Shown: piece after piece, positions 1 to 64,000 of the stretch
Layout: every line of letters begins with the position of its first letter
Position numbering within the stretch: the stretch's first letter is position 1
Notes under the pieces: generated by a model
The model's database searches: none
Seen by the model: only the letters and a program-made list of their open reading frames with translations
Told to the model about the DNA's origin: nothing
Position numbers and translations under genes: made by a program
Source of the DNA: Lactarius indigo
Lineage: Eukaryota > Basidiomycota > Agaricomycetes > Russulales > Russulaceae
Reading direction: 5' to 3'
Length of the DNA stretch: 64,000 bases
Assembly (NCBI GenBank): GCA_025766275.1
Contig: JAFKAC010000009.1
Span: 1,240,001 to 1,304,000 of the forward strand

Positions 1-41
1 AGGTTGTCTTTCGTACTCACGCGGGCTGACAGTCCGCATAG

Positions 42-445
42 AATTGATCTCTTCTGTGCCATCCGAGAACCCGACGTTCATTTCACGTAACTTTACGGAT
101 GCCGAGATCGCGTACTGTCGTGCTCAGCCATCCTTCCAAGCGTCATTCGCTGCTCGCTGGGTGGGTAAAGAGGCCGTGTTCAAGTCGCTTGGTGTCTCCT
201 CCAAAGGTGCCGGCGCGGCGATGAAGGAGATTGAGATTCTTCCCAATGAGGCCGGGGCTCCCGAGGTCACACTTCATGGAGACGCCAAGGCCGCAGCCAC
301 AGCGAAGGGCATTTCTAAGATTCATTTGTCATTGAGCCATTCTGATGTAAGTTCCTTGTTTCTCCTCACTCGTCTGAACAACCCGTGCTGAACGAACAAT
401 TCGCAGACTGTCGCCGTTGCTTTTGCTCAAGCTTCCACTGCATGA
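42..445 (+). CDS. FAS2: Fatty acid synthase subunit alpha, C-terminal phosphopantetheinyl transferase end (partial)
   Basis: This is the 3' end of the fungal type I fatty acid synthase alpha subunit, a cytosolic megasynthase; the gene starts upstream of the window. Two exons are visible. Exon 42-346 follows an acceptor AG at 40-41 and ends at a GTAAGT donor. Exon 407-445 closes the frame and ends in TGA. The encoded segment is the ACPS-like domain that loads phosphopantetheine on the carrier domain: it has the family blocks RNFTDAEIAYC, ARWVGKEAVFKSLGV and KGAGAAMKEIEI, then HLSLSHSD and the usual Ala-rich tail. KEAVF holds the conserved Lys/Glu of the domain. The gene converges on the adenylyltransferase gene 141 bases away. 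The family call is very secure; only the upstream extent is unseen. Confidence 0.95.
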
Positions 446-586
446 AGGACTCGTTTCGATTCACATCATATCGCATGTATACATATATCCATCTTATCGC
501 ATTCCGTGTCTGTACGCATAATTGTGCAATAGAATTTTCATTCCTGATCATCAGTCTGATTGCTGGGCTTGCAATAAAATCGACGG

Positions 587-1402
587 TTAAGGGGAATCTA
601 GGTACAATTTTTGTTCTTCGATGTACTGTGCGATGTAATTGGGAACCATGCGACACCAAGAATCGTCCCTGGCGAGAATTTTTGCACGCACTTCACTGGA
701 GCTGAATGTTTGCAACTCGTCGTCTATATCCGCGATGAATACACGGTCAACCCGAACCCACTCTTCCGCAGCCTCGAGGGTCACGGTCTCTTTGCGGGGG
801 CCTGCAAGCTTCATCGTACGTCGAGCGCAGATAACCCGAGCATCGCTGCCATCAGGAGCGAAGAACTGTCGTAATGCAGCATCCATGGCCTCGGGCGAGC
901 CATCGTCATAGTATCGAGGTGCGAGAAAACGCTCGAGCGTGTCGATGCCCTGTATGAAGGCGAGCTGAGCTCCTGCGGGGAGTGCAGTGCGCAGCCGCTC
1001 TGCTTTATGAATGAATGCAGGCGCATCGACTAGCGCTACGGCAGCGTTGATATCGCACGCTAGGCGCACCATCATCTCAACACGCTGTGATGGGGAGGCA
1101 TCACCAGGGCGTGGGGTTTTGTCAGCGTTGCGCACGCTCAAGAGGAGAAGACGTGCTTCTGCCGGAGAAGCGGCTGCGGGGAGTAGGGAGAGCGCCCGGT
1201 GGGCGAGAGTCGGTGGATTGAAGGACGAGTCGAGAATGGCGACTCGAAATGCGGAGACGCCTGTCGCGACGGGTAAGCCGGTGAGAGCCTGAGGACCAGG
1301 TCGCGGGTATGGCCAGCCTGAATAGGGCTTGTGGATAAACTCGACCTTTGTGACTCCTCGTTGTAGTCTGGCGATCGCTGCGCTAACGAAGTCTGTCATC
1401 AT
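587..1402 (-). CDS. POF1: POF1-like nicotinamide-nucleotide adenylyltransferase
   Basis: A single-exon gene of 271 residues. It belongs to the nucleotidylyltransferase superfamily: the motif SSFNPPTLAH (around residue 60) is the HxGH-type nucleotide-binding loop, with its second His retained, and FSSSEVR near the C-terminus matches the ISSTxxR motif that binds the triphosphate. The expected reaction is ATP + NMN to NAD+ in NAD biosynthesis. The overall spacing resembles fungal POF1-type proteins more than NMA1/NMA2, so the exact substrate is inference. The ATG at 1402 is chosen because the frame is open from there with no splice signal needed. It is convergent with FAS2 and divergent from DBP5, whose start lies 125 bases away, so the two may share a bidirectional promoter. 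No damage is seen. Confidence 0.82.
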   Translation of the reverse strand: MMTDFVSAAIARLQRGVTKVEFIHKPYSGWPYPRPGPQALTGLPVATGVSAFRVAILDSSFNPPTLAHRALSLLPAAASPAEARLLLLSVRNADKTPRPGDASPSQRVEMMVRLACDINAAVALVDAPAFIHKAERLRTALPAGAQLAFIQGIDTLERFLAPRYYDDGSPEAMDAALRQFFAPDGSDARVICARRTMKLAGPRKETVTLEAAEEWVRVDRVFIADIDDELQTFSSSEVRAKILARDDSWCRMVPNYIAQYIEEQKLYLDSP

Positions 1403-1527
1403 TATGCCGTAGTGAGCCCGTTTCGGGCATGGGTTGTTGTTTGGGTGAGGCTACTCAAAAATGGTAATTGAACGTGAACGTGACTCACTGCACTTTGTTC
1501 TTTGACCACCACGTATCGTTGTTCGTT

Positions 1528-3351
1528 ATGGAAAAAGATGAAGATGGATTTTACACTGCGCCAGTAGGAGGTGTGTGTATCGACGGTGTTGTGGGTTACG
1601 TTGTCCGATCCAAGATTATCTGCAGGGGCACCCAATCCAGAGACCACCAAACCAAATGACGCTACAGCAGGTATGTCACATGCAACTACTATTATGGAAC
1701 GCGGTGAACACGAACCCCCAAAGCAACGCCTCCCTCCAATGAGGCAACAGACCTGATCAAATCTACATTTGATGTCCATGTGGGTGCCGCAGACTCGGCG
1801 CATGGCGCTGGGCCCATAAATCGCCTTCCAGGTCACATTAGCACAGCAACAAGAGGACAAAAGCTCGCCGTTGTATAGCGTCAAATCGTTTGAGGAGCTC
1901 GGGCTGTACGCTGTCCCCGTCTCTGTGTGCCGCAGCAGGCTTACTGTTTGCCGTCAGACATGCGGACCTTCTCAAAGGTATCTATGATATGGGCTTTACC
2001 AAGCCCTCGAAAATTCAAGAGAGCGCGCTTCCACTTCTTCTCAGAGATCCGTGAGCGGACTATATAGCACGATTGGTGCAGGTCTGACACGACCACAGTG
2101 CGCAAAACATGATCGGCCAATCGCAGTCAGGGACGGGCAAAACGGCCGCCTTCGTCCTAACAATGCTCTCGCGGGTCGATTTTACCAAAAACAAGCCACA
2201 AGCTCTATGCCTCGCTCCTTCACGCGAACTTGCACGTCAGATCATGTCTGTTATCGCTGCTATGGGCAAGTTCACGCCAGTTCAGACGGAGTACGCGATC
2301 AAGGACCACTTGCCTAGAAGCGTGTCCAACATCACCGCCCATGTCGTTGTTGGCACGCCTGGAACAATGACGGATCTCATACGTCGGCGTGTCATTGATG
2401 TGTCGGAGGTGAAAGTATTCGTGCTCGATGAGGCGGATAACATGTTGGACAAAGATGGGCTGGGAGACCAGACATTACGGGTTAAAAAGTCCGTACGGGG
2501 CACTTCTGTGTTATTATGTTCTGATCATTTCACAGTATGCTCCCACGGAACGGACAGACACAGATCATTCTCTTTTCTGCCACTTTCCCCGACCATGTCC
2601 GCACCTTCGCATCCAAATTTGCGCCTAACGCGAACAAGATCGAGCTAAAGCGAAACGAGCTGGCGGTCGACTCGATCAGGCAGTTCTACATGGACTGTAA
2701 GAGCGAGGAGCACAAATACGACGTCCTGGTCTCCCTGTATCACCTGCTCACTATTGGGCAGAGCATCATCTTCTGCCAGCAAAGACGTACGGCCGATCGC
2801 ATCGCACAACGTATGACCGCTGAGGGCCACAAGGTCGCCTCGCTGCACGGCGCGAAGGAAGGCAGCGAGCGTGATTCTATCATCGATGGGTTCAGGGAGG
2901 GCCGAGAGAAGGTCTTGATCACCACGAACGTGATATCCCGAGGGATCGACGTGCTACAGGTCAACATGGTAGTAAACTATGATCTGCCACTCATGAACGA
3001 TCGTGAGGGAGCGGGTGGGAACGCAGATCTGCAGCCAGATATCGAGACTTATATCCATCGTATCGGTATGTGCCCATACTCCATAACCCTCAACGTCAAT
3101 TGATAGGCGCCGCGTCTTGTTCAGGACGAACGGGACGTTTCGGTCGCAAGGGTATTTCGATCAACTTTGTGCATGACAAAAATACATGGACCCAGATGGA
3201 GGCGATTGAAAAGGCAACGGGAAAATCTATCACACGCATTGAAACTACAGACCTTGATGTCATGGAAGAGGTACGCATATATCACCGACTTTGTGCTTTC
3301 ACTGCGCCCTCATGCGAATGTGTGTAGCAAATGAAGAAGGCCATGAAGTAG
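1528..3351 (+). CDS. DBP5: ATP-dependent RNA helicase DBP5 (DEAD-box, mRNA export)
   Basis: DBP5 remodels mRNPs at the cytoplasmic face of the nuclear pore. I place nine exons: 1528-1570, 1626-1670, 1751-1779, 1832-1905, 1958-2050, 2099-2488, 2536-3065, 3125-3270 and 3328-3351. All phases close, giving 457 residues, the normal family length. Visible motifs in order: [14 protein letters not shown] before the Q motif, [10 protein letters not shown] (motif I), APSRELARQ (Ia), DEAD (II), FSATFP (III), and RTGRFGRKG (VI). The C-terminus QMKKAMK is typical. The first two exons are the least certain part: they were chosen because an in-frame TAG at 1565 blocks the simple upstream extension and the ATG at 1528 splices in phase. 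The 29-base third exon is supported by the family segment [14 protein letters not shown] that crosses its junctions. No defects are visible. Confidence 0.93.
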
Positions 3352-3920
3352 CTTTTTCGTTTTTTATTCCAGAAGGCCTCAAGTCGGTTCACGGAACTAA
3401 TTCTATATTCAATGTAGTGGCAGATGTTATGTAGCACTGGCGAATTTGCACCATATCGGCATATTAGTTGTATCCCAATCTTTGCGCGTTGCCCATCCGG
3501 TTCAATTGTGCGTGACCCGACAACTCTGTGAGGCTATTGGCATTGCCCCGCTAGTTCCGGGCTGTGTTGAATTGGCGCGTCTGGCACGATCTGATAGGTT
3601 AAGGGCTCCGTACCTATCCGTTACCGTACGGAGTACACGTAGACCACACCACAGGTCTGCTACCCTTGGCGCTGCCACGGGCTTTTGGATTTGGGCCCGT
3701 TACCAGCTCTAAGCCGAGACAATGTCGCAGTAACGACGCCGCTTGCGCTATCATGACGCAGCCCGCTGGTGCGGTAAACACACGCCAAGATGGGATCTCC
3801 GTCTCCGTTGCCCACCAAGATTATTTCTCCTCGAGTTGGGTACCTTACTGGAGGCACCGTATGCCCACTCAACCGTGATTGTGTTCACTAAGACCGGTCT
3901 TGGTGTCTTGAAAGATTTTC

Positions 3921-3943
3921 TTTTTTTTTTTAAAAAAAAAAAA
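3921..3943. repeat. T11/A12 homopolymer junction
   Basis: Eleven T are followed directly by twelve A, a perfect palindrome with no spacer. A very similar junction (T9/A12) lies at 28081-28101. It may be a genuine nucleosome-excluding tract, the remnant of two poly(A)-tailed insertions head to head, or a join made during assembly. Confidence 0.6.
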
Positions 3944-6180
3944 GGGGTCGGACGTGCGAGTTAATTGTCGAAGCTGCGACTGCGGCTTCCGAAAAGGACC
4001 GAGAGCTTCCAACAGGACCGAGAGATTGACAACCCGAAATCATGCCCGCAACTCAGTGACCGAGCGCTGGCGGAGCCTTGGAGGGAGAGCGGATCCGTTG
4101 CGGTTGCAATTATTGACACCGATTAATCATTGTCCACGCGTTTCCTCATCTCCGTCGATCCGACCCGAGGTTACCTTGCAGGAACCACGACGATGGCGTC
4201 ATGTTGATGCCGATTATGACGAACTACTCTTTTGGTGTGTCACTTTGATGGATGACGCGAGCGATCTCTATACCTCAATCTCTAACCTTAGCTGGAGATC
4301 GTCGCTCTCTCCTTTTTCGGTTCGTAGACATCATCACCAATTTCCCTGAACCCGCGCAATTCAAAACTTGAACCCTGTTCTCCAACGCACTCGAACATCA
4401 AAGCGATCGTCGCGTGTTCTTGGAAGCTCCTGCTACTTGGTCGAGAACCTTGTGAAGAAACCATTGGGATCGCGGTAGTCCTTGCTATCTGTGGTTATTT
4501 CTTGCCTTGTTTGGGCAACGATGATATCTCTTCACCATTCATTTTATTATCCGAAGAATATCAAATATTGAAGAACTGGTCAGGCAACGTTGTCGCGTGC
4601 TGGAATTGTATGGCATTTGTGTCCGACCTTTTGCACCTTGTCACCGCAGCACCAGTTCCGTCACGTCTTTGTTAAATCCGAGACCTGCCTTGTGGCACCA
4701 TCCACGTCCATAGGGAATCTGACTGCTTTTCTTGTCTTGAGAATCTAGCACACACGTACCTCTACCCTTTGAAGTGATTTATCGTCGCGGTTCGTCCTGC
4801 ACACGCTCTGACGTCATTCTTCTTAGCACCATCGCAAGTCGATGTCACAATTGAATTTGTGATATCATGATATGAAAATAGTATGCGTCCATAATACTAA
4901 CTGTCATATTGCAAATGCGAGTACGATACATATTGGTAGTAGATACATCAGTCAAGGAGACGCTGCGCTGCATTCGGAAATAATAAATTAGTGTGGGCTT
5001 CAAAGGTATTATTCCGCCAAACTAGGGCCTCAGGCTTGAAACACATGGTCTACTCTAGATTCAAAGATTCGAAGGTTAATCAGAGCTCTGTGATGGGATG
5101 ACAGAACTGCTTACGGGAGCGTTACTGTCGGAGGTTGTCCGCCATCCACTTGAACCACAACGACGTGGGAATTCTAATCACGAAGCATTTTAGCGTCAGC
5201 CGAGCGTGGATCTGTCCAAGGACGCACGTCACTTAATACGTTGATGGCTTTTACGGTCCCGTACATGATTTGACCCCTGGCATCCCACCATCTGACACGG
5301 CTATCAACCTGCGTCGACTTGTGAATAACGAAAATGCGGGACGAGAACAGAAGATTCCAGCTTACCTGTGGTGGAGGGTTCATAGTCGAAACAAAGGCTT
5401 TTTTGAGACCTGAACTGAGCAACTCTGAAGCCCTATATAGCGAAGAGTGAGGATGAATGATCGCATGTGTCACTCCCACATACCCAGGCCGTCTGCGCTC
5501 GATGGAGGTGAACTAGAGCCAGACGGTGGATCGTAGTCTGATCAGTAGAGAAGGGTTTGAGACACATTCGAGGGTTGTGTCAGGAGAACTGACAAACAAC
5601 AGCCTATTTGCTAAACTGTGATCGCTCGAACTCGCCACGATTTCCATGGTGCGGCTGGAGGGCGGAAAAACATCGGATCAGAGTCTCCCAAACCAAACTC
5701 GAGGCCCTCGATGCGTGAATGGAGAACTGGGGCCAATAAAAAGCCGCGTGACGAGTGGCAAGAATTAAGTCTCTGCCGCAAGTAAAAGGGGTGCCCGACG
5801 GATGGAGCGAGGGATTCCCGAGAGAGCATAGAGCAAGCGCGGTCGGTTGCCAGATCCCAGATACACGTAATTTTGACGCGAGGCCTGTAAACGACATCCA
5901 GTCGTACAGGGTCGAGGCTTCGGGGGATCGAGGCCGGCAAAAGTGGGAACACAGCATACTTTCACGAATGACGAAGGTTGTTGAGAACCAGTTCTGGCAC
6001 GTGCAGTCGTAACGTGGGAGCGGCCGTGGCGGACCGATTTTGTACTTAATTTATTTACTACCCAGGTAGATAAATATGTCCAAAATAAAATAAAATAAAG
6101 TTCCTCCTGGTGGGTAGCGCATGAAGCTCGCATGAAAAAGTGGAGCACCCTAAATGGCGAAAGTGCACCACATCCGGGGT

Positions 6181-6248
6181 AAATAAAGTGTACGGGCGTA
6201 CATGCGGATGTAGTTTCGCGTCCGCATGTACGCCCGTGCACTTTATTT
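6181..6248. repeat. Long inverted repeat (28-base arms, 12-base loop)
   Basis: Arms 6181-6208 and 6221-6248 are reverse complements with a single mismatch (a G-U pair in RNA) around the loop 6209-6220. The arms begin with AAATAAAGTG and end at the loop side with ATGCGGA. No ORF crosses it. It could be the core of a foldback or MITE-type element, or a transcribed hairpin. No target-site duplication could be fixed by eye. Confidence 0.8.
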
Positions 6249-9200
6249 ATTCCCAAAATTAATTTAATACTCACTTAGATCAGTCGGCGTCAATACCGGT
6301 AATAGCCGTCAAACAACCTTTGTCTCCTTCGACCATCATCGGTTGACATCTTGATGAACGGCAACAACCCACCTCACAATAAGTGGCTTATTTAGAACAC
6401 AGAAGGCTTTCAACAGCGTGGCAGCCAAGCGACGCACAGCAATGAAGGGCGTCCTGCTACCCTTTACCTGCCATAGGTTCATTAGCGCATAAGCCGGTGG
6501 TAAGGGGATTGCCTGGCCTATGATGAAAAGCAGCGAAGACACAATTGAAGGCTACGAACTCCTCCACGTAAAGCTGAAATCACTATGCGCCAGATACACA
6601 TTGGGTCCGAAATTTTGATTTTGTGACAGCTCGAAGGCGGGGTAACCCTATACCCTTCGTCGATCTTTCACACATAACACTTGTCTGGAAAACGATTACT
6701 CTTGAGAGTTTTCATGGCATGCAGGTCCTTGTTGCAGTGCCGACAACTAGGCCGTCCATCTGGCGCTTCTTTCAGACCATAATAACTGGGGCGCCCTAGC
6801 TGGCGTCTTGGATCTTTTTGATTTGAACAGTGAGACTGGTACTAATTCGGATATGCATATGATTTTGGACAGATCTTTCTGAAATGAGCTCCCCTTGGTC
6901 CGGATGAACGCAAACATCGTTGAGTGCAGGAAGTTTGAGTCACCACGATCGCGACAACAAGCAAAGGACGTAAGTGACCTGGTGCCTCGTGTTATAATTG
7001 AATTGCAGTGTAAAGGCGTGCTCCTTTCAAATGATTCACACAATTGAACAACTGCGCATATATCTGTTGAGCTCACCGGAGATCCTATATCTTTATGGTA
7101 ATGTCTTCACCTCCCGTCACCAAACCACCTCCCTTGACTATGAAACGAGTTTGAGGTGACGTTGAGGGTGTGGTCCACCAATGTGACGATTTATGTCCCA
7201 TGTTGGAGCCTGCAGAAGAGGGCGAGGGTAATCAAAGATCCGATTATTGGAATAGATGAGGAGCTCGCAATATCAAATACGTTACCCTTCCGATGAATGG
7301 TGGGGCGGCATCGGACGAACGCTTGCTTGCTGTAGGGGATCAAATCACAGATCACACCACGAGATAAGGTCGGGGATAGGGGGACGAATTTCGGGGGGGT
7401 TGCTAGCTGATTTACATGGCTGTGCGAACGTTGCAGGTGTTTCGAAACTCCTTCGAGATTCGTTGACGTGTACAGCAGTAATACTATAGGACAGTATTTT
7501 CGCGAAGAAAGTCATTAGATCAGATTGGAATACCTATCGAATTCTCCAGCTGCAAGTAGCTCGGTGGTTATCCTCAGGATGAATTGAGGAATGCTAGCAG
7601 GGGGGTTCCAAGGATATGTCCATGCGGGCTAGTTTTTTGTGGGCACACACGAGCCGGGGGGCGTGAGATGCTAGCTAGGGTCTAGGGCTTACTGTATTTG
7701 CGTCGCTGGAAGGACAACTTGATGGATTCCCATGCAAGGCCAGTCCGAGGCTCGGAATTTCCTTTTATTTCAAGCGTGTGAGTTGCCAATCTACAGCACT
7801 TTCTATTGGCCATCGTCTTACGTCGGCGGACTTCGAAAGCGTACAATTAAGTGAAGAATGAAATTCTCAAGTAGTTATCTCGTAAATTTTGAGGTTATCA
7901 AATAGTTATCCCACTTGCAAAGTCATCCCCCTTGCTGGCGGTGTGTCATCGCCAGCAATCAATGTTTTTCACACAGAAAGAGGTGGTTACGGTGTGCCCT
8001 TCTGCACTGCAAGTGCAAGTACGGCTTGGTGTTAAAAATCATAAGTAGATCACAAGGATTAATGAAATCTCGGCATGGGTGGGTCAAAAGGGTCCGAACT
8101 TAACCACTCCCGACATCACTCGTCATCATCCCTGCTCCCTTTCGGTCTTCACGTCATACTTTGGCCACCGCTACTCGTGAGAAAGTTGAAGTCAACCAAA
8201 TCGACCTTCTCACAGGGGTGATATTCCTCCCACTGGGCCCAATTCAAGAATCGTTCAAATTTCTGTTACCCGGTTTCTCTGCCATGGTTTATCTCTCCTA
8301 GATATTCACCGACGAGAGGTCTGGAAATGTGTCAATGCCTCAGTTGTCTCCAAGGCCAACCCTTGAAGCGTTTGACGTTCCACTCCGTCAAATCGCGTCT
8401 TCTCTCGCGAGTACACCCGGTCCAAGTTTTCTCGTATTGACGAAACGACGGGTCGAGGGGGTTATCAAGTTCGTTAATTGCTTCACCTCGCTCAGCTGAT
8501 GCATATACCAGGAATATGCGACGATGGACCCGAGAGCAATGAGAACATGTATCCGTTCGGTCATTTCGCATTGAATCAGCGGAAAACTGCTGAGGAGCAC
8601 GACACTCACCGATACAGGGATTATCCGGCTTGAAAAGCTCCTACAAGGCGCTATCGTCGATCCTCTCTGTGCTGTGGCTTTGTGTGGACTAGTCATTATC
8701 TCCGATGGTGCTCTAACACCCTTGTTCTCAATGAATCTATTGTTCTCTTGCACCCACTCGGGGTAACTTCTATGACTACGCGACCAGACGAGAGGACCAA
8801 TGTATTCAAGTGGCGCGGTCTTGATCTAGTACGCTTCAAGGGAAGTTGGCTATCGTTGTGCCGAGAATATCGGATCAGTCACAAATTTTGTGGTGCCAAA
8901 CACCTGCGCTCTGTTCTGTTCCTCTTTGCGGGCCCGATTCTATCCGCCAAGGCGACAAGCTGGACTTCTTTCTCAGGTCTCTATGTTTTCTCACACCACG
9001 GCGCTCTCCACACTCATCCAATCTCGCTATCGCGGTCCAAGTTCATAGACATCAGTCCGACACTTCTTGTTGCATACCACACCCCACCTCCTGTCTCGCT
9101 TTGGTGCCGCAGAAATTGCATGCCTCTCGGCTTGTTACGCGACTGTGGTGATGATTGGTGGACGCATTGCCGATGAGGTACTGCGTGTCGCTGTGATGCT

Positions 9201-11276
9201 GCAACGCCACGAGTTCCAGATGTGGTAGAGACGATGTGGATGGTGTCAAATGAAGATCAAAGGGATCTGGGTAAGTTTTTTACAGGTCGGTGTTCTCAGA
9301 CAGACAGGGGGCATCCTACTATGAGAGATCCACGAAGGCATTGATGAGAAAGCTACAAAGGAAGAGACGAAGCCTTTGTAGATCTCTTGTAAGAGGGCAC
9401 CTCTCCCTTTTCCTGAGAGCATTGACTTGTAGAAATGTTCAGCGAGGTACTATTCATCTTTATCTGACATTGCCCACATTGTCCCAACCACACTCCGGAT
9501 TCCACAGTATTGTGTCACTGCCGCAAGGTGCAGTCCTTCACCTGCCGTGTTTTCATTGGTCGAGTCCTATAGTAAATTTCGCAGAGGGAAGTCAAGACGA
9601 TGCCATATCAAGGAGGATGAAGCGGCCATCCCTGTAAAGCCAGAACATAGCTTAGTAACCGAAGCTTTCACGACTTCATGTTTACCATGGTATGCGAAGT
9701 AAACGCGTCAGTGATCTCTGAGTCCATCGCTCACCTCATCTACTGGGATAGGGTTTCTCACTTGCACCTCTGTGGTCCATATGTCTTCCATCCCTCCTAT
9801 CGCTCTGGATGTGATGCGTCTGGCTGTGCGCGAGAAGAGGTGAGGATCAATCCGATTTATGTGGACCACGACTGCGAGATTCAATGAGTGCGGGGAGGTT
9901 CGGAGTGTATAAACAAGGGTAGAAGGCACTCACTATCGCGTATCCTTACGACGGATGCCCACCTCCCATAGCAGCAAGCACCCTAAGTATTCTTCGCTTC
10001 CGAAACTTTGGCGGCCGTGCTGTTCCTAATACGAGCGCATTCACCCGCTTGGCACATGCGACCGCGCAGCCCCCTCCGTATTCCGTTACCCGCCGCCGTC
10101 CCAGGGACGTCGTACTCCCACCGCGGGCACACATGTATGGCGACGTGGCAGTTCCTGTATAACCGCGATGGTCGCTGCCATCGTCCCCAATGTGTCGCCT
10201 CTACATTGGTCATGGTGGTGCCAGAGGCACGGAGGCACCGGGTCACGTGTACGGCGTGCCCTCGAGTACGTCGACCAATGCCGCGAAGAGCATTTTGCAG
10301 ATCAGCTCAATGGGATGGCGAAGTTAGTCGGGTTCGTAAGCACCAGGCTCCTCATCGCTCCCCAGGTAATGCGGACGCGGACGACCGTGACATCAACGAG
10401 GGCGAGTACAGTAGTAGCGGTATCAGTAGTACCCTGCTTTATATGTGCGTCAGGAAAGCTCATCAATACTACAATATATAAAGATGAACGCCACTTTTAT
10501 TGAATCATACTTCGAGTCTGACACGTTTCAATATTCAATCCTTTGTTGTGTACATGCATATCGATTGTCGGTTATATGCATCTTATTTCGTTTACCCGCT
10601 CTCGCTCCTCTGCATCTGCATCGCTTCGTTTATCAAGTCGTTTATCTCACAAAGTACATCTCGCTTCGGTTTCCCTACATTCTTCTGAACTCACACGCTG
10701 CTTGGATCCTTGCACGGGTTCCTTGAAGGAGGCTCTAAGAACGTTACACTTCTTGCAAATAGGGATGAAGGGGAGGTCTGCCTGGAGATCTGCCAGTGGT
10801 CTGCCCCTTTACGTCCCGATACGTTCATGTTCGTCCGCTCTCTTTGTATCCGTCGTCTGCCGCTTCATCGCCGCACGACAGTGTGGCTTGCTCTGATATA
10901 TTTACACATGATAGGTAGGCGACAGGATACATACAAAAGACAATAGATAGGCAGACACAGGCGAAATACAAGCAGGATACAATAAGTCAGACGAACACAA
11001 CTGCTACGACTGACGGAGTCGATCGTGGGTCCATATGTGGACGAAAACAGGGTATGTGGCCGACGTGACCGAGCCATCGTAGGTGGGCGCACGAGCGCAC
11101 TGAGCGGTGGCAGTTCGGCGTCATTACGTACGCATCGTCTTAAAACCGTTTAGATACATAACAAATCCAACCTGTCTGGGTGAAAAAGGAGGTGAATGAA
11201 ATGGGCGAGAACATGGAGTAAGCGTCCAGGTCATACCTTGTTACACACGCCGAACCTTAGTCTTCCAATCCTTGGT

Positions 11277-12965
11277 TCATGTATGCGATATCGATAGCTT
11301 TGGCTCTGGTGCTGCAGCAGGAAAAACAGACTTGGAGGTCGTGCGTAGTTTTTCAACTACCGCGTGAAGACGGGAATCATGTTCTGCTCTTCGGAAGAGC
11401 TCAGAAAGCCCTTCTTCGAATATATTTTTGTGTATGATGGCCATCTTGCCTCCTGCGTTCATGAGAATTGCGAGTGTGTCCACGAAACAGGTAACTTGTG
11501 CGACCGGGAGGTCGCCTGTCGGATAAGAAAGGATGCCATAAACGAACGAGTCGACGTTCATGTGATCCACCGTGGTAAGGTTCCCGAGTGAATTGAGTAT
11601 CGTGTTCGACGATTCTCCTAGGACGTCCTGCAGCCAAAGCAACTCTGAGCCGCGAGTCGGACGATTTCGTAGGATGCGCCTCACAAGCAAGGCACATATA
11701 GAGCGGGAGGTGACGCGGATGGCTGGGTCCTCGTCGGTCCAGAGCGTCCCGCATGAGACCGATATTTGCAAATTTGATCCGTACATCTTCTAGAAAAGAT
11801 TCGGGGAACGAGACACCGGAATGGGCACTGTTGCATGCCCTGGAAATGTGGTGGATGGCGTTCAAACACACAATGAGACGGCGCCTGCGCACGTCTTCCC
11901 CAAGTACGATCGAGTCTGCCACACAGCTCTGCATGAGGATGGAAAGGTGTTGGTAGAAGATATTTCCGTAGGGAACGGCGCCGATAAGTCGAACAATGGT
12001 ATCTCCGGGAATGCTAGCCACGAAATCTTCAACCTTGTTCTCATCTGCCAGGGCTAGCGCGTTAAGCAACCCGATAGGGGCCGTCGGGTCGATTGCGTCC
12101 AATGATTCGACAGCTGCCCGGAAGGTGCCACCCAAAAACCCATCTTTGAGACGCATCTTGTGCCGCTTGATGACGTCGTCAAGAAGTGGCCACCAATCGT
12201 TGAAGCGTCTCTGGACCGATGATGTAGGATCGTCCGATATTAGGGCGCCATGAAGGCTCTTCAGGAGCCATCGAGCGCAAAGCGAAACGACGAATAAGGA
12301 GGCGTGCCAGGCATACCACCAAACGCTGGACATTGGGGTACGATAAGGGAAACGATGGTCAAAGCAAGGGAGGATGGTCAGGATGAGGTACACGAGTCCA
12401 AAGAGTCCGACGCAGATGGAGACGACGATGGCCACCATCTTGGAAACCGCGAAAAGGAATATCACCAGCCCAAAGAAAAAGAAAAATACGGAGAGGTGGA
12501 GGAGCGCCTGAGCTACCGTAACTGTACGCCGCATCGGATATATTGAGATTCCTCGGAACAGGAAAGTGCGTCCGCGCTCTCTCTCACCCAGAAGGCTCGG
12601 AATTTGAGGCAACTGAGTGTATCTGCGGGCCCATTGCTGTACCAGAGTCACCACCAGCGCAGAAGATATGCTAAGTACGAGGCTTAGTAGCCACAACGAG
12701 TTGACCCAGATAATGGAGAGGCCAGGAGGGTGTGCCGTCTTGTCACCACTGGCAGAACCAGAAGATAACTCTTGGTAGCTCTCAACGATAAATGTTGCCA
12801 CGATTGGGGAGAAAAGACCGGCCTTGAGGGCTTGTCATCCGTCTGAACCATGGAGACGGGTATGGTAAGACTCACAAAGACGAGGACACGATTTGCGTCG
12901 TCTTTCCAGGCATCGTTGACCCGTGTATCGTACTTCTCGGCTTCTTCCATGTATCCGGACCACAT
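11277..12965 (-). pseudogene. DUF6535-family membrane protein, frameshifted
   Basis: The first exon 12876-12965 (starting MWSGYMEEAEKYD) joins exon 11277-12822 through an intron with a GTGAGT donor, giving the family hallmark VLVFAGLFSPIVATFIVESY. After it come NSLWLLSLVLS, VQQWARRYTQ and three or four further hydrophobic segments (FFFFFGLVIFLF and following). The C-terminal family block, TLWTDEDPAIRV to SFVYGILSY and TLAILMNAG, is present but lies in the next frame: the two frames meet at about 11747-11751, in a GGG run on the coding strand. One extra or two missing bases explain it. The biological role of DUF6535 is unknown; it is an expanded family in Agaricomycetes. Either this is a recent pseudogene or the assembly has a homopolymer error. 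An additional upstream exon is possible. Confidence 0.78.
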
Positions 12966-13467
12966 TCCATCTACCAAAGCTTCGTTGACTGTGGCAAATG
13001 TTATCGTAGAGTTCCGTGGACTCTGTTCCTCTACACACCTTTGTCATGTGCCAAGGTCCTGTAGGCAACTTGTATCAGATCATGGAGATGAGGGTACGTC
13101 TCAGGCATTCTCGATCCTAGGGAAGGAAGAGGAGGACGAGGCTTACATCGACGTGTACCGCTGGAACTATTTATGTCTACCGTCAAGGAGCCATCGTGAG
13201 CAATTTAAGGTTTTATCAAACGATTGTTTTCAGTATCAGAACAGTCTAACGGAGGATATTAAGTCCGCTCGCAGCCTACCCGCATCGTGTATTCCGAGTA
13301 ATGCGAAGAACGCGCAAAAAAAAAAGTGGGATCAGTACAGATTGGAGTTGTTCCGTGGGTATATTGATAAGCAGTATTTGGAAGTTTTGCCTTTTTTGAC
13401 TCGATCGCCTCCTGGGACCGTGACATCGCCTCCTGGGCGAGCTCTTACACCGACCTAGGCGCGTCTT

Positions 13468-13850
13468 CCCCCAATTGCACCCGAGATGACAACCAGTGCA
13501 GGTGCAGGTGCAGAAAAGGTCACCCAAATGCCCAAATCCTGTGCAGGTGAATGCCCGAATAGGATGCGCTTCTGAGCAATCGAACCATGTCTCACACCGG
13601 CCCGAGCCAAGACACCTCCCAATTGCTCCCGAGACGACAACCAGTGCCAGTGCAGGCGCAGACAGGGTATCTAAATGCACAAATCCTGTGCAAGAATATG
13701 CCCGAAGGTATGTCCTACCTCTTGACCGCCAGCATGACGCCTCCACCCCCAATTGCACCCGAGATGACAAACGGTACCTATACTTGTACCTGTATGCACA
13801 AATCCTGTGTAGCCTGAATGCCCGAATGGGACGCGCTGCCCTTTGGCCAT
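13468..13850. repeat. Degenerate tandem repeat, about 130-150-base unit, three copies
   Basis: Three diverged copies begin at about 13469, 13618 and 13748 with CCCAATTGCNCCCGAGANGA. Each then carries a GTGCAG-rich stretch (weak in copy 3), the phrase ACAAATCCTGTG (copy 1 has CCAAATCCTGTG), and AATGCCCGAA. Open frames in both directions through it are products of the repeat. No protein family is recognised. Confidence 0.7.
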
Positions 13851-15365
13851 CAGCTGCATCGGCCCCAGTGAAAAATGCGTCGGATGGGATAGAATTAGAT
13901 ATTCGGATTACGGATCTCATAGAAACATGACCGGTAGAAGATAAATCGAATTATTTAGCATACCTGCAGTTCACGACAGCCCCACGGGGCTTGCCGCGGG
14001 GCTAAAAGCAAGACCAAGAGTGTCGGACATCGTCGCTTATGCGTTTGTGCGCAAGCCAGATTTCTTTGGTGCAGATAGTACAGACGCAATTTTTTGACCA
14101 AGTCGCAGAACCTGAAGCTGGGACTATGGAGATGGTGTGGGCATCAGTCATTGCGACCTGATAGAAAGTGATGAGGTACGTGGTTCGCAGAGATAAGTTT
14201 TGTTAGTGACTTTCTGTGCTATCTTAATGCCCTTCTCGGCCAGTGTTTGGACCTTCATGAGACGCTCTTCAACTAGGCGTCGACCTCGTCGACTATAACC
14301 TTGCTTGTAGGGTGGAGATCTTCGCTGGTTTTTATTTTCTATTTTGGAACAGATAGGAACGAGAAAATGAGAATATACGACAACGTTGGTCCGTTTATGT
14401 ATCAAGCAAAGATTGGATTCGCGTCAGAGCACGAGATCGGCGAGCACTTTGCGGCGTACGAGCAGCCGCGTGGCGCGTCACGGAAGAAAGGAAACAAAAA
14501 CCTCGCGAAGAAAAGTAGACTGAGGCAGGAACGGTATGATCGCCACGGAACATGGTGGTGTATGCGCGCCCGAATGAGAACGCGACGAACAAAGACCACT
14601 GGAACGATGGGACGTGGCTAAGAGTGGCGAGAATGGTGACCGTCAGTTGATAAATGTGTAAAGGAAGCACACACAGACACCCAGTTGAGGTAAAACAGGT
14701 AATGCAGATGGGATAGTAACAGGAATAAATGTAAAGGGGGGAAGAGGCAAGTCATGATTATAGGGGAAGTCGAGCTGACTGGTGGCGCGCACCCTCGACA
14801 GCAGAAAGTGTGATGCGACGAGAAAAATATTGGGCCCCAAGGTGTCGAACGAGATTGTTGGGTCGGATGGCGGTGGTTAGAGGCATCTTCTACCTCTAAC
14901 TCTGCACCCGGGCCAAGTGTGAACGTTTGAACAATGGGCGTCAGGGCCCGGTGAACGCCCAGTTCCGTCACCGGTTTCTGGAGGACACATTTGATCTGGT
15001 CATCTGAACCTGAACATGCAAAAGGCACGGCATGATCAAGAAGCGCTGGTTAGCGCTGGTTCGGATGGCATGTTTGGTCTCATGTTCGTCCTATCCACTC
15101 GTTCTTAGGTAATTTCAACCTGCCAATGACCTCGTCAAGCAAGGCATCGTTTGTGGCTGGCACATGTGGTGCGTGACCGGATCTCACGCGTTTAGAGTCC
15201 ACACCACTTCCGAGAACTACGTCTTTGTTTACACAGAATAGCGTGACACCTCTTTCCAACAGTTCTAAAACACAGTATTTATCGAATCTATTACACCATA
15301 GCATTGCATGTAGTCTAATGATAAAGTAACGGTGAGTGGTATGCGGTTGGTCAGATAGCACGTGT
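13851..15365. other. Intergenic, nothing supportable
   Basis: No gene, RNA or mobile element can be supported here. A GC-rich short inverted phrase (GCCCCACGGGGC region near 13980) is visible, without further context. A minus-strand open frame of 93 codons at 15080-15361 has no recognisable feature. Confidence 0.4.
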
Positions 15366-16878
15366 CTACAAAGTAAAGTTACCGTATTCCCACTGGAAGC
15401 AGTCCTACAAGGGGGTCAGAGACCAACACACAGAACAAGCAAGTGCGTGGTACCGGCGTACCACGCAATCGTCCTGTCTCTTGATCGGCGGTACTTCGAG
15501 GCCTTGTTCCTCCGCCGCAGCCCACGGCTTCGAGAGTATGTTCTCGATAACCGTCGCGATCGGGTGGGTGGTCAAGCGCACAGACCAAGAAAGGTTCGTC
15601 ACGGTGTCGTACTCGATGATGTTGCCGAGGTGACACTGGCTCTCCATCGCGTACCCGGCAACGCCGCACGTCGATAGTTTGCCCGTGCAGGTGCCCATGG
15701 CAATGGGATCCGCGGTGTGCCATACGTGCGTGATGTGGTGTGTCGATGGCTATACGGTGACGCGTCGGAAGTGAGCGCGGACCATACTCGTAAGTACTCG
15801 GACCGGAACGGAGAGCGTACGGGAGACGGCAGGTGCAAGCGTTGCGCGGCCATGCGCTCGCCTGGCGGCTCGAATGCCACAACGGGCGCGCCGAACGTGA
15901 CTCCCAAGAGCGAAGCAAGCGCGCCGCCGAGGGAGTGACCAATAATCCATATATTCGCGTTGGGATACATTGCAGTGATGTTGTTGTACAAATTCTGTTT
16001 TCGCAGGAGTTAGTGGTGAGGATCCACGCGGGGAGAAAGGGCTGCGTACGACGCCAGTGGGATAGAAGAGGCTCTCGTCGATCAGAGCTGTCTCGACGCA
16101 TTCTTGGTTACACTTCCCGTTTCCACGGAAGCAGTCGCATACGGGTGTCCACCCGCTGCTGACGCGCGCACAGCAGCAGCTGAAGAGTAGGTTGTCGTTC
16201 AGCTTGTCCTTCTCTATCGTCGGCCCCCCGCCAATGTATGGGACGGACGTGCCCTTGATCGTGAGAGCGACGGTGCTGTTGTCCTCCGTCGCAAAGACAT
16301 ACCCGCGGAAGCCATCGTCGTCTGGCTCCCACCCGACTGGCATACCCTGCGCTCAGTAGCACAAACAAAGGACATCAGTTCCTCTTTTACAACAATGGCG
16401 GCGGCCTACGCACGACGTTCCACTCGTCCGTCAGGTTGTACCACCCGCTGGCGCCGGGCATGAAATACGCGTCGCTTGTCATCTTCGCGAGCAGCAGGAG
16501 CGTCTCGCGACGCGTCACATCCGGCCCAGGCACGTCGTCCTCATCCCAGTCCAGTGCTGCGCTCTGCCCGCGCATGGACATGTGCCGCGCACGTGTGATC
16601 GCTGCGAACGACGGCGGGCGCGCCGTGCGCACGGGAGAAGTGCGGATAGACACAGGTGGTGATGCTAGGTTGCTGGAGGAGGAAGCAGCCCCAGGCCCGC
16701 CGGGTGGCAGGTCAGCAAAATAAACCCGCGCAGATGACGTCGTGGCGTGCATGTGCCGTAGACGAAAGTCCAACGATGGCGGTGGCCTTGCATGAGGATG
16801 ATGTTCGGAAACTTCAGAAGGTAAGAATTTGCTGAGTATAGAGAGGGCGAGGTTCGCCAATGATATTGGAAGCAGCAT
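15366..16878 (-). CDS. ATG15: Autophagy-related lipase ATG15 (class 3 lipase)
   Basis: ATG15 is the vacuolar phospholipase that breaks down autophagic and Cvt bodies; it reaches the vacuole as a type II membrane protein through the MVB route. Five exons close in phase: 16414-16878, 16050-16346, 15821-15994, 15462-15749 and 15366-15404, for 420 residues. A hydrophobic N-terminal anchor (MLLPISLANLALSI) is followed by a low-complexity linker. Then come the family blocks GWEPDDDGFRGYVF, FSCCCARVSSGWTPVCDC and the nucleophile elbow GHSLGG (Ser275). RLHLPSPPSTHHITHVWHTA follows, where the Asp after HTA and the His in RLTTHPIA complete a Ser-Asp-His triad. The last exon gives DCFQWEYGNFTL, the Cys-rich tail typical of the family. 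Donors here favour GTACGC. It looks fully functional. Confidence 0.95.
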
Positions 16879-17002
16879 ACCTGGTGCGGAGATAGTATCG
16901 AGTCAACAGCTTTTTGTGGGATCCTCGTGCATGTAGCTTGGCCACCCGGGCCGGTCCTTGCCGCCAAATCTGAGTCCCGTCGGCCCACTGAGACGCTGGT
17001 CA

Positions 17003-17662
17003 TCAAGCCCACCAGCGTCGCAATGGAAAGCCGTTTTTAAACTTATTTTTAATACAGAATTTTATTACTTGGTTCGCCAGGCTCCGATTATCTTCGCGTG
17101 TGTTCCACATGGGCCGATATGGAAGATTTGAGTGTTCTAAGGCGAGCTTATGTTTCAATTCCGCTAGTGTACTACTCAGGGAGGCACTAACACGAAACTC
17201 GCTGCGTCTATCGCCCTCGGCCCTACTTGGACTATATACACCAGAAGGTTCAGGGTGAGACACCGCGAAGACCTCCAGCGGGCTCTCCGGATCTCTCCTG
17301 GGCTCCAGTGGGCCGTCGGAATAGTTATCCGAGTCACCCAGCGCGCCTTCCTGCCTCATCTTCCTCTTGTAATCGTCCTTCTTCTTCGGCTTCCAACCTC
17401 TGTAGCAGACTTGCGGCAAAGTGTGGCCCGTGCCTGAAAAACCTGGGAACTGGATATTGTGGCTGACTTCCGTCTTCAGAACTCCAGCTCTCACTCGCGG
17501 CACACGTGGGTCCCGTGGTTTCTTCGTCTTCGTCGAAAAGGTGTAGCTGTGCGGGCCGAACCATACACCCACCTGTTGTTTTGTGATGTTTCTTTTGAAC
17601 CTGCTCTTCTCAACGTCGTCGTCGGTCTTTCCGACAGTCTTGAGGAACTTGAAGGTGCCCAA
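17003..17662 (-). CDS. Hypothetical protein, 219 residues
   Basis: An uninterrupted frame 124 bases upstream of ATG15 on the same strand. It is rich in Lys/Arg and Pro, with a basic middle (KPKKKDDYKRKMRQ) and an acidic patch (DSDNYSDGPLEPRRDPE); no signal peptide, membrane segment or known domain is seen. The adjacent gag-like relic suggests that this could be part of an old transposon. It could also be a chance frame; length is the main argument for it. Confidence 0.3.
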   Translation of the reverse strand: MGTFKFLKTVGKTDDDVEKSRFKRNITKQQVGVWFGPHSYTFSTKTKKPRDPRVPRVRAGVLKTEVSHNIQFPGFSGTGHTLPQVCYRGWKPKKKDDYKRKMRQEGALGDSDNYSDGPLEPRRDPESPLEVFAVSHPEPSGVYSPSRAEGDRRSEFRVSASLSSTLAELKHKLALEHSNLPYRPMWNTREDNRSLANQVIKFCIKNKFKNGFPLRRWWA

Positions 17663-17802
17663 ATCTGGTACAATTATGTAGTTGCAACGGATTTGAGCAC
17701 CTCGCTAGATGGACCTGCGACGACCAGTTCAAGGACGACATTACGCAACAGGTGGCTGTATAGTTCGGCCTTATATAATGTCATCCATATCACTTACCGC
17801 TC

Positions 17803-17932
17803 CAGCTGAGCCCATGAACTTTGATGCGACAGCCACTAGCCGCAATCGAAGAAAAATCCCCACTAACCCTCGCTGTTATAATTGCAACGGGTTTGGACAC
17901 CTTGAACATTTCAAGCTGACCAAGTCTAATTA
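17803..17932 (+). pseudogene. Retrotransposon gag relic with broken zinc knuckle
   Basis: The segment reads AEPMNFDATATSR, then PRCYNCNGFGHLEHF before a stop. This is the junction usually seen at the end of Ty3/gypsy Gag, where a CX2CX4HX4C knuckle follows a short linker. The final Cys of the knuckle is absent, so the knuckle is incomplete. No flanking LTR was found, so this is a fragment. Confidence 0.55.
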
Positions 17933-18351
17933 GTAAACAAGAGCACGAGCCCTAGTTTAGCTCGTGAACCAACTCTTTGAGCCCTTACTTGCCATCAATC
18001 ATTGGCAGTCAGAGTCATATGCTCGTGTCGGGCAGTCCATTATCATACAATGAGTCCGAGTTACATCAAGCCAATGTACAACAAGTTATATCTAGCCAGG
18101 TGAGTCAATCGGTACTGAGATTTAGATTTGTTTGCCGATAGCCCGCAAATGATTCACCCCCCTACCGAAATCGGGAAACGCTGACTAGCTCTGGCGGTTA
18201 GTGGAATAGTTGTACGTTACAGATGTTTCTCACCAACCTCTTAAGATTGCGCCTCTCCTGTGACATCGTACAATCATGCGTCGTGGCTCTAACCAAGAAA
18301 CCCATTCTCTTCTGGACTTGATGACTCAGCTGAAACCGACGAAAACACGCA

Positions 18352-18477
18352 TCAGAAACAGGAGACAAGTATTCCTGACAATAGCAAACCTTCAGCAGCG
18401 AGCCCAAGATCCAAGGGCATTGCTGCTCCAAGAACGGCGAGGATCGGGATGAGGAACAACGCCAAGTAAGTGCGCAT
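18352..18477 (-). CDS. Possible short secreted peptide (41 residues)
   Basis: The frame starts MRTYLALFLIPILAVLGAA, a textbook signal peptide with an n-region Arg, a long hydrophobic core and small residues at a likely cleavage site, followed by PLDLGLAAEGLL and a stop. The frame may continue through an unseen intron. Without expression data this remains tentative; a chance hydrophobic frame is the alternative. Confidence 0.25.
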   Translation of the reverse strand: MRTYLALFLIPILAVLGAAMPLDLGLAAEGLLLSGILVSCF

Positions 18478-19630
18478 GATGGCTGAGCGGCACAGGAGAA
18501 CAGTGACGACTGAGCTGCCGTGAAGCGTCGAAAACACATCTCTTCTTTTATATCCGCTGACCCCAGCGAAAAGCCGCAGTCGAATCACGGTATAGGACGG
18601 ACTCGTGCTCAAGTCACCGCGACCTACCGCAGAGATCAGACGGAGAAGACGACTGAAAGCACTCTACACGTTTCCGCACTGTGACGTGATAACGAGGAGG
18701 GCCGCACACTGACGACTGCTTCTATTATTGAGTAGGTTCTATGCATGGGAGCTAGAAGGTGCGAAGTGTACGTGTATGCACGGGCGACGCAGTCCGAGGG
18801 CACCATCGTTGCTCTTACACCGAAACTTCGAGAACCCAATCGTAGTTCATAAGTGTTGTGCAATAAGGACTCCTTTGTTCCCAGACGGGTAAGGCAGAAG
18901 GGGAGGCTCAAAGTGGGGTCGAAGGTTTGTGCGCCACGGGGCACTATAATTCCCACAGCTAGTGACGTGGTAGTGGTTGGCGGCCCCAAAATGGTATGTG
19001 GAAGTCAGAAAAACTGTGGGCCGAGGGCCAGCTGATAAGTCGTAAATGCAGCAGAACACCGAGCCATGCGAAAAGTTGCTCTGAAGTGATAAGGTAGAGT
19101 TTGGGGCTCTGACACTCGGTATTCGACAGAAGAACAATGTTCAGTTACCAAATCAATTGCCTAGGTCACGACCAACGCTAGACTAGGAGCCGACTACAGT
19201 AAAAGATCTGGGAAATTCGGGAAGGGCGTCATAGTAACTTAGTCCCGTGCCTCGGACCAGTAACGTGCAGTAACAGTGATGCCGTATGCCAAGTGGCGTC
19301 AGTGTACGCAAACAAACTAGCGTGTCCCAAGCTGTCCGATCAGGTATTGGGACGAAACAGGGGGTGCAAGAACCACGACCCTAGGGAAATCCGTGACAAG
19401 GCAGCAAGGGACGATAGCTCCAGCTAGGCATACACCCACAGACCTGAGGCCACGTTCACACGGTATCCCCACAAAGTACGACCGAGACTGACACGAGCAC
19501 GTGGACCGCATAGTTTGCAGGCAACACGTCGCAGATCAGACAAGGTATCGTGGGAAGCGGCGAGCCAAGTAAAGCACTTGAGGATCCATATAGTTCCCAC
19601 GCCTACTTGCCGGCGACTGGCCTCCCAATA

Positions 19631-20915
19631 ATGCCAGACACCAAACGTCCCCAAGAAGGCGGCGAGAGACCCAAAAAAAAGCGATTTCGCTCGGTGAGGG
19701 GAATTAGTGTGCGGTGCTTAAGCGCATTTGTTTCATGCCACATGCAGGATGGTACCCCAGTCTGGGGGAAAAGGTCGATCGACGGACCAGGGATATGGGT
19801 GAGCTGTGTCAAGGGAAAGGAGAAGCAGACGGTTGGGGAACTGTACGATTTATTTGAAAGCGTCAGTCGTGCTGTGATTATTCTAGTTCTTTATCTCCAT
19901 CTTTCCTCTAGCTTGCCTCCGAGCTCTGGCCAGAGACGGCGGCTGTCCCCGATGGCGGCGCCAGTGACGAAGACGGCCGTGACGATCCAGACGAGGGCGC
20001 AATGACGGAGGATCTGGAAAAACAAATATCGAAGGAGCTTGCGTCGATCAAGCGGCCGCGCAAAGAGCAGATATTCGGTAAAGTGGTACTCCACCTGCCT
20101 TGTTCTTGATGATAATTCTGAATTCGGCGGCTGGTCTGATCATGCAGCAAACTGCCAGACGAACACACCATGCGGTGCGCCGGGCATGGCCCCACCTTAG
20201 TGGATGATCGTTTTTCTCTAAACAGAAAGATTTCTTTTCCCCGCCATGCATGCAGTGATCTTCATCTCGTGCAAGGCGCCCGTAGATCCCGTCAAACTCG
20301 TGCTCAAGTACATCGAGGACGTCGAAACGACCGGGGTGACCCGAACGAGGTGAATCAAAACAATTGTACTTTCCCCCCTCCCAACTGTTGCAGACCCCGC
20401 GTGGGTTCGTTCACAAGGTACACTCATCGTCTAACGCCGGTTACGAATACATGTGTCGCGAACGTCCCTGAGATCAAGTCTCTCGCACAGCGCGTGCTGA
20501 AACCGTTCCTGGCGCAGCACCCAGGCTCGGACTTTCGAGTGCGTCACGCTGATTTCAAAACCACGCTCAATCATGGCCGAAATTGAATCACGCGTGCAGT
20601 ACAAGATTGAGCTCAAAGTACGGAATCATAATTCGATACCGCGGCAGACGATCATCGATACCGTGGTGTCGTGCGCTCCGAGCGAGTGGACCGTCAATCT
20701 GAACGATGCTGAAGTTTACATCCTTGTCGAGGTGTTCAAGGCAAGGGCATTCATGCATTTTCCGCAAGGGCGACTAATGTAAAGTGACTATTAAACAGAG
20801 CATTTGTGGCGTCGGAATCGTGAAAGACTACTACGCGCATCAAAGGTTCAATGTGATGGAGATTGCGAACGCAAAGAATGCGGATAAACTTGAAGGCGAT
20901 GGTCGAGTACAATAG
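19631..20915 (+). CDS. TAN1: tRNA acetyltransferase-type THUMP protein TAN1
   Basis: TAN1 is the THUMP-domain partner needed for N4-acetylcytidine at position 12 of Ser and Leu tRNAs. Eight exons, 19631-19693, 19748-19861, 19912-20077, 20148-20174, 20256-20349, 20418-20538, 20600-20740 and 20799-20915, close to 280 residues, the family size. The N-terminus is basic (RPKKKRFRS). The family blocks are VIFISCKAPVDPV, RYTHRLTPVTNTCVAN, YKIELKVRNHNSI, then VEVFKSICGVGIVKDYYAHQ and RFNVMEI near the end. The seventh intron begins GC rather than GT (AAG|GCAAGG at 20741); only this choice keeps VEVFKSICGVG intact. Exon four is only 27 bases. It lies upstream of CAP2 in the same direction, 187 bases apart. 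Confidence 0.92.
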
Positions 20916-21102
20916 ACATGAGATGGCGTCAACTTCGCGTAGTAGAAATCATGATGTATGCCCGTGTACATTGAGCGCCTACTGTAATTCCATTTCGAGT
21001 GGCTGCCGCATCTGTACTGTATACCTGAACGCCATCAATTTGGCACAACTTTGCCACCGGCCTCCTCAACCCCAAATTCAAGTCGCAAAAAAAAAAGTCG
21101 TC

Positions 21103-22341
21103 ATGGATATCGTGTCGTCGATGCTCGATCTCATGCGGCGTCTCCCGCAGACCAAGATCGAGGAGAACGTCGATGCGCTCGTGCAGATAAGTCCCGACTA
21201 CGCCGACGATCTCTCAGGCAACGTCGACCAGCCACTGAAGTTGCGCGTGGACAAAGCGACGGGCAAGGAGTACCTCGCTTGCGTGTACAATCAGGACGGC
21301 GAGAGTTACAGGTGCGCAGGGATCTGTTGGGATAGATCCCCCGCCTTTGATTGACCGACCGTGGTAGATCGCCTTGGTCGAACGAATATGACCCTCCATC
21401 GGAAGATGGCCCCGTCCCTCCCCCGAAACTGCGGAAACTTGAGATTGCGGCGAACGAGGCGTTCGATACATATCGCGAGATGTGAGTTCCTTCCCTTCAC
21501 ACAGACCTCAACAACTGTTGTTGGCACGCTATTGGTGGCACGCTTAAAACGCAAAAAAAAAACCCCATCATGTGCCACCCAACCCATCTATCCTAGCCCG
21601 TCAATTAACCGTGATGTAATGGCTTTCATTGTCATAGGTACTTCGAAGGCGGTGTATCCTCCGTCTTTCTGTGGGACCTCGAGGACGGCGGTTTCGCAGG
21701 CGTGGTACTTCTCAAGAAAAGTACGTAAATGTCGTGATTGATTTCGTTGGACCGCCCCCCAACCCCGCTACTGTAATTAATACATCATTTGCTCGGAATG
21801 CGGCTGACACCATAACCGTGCACCTCCTTTGGGGCTCATTCTTTCCAGCGCTTACGCCGGCGTCGCCCTCGGAACCGTCTGGGAGCTGGGACTCGATACA
21901 CGTCTTCGAGACTGTGGAGCGCGGGCGCCAGGCACACTACAAACTCACTTCAACGATTATGCTGCAACTCATTACGCGTCGTGAGAGTGTGGAGGCTAAT
22001 TTTGATGCGAAAGATTCCGCGGCATGGAAGCATGATGGGGAGGTCAGCCTGAGCGGTAGCATGACCCGGCAGGTATGTATCGCCGTATGTGGCTGGAATG
22101 TACCCTAACTTGTATACGGCAGACGGAGCAGGACCATCCGGTGCAGGATGGAACATCACACGTGCAAAATGTTGGGAGGATGGTTGAGGACATGGAGATC
22201 AAGATGCGTAATCTGCTGCAGGAGGTGTACTTCGGAAAGACGCGTGACGTAGTACACGACCTCCGAAGTTTGGATGATCTTGAGAAGGCGCGCAAGCAGA
22301 GGGAACTTCAGAAAGAGCTCGTGGGCTTCATCAAGCGGTGA
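21103..22341 (+). CDS. CAP2: F-actin-capping protein subunit beta
   Basis: This is the beta subunit of the heterodimer that caps actin barbed ends at cortical patches. Five exons, 21103-21311, 21368-21481, 21638-21720, 21849-22072 and 22123-22341, give 282 residues, normal for the family. Diagnostic blocks are [20 protein letters not shown] at the start, [12 protein letters not shown] across the first junction, [20 protein letters not shown], and [20 protein letters not shown]. The block [16 protein letters not shown] is followed by the coiled C-terminal tail [19 protein letters not shown] that contacts actin. The ATG at 21103 gives the standard short N-terminus. Tail-to-tail with the cyclophilin gene. 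Confidence 0.95.
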
Positions 22342-22607
22342 TAGGACTTAAGAAAACCTTGATAGCGTGGAATTGTATGCTATGATATGATATGTGTGGC
22401 TACTTGAAACCCTAAAAAGGGTGTTGCTTAGTGGTGGTCGGCGGAAACAAGGAAGGTTATCACATGTGGCAACCAGAGCTCGAGTCCACGAGGTCAAGGC
22501 CGGGGATAAATGGTAAATCAACTCACTAGCGGAGAAGCAGAATTTGGCACGTGGCACAACGGAGGAGGGGCGCATCGCGCGATGGGCATTGGAACGGAAG
22601 ATTCCGA

Positions 22608-23436
22608 TCAAGATCGTAACTCGGCATCTGCTATCGGATTCGAGTGGATGGTAATCTAATTAATTTGTTGGTCGAAAGAAAGCAAGACGGGGGCAAGATC
22701 ATACATGCGTGAGTTTGATTTCTGACAGCGGACGGTTTTTGTTGTTGACAGGAACTCGCTCCATGGCGTCGAGAGTCGAGTCGTGGCCGTCTATGACCTT
22801 GCCGAAAATGGTGTACTTTGAATCGAGATGGGACTGTTTGGCGTAGGTTATGAAGAACTGAGACTTGTTAGTATCGGGGCCAGAATTTGCCATTGCAACG
22901 ACGCCACGGGCGTTGAACTGGGAAATGAATGATGAGAACGTAGATAGGCGCCGATTACAACGGCTCCGATTGGAGTGGAAGAATGAATCACCTTTAGGGT
23001 CGAGCGAATTTCATCAGGAAAAGGACTGCCCCAGATTGATTGACCGGCTTTTCCAGTTCCAGTGGGATCGCCCGTCTGGACCATAAAGCCTTTGATATTC
23101 CTATGAAACAGGCAGCCGTCGTAATAGTTTGATGCGCAGAGTGCCAAAAAGTTCTGTTTGGTGGAGAGAAAGGTAAAAGCTATGACGAGGACAGATGGAG
23201 TTGGGAGCACCTCGGCGGTTTTTGGGACAGCCTCGCAAAAAATTTCGATCTGAAATACAGTAAGGATGTGTATGGAGCACACGGTCGCGAGGGGAGAGAT
23301 GACTAACCTTGAGATCACCATGGGTGGTGTGTAAGGTTACGGACTTGAAGGCGTCATGTCAAAAACCAAATGATGATGAGCAGGATGGATGGCACAGACC
23401 ATGGTTGGGGTGATGGTTGCTTACAAAACATAACAT
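22608..23436 (-). CDS. CYP10: Peptidyl-prolyl cis-trans isomerase, PPIL3/CYP10 type
   Basis: A single-domain cyclophilin of the spliceosome-associated PPIL3 group. Six exons, 23425-23436, 23308-23343, 23211-23249, 22992-23153, 22705-22917 and 22608-22655, sum to 169 residues in closed phase. Landmarks are [83 protein letters not shown] and ITIHSNP near the end. The catalytic Arg (in FHRN) and the peptide-binding Phe and Met of GFMVQ are present. The tiny first exon (four codons, MLCF) is the least secure part; it is the nearest ATG that splices in phase. Its start lies 129 bases from the divergent G-alpha start, so the promoter region is probably shared. Confidence 0.92.
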
Positions 23437-23565
23437 AATTCAAATCGAGGACAGCCCCTGTCCCTTATTAAACTCAGTCACTCCCTCTTCTCAAGCTCAA
23501 GCCCAAGGGTCCGACTACCCCTTCCCCTCCCCTTCCCTCCCCTCCTTCCCTCCCCCCTCAAAGTC

Positions 23566-25502
23566 ATGCTCCATGCTCGTCGTCCGCCCTCTGTATATTC
23601 CCAAGACGATCCCCTCGCTTTCGCCCTCCGCCCTCCCGATGCAGAGACAGAACTAGAGCGCAGAGCACGACTCAAAAGGGAAGCCGACTCCAAACGTATA
23701 TCCGACATTATCGACGAGCAACTCAAAGCCGACAAAAGAAATTTCGAAAAGTCTAAACAGGATGTCCGCGTGCGTCTCTCTCTCTCTCTGTTCTCTCTCA
23801 CATCGCACTCATCTCCGACCAGCTCCTCCTGCTGGGTCAGGCCGAATCGGGAAAGTCCACCCTACAAAAGCAATTCCAACTCATGTACAGCCCCGACTCC
23901 CTAGATCAGGAACGCGCTTCTTGGCGTACCGTCGTATACTTCAATATCGCTCGCTCGGTCAAGCGCATTTTGGACACTCTCGAGTCACATGGCGATTCGT
24001 TCGATGATGAAACTCCTGACAGCTCTTATGATTCCGTTGCTTCCAAACACACTCTCGAACCACATGTCCACCAGGATGCCGCCGACGGCTCTTCCGCTCA
24101 TCAATACCCCTCTCCCGTCGTTACCGAGTCTCAAAGACAGATCGCTACCCTCAGACTACGCCTATCTCCTCTTGTGGCCGCCGAATGTACTCTCGCAGAC
24201 AAACTCAGCGGTGGAATCCGTGTCTCGGGCTCAGGCAAAGGTGGTGTCTATGTCCGCGATGGATGGCAATCCAGGTCTACCGCACGCAGCTCTCGCTCTC
24301 GTGTCGCCTCTACACCCAACTATTCTCTTCCGAGTAGCCTCACAGACGGGCTGAACGGCCTTAATGTTGCCGAGGCCGTCGAAGAGGTCGGCCGCATCCT
24401 TGACGCAAGCAACGAAGACGTCAAGGCCCTGTGGCGGTCTGACGTTGTGCAAAAGATGATCAAGCGGAGAAGGCTCCGCTTAGAAGAATGGGCAGAGTTG
24501 TGAGCTTTTCTTTTTGGTTTCCCCGTTTCCAATCCACATTCTGATTCGACCGATAATAGCTTCCTCAGCGATATTGACCGTGTGGCTGCCAAAGACTACG
24601 TTCCGAGCACTGGTGAGTTGTAGGATCTTGCGTATTCGTCATGTACTCATCGTATCTAGATGACATTCTTCACGCCCGCATTCAGACCATGGGTGTCTCG
24701 GAGCACCTTTTCGAAGTGCCTTTACATGGCAAGTCTGTTATCTGGCACCTCTATGATGTTGGCGGCGCCCGCGGGCAACGACATTCCTGGGTGCCCTATT
24801 TTGACGAAGCAAATGCAATTATTTTCGTCGCCCCGATCAGCGCGTTTGATCAGGTGCGTAATGCGAAAAATGTTTCGATGGCATATCTGAACAATGATGG
24901 CTTTGAATAGTACTTGGACGAGGACCCGCGGACGAACAGGATCGATGATTCCCTTCAACTATTCACTTCCATTTGCTCAAACCAACTCTTGAAGAATATC
25001 CACCTCGTCCTTTTTTTGAGTGAGTATTTCCAACGATTTGGGTCCGAGTGACTCTAATCTTGGTTTTATAGACAAAACGGATGTTTTGCAGAACAAACTA
25101 GCCAACGGTGTGCGCGTTTCCAAATAGTTCGTCCACCCTCTCAAGCTTGTTTTGCCACCAATTTGACTGTTACCCCATTCAGCATTACATCCTTCGGTAA
25201 CCGCCCCAACGATTATGAAACTGTTGTCAATTATTTTCGCGCGCATTTTTTGCAAGTCCATCGGAAAAATAATGAGAAGAAACGCGTACTCTATTCCCAC
25301 CTCACGAACGTGGTCGTACGTCCATCTCCTTTTCAAAGAAGTTTTGTTTTTCTTATCTAGCTCGATTAGGACATTAAAACCACACGTAGTATCATCGCCA
25401 ACGGTACGTTTTGAACTTAGAACTCGGGGTAGTCGTATTGATCCCTTCACAGTTCGAGATTCCATATTCAGGGATTATCTGAAATCTGCCGCCCTCGTGT
25501 AA
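23566..25502 (+). CDS. Extended G-protein alpha subunit lacking the switch II glutamine
   Basis: Nine exons (23566-23769, 23823-24499, 24560-24612, 24660-24853, 24911-25019, 25072-25126, 25183-25315, 25370-25403, 25453-25502) encode 502 residues, against about 350 for a standard heterotrimeric G-alpha. The guanine-binding boxes are present: P-loop GQAESGKST (about residue 73), switch I DDILHARIQTMG with Arg318, switch II DVGGARGQRHSW, and NKTD. TNVVDIKTTRS follows in the region of the TCAT box, which is not itself conserved. Two things are odd. The helical domain carries a long Ser-rich insertion (about residues 115-260, including SRSTARSSRSRVAST), and the catalytic Gln of DVGGQ is Ala348. 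There is no N-myristoylation MG start. This matches the divergent, expanded G-alpha class seen in Agaricomycetes; hydrolysis is probably slow. Confidence 0.92.
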
Positions 25503-26026
25503 AGTCACGTCTCTCAGCTTCATGCACGGTATTCTACTTCCCCTCGCTCTGTTAATCTTGCGTGTCGAGGTCTCACGGGCTCTCTGTATTCGTAAGCTAT
25601 TGGAACACCAGGTCTAATGGCCCATTCCTTTACCCACGCGCATTCCTGTACCAATAATGATTCACTCGCCGTTGTTGTTGCTCGTGTCTTTCAACTCCAG
25701 TCAGCCTCCAACAATTCTCATTATTGCCTGTCGTATTTTAGTGTATTTCCTCTCCCCCTCTCTCGATTTTACGTTCGCATTCTGGCATTCACGTCGTATG
25801 TTATATCGCCGCTCTCTACCGGTCACACGCACACCATTGTTGGGCTGTTCCTGAAATGCAAATAAAGTGTCAATTTGCATAGAGACGAGTCTCGAGTTAT
25901 TCTGGTGTTTTGTTTGCGATCGGGTGTAGTAAGCATATGGGTAGGTCTCAGGTCTTGTGGGGTTCAATCGGCTATAAATGTAAAACGCTAAGCAGATAAT
26001 GGGAGAAACAGGTGATCCTTTGTTAT

Positions 26027-27814
26027 CTATCTCTGTATACCCGGACCCCCCGATTTTGCCCTATTGAAGTCCATCAACTCCCAGATCACCACTCTCCCAT
26101 CCTTGCCTCCGCTCACCAGCCACCGCGCGCGACGTGCCTTTTCTCCCATGGTCATGTCGTCATCGTCGTCACCACTGCCACGTCCCTCGTTAATATCGGT
26201 GTTGTCTTCTTCCGTACAGCTGACCGTTTCCACTGCTTCGCCACCATCTGTGGCGTGGGCGTGACGTTGTTGTTCTTGCTGATGATGGTGGCTGTGGCGG
26301 CGGTGATGGTGGCGGCGGCAGTGCTGCCCAGGTGACGCCGGTGCCGCTGAGAGACGCACGTGAGCAAAGGCGAGCGCTTGTATACCGTCCTTGTGGTGTA
26401 CGAGCGTTCCGAGGGACTTGAATGATTTTGTGGAGAACAGACGCACGCTGCGGAAAAACAGTTGTTTTTTTTTTTTTGGAGAGTGATGGAAGGAAGAGAT
26501 GCGATCAACCGGGGTTGTTGTTGTTGTTACAATGAACGAATGAAGAAACTGAGAGAGAGGAGTAAGTGACTTACCGGCCGTCCCAGCCCCCAATAGCACA
26601 CACACGCCCTTCGTCGTGTATTGCGACCGCACCGTTCCCCGGGTGCTTCGTTCGGTGCACCGCCCCTGCGGAGTCGTTCGAATCCGGGTTCACCTGTACA
26701 TAAGGTTAGGGAGCTAGAGGGGGGCAAGGGGGCGAACGTACGCCTAGGTTGTATCGCCCTACGAGGTGGTCTGCAGACACGGACAAGGCGACAGAGCGGT
26801 CGAGCGAAAGTGCCGTCGCCATGACTGCCGCAGCAGAAGTCAAAAACAGAGTGGGGAGTGCTTCTTGTGGCGCGCGCAACTCACCAGATTCGACGTGGAG
26901 TTTGAACGACCAAACGCACTCCCAGCCGATGCCTTCGATCGAACGTTCCTTCGCGACATTGCGGTACTTCCATAGCTTAACGCTGCCGTTCTCGTATGAA
27001 CTGATAAGGGACAGGGCTCGGTCGGCGTCGGGCGTTGGGTCGGTCGCTCCTGGCGCGGGAAGGAGGTGCACCGACATGACGATCCCTGGAAAGACGTCCA
27101 GTCACCCGTTCTGATAATAAGAAAGTGAGCTGCCCTCGTACCTGTTGGGTTCTTGACCCCTCGACCGTCGGATCCCGCATCTAGGCTCCCCTTACCGATG
27201 GCGGCATGGATTCTCTCCATAGACGGGAGCACCCAAATATCGGCCTAAGGGCAAAAATACATCTCAACACAATCGCTCTCAAAGTAAATGTTCCGCGCTT
27301 GCCAGTGATGACTCGACGAGATTCGGAACTGCCACCAGAGCCTGCCCATCGTGGATAGGCAGAAGAGAGAATCGGCAAAAGTTGAGGGCGTTGACGTCTA
27401 GCGAGTAACTGAGTTCGAGCTCTAACGTGCCAGGGGACGACGCAGATCCGCCGCCGACAGTAGATGGTGCATGCGAGGGCCGTCTCCACACGTGCAGCTT
27501 ATTGTCGCGGCCATGACTTTTCAATAAAGACCAGGTCAGGGGCGCCATCCATCTCCCCAAGAACAGTCACACACGGACGTGATGACCTGTCGTTCCCCCC
27601 ACTCCTCTACACCTAAGAGACCATCCGTGTGCGCCTTCCAAGAAGCCAATGGGCGGATAGATCTCGTCGAGGTGATCACGACCAACCCCGAGACATCTCC
27701 AGAGTAAATACGCTCGTTGTCGCCTGAGACGAACAATGTGCTGACAGCGGAGTTGTGCGAACGAATCGTGTGCAGCGGCAGCGGGGCGATTGGGACAAGA
27801 GAGGACGAGGACAT
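26027..27814 (-). CDS. ASA1: ASTRA-associated protein 1 (WD40 repeat)
   Basis: ASA1 is a WD40 subunit of the ASTRA assembly that works with TELO2/TTI1/TTI2 in PIKK maturation. Seven exons, 27579-27814, 27303-27516, 27142-27244, 26885-27085, 26742-26824, 26575-26693 and 26027-26447, close to 458 residues. Repeat landmarks are TIRSHNSAVSTLFV, SGDVSGLVVIT, HGRDNKLHVWRRP, SSYENGSVKLWKYRN, AIGGWDGRVRLFSTKSFKSL and LVSGGKDGRVVIWEL at the end. Intron 2 appears to start with GC (CTG|GCAAGC at 27302): the GT alternatives shift the frame or drop conserved residues. The last blade contains a His/Gln-rich insertion (HHHRRHSHHHQQEQQRH) and an acidic run (SGDDDDD). Tail-to-tail with the G-alpha gene. Confidence 0.9.
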
Positions 27815-28735
27815 GAGAAATGAACACTGACCGGCTCCTTTTAGGGGTCTATTATTAGATAGCGATAGTAACCAGGTTACCTAACAGCACTCTAACACCT
27901 CCGAGTCTTCCTTGCGCTGGTGGTGCGCGCCGCTAGGCTCGACGGGAAGGGATAAAAACGTTACACGTCAATAGTCTAAGTCAAAGGCCTTTCTTCGGCG
28001 TACTGTTTATGTTACTTGGGTTTATGGGTGGGTGTTGGCGCCATACGCGGTTTTTCTGGCTAGCGCGTTCTCCAAGCAGCTTTTTTTTTAAAAAAAAAAA
28101 ATTATATCCTCGAGGGTCGAGGGGGGGGGGGGCCCTCTGAGCCCCTGAATGGTATCTCCATGGGTGCGGAGTTTTAGCCGCTGCCTCCCTTCCCCCCGAC
28201 AGCACATCCCACACAGGCCCACTTTGAGTGTGGAACACGTGAAACACACATGGTTCAGCCGTCGGGGGGGAACGAAAACGTGTTGTTACAGTGGAAAATG
28301 TGTGAGTACCCCCCCGCACGCAGGGGGTTTACATGACCGTACGTGCAGCGACAGAACAACAGCACTATGGACAGCTTGTGTGTACGTGTGAGAAAATGAA
28401 ATCTGCAAGGTGCATCATCTAGAGACACGTTGACCGGGACGACGAGAGACGCAATCGAGAATAGGGTATGCATGTGACGCATCTGGAACTGCGCTTGGTG
28501 GCGGTTCCAGCGAGAAACAGTGAGAGGGGGGGGCATGAGGTGACGCTAAAAGGCAAGCGTGTCGACACACTGACAAGAAAAAAACATGTGCATATGTCAC
28601 AGAGAATTGGAGAAAGATGGCCGCGACTTGCGCGACGAGCATAACCGGTGGTGCTCAATGCGGACGGAGTAGTCCGCGCTCTAACAGTAAGGAATCGTCT
28701 GGCGCGTAAATGGAAGGGGGGGCAGGGACTACTCG
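27815..28735. other. Intergenic with homopolymer tracts
   Basis: A T9/A12 junction at 28081-28101 is followed 19 bases later by a run of twelve G at 28121-28132. No gene is supported. Short frames on the minus strand have no recognisable features. Confidence 0.5.
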
Positions 28736-29694
28736 TTAGAAGTTGGACCACGAGATGAGTTCGTCGCGAGAAGAAAATCCTGGACCTGCATCCAACTGGA
28801 CGGTGACGCCAAGGGAGGTAGTGCGCATCGGGCGGGAGGCCTTGAGGCCCTTGACGGGCTTGACGAAGCACCAGGCGGGCACTGCGCCCATCTCGACCTC
28901 GCCGGGTTTGACGAGCGAGTCGCGGCCGACGATACACCACCCGTCGTCGAACGACTGGACCACGGTCACTTTCTCGCTGAGCGAGAGTACGAGCTCGTCT
29001 GGCAGCACCGGCGAGAACAGCTGGCGGACCTTGCGACCCTCGACGCCGAGGATCGTCGACGCGGCGCTGTACGTGGACGACGCGGTCGATATGGGGCGGC
29101 CGTTTCCAAAGCCGAAAAAGGAGCTTCGCCGCAGCGCAGCATCGGGAGCACTCAGGTAGGAGACGGTGGAGATGGGTCGCGCAGGGGCACCGGGAGAGCT
29201 GGGGGCGAGCGTACTGCTAGCCGCGTTGGAGAACGGGCGGGTCATGGTTCCTGTCGTCATGTGAAAGCGCAAAATGTCGTCCCTCGTTGCGTCAGGCCTT
29301 ACGATATTTCTGTGCGGCATGACAATAGAGGCCGTCAACTGCTCCCTGGAGAATGGGCCAGGACCAGAGATGGCAATTCTGCAATGGTAATGCGTAGGCC
29401 GGTCATTATCGGCAAAAGCAAGAAAGAAAATCAAGCGACTCGCCTGGGAGGTGCAGCTTTTTCGTCGTCCTCCGAGATTAGTCCTTTGACGGTCAGGAAA
29501 GCGCCTTGCCTTCCATCGGCTCGCTGCTCGCGAGACCGCTTCCTCCATGTACGAATTCCTAGCCACAAGCAAACGGCCAAAATGAGTGCGCCGGAGAAAG
29601 CGATTCCCGCGATGACTACTGGGGTTATGCGGTTCGACTGGGGGGAGTCATCAACAGATGTATCACGGGAGTGTATCTGGGGGTATGGTGCCAT
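28736..29694 (-). CDS. Single-pass membrane protein with C-terminal SH3 domain
   Basis: Two exons, 29444-29694 and 28736-29378, encode 297 residues. After a short extracellular part (MAPYPQIHSRDTSVDDSPQS) comes a transmembrane helix VVIAGIAFSGALILAVCLWL with a basic stop (RTWRKRSREQR), then a Ser/Ala-rich cytoplasmic linker. A C-terminal SH3 fold follows: FSPVLPDELVLSLSEKVTVV, FDDGWCIVGRD, GAVPAWCFVKPVKG. This is the layout of fungal Fus1-like SH3 proteins at the cell cortex; a specific role is not shown. The intron donor is GC (AG|GCGAGT at 29443); no GT donor joins the two frames. The start ATG sits directly before the membrane part with no signal peptide, as expected for this type. Confidence 0.82.
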
Positions 29695-31170
29695 GAGGTG
29701 TGGGGTATGTTTTTTTTTTTTTGAGTCTTGTTATGTTTTACAGTATGAAAATGGGCCTAGAAAGGAGTGAAGGGTCTAAGGAACGGGAGGGATAAGGGAG
29801 TGCACCGAGGAGGTTAAGGAGAGGAATGTGAGAGGCTTCAGAAGCCTACACGAGTATATCTCGGGCACGTCACAGCCCACAACGATGTGGGGGTAAGGGA
29901 GGAAGGTATGGTGGGGTGATGTTGGGGCTGTTGACAACGGAAGTCATTCGACCTGCACATACCAAATATTTAATAAGGTACGAGTGATAAATGAAAATCG
30001 GATTGCATTGCTGTCAATGCTTCTTGTTCTTCTGTGGCACGGCGACTGGATCTCAGCCTAACGAGATGCCAGAAATGGACCGAGGACACAACTCCCCGAC
30101 TCGGAGTCTACGTTCTAGGAACTTGGAAATTCAAAGCTATCGTTTAACTGTCTCCCCGAGTTGGGTTGCACTTGCACTCGTCTCGTCAACGTGTGAGTGT
30201 CTGGGTAGCACAAGACTCGGATACGTACGTATTCGCCTTGGTTCGCGGCGGTCATTATCGCAACCCGTCCGCGGTCCTCCGATAATTGTAACTTCCATTG
30301 TTCCTGACGTCGACCTGGCGACGACGCAACGCGCCACGGTGTCGGTTGCTTGCTTCACCGTAACGGGCCGCTCTCCGTCATCGTAATTTACGATTACCAT
30401 GAACTATCTCAGTTGAGGCGGACCTTGTACCTGAAGCTTGAAGGCCTGAAGCACCATGCCAGGTGAGGGCAAGGACGGGCCAAATTTGAACCCATGGAGA
30501 TACCACCGACCCCCCTTGTGGATAGAAAAAAAACGGAAGTGAAACGCCTTAATTATTACTAACATGTAACATCATCGTGGTCGTCATCCATAGCATCTAT
30601 ACCGTCAACACTTACCCATACAACCAAACATACGACGAAGCAACACTGTCAAACCAACAAACAATCATCACCCTGAGAAAAACCATGGATCTAGAAGTGA
30701 GTCCAAGGCCGAGGCATAGCTCAAGGACACCACAATAGGAGAGGAGATAATCCAAAAGGCTAAAAATAGCGACGAAAGCGCCGCGGACGGCTTTATATAC
30801 TCACAAACATATGGAAAGCCTTATCGGAGAAACATGGCTGTACCCCGGGAGACTGGACAAATCAGAAGATTTTTCTAGTGAGTGGCCAGAACGAAGGTGG
30901 AAAAAATAAAAACAAAAAAACCTAAACTCTCAAGCCCAACATTCCCCAACAGGGCGTGCGCAAATACATTTTTATCCTTCCCTTAAAGCCTTAGGCCTTA
31001 GGGCCCAGTTCAACGCGTTAGGCAGGGCTGTTAGGTGCGATGTATCTCCGGCTATCTAAACAAAAAAAGAGATGGGCCATCTAATAAGATCTGTAAGATA
31101 TATCTTCCTTTAAATATACACCCTCTATGTTACTCTGATCCGCCACCATTATCCTCGATGAGCCCATGCA
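29695..31170. other. Intergenic, nothing supportable
   Basis: Short frames on both strands near 30.0-30.4 kb mirror each other and have no features. The stretch 30.5-31.1 kb is A-rich with many stops. No RNA gene or element could be recognised. Confidence 0.4.
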
Positions 31171-33504
31171 TCAAATCATATAGTCCAAGTTCTCGTTCAA
31201 CCTGGCCAGAACTACGGTCAAGAGCTGCAGAGCTGAGAATGGGGTGAACCACCGTACCTGCTTCTTCATGAGAATATCGTCTTGGGTTGCGGAAGACCTA
31301 AATAATTCGTCTATCGCTTCCAGCGGGATATTTGCTGTCTCAGGAACGACGTATGTTGCCCAGAGATAAGCCAAGAAACAGGCACTCCCGAAAACCCCGA
31401 ATGTTAGCCTGGCGAGTCCCGCTGAGTCATGATAAGTGACAACGTCATGGTGAAATAGGCTCACGCTGGCGAGCTCTCCAAGAGTGGAGGTGTCACGAGG
31501 CCAATAAAGACTAACAGTCCACTCAGAAAGTCTGGGCACGAATCAAATCATGAATTGCGGACATACAGTTATTCAGCCAGTTTGAGGCCGCCGACAGTGC
31601 AGCGCCCTTGCCCCTCATAGATAGTGGGAACACTTCGTTTGGAAGGACCCAACCAATAGGTCCAAAGCTGGTGCCATAAGCAACTGTGAAGAGGTATACG
31701 CAACTAGGCAGGGTCTGAATGCGGCGGCGGGTGCAGCATGTAGAAGAGTTGCGTACCTAACGGCAATCCAAGCCGCAGCTGCATGATCGCCCCATTGGCC
31801 GCCAAATTCAAAGATCTCCACTAATTCAGACGTTCGCTGACTGAGAGTAGACGTAGCCGACTTACCAGCAGGGCAATGAGCAGGTGTGATACGGCCATCG
31901 CGGCGCTGCCTATTCGGAGGAGGTGCCTCCTTCCTATCCGCGAGGGAATTTGTAGCTGAGGCAGATGGAGGGGATGAGTTCCGCGGACCACCCACCCCAT
32001 GTGTCAATATACAGAATGGCTGGAAGTACGGCCAGAAATTGAACAATGTTCACGCCTCCAGCCATTATTAGGTTGACAGTACTTCCATCGAAACCCAGAC
32101 TACGCATCAGCAATGGGCCGTAGTATAGCAGGGCATTAATGCCGCTCCACTCTGTAACAGAACACAAATTTCACACTTTTCCTTAGGCAATCAACCCGGG
32201 GCACTCACGTTGGAAGAACATTACCATTATCCCTATAAGGGTCCGGTCGATGTATCGACGGTCGAAGAGCCTAGCCCAGGCCAAAGCTTCGTTACGCATA
32301 AATCGACCATCATCGATTGGAGTGGACCTTTGAAGCATGACAGCCTCCGCTTCCATTTCCATGAGCTCGATCTTTGGTGGGATGTCAGATAGGTCTAAAT
32401 ACGCTGAGCGCGCACGGACCTGAATCAGCGGGTCCGTCCTAGCCTCAGCAAGGGATCGAAGACGCAATTTAGCAAGGGATGCGAGAGCCGCTTCTCTTTT
32501 TCCGTGAAGAACGAGGAGACGCGGAGAATCAGGTAGCGCGAAGGTCCCCAAACCAAGAAGGATCCCAGGGACGAGTTGCAACCCCAGGGGTATTCGCCAG
32601 GACAGACTCCCTGTAACTACAATGGAAATCGTAACTCGTGGACCAACCATCTATCCCAGAAGCAAAATAAGACTTACTGTTTCGCGTTAAGAACCCTGTC
32701 CAAAAACCAAGCACACACCCTAGGACGATGGAAAACTGCTCCAGCGCCAATAGCGACCCCCGCACCTCTGGCGGACTAATCTCTGCCATATACAAAGGAG
32801 AGAGCGTGCTGTGTGTCACAACGCAAAAAGGATTGATTGAATGTTTCGAACGGCGCAGACCGGGATGGCCTTACCTGAGCGCACCAACGCCAATGCCACC
32901 GATAGCCCTTCCGCCCGTAATCTGCGTCAGGGAGCGTGCCCACGTCTGCAGTGCAGAACCTGCGCAAAAGACAGCTTTTGGGCGGGGCGTGGGTACGGCG
33001 AACGGCAGAACGCAAAAAAGAACACCCACCGCAGGCCAACGCAATGGACGTCCTCCTCGAGATCCTGTCCGCGAACACGCCTGTTCCCAGCACGCCGAAG
33101 AGACAGCCCAGCTCGAGCACGGCCGCTGCCAACAACGTTGAGTGAGTCGCTTGCACCGAGCGAGCGAGAGATCATGTCCACGCACTCATAAGCCCGAGCT
33201 CCCAGGGCCCCACGGGCCACCGCGTTCTGAAGTCGTTCATGACGAGCACGTTCGCGATGACACCCTGGTCATAGCCGAACGTGAGGCCACCGAGGGACGC
33301 GAACATGGCGCAGCGCAGTGTGTACGTGTTGGCGCAGAGCCCCGCGAGGCCTGTGGGTCCGTACGCGTACGAATAATGTTCTCCATCTGGGTGCACAGAA
33401 AGCGTGCCACCACGAAGCCTCGCGGAAGAAGGGGGTATGGGGAGCAGTGGGGATGATGCATCCGCTTCTGCAGACGTTGTCAGGGTATAGTCGTCGGGAA
33501 GCAT
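31171..33504 (-). CDS. MFS sugar transporter (hexose-transporter-like)
   Basis: A twelve-helix sugar porter of the plasma membrane. Eleven exons close to 598 residues: 33186-33504, 33030-33149, 32875-32974, 32678-32808, 32209-32610, 31996-32151, 31866-31933, 31757-31836, 31567-31703, 31465-31510 and 31171-31408. Signatures are GGLTFGYDQGVI in helix 1, ADRISRRTS in the 2-3 loop, GGRAIGGIGVGAL, LYMAEISPPEVRG, MFFQQWSGINALLYYGP in helix 7, DTWGRRHLLRIG, GTSFGPIGWVLPNEVFP and the closing YVVPETANIPLEAIDELF. The best join between exons seven and eight implies an intron of only 29 bases (31837-31865), which is unusually short. Substrate cannot be told from sequence alone; glucose or another hexose is most likely. 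Confidence 0.87.
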
Positions 33505-33894
33505 GATCGTGCAGGAGCGCCTGTGGCCATTTTTAGAAAGTCACGCGCTGTATTTGAATGGACGCGATATCGTGTAGAGTAAATACTGTAGTGCGAAGAG
33601 CGTGCATAAATATGGATAACTAGGCTCACAGCACGCAGAACGAAATGAAATGATTCGCTCTGCAAGAATACAAAGTAAAGGTATTGACGCGAATTCGCAA
33701 GAAGGGATTGGGTGGAAATGGTGAATGAGTGTGAATGGTTGGTTACTCGACCTACTCGTACACAAAACGGGTAAGAAAGAGCGCTTTCACCAATCTCCAG
33801 AGAAAAGACAAGAGCACGGAGACCTGGCGTGTAAGACGAAAACAACTCCCTGAGGAGTAAAAAAAAAGAGCAAATGTAGAGCAAAATACAAGAA

Positions 33895-35493
33895 TCAAAA
33901 CGCTTTCGGCGTTGGTGGGGCAGTTGTGCCTTCTACAGTGTATATCGAAGTAACGGTCGTCTGCATCGAGACTCGATTAGCCTGGTCCTCTGGAACGGCG
34001 GGTTTGGTATCCAAAGCAGCAATGAGAGATAGGAGTGCGTCGCCACCTGCCCCTGCACGAACCGTTCCGCGGCTGGCAACGGAGTTGGAGCGGGAGCGCT
34101 TAACGGTCGAGACTGACGATTTCCGTGACCGTGACCGCGAAGATTGGTCGGAGAAGGGATTATGTTGAGATGCATTGAAAAAAGGGTTGCTACTGCTTGC
34201 TCGCGTATCTGCATCGTTTCCATCAAGACTTGCTCGCGAGTCTTCGTCATCTTTAAAGGGATTCTGCGTGATCTCGGAATAAACGCTCGGTCGCTCGGTT
34301 ACGGGTTCGTCCATGATGAGCACCTCGGCCGATTCCCAACGGTGTTGGGCGGAATCCGTGGTCCTTGGCGTTTGACGGGCCATGACAGCCGAAGGTGACA
34401 TCGAGTCTGACGTGCGAAGAGAAAGGAATGAATCCGCAGCGGTTTCACCGCCCCAAGAGACGACCGGGGATCCTTCTACACCGGTGGCAAACGGTCGAGA
34501 AGGCGGTCCAGTCGAAAGGTCCTCCACTAGGTTGGGATACTGGACAAAATTCGGCATTGCCGCAGGATCGAAAGTATTGTTGGCCTTCTCATCTGATACC
34601 GAACGTAGGCTGGGGTCCTTCTCAAATAATTCGAACTTGCCAATTTCAGGCGTCTTTGGCGGTGCCGTAGAATTGACCTCTGCAAGTGACTTGTCACCCC
34701 CCTCCAGTCGTTCCCATTTATTATCTCCGTTGGAGCCCCGATCACCCTCGACGTGGGATGTAGGTGGGTGACCACGAGTGAGTGGTCGCCTAGCCTGCGT
34801 GTAAGTGCGCTTCTTGAAGAGCGTATATATGGCAAACATTGCGGCGACAGCAACCACGAATACTCCAGCAGATATACCGAGTACGGCCCCTGTGGAGATT
34901 GAAGAATGGGTCGGGGACAAGGCGGTCGAGGAGGTGGACGTAGAGCTAGTCTGAGTAGGGGACGATTCGGTGACCGTGAGCAGAGGCTCATTGGGGCTGA
35001 GAGCGTTGGAGACCGAAGGAACAGGTAAACCAGATGGGCCAAGCAATAAGCTACTGCCAAGACCAACTGATGTAGCCGTGGTTCCGCCCACAACACCAGA
35101 GGCGGAAGGGGCCTCTGGCACCCCATCTGATTGACGTTTGTTGTGTGCGTATTGCATAGGAAACGATTTAAAGTAGGGGAATGTGATTTCTGCACAAGGA
35201 GCGAGATTTTTAAGGAAAGTCGAGGATCGAGGGATTGCTTTTGATGTGATGGGAGTGCAAAAAAAAAAAGGACGGCTAGGGAAAACAATATCAGTGGCAC
35301 TCTCGGGTAGTGCCAATCTTAGGTGCAAAAAATTCAGCGCCGAGCAGGATAAAAATGAGAAAGAGGACCAACCGTCGAAGGAAGACGACGAGCAAGCAGA
35401 GGACTGCCGTCTTGCGTGAAGAGCCGCGTTGTTGTCGACGACGTTGACCGATATTTGCCGAGCTTGGACAGACAGACCCTCGACTACTTTCAA
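33895..35493 (-). CDS. Ser/Thr-rich single-pass membrane protein
   Basis: An open frame of up to 532 codons. From about residue 110 it reads as a compact type I-like protein: a Ser/Thr/Pro-rich ectodomain (SSPTQTSSTSTSSTALSPTH), one transmembrane helix (AVLGISAGVFVVAVAAMFAI) with a basic stop (FKKR), and a long polar cytoplasmic tail. The tail has NPF repeats (QNPFKDDEDS, SNPFFNAS, HNPFSDQSS), which are endocytic-adaptor binding motifs, and a basic Ser-Arg run (SRSRSRKSS). The first part, with a Phe-rich run, may contain an unspliced intron (a poly-pyrimidine tract lies near 35259), so the true start is uncertain. No enzyme domain is visible. It may be a cortex or wall-stress sensor, which is only inference from layout. 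Confidence 0.6.
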   Translation of the reverse strand: MKVVEGLSVQARQISVNVVDNNAALHARRQSSACSSSSFDGWSSFSFLSCSALNFLHLRLALPESATDIVFPSRPFFFCTPITSKAIPRSSTFLKNLAPCAEITFPYFKSFPMQYAHNKRQSDGVPEAPSASGVVGGTTATSVGLGSSLLLGPSGLPVPSVSNALSPNEPLLTVTESSPTQTSSTSTSSTALSPTHSSISTGAVLGISAGVFVVAVAAMFAIYTLFKKRTYTQARRPLTRGHPPTSHVEGDRGSNGDNKWERLEGGDKSLAEVNSTAPPKTPEIGKFELFEKDPSLRSVSDEKANNTFDPAAMPNFVQYPNLVEDLSTGPPSRPFATGVEGSPVVSWGGETAADSFLSLRTSDSMSPSAVMARQTPRTTDSAQHRWESAEVLIMDEPVTERPSVYSEITQNPFKDDEDSRASLDGNDADTRASSSNPFFNASQHNPFSDQSSRSRSRKSSVSTVKRSRSNSVASRGTVRAGAGGDALLSLIAALDTKPAVPEDQANRVSMQTTVTSIYTVEGTTAPPTPKAF

Positions 35494-37081
35494 ACACAGC
35501 CTCGGTCTTCCCCGAACAACAATAACAGATCATGATCACCGATCACCGATCAACAACTCATCATCCGAGCCGAGCCACCATCGAAGATCCAACCCATCAC
35601 CGATTCACCCTCACTCATGATGCGTAGCAGCCAGCTATCAACAACAGCGCCTCGAATTCCCTCTCATTTCTCTCACAATGGATAAGCCTACCAGCTCAGC
35701 GTCTCTACTTGGGGCATTATTTGACGTGTCCATTGAAGGAGCCGCAACGGCACGACCACGTGGTACCCCTTTACAGTCATTATTCTTGTAATTATCAGGT
35801 AACCATGCAGTTCCGAACTGCATTCTCATTCTCGGTCGGTTGCCACCTTGTCTCGGGTTCCATTCTGGGGCGCGCGCGTGGACAAACAACATCTTCTGAA
35901 CGGATATGATTCCTGGAGGATGATGCTACTGTATTTCGAACATGCTTTGCTTTTGGGCGGTGCCACTCTGGCACAAGGTTACTTTGCGTTCTCGTTTATG
36001 TGTGAGCGCCCTGTCGGGTCACTCTAGATTCGCTCGTCTCGTGGTCACATCTAGACGAGCCTCGGAACTGGCAACTGCTGTTCCGGCGCGAGGCAACACG
36101 ACGCCAAGAATTCTCTCCCATTTGAATGATTTACTCGGGTGGTCGTGATCTGTACCGTAGAACTGGAAATGGAATGGGGCTTTACCACACCTTCCTCCGA
36201 AAGTAGATAGAGTCATCCAGATTAGATAGGCATTGCCGTAAACCACGCGGCTTCTTTGCGGAAATGTATTTGCTATCGAGGGAATTTTGCCTGGAATGGG
36301 GGTGGGATTGCGCCCATACAGTTCCGGGTATACGAGGTCCGGTGGGTTTCTCTACAAGCGCTTATTGTGCGTTAATCCTGTAGCGCATAAGTTACCACCA
36401 CAATGTTGCCGCTATCCCAGGCCGACGGAGGACCCCGATTAGCATGCAAACCATGCGCCCGTTCAAACCGTATTCCTCGTCCCTATCATCGGCGCCATGC
36501 TTTGATGGGCACGACACCACGCCTTTGATTGGGGGTGGAGGTCGCAACCATTTACCTGACCCGTCTTGCACTACCCCACCGTCGCGCCATCCTGGTGGAT
36601 GGCGTCTCTCAAAGTTTCCAGAAAATGATACGGCCCTTGGTGGCTGTCATATGTCGTATGTCATAAATCAATCGCGCTTTGTCAATGAACTGTCTTGATG
36701 TTCGGTAAAATTCGGTAGTTATTCGGTCGCGTGCTGGGCTTTGATCAAATTGCTCGTAATTCCAGGTGTGCTCCTCTCCACCGTATCTGCCCACGTGCAC
36801 ACTACGTCGTGCACCGGCCCGAAACTGTGCTTGGTTTTCGGGAGACACTGCCCCTGTTCTTGCGGATACAGCAGTATTTTCAGTAGGTGTCTTCAATACA
36901 CACAACATTTGCAGAGAAAAGGTATTTACCGTAGCACAAGGCTCCATAGAACCATTTTCGTGAGCTGTCCCGTGACGCGTGACACTGCAGTATCGACAAA
37001 TTGGGTGTGATTCTCCATATCGTACTCCTCACTTAACTGGTGTTACAAAATTCTCCTTTCAGGGTTCCTCACTCCTTTACT
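35494..37081. other. Intergenic, nothing supportable
   Basis: Frames of 60-110 codons occur on both strands and overlap each other; none has a signal peptide, domain or plausible exon partners. The interval ends at the 3' end of the damaged NAD(P)-binding gene. Confidence 0.4.
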
Positions 37082-38134
37082 TCACTTCTGTACGATGATC
37101 GCTTCTATCTCCGATCTGACATAGTTGAAGAAGTCTTTCGTGGTCCTCGTTGGTTTCCAACCCAGTGCTCTGCCCCTCTTCGCCTTGCAGCGTGAATTAC
37201 TGCCTAGCCAGACTCCCTGAGACATACATTGTGGTATCAGTTTCACCAGTTATTCAGATGATAAGAAGAATATAATCACCCCGAAGTATGCTTCCTCAGC
37301 AGTAAATGTTGTCGGTTCTGGGCTCTTTCCCTTGCCCAGGTCGTATAAAGCTTGCGAGTATGCCTTTGCTAGGTCGTACAACTTATATTCAAATAATTCT
37401 GCCTCTAGACTGGAGTTAAGGAAACTGCGATACCTTAGAGACAATGACTCACGTTCATGCATCTTCACGTTTGGCCAAATGTTCTTTCCCTCGCCGATCA
37501 CTCCTCCTTCCCCCCTGCCCAAGCTAGCCTTCATTGCAAATGGAACCTGAATGGAGTGTGGATGGGAGATACCGAGATTGAAAAGGTTTCCAGTGGCGAT
37601 TCCATAAATGGTTGAAGGCAAAACTATGTACGTGCGTACAAACTTGCGTCGCATTTCGCGAAATTCAACCCTATCTCCATGATATATTAGTCGGAAGCGA
37701 GACTGACCTTCCTTATCTGCAGCAACGACTTCCAGGTCAACCAATCGGTGGAATGCCGTATCGGGAAGAGATTCGATTTGTTCAGGATCGGTGTCGTCAT
37801 AAATTATGTCCGTGTCATGTAGGCCAGCAGCGTTATCCCCCAACACACCTGAGAATTTCAACCCCACTTTTAGTGTCGTTCTCTGTGACAATGATAGAAT
37901 GTATCACCTGTTCCTGGCTGTGGAGCCAGGAATCAGCATCCAAGAAAAATGAAATACGTATACTCGACATGCGGTGTGGATGTAAACAGGGACCTTGCCA
38001 GTCTTGTCGTAGCGCGCTTTCAGCCCATGAAGAAGGGCCTTAGAAGCCTTATGATCATCCGCGTCTGCCTAAACAGTGGGTCCAGCATTGAAGAGGAAAC
38101 CAGAGACAACGTTATTACGGTGTGTATAATGACG
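37082..38134 (-). pseudogene. NAD(P)-binding (NmrA/epimerase-like) protein, damaged copy
   Basis: The pieces match the copy at 63350-63998 in order: ADADDHKASKALLHGLKARY and VPVYIHT (exon near 38000), GVLGDNAAGLHDTD, VDLEVVAADKEG, RTYIVLPSTIYGIATGNLF, GEGKNIWPNV, LYDLAKAYSQALYDLGKGK and the last exon (37082-37216) ending IEAIIVQK. Damage relative to the other copy: an in-frame loss of about 26 codons at 37390-37395, two codons missing before YFG, and two bases missing at the exon start near 37640, so normal splicing would shift the frame. The 5' part, with the Rossmann GxxGxxG, is missing and is replaced by an unrelated repeat at 38135. The family comprises short-chain reductase or NmrA-type regulators; the substrate is unknown. 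Confidence 0.8.
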
Positions 38135-38290
38135 CTCAGTAAAAACGAAAAAGTCGGAATGAGTCAGCGGCGGTCCGGATGCGGTCAGTCTGCGGTCAAT
38201 TCAGGTCAAGCCAAGTCCGCCGGCAGTCAGAAATTTTGCACAAGTCCGAGCAAGCCGGACCAGAGTCATCTGGTGGTCATTTGGTAGTCA
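38135..38290. repeat. Short dispersed repeat, GTC/GAC-rich (copy 1)
   Basis: It begins with CTCAGTAAAAACGAAAAAGT and continues with GTCAG/GTCCG-rich sequence. The same first 23 bases occur in reverse complement at 61607-61629. It directly abuts the truncated NAD(P)-binding pseudogene, so one of its ends is probably close to 38135. The other end is not resolved. Confidence 0.65.
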
Positions 38291-40592
38291 GGTTTAGTCC
38301 GGTGTTAGGATTCGAGATTGTCACTCTTTCTTTTTACATAATAGAGCTCAGTTGTATTCGCCTCAATGTAATCCTCCGACTATTCGATTATATTTACAAC
38401 TTGGCGTTGCGATTTACTGTAATATCATTTGGAAAGCAAATCAATTCCAGCCTACGACGCCATCTAAATAAATAAAAAAAGCAACATCCAAATCGACGCA
38501 ACCACCGACGTTCCTCCTCTTCCACCTTGTGCATGAGGCCTGTCTCTGCTTGTTTCCATAGATCAATTCGAGCTTTGAAACGCCCTTGAGGTGGCCGCGA
38601 ATAGTGAGCGAGTGAAGGCCCAATGCGACAAGGTCGAAGATGTAGGACCGCAGCCAAAGGAAGGAAGTGAGGGACTCGACGCTGCCACGCTGGTGGCGAT
38701 TCTCAAACCATCGGAATACTGGACCTCAATGTGGGGAATGATGAAAGGGAGTGCGGCCAACTGGCGGGCGGAGAAGCTCTCATGAAGATGAAGGTAGCGC
38801 ATCACGAAGTCAGGGGTATGGGGGTAGATGGACAGATTGTGTAACACGCGATAGAAGTGTTCTGCCAAGGCAGGCATGATGTTGAATAGAGGCTCAGCGT
38901 ATGCGATCGATTCAAGATTACATTTGCTCCGGTTAGTCCGAGGGATCCTGATGTCGAAGGTGTGGAAAAATGAAAGATTGTGTGGCCGAAGTGGCAATGC
39001 GGGTGGCGTTGACGATGTGCACTAAAGAGTGGCTAGAGAATGGCCAATGGCTAAGAAGAATGAGAGCGCACCTTTGCCCAAGGCCAAGGGCGTGAAGCTA
39101 GGGAAATTGGTCAAAGGGGTCGGGGTGGAAACGGGAATGCAATACTGATTGGCCAGAGATGAAGGGAGGTGGACAAAGTCAATAGGACAAAACAGGTCAG
39201 CTCGATGAACGAACGGGTGGCAGATTCTGGTGCTAGGGCGGAAAGCTTGAGACCGACGACGCAGCGACTGAGCCCGGAATATAGTTGACCTGATCTCCGA
39301 GGGTATGGACGACCGAGGGCGTTTGACGAAGGCGACAGGAACGATGAAAGAGACAACAAGATTTTGAGGACAAGATGGAGACGAGAAAAGTGGCCGTTGA
39401 GAGGTTCGGCGGAGAGTGTAGAGTCTGTCGTAGCCTGAGTCAAGTCCAAGCGCCAGACGCACGAGTCCGAACCTTGCCAAAGTATAGTACTGTCTCTCGA
39501 CTTAGATAAGACTCGGCAATCTGGGATTCTTGAGCACTTTCAAGCGTGGAGAATGCTCGATATACTTGGACGTCGGCTGCGTTCTATCCAAGGCAATATT
39601 CTTCATAACGGCGGTCGCTGCCAGTGGAGGCCTGTTGATCGCATTAACTTTCTCTCCTGTGCGGATCACCGTGATGCTCTCGTCTTCTCTACCTGTTCTC
39701 TCCTCTGTGGATCTTTGCGGTGTTCCCTTGTGGATTCTCGTGGTGTTCTCACTGTCCCTAGCCGACCAGTCTTGGCGACGCCAACAACACCGACAGAAGC
39801 GACGAGGGCAACGGACGATACGGTTACGATGGTTGGACATTCAAGTTGCAGGGACATGTAGGAAGTGTACCATTGGGCAGCCCAGACGCAGATGTAGGTT
39901 TTTACCTGTCTCTGGTGCTAGCCCGCCCAGCTATTCTATCAGACCATTCACTCTCCTTTCTTCGAGCACTGTCTTCCACGACAGTGTCAACACCTATCCC
40001 ATGTCGCTCCGCCACGATTTCGGTGGTCTCTTATCCCTACAAGGCTGGACATCTTGGACAACTGGTCTCCTCTTGAGGAGGCCATTTCGGAATCCGCTCC
40101 CCGGCCAACTGAGCCGTCCTTCTTGTCAACGCACAGGTCAACCATCTCGAGGCTGGTACGTCCCCACCGTGCAGTGCTGGATAAGGCTCACTCTACTTCA
40201 CAGGCCTCACCAGCGAACATTCCTCTTCTGAGGATGTACCCGCCCAGCGTGCCCAGCTCGCCGATGGGCCCATCGACGGCCATCTGCTGACGAACCGGTC
40301 GCCTCCACCCCATCTCGCCCTTTCCAACTTGAATATCGTATTCTCCCAGGTCGTTCTTACCCTCATCACCGCCCAGCTCTCCCTCCAGCTCCCGTGCAGA
40401 TTCGGCTGCCATCGACTGGGGCTTCCGAACTTCTGACTGGATGTTCAGGCTCGTGCGAAGCGCTGTCCCCTAAGCCCTCCAGGTCCGACCCCGCGACTGC
40501 AATTAGACGTCCCACAGCCTCACATTCGACACACAGCGACGACAGTCATAACGACCAGCACGTCTATGACATCGTGCGTGCTTGATACAGAT
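38291..40592. other. Unassigned interval with possible hypothetical coding segments
   Basis: A minus-strand frame at 38563-38997 and plus-strand Ser/Pro/Thr-rich frames between 39530 and 40585 are longer than expected by chance, but they break and change frame often. They contain no named domain. The 5' LTR of the gypsy element begins at 40593, so whatever was encoded here may have been interrupted. Confidence 0.35.
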
Positions 40593-41087
40593 TGTTACGT
40601 TTCGACCCATACCCTTACTGTACCGGTTGCAACTACGGCGGTAAGGTAGATTAGTTGCGGACTTACGATAGGCGATTACAAGTACGATAGGGGATTGCGC
40701 GCTGATTGCTGACTGAGGACTATGCCACTAATACTAGTAGTAGTAGTATTAGGGTTCGAGCTACTTACGCGATACGTTGGACGCTACATTACCGTGACTC
40801 ATAGCAGCGCTTGAAAGCCTGCTCGACTTGTATTTAAACTGTCTTGTGAAGACCAAGATACGCCATCTTGGTCTTCTTGAATCGTCACTTGTTTCTCTCT
40901 CTCTCTTCTCTCTTTCTATCACCTCTTCTCAGAGTAGTGCACCTTTGAGTGTTCACCATTACCTGCGCTTGGACCTTTGTGTCTCAAGATAGTCGTCGCG
41001 CCCGGACCTCCGTGTCTTCAGAGCATTCGCTAAGTTGTTACCGCCTCTATTGAGCTCAAGTCGAGCTAACGTCGTGACGACGTTACA
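40593..41087 (+). repeat. Gypsy 5' LTR
   Basis: 495 bases beginning TGTTACG and ending CGTTACA. A TATA-like TATTTAAA lies at 40831-40838, and a hairpin-forming phrase around 40850-40875 (AAGACCAAGAT, five bases, ATCTTGGTCTT) sits where transcription should start. A CTAGTAGTAGTAGTATTAG microsatellite-like patch and a CTCTCT tract are also present. Confidence 0.97.
40831..40865 (+). promoter_or_regulatory. Predicted TATA box and transcription start in the gypsy LTR
   Basis: TATTTAAA at 40831 is 34 bases before ATCTTGGTCTT at 40865. A start at 40865 is inferred because that 11-base sequence is exactly complementary to the primer site downstream of the LTR. Confidence 0.55.
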
Positions 41088-41089
41088 TT

Positions 41090-41100
41090 AAGACCAAGAT
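41090..41100 (+). other. Gypsy primer-binding site, self-primed type
   Basis: AAGACCAAGAT lies two bases after the 5' LTR end and is the reverse complement of ATCTTGGTCTT at 40865-40875 in the LTR. It does not have the TGG start expected of a tRNA 3'-end site. The layout equals that of Tf1-type self-priming, where the first 11 nucleotides of the transcript prime minus-strand synthesis. Confidence 0.7.
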
Positions 41101-41619
41101 ACCACCGTGGCCGTAACAACAAGAGACCAGTGGACGAGCTTCCGTCCGTACTCGCTCCCAAGAAGAGGAGAACGTAACGTCCCCACGCGCTTTCTACAAG
41201 CTGCTAGTTGGAGGGAAAGACAAGAAGAAACCGGATATTTTGTAGAGTTCAACGGACCTAGCAGGTTCCGACCAGTTGAGTTCAACTTCGACCACTTGTG
41301 TTGGACGGAGGTTGCGTGGAATCCTATAGATTCCCAGTGGGACGTCATACGACCAGCTGGACCTAGATACCAGTGCGATATCGACGCCCGAGAACTCAAC
41401 AGCAGAGCAGACTGGGGCCCCATCGACGGGCAAGTACGGGAACACTCTACTGGAGAAGTGATATCAGAAGAAGAGGAACAAAGCCAAGACGAGAGCGAGG
41501 GACGAGAGCCAAACCAAACGGAAACTAGCGGAGGAGCAATACAAGATCTCCTCATCGAACGAGCTGAGTCCGCACACATTACCGAACCAGAGCCAATTCA
41601 CATCCGATCACCAGCCATT

Positions 41620-43170
41620 ATGGCGACAATAACAAGAGCAATGGAAGAGGTCGCAATTGAAGAAGCACGCGCAATACGAGACGAAGCACGAGAAGTCCTC
41701 ATGCCCATTAACCCTGAAACCAGTGTACGAATGACTGCAGACGACGCAGCCATCTTCCGAGCAATAGGGTCAGATCGAGGAGACCCCCCATCCGGACGAC
41801 AACCCGCACTAGACCTCCCACCGGGAAGGGGAGGACCGGGCGAAGACCCGCCACCGCCACCAGGAGGGGGTATCCCGTTTGATCTATGAAGAACCGAACC
41901 GCCAAGAAGGCCACCCATGGGACCGCCAGGAGGTGGAGGAGGCGATGGCGGAGGAGGAGGTGGTGGAGACGCCGGAGGAGGGGGACATCATAATGAAAAA
42001 CTAACCGGCGAGCCACCTTCCATTTTTGACGGAGACAGACTCAAAGTAGACCAATTCCTAACGCAGTGGCATGTCTATTGGGGCATGAATTTGGACGCCC
42101 CTATTATGCGCAACGACTACAGAAGATGCCTTCTGTTCCTTTCTTACATCAAAGGCGGAGTGGTCAGCGAATGGGTTCTATCCTTCCTGAACTGGCTCAA
42201 CAGGCAGATACAATGGGGAATAAGTCCCTACACTTGCGACCTATGGGATGCCGTAGCCAATGGATTCAGCCAGAGGTTCGAAAACACGCTAGAAAGAGAA
42301 CAAGCCCAAGCTATACTACGGAAGGGTTACAAAATGACGGGAGAAGACATTGACAAGTACGTCAATGACTTTGAACAGCTCGCACGGAAAGCTCACTATC
42401 GCCTCAATGAACCCCAAACCATTGACCTCTTTACGTCGGGTCTACCCAAGGAACTGTTCAAAAACGCATTCCAGTTCGACAACCCCGTCACGTTCGACGA
42501 CTGGAAAAGGGCCGTCCTCAAGCGGCAGAAGAACTATATCCACCTCAAGGCGCGACTCAATGAATACAAAAACACGACGACGCAACCCAAGAAGCAGGGT
42601 GGCAATGCGGGGTGGACACTCCCGCAGAACCTGCCACAAACCAACCCGTGGGCAATGGACACCTCGGCTGACCGTGCAAAAGTAAGGCTTGCGGGGTCCG
42701 AAGACGTCGATTTCAACAAATTGCCACACCGCGACTGGCCTACACCACCGTTCCCGCCAAGAGGAGGACCGGGAGCTCGAGGACGAGGAAGAGGAGGATC
42801 TCGAAGGGACTTAAGGAATGTTCTTTGCTACAACTGTCACGCTCCCGGCCACCTCTCACGAAATTGCCCATATCCACGTACACAGCAACAGTGGCAGGCT
42901 GCCCCATCCAGTAGCCGCATGACCGAAACTACTGGATATCCTCAAGGACCCGTCTCACAGTACGCGCCGTCGCAGTATGCGCCATCGCTACCCGGGTATA
43001 TGTCGCCAGTGCCAAGTGTGACGCCCGCACCCCAAATCAACGCGGCAAGCACGAAGACAGCGGGAGAACAAGCCAAAGAATGGCTCACACAGGTGGCCAA
43101 CAGTACGGATGAAGTAAAAGATCTTATACTTCAAGATCTATGGGGAAAAGAGGGTTTTCGGGACGCCTAA
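41620..43170 (+). pseudogene. Gypsy gag, interrupted by a TGA at 41887-41889
   Basis: The frame is open from about 41107 and the first ATG is at 41620 (MATITRAMEEVAIEEARA). It continues through a Pro/Gly-rich stretch to a TGA at 41887 and then runs on in the same frame, with an ATG at 41917, to 43170. The downstream 417 codons contain the capsid-like region (FDGDRLKVDQFLTQWHVYWG, GFSQRFENTLEREQAQAIL, GLPKELFKNAFQF), a Gly/Arg-rich box (RGGPGARGRGRGG) and the zinc knuckle CYNCHAPGHLSRNC at 42826-42867. The TGA is probably a former CGA, but re-initiation at 41917 would also give a full capsid-nucleocapsid protein, so gag function may survive. Confidence 0.8.
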
Positions 43171-46100
43171 ACCCATCAGTCTGGGTGAGGGCTCTTCAAT
43201 GTAATTCTGTAATTGTGACAACGCGCTACCGATCTATGAGAATCCCAGTGACTGTCCGCACGAATTACCAAACGACTGAAACAAAAGCGCTGGTCGACTC
43301 TGGCGCAACCGACAACTTCATCCGACCTAGCTTGGCAAAAAGGGCTGGTATCCAGACACAGCCACTGAACACGCCTCGCAAGATATGGAATATAGACAAC
43401 ACGGAAAATAAAGCTGGGTTAATCACTCATTATGTTAACCTAGAGGTGAAAACACGGGGACAAATAAAGCAAATGACCTTCCTGGTCACCGACCTTGGAA
43501 GCGAAGACATGGTACTGGGCTATCCGTGGCTAAGCGCGTTCGAACCAACGATCAGCTGGGCCACTGCCACCATACACCCCGACATGCAGCCGATAATGTT
43601 AGCAACTACCGAAGCGCTGCTATCGACAACAACCATTCGAGCCCTCATTGTGGCCGAAAAAGAAGACATTGTGTGGGAACTGGAGGAAGAAACGTCCGCT
43701 AGAGCCACCACCTCGACGGAGCTGGCCATACAAGCAAAACAACAACAGACGGCAGCAGTGCTCCCTCAGGAATACGCAATGTTTACCAGACTTTTCAACG
43801 AGCAGGCCTCGCACCGCTTCCCCCCGGCAAGGCCGTGGGATCATGCAATAGACTTCAAACCATCCGCGCCGGCCGCCATCGACTGTAAAGTCTACCCTAT
43901 GACCCAAAAAGAAGAAAGCGAACTCAAAGAGTTTCTGGAGGAGAAACTCAAGCAAGGGTATCTACGCCCCTCTATCTCTCCGTACGCATCTTCCTTCTTC
44001 TTCATTAAAAAGAAGGACGGAAAACTACGCCTGGTACAGGACTACCGGGTCATCAATTCCCATACTATTCGGAATCAATACCCACTACCGTTAATCCAGG
44101 ATCTCATCCTTGACCTCAGCAATGCCCACATCTATACTAAACTCGATATCCGATGGGGCTACAACAACATACGCATCCGCGACGGCGACCAGGAAAAGGC
44201 AGCGTTCAAAACTAAGTTTGGCCTCTTCGAACCCACGGTCATGTTCTTTGGGCTCACTAACTCCCCCGCCACCTTCCAAGCCATGATGAACCACATCTAT
44301 CACGATACCATTGCGAAGCATGAACGATTGGGCACTACCATACGCGTCTACATGGACGATATTGGTATCGCTACTCACTTTGATCACGATCTAGCGGCCC
44401 ATGTAGACGCCGTCCGCGATGTTTTGAGCGTTGCGGAGGAACACGACCTCTACTTCAAACTCGAGAAGTGCCTGTTCCATCAACCGCGGATGGATTACCT
44501 GGGGGTAATCCTTGAAAGGGGGGTGACCCGAATGGACCCTGTAAAAGTTCAAGGGATCAAGGATTGGCCAACACCAACAAAAGTCAAAGACGTCTGTTCT
44601 TTCCTCAGTTTCTGTAACTTTTACAGACTCTTTATCTGCGGTTTCGCAACTCACGCTAAACCACTCACTAAACTAACACGGAAGGACGAAGAATGGCGGT
44701 GGACTGAAGAAGAAGAAAAGGCGTTTAACACCCTAAAACGACTCGTGACGGAGGAACCGGTACTAGCACACCCCGTCCTTCAAGATCCATTCGAATTGGA
44801 AGTAGATGCGTCGGGCTACGCGGTGGGAGCCGTATTACTGCAGAAGAAATCTGACGGCAAGTGACATCCCATAGGTTACTACTCGGCGACGCTTTCCGAA
44901 GCCGAACGAAACTACGACATCTACGACCTAGAGCTGCTCGCGATAGTCAAGGCCCTACGAAACTGGCGACCACTCCTCGCAGGTGCCCCCCACAAGATTA
45001 AAATCTATTCGGACCATCTAAACCTACAGTACTGGAAGTCACCACAGAAGATCAGCAGGCGAGTCGCCAGGGAAGTACTCGAACTTTCTGAATACGACTT
45101 CGAGATTCACCACATTAAGGGAAAGAACAACGGGCGGGCAGATGCACTGTCAAGACGACCGGATTATGACCAAGGCGTCAAGGACAACAGAGAAGTAGTG
45201 GTCCTGCCCCCCGAAATCTTTGTACGAACCCTTAACACCACGCGCACCTTCATCGCCAACCCAAACCTACTACAACCACGCCACCAACAAGACGAGGAGG
45301 TGATCAAGATATGGATCGACCCTTATCGCCTTAAGAAAATACAAGGAGAATGGTACAAGGACGGCAGGTTCGTAATCACAGGGCCAGCGTCAACTCACCG
45401 AGTACTAATACATGACCATCACGACTTGCCAATACACGGCCATCCGGGAATTGCGAAAACTCAACGCATCCTGGAGAGACACTACTGGTGGCCACGACTC
45501 CGAAGAGACGTATATGAATACGTGCAAGGATGTGCAGAATGCCAAAAGAATAAAGTCAACACGAGGCCCATACGAGCCGCGCTGCATCCCATCACACCAA
45601 TACTGGAAGCCATGCCGTTCCACACGGTGGCAGTGGATTTCATCACCAAACTCCCCGTTTCCAAGGGGTATGACAGTATACTAACTGTCACAGACCACGA
45701 CTGCAGCAAGGCCTCCATCTTTATCCCATGCCGAGAAGAAATCACCGCAGAAGAAACGGCGACTCTGTATGTCGCCCAGGTGTTCAAACGCTTCGGATTG
45801 CCGCGCAAGATAATAAGCGACCGCGACCCATGCTTCACATCCAAGTTTACCAGAGAAGTATGCCGCATTCTGGGGATTCAACAGAATATATCAACCGCAT
45901 ACCACCCACGTACTGATGGACAGTCCGAGCGAACTAACCAGTGGCTGGAACAGTACCTACGCTTCTGGGTAAATGAGCGGCAAGATAACTGGGAAGCTTA
46001 CCTACCAATCGCTGAATTCGCGCACAACAACTGGCCACATGAACACACAAAAAAGTCGCCATTCCAACTTCTGATGGGGTACGACCCACAAGCGGACTGG

Positions 46101-47747
46101 ACGGACAAGCCATCTCCCATTCCCCTCGCGACCGCACGACTGACACAGCTAAAAGAGGCCAGAGACGACGCCCAACGCCTTATAAAGAAAGCGCAAGAGT
46201 CATGGGTGCGCAACAAAGATACGCCCAAGTTCAGCATCAACGACCTTGTATGGCTCGAAGGCAAACATCTCAGAACCAATCAGCCTACAGCGAAATTAGC
46301 GGCGCGACGCCACGGACCCTTTCGGGTGATACAGGTGATGTCCCCTTACAACTATCGATTGGAACTTCCCACGCAGTGGAGCATCCATCCAGTGTTTCAC
46401 ATCGATCTTCTCACACCATACAAGCAAACTTCCTTGCACGGAGAAAACTTCACACGACCACCGCCCGAACTGATAGATGGAGAAGAGGAATATGAAGTCG
46501 AGGCCATTCTAGACACTCGGCATTTCGGCAGAGGAAGACGCCTTCAATACTTGATCAAGTGGAAGGGGTACCCAGACTCGGAGAACCAGTGGGTCAACAA
46601 AGATGACGTCTTTGCGCCGGAAGCGCTTCGTCTGTATCAGGAAGCGCAAACCCACGGAAGAAGAGATAAAGTGGGAGTCGCTCGGACAGAGGACAGTCAT
46701 CCCCTCTTCCTTCGCTCAGCCACCACTCTCATGCCCACTTCCCCACTACGACATGTCACACAGGCGCAACTCCTCAACTCCCTCGCAGAAGACGCCCGCG
46801 CCCTCTTGGCAGAGGACAGCGACACCGAAATTCCCAACACTCAGCTCACGCCATGGACACCTCTTACATCAGCAGAGGGGCCCATCACCGCGCAAGAATG
46901 GGCCAACATCGTCACCAGATTCCCAGACCCGACAACTACCCCCGACGACGACCGAGCCGTCGTCCACGTCTTCCGAGACGATTGCGGCGAGCGTGAACCC
47001 ATCGCCGCTATCCCCCCAAGCGACGACCTCATCGGCGTTCGTGGAATTTTCCCGAGCAACGACCAGCGTTCAAGCGCTGATGGAGTACGAGTTGGAGGGC
47101 TGGAAGAGGGTAGCGGCGGCATGGCAGAAGGAGCAGTTGGACTCGGCAGCGGCCCGACTGAGGGAGATGCGCGAGCGACGGCAGCGATGGCGGCAGCTGA
47201 GGCTGGCCATGACGACGAAGATTATTACCCGGCGAGACACACCTTCCTTCGAACGAAACGCGACCCTGATAATCCCCTCATCACTCCCTGGCTCGTCTAC
47301 TCCGACGGGTCCCCCATGTATCGAGGACGTGTGCGCGTGCCTGGTGCCGCCGATCACCGTCCATTCACTGCCGCCGAGGACCCCGCGCATGTCATTGCGC
47401 CTGAAGGGTTCCGGGCGAACCGACGACCCCATCACATTCGATACCCCATCACCGGGCCGGACGGAGTAGAGAGGGACGCGTCGCACGTCCAGATCATCGG
47501 AGGGGCAGACCCCCTCATATTAGGGGTCATACCAGGCTCGCCACACGTCTATGGTAAGCCCCTCTACGCAGAACCTCACGTATCCGCGGCGCTCCGCCCC
47601 ACGTATCCGCACGAGGACCTCGTCGTCTTCGAGGCGGACAAGATCACCGACCGCGCGCTCAATCGCATTAACGACGAATCGCTCACCGCGGAGGTTACGC
47701 GCTTCCGCGCGGCCAGCTACGAGCTGGATCGACTTCAGGCGAGGTGA
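43140..47747 (+). pseudogene. Gypsy pol polyprotein, one in-frame TGA at 44862-44864
   Basis: One frame runs the whole length except for a single TGA between the RT and RNase H parts. In order: aspartic protease LVDSGATDNFIRP (about 43290-43325); reverse transcriptase with KKKDGKLRLVQDYRVIN, FGLTNSPATFQ and YMDD (44349-44360); RNase H with LEVDASGYAVGAVL before the stop and ALRNWRPLLAG, KIYSDHLNL after it. The integrase has the zinc finger H-H-CAECQKNK and the DDE core (AVDFITKLP, ISDRDPCF, GQSERTNQWLEQY). A chromodomain follows (YEVEAILDTRHFGRG, YLIKWKGYPDSENQWV; about 46490-46620). The TGA replaces what is normally Arg in the DGKRHP block, so CGA to TGA is likely. Otherwise the gene is intact, which fits a young insertion. 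The chromodomain places it among chromoviruses. Confidence 0.93.
43143..43158 (+). promoter_or_regulatory. Two slippery heptamers at the gag-pol overlap
   Basis: In gag phase the sequence contains G GGA AAA (43143-43149) and G GGT TTT (43152-43158), both of the X XXY YYZ form. Pol lies in the -1 frame and overlaps the last ten codons of gag, so either site could deliver the -1 shift. An ATG at 43140 also opens pol, so re-initiation is an alternative. No downstream pseudoknot was established. Confidence 0.5.
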
Positions 47748-47878
47748 GCCAGCTCCGCGCAATGATCGAATGCGCGCAAGACGATCGACGCGACGCGATC
47801 TACCGCTTGGAGCACGCCACCGCGTTAGAGCGTATTGCCGATGAACAGCGCGACTGGCCGGCCCGCGACTTTCAGTGA
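46640..47878 (+). other. Gypsy 3' accessory coding region in three frames
   Basis: Beyond the chromodomain there are 1.2 kb with protein-like sequence but no known domain. Up to about 47040 and again from about 47210 to 47747 the pol frame looks coding (NPLITPWLVYSDGSPMYRGR, DPAHVIAPEGFRANRRPHH). Between them the next frame carries an amphipathic helix-rich segment (MEYELEGWKRVAAAWQKEQL, RLREMRERRQRW). After 47740 a third frame continues (EVSQLRAMIECAQDDRRDAI) to a TGA at 47876-47878. This is either one old extension with small indels or a set of overlapping small frames. Confidence 0.5.
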
Positions 47879-47895
47879 GCCAGGGGTCTCACGCT

Positions 47896-47906
47896 AGAAG
47901 AGGAGG
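47896..47906 (+). other. Gypsy polypurine tract
   Basis: AGAAGAGGAGG ends three bases before the 3' LTR start at 47910. This is the expected primer for plus-strand synthesis. Confidence 0.8.
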
Positions 47907-47909
47907 TGA

Positions 47910-48404
47910 TGTTACGTTTCGACCCATACCCTTACTGTACCGGTTGCAACTACGGCGGTAAGGTAGATTAGTTGCAGACTTACGATAGGCGATTACAAGT
48001 ACGATAGGGGATTGCGCGCTGATTGCTGACTGAGGACTATGCCACTAATACTAGTAGTAGTAGTATTAGGGTTCGAGCTACTTACGCGATACGTTGGACG
48101 CTACATTACCGTGACTCATAGCAGCGCTTGAAAGCCTGCTCGACTTGTATTTAAACTGTCTTGTGAAGACCAAGATACGCCATCTTGGTCTTCTTGAATC
48201 GTCACTTGTTTCTCTCTCTCTCTTCTCTCTTTCTATCACCTCTTCTCAGAGTAGTGCACCTTTGAGTGTTCACCATTACCTGCGCTTGGACCTTTGTGTC
48301 TCAAGATAGTCGTCGCGCCCGGACCTCCGTGTCTTCAGAGCATTCGCTAAGTTGTTACCGCCTCTATTGAGCTCAAGTCGAGCTAACGTCGTGACGACGT
48401 TACA
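47910..48404 (+). repeat. Gypsy 3' LTR
   Basis: 495 bases, identical to the 5' LTR except A at 47976, a CpG to CpA change. It is followed by the target duplication CAGAT at 48405-48409. Confidence 0.97.
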
Positions 48405-48539
48405 CAGATCCTTCAGTCGCCAAGCTAACCCATACTGGTGGCAAGTCTCGGAGCGCGCTCAAAACATTCATCGTCAATCCTTTTTTTTTTTTGCGTCGTT
48501 GCCATTCCCTTTCCAACCCTGCAGCATGGGCCCAGGTTC

Positions 48540-49039
48540 ATTTCCTCTGCGACCATGCAGCGTGTAGCCTCTGCCCCAACGACACCCCGTCCCAGCAGCA
48601 GCGCCAACGTCTTTTACCAACCAAGCCCCCAACCGCCGCACAGCCGCTCCGGCTGCCAGTCTTCTGATCAAAGTTTGATCAGAAGACTGGACGCTTGTGG
48701 ACCACGACCTCAAAGTGCTAGTCCGACTTCTCGGTAAGTCCCCCGCTATGGCCATTCACTGTCCCTATTTTAAATCCACTTATTGCGTGCAACATAGGTC
48801 TCGGCGATATTCAAGACTCGGCGAAAACTCGGACACGCCCACTTGTTCGTGCCGGAGCTCGTGAGCACTGTCTATCCGCGCCAGGTCGAGCTCGCAAGCG
48901 CTGCCGCCGCAGCGAGCGTCGGAGCTTGACCATCCCAGTTGGCACGCGGCACGAGTCGCCCGACTACTTCCCTGGCCTCATTAAGGTGTCGCATCGTACG
49001 CCCCTGGGCTTGGCGTCGCGGTGCAAATACCTTGGCTGA
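48540..49039 (+). CDS. Possible two-exon hypothetical gene fragment
   Basis: An open segment ending at a GTAAGT donor (exon end 48733) joins in phase to 48798-49039, giving LVDHDLKVLVRLLG, then LGDIQDSAKTRTRPL and a basic tail ending CKYLG. A perfect palindrome at 48656-48690 disturbs the upstream frame. No domain is recognised. It may be a piece of the unknown gene at 52683-61013, or unrelated. Confidence 0.25.
48656..48690. repeat. Perfect 35-base palindrome
   Basis: CCAGTCTTCTGATCAAA and its exact reverse complement flank a single central G. Chance is very unlikely. It may be a recombination scar, a foldback insertion that duplicated host sequence, or a binding site. Confidence 0.85.
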
Positions 49040-49110
49040 CTGTAAGTTATTTCCGCCAACTCTGTTCCATTCCCATGACTAAATACATTGGTTCTTATAT
49101 ACAGGCAAGA

Positions 49111-52100
49111 TCAAATCACCTCGGCGTCGGTGTTGATACCACATTCATCTGGTGTTAGTAGGGTAAGTCCCGGATGTCTCCGCAGTATATGGACACGGTT
49201 ATTGTGAGTCCAAATTCCGATGAGGCTTACTATTGCTGATGTTTCAAGCACATAGACCTTTGGTGACCACTTCCCATACCATCTCCCAAACAGCTGATGG
49301 CGCTCTACCAAGGGATGATAGACAACAAGGGAGAGGCCAGCAGCAGTATAGAAGGCCACAGCCTCCCCAAATATTGGTTTGTTCTTCTCCACCTCTAGTA
49401 CTGTTTCATCTGTGGGCTGATCTCTTGACTGTGACATCTTTAGCTGAGCTTCAAAGTACCTTGAGGAACGGGAAGTGTGCTTTTTTGAGAGCTCAAAGAG
49501 CTGGCTTGTAAGGGTAGTGTGATTGGGAAGAGGGCACTTTCCCCAACACATGACTTCTTCCTTTACTTCAGGGTAAGACTGTTGAATTGCCAGTAAGTGT
49601 GCCTTCAAATTAGCATCTTCCCTTTTCTTCTTCTTGCTAATTGGAAACTCTTTAAATAGGGAAGTCCTTTGAACCCTTTCTTCAGGTGTGGGGAAGGGTG
49701 TTGGATAGGCAAGATGTAGAAGTCTAACAGACTGCTTGTCTGCTGTATATGAGACTATATTTTTGAAGGGGGATTTTTTGGACCTGATGCCATGTCCAAT
49801 ATCTCCTATGGCCCGTTCACATGTAGCTTGAGAGCCAAATCTGATAGAGCCATTATATGAAATATGGAAGGGGACATGAATAAGCTGGAAGATGCATAGT
49901 CGGCAGCGGGGAATTTTGGATGGATCATTGCCAACATAGAGGTGTTCAAATCCTTGAAGAAAAAGGACAATCTTCTTATAAAGCTTAGATAAATCCTCCT
50001 CTGTTCTAGTGACAGTTGTCATGGCATACTCCACCACATTGGAGAATATGGCAAAGTTCTTGATCACCTCATGGTCAAATCCAAGCTCCCATGCCATAGG
50101 GACAATATACCAGTGGAGAAGGGCCATCCACTCATATATTTTATATTGACTTTGGCGCTTTTTGTGGGGGTCCCGAATAGGTCCACAAAAGGATGAAGGT
50201 AGTGTTGCTATAGCACTTTCAACCTCTGCTCCAAGCTCTGAAGCAATATCTGGACTCATGTAGACCTGTTCTGAATTGGAGCTGAATGAGGTCCATATAT
50301 CCCAGATGTGTGGCATGCAGTTTTCATAGAAGAGATGGAAGGGGTCAAGTGGGAAAAAGAATGGATGTGAGAAGGCAGGGCTGGCAGCACAAATAGGAAG
50401 ACCAGAGACACCAGTTTCCCGCACAATTGCTGCATACTGTGTCTTGTTGCTCTTTACAGCTTCAAGCCTCTTGATAATTTCCCAGTAGTCCTCTAGAGTC
50501 CGAAGTGGCAAGGAAAAAATGTCAAAGTCAGGGCGATCCCCATTGATCTCCTCTTTTTGAGGTGGGGAGAGGGGATAGTACTGGGATTTGGCACCTATGA
50601 GATAATATATAAGATAAAATGATACAATAATATTCAAGTGAGATACTCATACCTCTATCTTTACTAGCGCGTGCACCCCGCACCATACTAAAACGGCATC
50701 CATGTATAGCCATATGTCCCGCCATTCTGCTAAGTTTTGCAGAACCAAGCATATCTCCAAGAACACCACAAAGAAAGACCTTCAAAAGGAAGTATGTTCC
50801 TTTAAGTGCATCAAAGGTCCATACACCAACACTAAGCTTTGCAAGCTCCTCATAGAGGACATAAATGAATGACTCCACATTTCCAGGTGAAGAGGGCCCA
50901 GGGATGACAAGTGGAATGATGATGTTGGCAGCTTTAGACCGCATGTTGGGAGGGAGGTTTAAGATGGTGACAATGAGGACCCAGACATCAGACTGCTTCT
51001 TCATAGTAAGCTGAGCACCATCACCTGAGATGGTTATTGCAGTATCAGTCTCATCTTGAAATAAATGGTGTTGGAAATGATTGATATGACTAATAGAGTC
51101 AGAAAAATCAGAGTATTCAGTGGGGGGGGAATCTGGCTTCAGCTTGTTCAAAGCCTCTTGTAGATGGTGATGCCGATACCGCATGGCTGCTGCCATTGTC
51201 TTGTTCATATAAAGTGACTGAATAACAGGGGCAATGGGGGTATAGAGCATTTGAGCCCTTGGATGACCATTCTTGTCATAGCGTGGCTGACCGCATAGCC
51301 CTAGCCGTTTGTCACGAACATAGATGCATGACTGAAGGTCTTTGAACTCTCCAGTAAAGGCCATGCAGCTTCTGGGACACATGTCAACCAGCTGAGAGGA
51401 TAATCCTGTAAGTTCCATGGCAAGCTTTCTTGCCATATACAAGCTAAGGATGTCAGCACCTGTAGCCTCCTGAAGGACCTGTGCATGGAGCCTGTATGCC
51501 TTGACAGTACCATGAGAGTCAACCCATGCAATGTAGTGCTTCAATGAAAGCTCCTCATCTGGAGTAAGTGTACGACCTCTGGTGTCAGTAAAAGGTGGGT
51601 GGTTAGGATGTGTGTAGCCAGATAAAAGTTGCACCCGAAGTTTTTGAATGACCTCTGGTAAGTCAGCAGCCTCAGCAGCAAGGGCCTCATCTCCTTCAAG
51701 ATCAGCACCATCTAGCTCTCCCCTAAGCAAAGGGCCAGGGTCCAAAGTGTCTGTGTGCCCTACTGGAGGAGGCATCATAGCAGGATGAAGCTGAGGTGAG
51801 CCAGAGTCATCATCATCAGAGTCTGGATCTGAGAAGCTAGGTTGGGGCTCAGACAGCATAGCATGCTGATCTTGCTCTGAGTCAGAAAGGTTGGGGTCCA
51901 TCCCTGGGTGAGTGGGCTCAGCATCAACTGCAGCAGCATCAGTAGAGCCTAGATCAATGCCTGTATTGACATTAACAGGGCTAAAAAGATCATCTAATAC
52001 CATGCAGCAGTGAGCACAGATTCTACTTTACACTAAAATAACACTTACCAAGCTCTATGGCTTCCCCTTGATGGTGATCAGGAATTTCCAAGTGAGCGTC

Positions 52101-52473
52101 GGCCATCTGAGCCAGGTGATCTACATAATTGTGTGCCGCTTTGATGTTAAAAAATAATAATAAAAATAATTGTTAAGTACAGGGAGCCCGAGTTAATGAC
52201 TCTAAACACACCTTCTGAGCCATCTGGGCGAGATCCACCAGCAACTGGTGCTGTATCAGGAGGGATATGGTCCCCATGGACCTGAGAAAGGAGTTCTCTT
52301 GTCCGATGAATGCATGATCGCACGAAGGGGGCAAAATCTGTATTTGATGATAGGGACAAGAGAAAGTCTTGATCTTGCCGTAGATGGGCCTCAATAGTGC
52401 GTTTTGTGACACTACTTGCCCCTCCATTGCACTTAGAGCATGGGCAAATGTATCGTTGAGATGATGGAGGCAT
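49111..52473 (-). CDS. Tnp2-type (CACTA/CMC superfamily) transposase
   Basis: Four exons close in phase: 52212-52473, 52049-52138, 50653-51993 and 49111-50594, for 1058 residues with no stop or frameshift. The N-terminus has the Cys-rich box typical of basidiomycete Tnp2 proteins (YICPCSKCNGG, then RTIEAHLRQD). An acidic linker follows (FSDPDSDDDDSGS), then the catalytic region with AITISGDGAQLTM and GTYFLLKVFLCGVLGDMLGS, and HLFYENCMPHIWDIWTSFSS after the last intron. It moves DNA by cut and paste. A start at 52560 is also open. Introns are AT-rich, and the coding sequence is strongly CpG-poor compared with its neighbours. Terminal inverted repeats could not be fixed by eye, so the element's limits are not given. 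It appears capable of making protein. Confidence 0.83.
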
Positions 52474-52682
52474 GAGTTGCACAGGATCAACGAGGATATG
52501 TAGAACAAGGGTAGGGACGAGAGTGAGCGCAGACTCCAGTGTGGAGCGTGAGAACGGCACGTGTTCTACAGGTTCTGGTAGTCATGTTCGCCTCACATTC
52601 AACACGCCTAACTTACCACTTGTCTTTTTGTCTTTTTCCGAGCTTGTTCGTATACGACCCTCGGTGCCTCTGAGCTTGAACC

Positions 52683-53727
52683 ATGGACTTTGAGGATGAT
52701 ATCTTCCATCTGAACGACCAGTCCCCTTCGTGTATGGGCTTCCGCTTTGACTACAAGGACGAAGACGAGGTCGAGGATTTTGTGGGTACCCAACGTGCAC
52801 CGAGACCTCCACTGAGGTCAAGGCCACCAATCGACTTTGGAGCTGGACGGTGCTCAACCATCAACTCCAACGTCGGCCTCTCTGGGTTCAGTGCCGCTAC
52901 CCATCCACCTTCCCACATGTCCGACACAACGCTACACTCCGGTCTTGGCCTTTTGGCAGGACACACGTTTCCACACAAGACGTCTTCATCGCCAAGGCCC
53001 TCTCCGGTTGTTATTGCCTCACTGACTGTCGCTGAACTTTGTTACAACCCCCACTACCTCAAATTACGCAAAAAGTTTGACCAAGTGTGCAGGGCCCTTG
53101 CCATGAAAACTGTAGAAGGAGGCTTCACCCCTGCCGATACCCTTGTCCCGGACAGCCGCCAGGGTGTGTACTTCATTCTCGAGTCCTGGTATTAACTAAA
53201 CGACTAGCCCCCACAGCACCTCTGCGCACCAAAGAGTCTTGCGCATCGTCTTTGGGTCTGCACACTGAAGAGTCTCGCGCATCATCTTTGGGGCCAAGCG
53301 ATTCGGCATCTCAACAAATGAAGTTCGATTTTGCATACGACAAGGCCGTCGAAAGTCTTCTCGAAACTGTGGAGCCGCTGTCCATACGGCCACACTTCCT
53401 TGAGAAAGAGGTCCTATGGTACGCCGAGGATTGCGCAACTGACAAGAAGTATGGCGACATCATCACGAGGATGAATACGTATCGACCGAAGATGAGTCTC
53501 GTCATCCGCCGCCCGGACGGCTCGAAAGTCTTGACTCAAGAGTATTCAAACATCCGACGTTCCACGGTCATTCTCGTTCAAAGACTCATCAGTCTCGTTG
53601 CCTCGAACCCCAGCACGGCCATGCACGCTGATGACCCCAAGTCACGGACCAAGTCGTTCATCAAAAACTCATTCAAGACTGAATACAATCAAGCCATGCT
53701 CGAGCTCGAAGCAGAGCACAAGTTGCT
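52683..53727 (+). pseudogene. Unrecognised host gene, 5' part, cut by the copia insertion
   Basis: Exons 52683-53163 and 53217-53727 join in phase (GTGTGT donor). The protein starts MDFEDDIFHLNDQSPSCMGF, an acidic and aromatic N-terminus. A Ser/Pro-rich part with two near-identical short repeats (KESCASSLG, EESRASSLG) follows, then a compact helical region (FDFAYDKAVESLLETVEPLS, FLEKEVLWYAEDCA, VRRPDGSKVL-like IRRPDGSKVLTQEYSNIRRS, AMLELEAEHKLL). The frame runs into the copia target duplication TTGCT at 53723-53727 and resumes in the same frame after the element. I recognise no domain. It lies 210 bases from the Tnp2 start, in the opposite orientation. Confidence 0.6.
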
Positions 53728-54029
53728 TTTAGGATCTAACAAGAGTCGCTATCCCTCAGCGTGCTGGAGCAACGAGCTGGGATTATGATACTGTACCTAA
53801 CAAGAGTCGCTACTACGGTTTGGAGTCAGTTAGGTGTCGGTAGGTAAAGTATGAGTAAAGTCACTTACTCCCTCAGCGTGCCGGAGCAACGAGCTGAGGG
53901 CGCATACAAGCATGTAATCGACTATATAAGGTATTTTCCGTTTATGCATGCCAAAGACTCGTAAGGGTAAATTCGTAATTCCCCTGTTTCATCAGCGGGG
54001 ATCATCGCCCATTTCCAGAAACTTCTACA
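53728..54029 (-). repeat. Copia 3' LTR
   Basis: On the element strand it begins TGTAGAAG and ends GATCCTAAA, so the usual terminal CA is absent. It holds two internal duplications: TAACAAGAGTCGCT at 53737 and 53798, and CCCTCAGCGTG with GGAGCAACGAGCT at 53753 and 53870. Confidence 0.95.
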
Positions 54030-54038
54030 CTCCCCCTC
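54030..54038 (-). other. Copia polypurine tract
   Basis: On the element strand GAGGGGGAG lies directly before the 3' LTR. Confidence 0.75.
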
Positions 54039-54039
54039 A

Positions 54040-55785
54040 GCGCGAACTCTGATTCAGTGCTGTCAAGTCCTTCTCCAAAACCCAATGTAGGCCCAAGCAG
54101 CCACGAAGGCGGAAGAATAGTGGCCCTGGAAGCGGCTTCGTTAGAATATCCGCGACGTTATCTGTTGTCGGAATCTGGGCCACGATGATTCTTCCTTCAT
54201 CAACGTGCTCTCGTATCCAATGATATCGCACGTCGAGATGCTTGGCTCGGTTGTGAAAGGCTTGGTCCCCGCACAGTAGCACGGCAGCAGTATTGTCGCA
54301 TAAGAGTGGGGTAGCCTGCGCAGGTTTGTAGCTGAGCTCTCCAAGTAGACTCCTGAGCCATATTAGTTCGCGTCCGGCTTCAGATGCCGCCATATACTCG
54401 GCGGCGCAGGTGGAGTCCGCAATTGTACGCTGTTTCTTTGAGGACCAAGAAATCATGCCGCTCCCAAGGCTGAAACAGTAACCGCTGACGGATTGCCGCC
54501 CATGTGGTCCGGGATCGCTCGCATAATCTGAGTCACTGTAACCAAGTAAGGAAGGAGCGGAGTCAAGACCCCCAAGTCTCAGCACGAAGTCGCGCGTTCC
54601 CTTCAGGTAGCGTACTACCCGGAGTGCCGCACGCCAGTGGACTTCACGGTAGCAGTCGACAAAACCCGAGAGTTTACTGACTGCGAATGCAATGTCTGGA
54701 CGAGTGCCGCAAGCAACGTACATCAGCGAGCCAACCAATGAGCGATATGGGAGAGACGCAAGTCGTTCCTGCTCCCCCTCATCTATTGGTTCCTGGGGAG
54801 TGGGGCGTGTAAGCTGCGCGCCGTGTACCATAGGCGTGCTAGCGGGCTTGGCGTCGGTCTGACCATAAGTAGTTATGATCTTGTCAATCAACGCGGTTTG
54901 GCTGAGTGAGATTGTTCCGCATTCCAAGTTTCGCTCCAGTGCGATCCCAACTACGAGTTTGGGCTCCCCAAGCGCTGTTATCTGCCATTTTGACTGGAGG
55001 TCAGCGTGGAACTGGGCTGCTTCAGCATCACTAGACGATGCCGCTATCATGTCGTCAACATGTACGGCTACAACGGTGATACCCTCATCGGTGCGACGCG
55101 AGTAAACACACCACTCGCATTCGAATCTTTCGAACCCCCATTCGATGAATGCTTCGTGGAGGGTCTTGTTCCATATGCGTGACGACTGTTTCATTCCGTA
55201 CAGACTGCGCTTGAGCTTCCAGACATGTGTCTCCTTGCCGGATTCAATGAAGTCGGAGGGTTGTTCCATGTATTGGGTTTCCTCCTCCGGCAGAACTCCG
55301 TATAGAAAAGCGGTCTTCACGTCATATTGTTCTAAGCGCCAGCCGTTTGATGCAGCGATATGTAGGATCGCGCGGAAGGACTCAAGGCGTGCCGTGGGGG
55401 AGGTGGTTTTTGTAAAGTCCCTCCCCCACACCTGCTGAAATCCCTTCGCCACCCAACGCACCTTGTGCCGCACAGGCTCACCATGCCCATTACGTTTTAG
55501 TCTGCAGACGAAGCGTCCTCGCAACACCTTTCAGTCGACAGGCACTGCAGTCCTGGGGACCAGCTCGAACACGTCCATCTCTCGTAGGCTGTCAAGCTCT
55601 GATTGAGCGCCAGCCAACCATTCTTCTTTGTCGATTGAGCCCATTGCCTCCGCCCATGATGGTGCATCTGGGTCATCGACGTCGATAAGGAGTGTGGTGG
55701 GATTGTCGGTGTTCTCAGGTGTACTGCGCGAGGTTATTTGCCGACGCTTTGTCCGCCTGTTTCGCAGCTGCTGCCGCTCGAACAT
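54040..55785 (-). pseudogene. Copia reverse transcriptase and RNase H, with one TGA
   Basis: The RT-RNase H frame from 55527 down is open for 496 codons: VRWVAKGFQQVWGRDFTKT, TAFLYGVLPEE, RSLYGMKQSSRIWNK, the catalytic HVDDMI (about 55050), LVGSLMYVACGTRPDIAFAV, then RNase H with SDSDYASDPGPHGRQSVSGY, STCAAEYMAASEAGRE, HLDVRYHWIREHV and ADILTKPLP. The same frame continues upstream to 55785 (SWAEAMGSIDKEEWLAGAQS), interrupted only by TGA at 55531-55533, where an Arg codon is usual in the family (PVD-R-K). CGA to TGA is the simplest cause. Confidence 0.92.
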
Positions 55786-55827
55786 TGTTCAAGCGCTCGA
55801 GTCATTGCCCTCCCATGACTAAGCCCA

Positions 55828-57330
55828 TCATTGGTGCTTTCTCGTGACGGAACTGGGACATGCTGTCGCGACGATCAGTCGTAATGCAACAGCGTCAGGT
55901 CTTGACTCATGGTCGGTGACGTCAGGCTGGTGTATCGTCTGGGGTAATGGAGTGAGCAGGCGTGTCATCTGAGGGTAGAGCAGGGTGCATCGAGGTGTTC
56001 GATGAATGAGACTGTGGTATGAGTCAACGACTCGTCCACTTTCCCGGTGCCAGCATCGGTATGCTTTGGAATTGGGTGTGTACCCGATTAATACGCATTC
56101 GATGGATCGCGCAGCAATCTTCGGGTTACTACCGTTGATCAGCACAAATGCGTGGCAGCCGATTTCCTGCAGGTGTGACAGCGAAGGTTTCTTTTTATAC
56201 CACATCTCGAAAGGGGATCGTCCCTCAAGTGATTTTGTGGCTGGTGAGCAGTGGAGAGGTAGGAGGAGGTCAGTATGAACTCGTCCCACATATGCAGAGG
56301 GGCATTGCACAGCGAGTCGCATAGTGCGGGCTTTGTTCATTAGCGTGCGGTGCAGGCGTTCAACTCGACCATTCTGAGCCGAAGTATACAGGGGCAGTGA
56401 ATTGGTGTGTGATTCCCTGCAGCGCGCACCACTCAGCTACCTCGTTTGACCTGCAGTTCACCATTGTCCATGAGCAAGTATGTTAGCTTTTCTCTGGATT
56501 CTGTTTCAACCGCATTCAGCCATTCTCGAAGTGCTCGAGCAGCGTCCGATTTTGATCTGAGCAGCTGGGTCCAGTGATAACTTGAGAAATCGTCAATGAT
56601 ATTCATTATGTACTGAAACCCGGATTCGCGAAATGACAGAGTGTGGTCCGGAAAGGTCCACATAGACTCGCTCAAGCCTCCTACTCACCTTCATCCCTTC
56701 GCGCTGCTTTGGTATCGATGATCGTGTCTGCTTGCCACGAATACAATGGTCACAAGCCTGAGGAGCTGGTCGACAAGTCGATTGGCATACCTGCAGTTAT
56801 GCCATGGGACGCCATGTCGAGTATGGTTTTGTAGTTGGCATGCCCAAGTCGACAGGTGCCAGGTCTCCAGGTTTGGTACTGTTACCAGGCTCTGCAGCTG
56901 CTGAGCGAGGGGTTTTTGGGTGATGTTTCGCAGGCACAGTCATCAGGCAATGCGTAGAGGTTGGAGCCAGTTCGTTCCCCTGTTGCAATGAGTTGCCCTG
57001 TTCTGGCCAATAATGAGGCATTGTGTTGGGGTGAAGGCGATTACTGTTCCCCAAGTCGCTCAAACGGCTGATAGAGAGAAGGCGAACTCCGGCATTGGGA
57101 GCATACAAGGCGCCGTCAAGTTTAACGGATTTGCCTTGTATTGACAGCTCAATTGTCCCAGTAGCGTTTGCGAAGATGGAGTAGTTACCAACACCAGAAA
57201 TACTGGCGGGGCTCGATGGGTTGAAGGGAAATAAAGTCTGATTTGACGCAACTGATGTGGACAGAAGCACCGGAATCAAGATAGAAGGGGAGGCTAGAGG
57301 ACTGGCTGAGCAGGGCAATGTCGCACGCTA
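55828..57330 (-). pseudogene. Copia protease, GAG-pre-integrase and integrase, frameshifted
   Basis: Pieces appear in order but in different frames: protease LDSGASVHIS (about 57265), GAG_pre-integrase with CDHCIRGKQTRSS (about 56745), the integrase core YIMNIIDDFSSYHWTQLL with its second Asp, and the C-terminal part EGRSPFEMWYKKKPSLSHLQ and IGYTPNSKAYRCWH. At least three frame breaks separate them, so no functional integrase can be made. Confidence 0.85.
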
Positions 57331-57509
57331 GAAGCACAGAGCTCAGTGTCAAGTTGAGCAGAGTCTGAGTTACTGGCAGCCCACTCAGGTATACTCCCCC
57401 TGATCAGCAGGCATCATAGGTAAGTCCATGTCCTGCGTCAGCAAGATTGGCAGCCAGTTTGTCTAGTTTAAACCAGAAGTTGCCGATCACAAGAGTGGTG
57501 CCATCATCT

Positions 57510-58888
57510 TCAACGCACATGCGTGAAGGCATTGTCAGACTGGGGATGGGAAGCTTCCCGAGCAGCCCGCTGCCTGTGCCACAGCATCGTGGGCAGACTG
57601 GCCAGCCATCTTCCCACCTGGGGCAATGCAGAACTCGAACCGTGTGGCCAGGGTTTCTTACAGTTCAGGGCATATGTTAGCACGTGGAGGGAGGGACACC
57701 GGAAGAGCTGAAAGATGAGCTGGGCAAGGAGTTCTGGGCGAGTTGTGCCGAGCGCAGCTCGTAAGTAATAATGCATGTGGAGGTCCATCACTTCGACACT
57801 GATTGTACCATCCATCAGGGAGAGGGCCAGGGTGTCATGTACTGATGGATGCGTCGTCTTCAGCCCAAGGATGAGAAACAGAAGACCCAGTTTCACTGTG
57901 TTCGATTTGACCGATACTGTCAATTCGATAGACAAGATCTCGAAATGATGCCATAGTGGTGTCGTAATTATTCGGATCATTGTCGAAGGGGATATGCATC
58001 ATTCGTTGAATGAGTTGAATTTGGGTCATCCCACTTCGCTTTTCATGTCACAAGCGGAGCTGGTTGAATGCGTCCACGGAAGTGGCGCAGGAAGCAATAT
58101 ACTGAACCTCAGCGGTGAACATCTGGGATCGCATGTATCCCAGGATCATCCGGTCATTGCCATTCCAGAAGCGATGGCCGACTGAGTCTCTGTTGATGTC
58201 TGGGCAGTGCAGTAACCCAAGGGGATACTCATCTAGTTGGTTCATGGCGAGTGCCCCAAGGAGATGGTGTGACCATTCGAGCCAGTTGTTGGTGTTGAGC
58301 GACAGTTTCAGGTCGCTGGGCCAGGGTGGCATTCCGGAGAGTGACTCCCATTTGACTGTGGGCTCTTTGGGAGCGCGCAGTCCGTTGAGCAGGGGCTGTG
58401 GCTGGCAGATGTTATTGGAATGGCGTGCACTGATCGGCTGTTGCTGCTGTTGGGGAGGGGTGAGGTAATATGGGTTTAACCCTGGCTGCTGAGTTGGGTA
58501 CAGTGTCAGTGACAGGGGTTGACTGAACAGTCCATGCGTGAATAGGGGCGGTGTCAGGGGTGGCAGTGAGTGCATGGACGGAGACATGTGTGTATATGAT
58601 GGCATTCCTGTAGCCGCAGCGGGCGACGTCAAGGACATGGGGGCTGACCCATGTGACCTGGGTATCAAAGTCAGCTAATTGTGTGGAGTGTGTGTATGGT
58701 ATGGAAGCAGCAGCAGCAGCAATATTCTCTGATGGCAGTATTGGCAAAGTTCGAAAACCCCAGCAGGGGTATAAACCTGTATTTGAGTTTGGGGCTCGTC
58801 CGCAGACGCAGCTCCTGCAGGAGACGAAGAGTTGCGACAAATGAGTGAGACTACTAAGGGGGGATTCGTCCGTCACTGGCAGTGACAT
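57510..58888 (-). pseudogene. Copia gag, frameshifted
   Basis: Three frames share the coding sequence: MSLPVTDESPLSSL at the start, a Pro/Gln-rich part (YYLTPPQQQQQPISARHSNN) leading to a gag domain (LSLNTNNWLEWSHHLLGAL, RSQMFTAEVQYIA), and MMHIPFDNDPNNYDTTMASF in a third frame. A Cys-containing segment (NCKKPW) near 57660 is what remains of a nucleocapsid part. Confidence 0.75.
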
Positions 58889-59008
58889 CTTGAGCTTTTC
58901 AGGTCAGAGACTATCAGCAAGTTTAACAGACACAGAATGGTTTTCTTTGCAAGCGTGTGCACACTGAGAGCGATAGCGTTGGGCAGGATTTGTCAGGCGA
59001 GACCCTCA

Positions 59009-59020
59009 GGGCCCATAACC
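59009..59020 (-). other. Copia primer-binding site for half initiator tRNA-Met
   Basis: Directly inside the 5' LTR the element strand reads GGTTATGGGCCC. Its complement, GGGCCCATAACC, is the anticodon arm and loop of initiator tRNA-Met (CAU anticodon). Copia-type elements use a cleaved 5' half of this tRNA as primer. Confidence 0.75.
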
Positions 59021-59322
59021 TTTAGGATCTAACAAGAGTCGCTATCCCTCAGCGTGCCGGAGCAACGAGCTGGGATTATGATACCGTACCTAACAAGAGT
59101 CGCTACTACGGTTTGGAGTCAGTTAGGTGTCGGTAGGTAAAGTATGAGTAAAGTCACTTACTCCCTCAGCGTGCCGGAGCAACGAGCTGAGGGCGCATAC
59201 AAGCATGTAATCGACTATATAAGGTATTTTCCGTTTATGCATGCCAAAGACTTGTAAGGGTAAATTCGTAATTCCCCTGTTTCATCAGCGGGGATCATCG
59301 CCCATTTCCAGAAACTTCTACA
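59021..59322 (-). repeat. Copia 5' LTR
   Basis: 302 bases. It differs from the other LTR at 59058, 59085 and 59253, each a C/T difference at a CpG. It is followed by the target duplication TTGCT. Confidence 0.95.
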
Positions 59323-61013
59323 TTGCTCCGCCTGTGCGATGCTCATTGGAAAGCTGACACTTTAATTGGCGTGGTGTTCCTGCAGCGAAGCATGGCCGAA
59401 AGCAAGGCAGCGTCGAACCGCGCCCACGCCGCTTCTTCAATACCTCCTGACGATACCTCGGAACCACCCACTGCGCCAATCCCGCAAGTTTGGGACGTGG
59501 CACCTGTGAACGCGGCAAAGCGTGCCCTCGAGTTGAGCCCTGGTCCCAAATCCCCTTCGGCATCGCAGGCTCAAAAGCACAGCAAGGATGGCATCGCACT
59601 CACTGGACAGAAGACTACGGGCCCTCCCGTTTCCTCAAATCGTAAGTACTCTATTTGGTGAAGTTTAAACACTAACTCGTACTTGCATGCAGAGCCCCTA
59701 CATGCACGCAAGCTCGTTCCTACCTTCCTCAGTCGCACCAAGGAGATCAACGCAGAGCCCCCATCAACGAATCTCCATCCTGTCTTCGTCGATCCATCTG
59801 GTGCGTCCACCCCACTTTTATGACCTACACCATTCTGACTCGAGGTCGAATGCAGCCGATAACCTTATCGGTGAGTCGAAATTCTCTGCGAGCACACTAC
59901 CATTGACTGTCCTCACAGCGGTCCTCACCTCTGAATTTCCCGCCTTGACAAACGCCGTCGCCCTCGTTCGCTCCATGAATGCACAGATGTTGTTTAAGCA
60001 AGGCAAATCTTCCCACAATGTCACGACGCTGCTCAAGCAAGTGCAATTCGCAGACCCGGGTTCACCAGACATCGACGAAGACAATACATGTCTAAGTTGG
60101 GGCCATGATCTATTCACGGCAGGTGGTATCAGCCCGTCATCCTCACTCACCACCTGGGAGGATGTCGGCAGCGTTGCCACCGCCTTCAAATTAGTGGCAG
60201 CCGCCCTCAAGACATGTCGGGAAGCGCGGCTAATGTGCACGAACACTGGAACGCCACAGACGGGTGGCTTCATTAGCGACGTTTATCTCGAGAAAATTCT
60301 CGAATGTCTGGAGAACTGTTGGGTCGGCGCTGGCGGGGTACGTATTCGACTATTCCGAGTTTTTTTTTTATCTCATTATTGTATGATAGGTGATTACTTC
60401 TCGTGTCCCGGTCCTCCCCACCACACCACCTACCCCTTCCTATCGTGATGTCGCGATGTCGCCCCCAAAGCGTAGGGTCCTGCTCAAAGTCAAGCAGCCA
60501 ATGCCCGCCACAAATACCATTGCCCCAACCAGTATCCCAGCAGCTTCCACAGAAAATGACTCTACCAGTGCTCATCAGCCTGCCGCCGAAACAGAACCCA
60601 CGCAAGAGCCTTCAGTGGCGTTAGATGAGGTGCGTTGGGTTCAATTGTGACCTCCAAGCTGCTCACCCACACCCTGTAGGGAACTCGCGCAGATGCCACG
60701 TCGTTGAAGTGTCTTCAAGTATCGGAACTGCTTACCTGGATCAGCGACAACAAGCTCAGTGCGCCAAAGTCAAGGCGCAAGGACGGTGCGTTGTATACAT
60801 TCGAGTTCTGGCCTTGCAGAGTAATGACCATGGCACAGAACTCATTGCGGCCATTGTCAAGTCCTCGGAATTCGCACATGTCTCCAAGTCTGCCATCCAA
60901 GAAATTGTCGACAATGTGAGGTTCTCATTTCGTACTTCCCCATGCTGACCCCATGTCGTCAGCGCAAGGTCGTGAAAGGGTCAAAAAGGCAGCTCGCTGC
61001 TGCACCACCTTAG
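59323..61013 (+). pseudogene. Unrecognised host gene, 3' part, after the copia insertion
   Basis: The frame resumes at the target duplication (LRLCDAHWKADTLIGVVFLQ) and splices on through exons ending at 59641 and 59800 (QPLHARKLVPTFLSRTKEIN). Further parts are SEFPALTNAVALVRSMNAQM, GGFISDVYLEKILECLENCW, a basic proline-rich segment (MSPPKRRVLLKVKQPMPA) and a last exon ending KGSKRQLAAAPP at 61013. A one-base frame break lies near 60820 (between FEFWPC and NDHGTELIAAIVKSSEF). No family is recognised. Apart from the insertion and this break the gene looks recently alive. Confidence 0.55.
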
Positions 61014-61094
61014 TGCGCACGCACGGGGAGGCTCTGATCGCTTTGACACTTTCATCAAAATACCCAGTTTGGTTTGTCGGTGCTTGAGATTCTT

Positions 61095-61107
61095 GGGGGG
61101 GGGGGGG
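61095..61107. repeat. Run of 13 G
   Basis: An uninterrupted G tract just before the start of the GACTTGGGATGAC-rich repeat. Such tracts are prone to length error. Confidence 0.8.
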
Positions 61108-61194
61108 TTTTCTGAATTTTTTAACATACATACGATGACCAGTATACCCTGAGCATGACTGCCGGTGAATATATTTGACTTCAGAGTGCACAAA

Positions 61195-61629
61195 AAGGAC
61201 GCTTGATGACTGAATGCGTGACAAATTTTGACTGGGGAATTGTCCCCAAATGACTTGAAGTGACTAGATCGGACTTGAGATGACCGATAAAACAGTAAAT
61301 ATTGACTAAAACAGACTTGGGATGACCAACAAAATGACCGAAACGGACTTGGGATGACCATCGAAATGGCATATTTTGACTAGATCGGACCTGGGATGAC
61401 TAACTAAATGTTTACAGAACTGTCCCAAAATGACTTGAGACGACTTGGATCGCACACGGGGTGACTTAATTTGACTTCGGCTAACTCCAACAAGTCGACT
61501 ATTCTAAGTCATTTTTTGGTCAACCTGTCACGGAAATTTTGCAGATTCACTGTTTGAGGTCATTTTGACTCCCGATGACCAATTTCTGACCGCCAGCTGA
61601 CCCGGGCCGACTTTTTCGTTTTTACTGAG
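61195..61629. repeat. GACTTGGGATGAC-rich repeat (copy 2 of the dispersed repeat)
   Basis: The phrase GACTTGGGATGACC or a close variant recurs at about 61273, 61311, 61344 and 61389, with TGACTAGATCGGACTTGA-like links, and GACTTG/TTTTGACT words fill the rest. Its last 23 bases (61607-61629, ending TTTTTACTGAG) are the reverse complement of the start of the repeat at 38135. No coding frame passes through it. Confidence 0.65.
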
Positions 61630-63349
61630 AATGACGTCTGATGCAGAAGCTAACTCGGTGAGTTTGTCGAGATCAGACAGATGCAATTGGTTATGGCCGG
61701 TCTAGGCCGGACCGACGAAGGAGCGGTGGCGTAGAGCACAGTCTTTGAGTGAACGAACGAGGCGGCACGTGCTCATTTCGTGCCGCCGCCTGTCTTTCCA
61801 AGCTCTCGACTGGTTCAAGAATAATCGTCCGCCTACCACACCCAATAATTGCCAGGATCGGTAATGAGGCTCCATGTCTTCCTACCATCGTCAGCTCACT
61901 CGGGCCGCTTCAGGAGGGTCCCACCTGCCCGTTGCGATTTCGCCGAGGAAACGCAAACGCCTCGTCCCCGATCGGGAAGCTCTTTGTACTTCCGCCCGCT
62001 CTCTATGCAGTCTGCCAGCCTTAAGCCACTTCCCAGCACCGTGAGTCAGTGTTCTTCCCTCTTGGCGCTATACCAAACCTAAAACGGAGAGCAAGGCAGT
62101 GACTCGCAAAAAAGCCCTTGAAAAAGCCTGGCCTGGAAAGATATCGCTGACTCAGCTTAAAGATTAGGTGAGGGGCGAAGCATTGGTTGCTGGATTGTCG
62201 ATTATCAATCGTCCTGCTCTAGTGTTCGTGCAACTGGGTGAGGTATCTGCTTCGACCCCGGCCCGAACAGATCATGGAGCCATTGGGGCCATGATGACGT
62301 GACCCGTTATCACAACATAACCTTCACAGGAAAACTAGTGAGGACCACGGCCCACGTTGGTCTTTTCGGTAAGAGCTGCGCAGCAAGAGGAACGGATTAA
62401 CCCCAAGGTACTTCTATTCGCCTTCGGCGGTAGGTGGCTCGGTTATCACGGCATCAATGTTGGGCTCTTTCCGAAGTCATGTGAAGACGCTTCGTCTTTA
62501 TGTAGTATCTTTCACATGGGGTGGACAATACCTCAGTAGTAACCTGGAGAGGGTCAGATGCTTGATCAGCCGTTTCACTTAGTATAGATTCGCGAAGGGG
62601 CTAGTCGCACCGGTAGGGGCCCAGCGGCCAGGGCAGCCTGGGAGATCCGAGAATTTAATGTCATCACTCATGGCCTGAGAAAACCTTTACATTCCCTCAT
62701 ACTGTATATGTGCAGTGTGCACGAGTTGGAACAGCGCCAAGAATCTTGATCAAGTTGTTGACACCTTTCACACGGAGAGATGGTGTCAATGTCGAGACCG
62801 AAGCTTCGGTTGGCCTTTGCAATACCGTTGTTCGCCCTCGCTACATCTTTGTTTCGGATTTAACAACACCAGACCCCACAGATTCGCCTCACGTTCTGGT
62901 GGATATGGGTATAGAGCTTGAGTACAACGGGGGTTTATTGGGCTGGCTTAGTCTGGCTAGGAGATGCGGGAGAACGTGCCCCAAACGCGGTAGCAGCGGA
63001 GCCCAAAACACCAACGCTCGTTGAGATAAGGCCGGGTGACGCTGTCGATGGTTACATTGTGGTCGCCGAATCACCAATCTGGTGGCTTCATGCCATAGCA
63101 CAACAACCGTGATACAGCATAAAGAGCTGCACCCGGTCATTCAGTAGAATATCAGGACTAATTTTGCCGACGGGAAAGGCGAGCGTGCTCACTGGCGCTC
63201 ACTCATTAAAAGGAACCAGGCAGGTTTACAAACCATGGTACTGCAGTGCACTACTCCATAGTTAATGTGAATTGTATAGGTTTGAGTTACTCAAGGCTCG
63301 GGCTGACAATACTCGTGTTACAATATCCTCCCGTTGGGTCCCTACTCCT
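61630..63349. other. Intergenic, nothing supportable
   Basis: Only short overlapping frames are present; no domain, splice pattern or RNA structure could be recognised. It ends at the 3' end of the second NAD(P)-binding gene. Confidence 0.4.
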
Positions 63350-63998
63350 TCACTTCTGTGCGATGATTACTTCCACCTCCGGTCGGACACTTTCGATGAA
63401 ATCTTTGGTGGTCTTCAATGGCTTCCAACCCAGTGCTCTGCTCCTCTTCGCCTTGCAGCGTGCATTACTGCCGAGAAAGACTCCCTGAGACATACGTTGT
63501 GGCATTAGTTTCACCAGTTATTCAGACAATAAGGAAAATGTAATCACCCCGAAGTACTTCTGTGCCTCCTCAGCAGTAAATGGCGTCGGTTCTGGACTCT
63601 TTCCCTTGCCCAGGTCATATAAAGCTTGCGAGTATGCTTTTGCCAGGTCGTACAACTTATATTCATCGCTAGCACCGAAGTAGTATCCCTCGCGACCATG
63701 CGGCGTGTTTGAATTGGACAAAGCGGCGTCGAGAATAATTTGGTATAATTCTGCCTCTGGACTGGAGTTGAGAAAACGGTGATACATTAGAGAGACAGTG
63801 ACTCACGTTCGTGAACCTCCACGTTCGGCCAAATATTCTTTCCCTCGCCGATCATTCCTCCTTGCCCCCTGTCCAGGCTAGCCTTGATCGCGGTAGGAAC
63901 TTGTTGGGAGTAAGCATGGGAAATGCCGAGATCGAAAAGGTTTCCAGTGGCGATTCCATAAATGGTTGAAGGCAAAACTATGTACGTGCGTACATAAC
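63350..63998 (-). CDS. NAD(P)-binding (NmrA/epimerase-like) protein, intact 3' part
   Basis: Three exons, 63807-63998, 63548-63756 and 63350-63484, join in phase and reach the last two bases of the window; the gene starts beyond it. The visible C-terminal part reads YVRTYIVLPSTIYGIATGNL, MIGEGKNIWPNVEVHEQAEL, IILDAALSNSNTPHGREGYY, LYDLAKAYSQALYDLGKGK, EEAQKYFGGVFLGSNARCKA, ALGWKPLKTTKDFIESV and ends IIAQK. The Rossmann glycine motif must lie upstream, out of view. The family covers NAD(P)H-dependent reductases and NmrA-like regulators. Unlike the copy at 37082-38134, all exon junctions and the GREGYYFGASDEY segment are kept. Confidence 0.85.
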
Positions 63999-64000
63999 CT

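What the first reader, a model, noticed from the sequence alone, without database searches (positions are those of the whole stretch)
40593..59322. Every LTR mismatch and every premature stop in both retrotransposons fits CpG deamination
Seen: the gypsy LTRs differ once (G40659 vs A47976, CpG to CpA). The copia LTRs differ three times (53765/59058, 53792/59085, 53960/59253), each C/T with a following G. Three TGA codons at 41887, 44862 and 55531 interrupt otherwise open frames; for the two in pol (44862, 55531) the family usually has Arg at that place, so CGA was likely. Four of four LTR differences at CpG is far from chance. Inference: these repeats are or were CpG-methylated and mutate mainly by C to T, as a methylation-linked defence in Agaricomycetes.
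Basis: partly seen in the sequence, partly recalled or inferred. Interest (0 to 1): 0.75.

Follow-up and report, generated by a model that had tools for sequence, protein, structure and literature searches.

The report
CpG-only decay of mushroom transposons
In this milk-cap-like mushroom genome, inserted mobile elements change almost only where a C is followed by a G, as expected if those sites are methylated and slowly decay, which breaks the elements and would distort attempts to date them.

Summary
The four LTR differences are all CpG transitions. In 22 gypsy LTR pairs of this genome (27 tried, 5 dropped), 77 of 83 substitutions are CpG transitions, with CpG at 14% of positions. Both retrotransposons sit inside a 10 kb DNA transposon; against its second copy (contig C215) 40 of 40 differences in 6,611 compared bases read as CpG hits (38 strictly), versus 11 to 13 of 53 in single-copy DNA of the window. 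The TGA codons are CGA in most other copies; a fourth, at 58048-58050, fits too. Private CpG changes ignore codon position, other changes do not. There is no wider context, no clustering and no consistent strand run. This favours slow 5-methylcytosine deamination over a RIP-like burst; the genome encodes DNMT1-RFD. Methylation itself was not observed. Known kind; unusual purity.

The parts
38135..61629 (.). Nested block: one DNA transposon (about 10.08 kb without its guests) with 23-bp perfect inverted ends, 7-bp target duplication AATGACG at 38128-38134 and 61630-61636, carrying the gypsy and the copia
   Evidence: Contig C72 joins window 38134 to 61630 and lacks the block; ends and duplication read; second copy at C215:1792115-1802191
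50528..52024 (-). Tnp2 transposase part of the DNA transposon (PF02992)
   Evidence: Pfam E 1.4e-13
40593..41087 (+). Gypsy 5' LTR
   Evidence: 99.8% identical to the 3' LTR, one difference, target duplication CAGAT
47910..48404 (+). Gypsy 3' LTR
41887..41889 (+). TGA in the gag frame; CGA or CGG in 11 of 13 other loci
43113..47747 (+). Gypsy pol frame: protease, RT, RNase H, integrase, chromodomain; interrupted once
   Evidence: Pfam on the pieces either side of the stop
44862..44864 (+). TGA inside RNase H; CGA in 28 and CGG in 1 of 29 other pol copies
53728..54029 (-). Copia 3' LTR (element on the - strand)
   Evidence: 99.0% identical to the other LTR, three CpG differences, target duplication TTGCT
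59021..59322 (-). Copia 5' LTR
55531..55533 (-). TGA in copia pol; CGA in the C216 and C35 copies
58048..58050 (-).
55717..58828 (-). Stretch of the copia with 34 one-base insertions against C216, 26 of them A or T inside a CpG
   Evidence: the count of 26 read by eye
20000..25993 (.). Single-copy control DNA: 53 substitutions against C72, 11 CpG transitions

Best explanation
Once an element has inserted, its CpG sites are methylated (inferred), most likely by a DNMT1-RFD (Masc2-type) enzyme. 5-methylcytosine then deaminates to T now and then, one site at a time, on either strand and whatever the neighbouring base. These changes make up nearly all substitutions of a resident copy, so LTR pairs and sister copies differ almost only at CpG, and CGA codons turn into TGA stops. 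The lineage that keeps replicating escapes most of this and gathers mainly third-position non-CpG transitions instead. Shown: the spectrum, its restriction to mobile DNA against one single-copy control, its indifference to codon position, the lack of wider context or clustering, and the encoded enzymes. Inferred: that the sites are methylated and that deamination is the chemistry.
For: 77 of 83 LTR differences (22 pairs) are CpG transitions, about 76 times the per-site rate of the rest; in the 15 pairs with a script-confirmed target duplication 46 of 48. DNA transposon, window against C215: 40 of 40 read as CpG, 38 strictly, CpG at 578 of 6,611 positions. Single-copy control: 11 of 53. Private C-to-T at CpG falls on codon positions 58/59/43, other C-to-T 35/12/114, T-to-C 20/24/82. 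Rates in ACG, CCG, GCG, TCG alike in pol: 10.9, 13.2, 14.2, 12.1 per 1000. Hits not clustered: 9.0% of neighbours within 50 bp against 9.7% at random. DNMT1-RFD and methylase motifs together at C234 and at C235. A mushroom with measured methylation shows it high in repeats: Marasmius oreades (PMC9674265, passages); in Ganoderma sinense 98.7% of 5mC is at CpG (PMC4457147, passages).
Against: No methylation data. Same-strand neighbours are slightly too many in pol, 78 of 134 (P 0.006), though not in LTRs (19 of 42) or the DNA transposon (17 of 38). In the LTRs ACG and CCG are hit about twice as often as TCG and GCG, which pol does not repeat. The excess over other sites (76-fold, above 139-fold for the DNA transposon) is larger than I recall for mammals. 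Three stop sites in pol of 11 are not plainly CGA in the other copies.
Confidence: 0.8

Rival explanations
1. A RIP-like process that senses repeats mutates CpG actively around meiosis, as RIP does at CpA in Neurospora.
For: The CpG excess is very large. Pol shows a weak same-strand tendency, 78 of 134, P 0.006. CpG-biased mutation has been read as RIP-like in Rhizoctonia solani and Ganoderma sinense (PMC4014442 and PMC4457147, passages).
Against: No dense bursts: 0 to 8 CpG hits per LTR pair, mean 3.5, variance 5.6; no clustering, and no strand runs in LTRs or the DNA transposon. The low-copy copia is hit as well. Caveat: the search scored only the 40 best candidates, which works against finding heavily mutated copies.
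Confidence: 0.12
2. The C/T differences are consensus errors: methylated CpG miscalled in long reads.
For: The insertion stretch of the copia and the insertion clusters in two gypsy copies suggest that some consensus is weak, with a CpG bias. Hits per LTR pair are near Poisson, as uniform noise would be.
Against: Three pairs of twin copies with 235 to 250 CpG each show no substitution over 3,701 bases each, where the LTR rate would give about 24 per pair (my estimate); but the twins are inverted neighbours and might share reads. CpG depletion to 0.25 of expectation with TpG and CpA excess in the older transposon cannot be noise.
Confidence: 0.06
3. CpG is hypermutable in this genome with or without methylation.
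For: Fission yeast has mutable CpG without methylation (PMC4704713, title and start of abstract in the listing).
Against: Single-copy DNA of the window shows only 11 to 13 of 53 at CpG, against 40 of 40 and 77 of 83 in mobile DNA (Fisher P below 1e-13 on each reading), and keeps CpG at 1.04 of expectation.
Confidence: 0.02

Closest known systems
CpG-type C-to-T decay of basidiomycete transposons tied to Masc2-like DNMT1 (PMC4352252, passages)
   Same: CpG target, basidiomycete host, DNMT1 with RFD, methylcytosine deamination proposed as cause
   Different: Here measured on LTR pairs and one sister pair of a DNA transposon, with nearly no other change and a split by codon position
CpG-biased 'RIP' in Ganoderma sinense (PMC4457147, passages)
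   Same: Agaricomycete; C:G to T:A changes dominate in repeats, CpG preferred, affected elements methylated
   Different: No methylome here; the paper reads its changes as RIP, I read these as gradual decay
TpCpG-biased RIP-like mutation in Microbotryum (as described in PMC4352252, and PMC4014442)
   Same: CpG target in a basidiomycete
   Different: No preference for T before the CpG here
RIP of Neurospora and relatives (recalled, and PMC4352252 passages)
   Same: C-to-T change that inactivates repeats
   Different: Target CpG, not CpA; no dense bursts seen

Membership tests
Methylation-linked CpG decay, basidiomycete type | Substitutions of resident copies concentrated at CpG | tested here: met
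   77 of 83 in 22 LTR pairs; 40 of 40 (38 strictly) in the DNA transposon pair
Methylation-linked CpG decay, basidiomycete type | Restricted to, or far stronger in, mobile DNA | tested here: met
   11 to 13 of 53 in one 6 kb single-copy control
Methylation-linked CpG decay, basidiomycete type | DNMT1 with RFD encoded | tested here: met
   RFD at C234:293712 and C235:108278 near methylase motifs at C234:296456 and C235:105559; gene sequences not read
Methylation-linked CpG decay, basidiomycete type | The CpG sites are methylated | not testable with these tools
   No methylation data
RIP (Neurospora type) | CpA preference | tested here: not met
   Private C-to-T in pol: CpA contexts 2.0 to 6.5 per 1000, CpG 10.9 to 14.2
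RIP (Neurospora type) | Dense, strand-coupled bursts | tested here: not met
   weak same-strand excess in pol only; decayed copies under-sampled
RIP (Neurospora type) | RID gene | not tested
TpCpG RIP-like mutation (Microbotryum) | T before the CpG | tested here: not met
   TCG 12.1 per 1000 in pol, within the range of the others; lowest in LTRs
Ty3/gypsy chromovirus | Protease, RT, RNase H, integrase, chromodomain in this order between LTRs | tested here: met
Ty1/copia | RVT_2 reverse transcriptase downstream of integrase | tested here: inconclusive
   RVT_2 E 4.9e-51 and an SH3-like domain upstream; the integrase core was not scanned because frames are broken

The most novel reading that the evidence does not exclude
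Besides C-to-T, methylated CpG in some resident copies also suffers a CpG-directed one-base insertion that turns CG into CAG or CTG. In the window copia 26 of 34 one-base insertions lie inside a CpG, all A or T, with no deletion and no duplicated C or G; a gypsy copy on C266 (3 of 14) and one on C221 (2 of 5) show a weaker form. A real process could be excision of 5mC or its oxidised forms on both strands (38 TET/JBP matches over the cut-off) followed by end joining with one untemplated base. If real, it would be a new, frameshifting mutation signature of DNA methylation.
Probability: 0.15. Interest if true: 0.8.

Novelty: new member of a known kind. Interest (0 to 1): 0.45.

Why it matters
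Resident elements here change almost only at CpG, so LTR dating with a single substitution rate would misdate insertions, and the share of CpG changes becomes a readout of time spent methylated. The contrast between CpG changes that ignore codon position and other changes that do not separates an element's life as a resident from its life as a replicating lineage. The DNA transposon pair (window and C215) is a clean natural yardstick for the mutation cost that CpG methylation would impose on fungal repeats.

Tried and rejected
Rejected: that C215 is the allele of the window. My notebook said so first; searches show that C72 is the likely allele and lacks the whole block, and that C215 holds a second copy of the DNA transposon. 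That C72 is an allele and not a duplicate is inference. Rejected: TpCpG context; clustering. Led nowhere: a six-frame search for UDG-family repair enzymes found no match, possibly a false negative for an intron-split gene; paper searches gave nothing close; PMC12543289 (two passages) held nothing on Basidiomycota under the terms used.

Rows dropped before counting. Of 27 LTR pairs tried, five were left out: C221 (14 differences, 5 CpG, no target duplication), C216a (40, 7 CpG, half an LTR), C216b (66, 12 CpG, wrong extraction), C250 (3, 1 CpG, no target duplication) and C220b (one LTR not found). Of the 22 kept, 15 have a target duplication confirmed by script; C13, C112a and C112b by eye after an offset; C29 has one C/T difference in it; C229a, C291a and C291b show none. 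C229a holds two of the six non-CpG changes. C291a and C291b may not be independent. Fetched ends without a usable LTR pair: C268, C1, C24. Three identical twins were removed before private pol variants were counted, leaving 27 copies. Only the 40 best of 2,410 and 1,333 candidates were scored by the searches. The polarity count (71 C-to-T against 8 T-to-C at CpG) rests on a multiple alignment with some misplaced gaps and lists 91 differences instead of 83.
Full report
What is there. The window is G000:C281:1240001-1304000 in a 90.3 Mb assembly of 291 contigs. A 270-residue protein of the window is 91% identical to one of Lactarius psammicola, and other named close relatives are also Lactarius, so the host is a milk-cap-like Agaricomycete. 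The gypsy (40593-48404, + strand; protease, RT, RNase H, integrase, chromodomain) and the copia (53728-59322, - strand; RVT_2) lie inside a third element. Window 37700-38134 and 61630-63300 are adjacent on contig C72, which lacks everything between. The block 38135-61629 has perfect 23-bp inverted ends and a 7-bp target duplication and encodes a Tnp2 transposase (PF02992). A second copy of this DNA transposon lies at C215:1792115-1802191, with a single CAGAT and a single TTGCT where the window has the gypsy and the copia. So the two retrotransposons inserted into a copy of the DNA transposon that was already there.

The observation. All four LTR differences are CpG transitions. The three TGA codons are real. 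At 41887, of 13 other aligned loci 9 have CGA, 2 CGG, 1 TGA and 1 CAA. At 44862, 28 of 29 other pol copies have CGA and one CGG. At 55531 both other copia copies that cover it have CGA. A fourth nonsense codon, 58048-58050, is CGA in the C216 copia; C216 in turn has two TGA where the window has CGA. Over pol 43113-46697, 11 codon sites carry a stop in at least one of 30 copies, ten TGA and one TAA. Eight of the eleven are CGA in most other copies, one is mostly AGA with some CGA, one is CGC and one is CAA.

The wider count. Of 27 gypsy LTR pairs tried, 22 were kept. They differ at 83 aligned bases: 77 CpG transitions, 5 other transitions, 1 transversion; CpG covers 1,588 of 11,052 positions. 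Eighteen pairs differ at CpG only, one not at all, three (C229a, C120, C112b) also elsewhere. The DNA transposon pair was compared over 6,611 of its roughly 10,080 bases: 40 differences, 38 at a CpG present in one copy, and two neighbours (53643-53644, CA against TG) that I read as one CG hit on each strand. Single-copy DNA of the window (20000-25993; its first 3 kb found at only one other place, C72) has 53 substitutions, 11 of them CpG transitions, or 13 if the CA/TG neighbours at 21079-21080 are read in the same way. Either way the contrast is strong (Fisher P below 1e-13). Copia, window against C216: 102 of 135 substitutions are CpG transitions, and against C35 252 of 419, summed over aligned pieces with small overlaps.

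Two phases. Leaving out three identical twin pairs, gypsy copies differ from their nearest relative by 2.9 to 5.4% in pol, with non-CpG changes in the majority, although their own LTRs differ by at most 1.9% and nearly only at CpG. Private variants of 27 pol copies (528 in all) split the same way: 160 CpG C-to-T changes fall on codon positions 58/59/43, while 161 other C-to-T changes fall 35/12/114 and 126 T-to-C changes 20/24/82 (CpG sites available 4,627/3,782/4,849). CpG changes look unselected, as in copies that no longer matter; the others look filtered by selection in a replicating lineage. This would explain why the gypsy keeps CpG at 1.05 of expectation: the replicating source seems to escape the decay, in line with the low methylation of active transposons in Marasmius oreades (PMC9674265, passages).

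How it works. In pol the rates in ACG, CCG, GCG and TCG are alike; in the LTRs ACG and CCG are about twice TCG and GCG, which pol does not repeat. Both strands are hit. Same-strand neighbours are 78 of 134 in pol (P 0.006), 19 of 42 in LTRs and 17 of 38 in the DNA transposon, and hits are not clustered. The enzymes fit: DNMT1-RFD and methylase motifs at C234 and C235, more methylase places at C270, C112, C27 and C57, and 38 TET/JBP matches over the cut-off. I conclude gradual deamination of methylated CpG, methylation itself being inferred. Base-calling noise is not excluded but is hard to square with three twin pairs of 235 to 250 CpG that agree over 3,701 bases each or with the deep CpG loss at 49041-52500.

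The insertions. Between 55717 and 58828 the window copia has 34 one-base insertions against C216 and no deletion; C216 is open there in one frame apart from two TGA. Twenty-two lie inside a CpG of C216 and four more inside a CpG inferred from decayed states in C216 or C35; all 26 are A or T (read by eye). CpG is 6.3% of the steps there. Among 30 gypsy pol copies only L060 on C266 (14) and L033 on C221 (5) have private one-base insertions, 3 and 2 of them CG to CAG or CTG, most of the rest duplicated bases. The C221 element has mismatched ends. Insertion-only clusters in a few copies look like weak long-read consensus; the CpG bias stays unexplained. One search for such an error in print (listing only) showed nothing that I could tie to it.

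What is known. CpG decay of basidiomycete repeats through methylation is in print: PMC4352252 (passages), PMC4014442 (passages), PMC4457147 (passages) and the review PMC13297926 (passages). Searches, over open-licence papers only, listed no paper that I could recognise as using LTR pairs in this way in a mushroom. The kind is known; the purity and the two-phase split are the addition.

Noticed in passing
window 49041-52500: The transposase part of the DNA transposon has CpG at 0.25 of expectation while the rest of the same element has 0.90 to 1.04. The differences between the window and C215 copies are too few to have caused it, so the loss is older than their split; why it is confined to this part is open.
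   Followed up: partly
G000, whole genome: At least 38 TET/JBP matches over the cut-off; none of the 39 listed matches lies in the window's DNA transposon.
   Followed up: no
G000, whole genome: No match to the uracil-DNA glycosylase family PF03167, which rings in 13 of 14 control genomes; may be missed because of introns.
   Followed up: no
L035/L036 (C216), L040/L041 (C291), L050/L051 (C112): Three pairs of inverted neighbouring gypsy copies without a substitution over 3,701 bases of pol, while ends and flanks of the C291 pair differ, mostly at CpG. Gene conversion, duplication or assembly could cause this.
   Followed up: partly
L014/L015 (C221): Gypsy element with no matching target duplication and 14 LTR differences, 9 not at CpG: a recombinant or a misassembly.
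   Followed up: no
window 37080-37643 and 63348-63998: A direct repeat of about 86% identity lies on both sides of the nested block.
   Followed up: no
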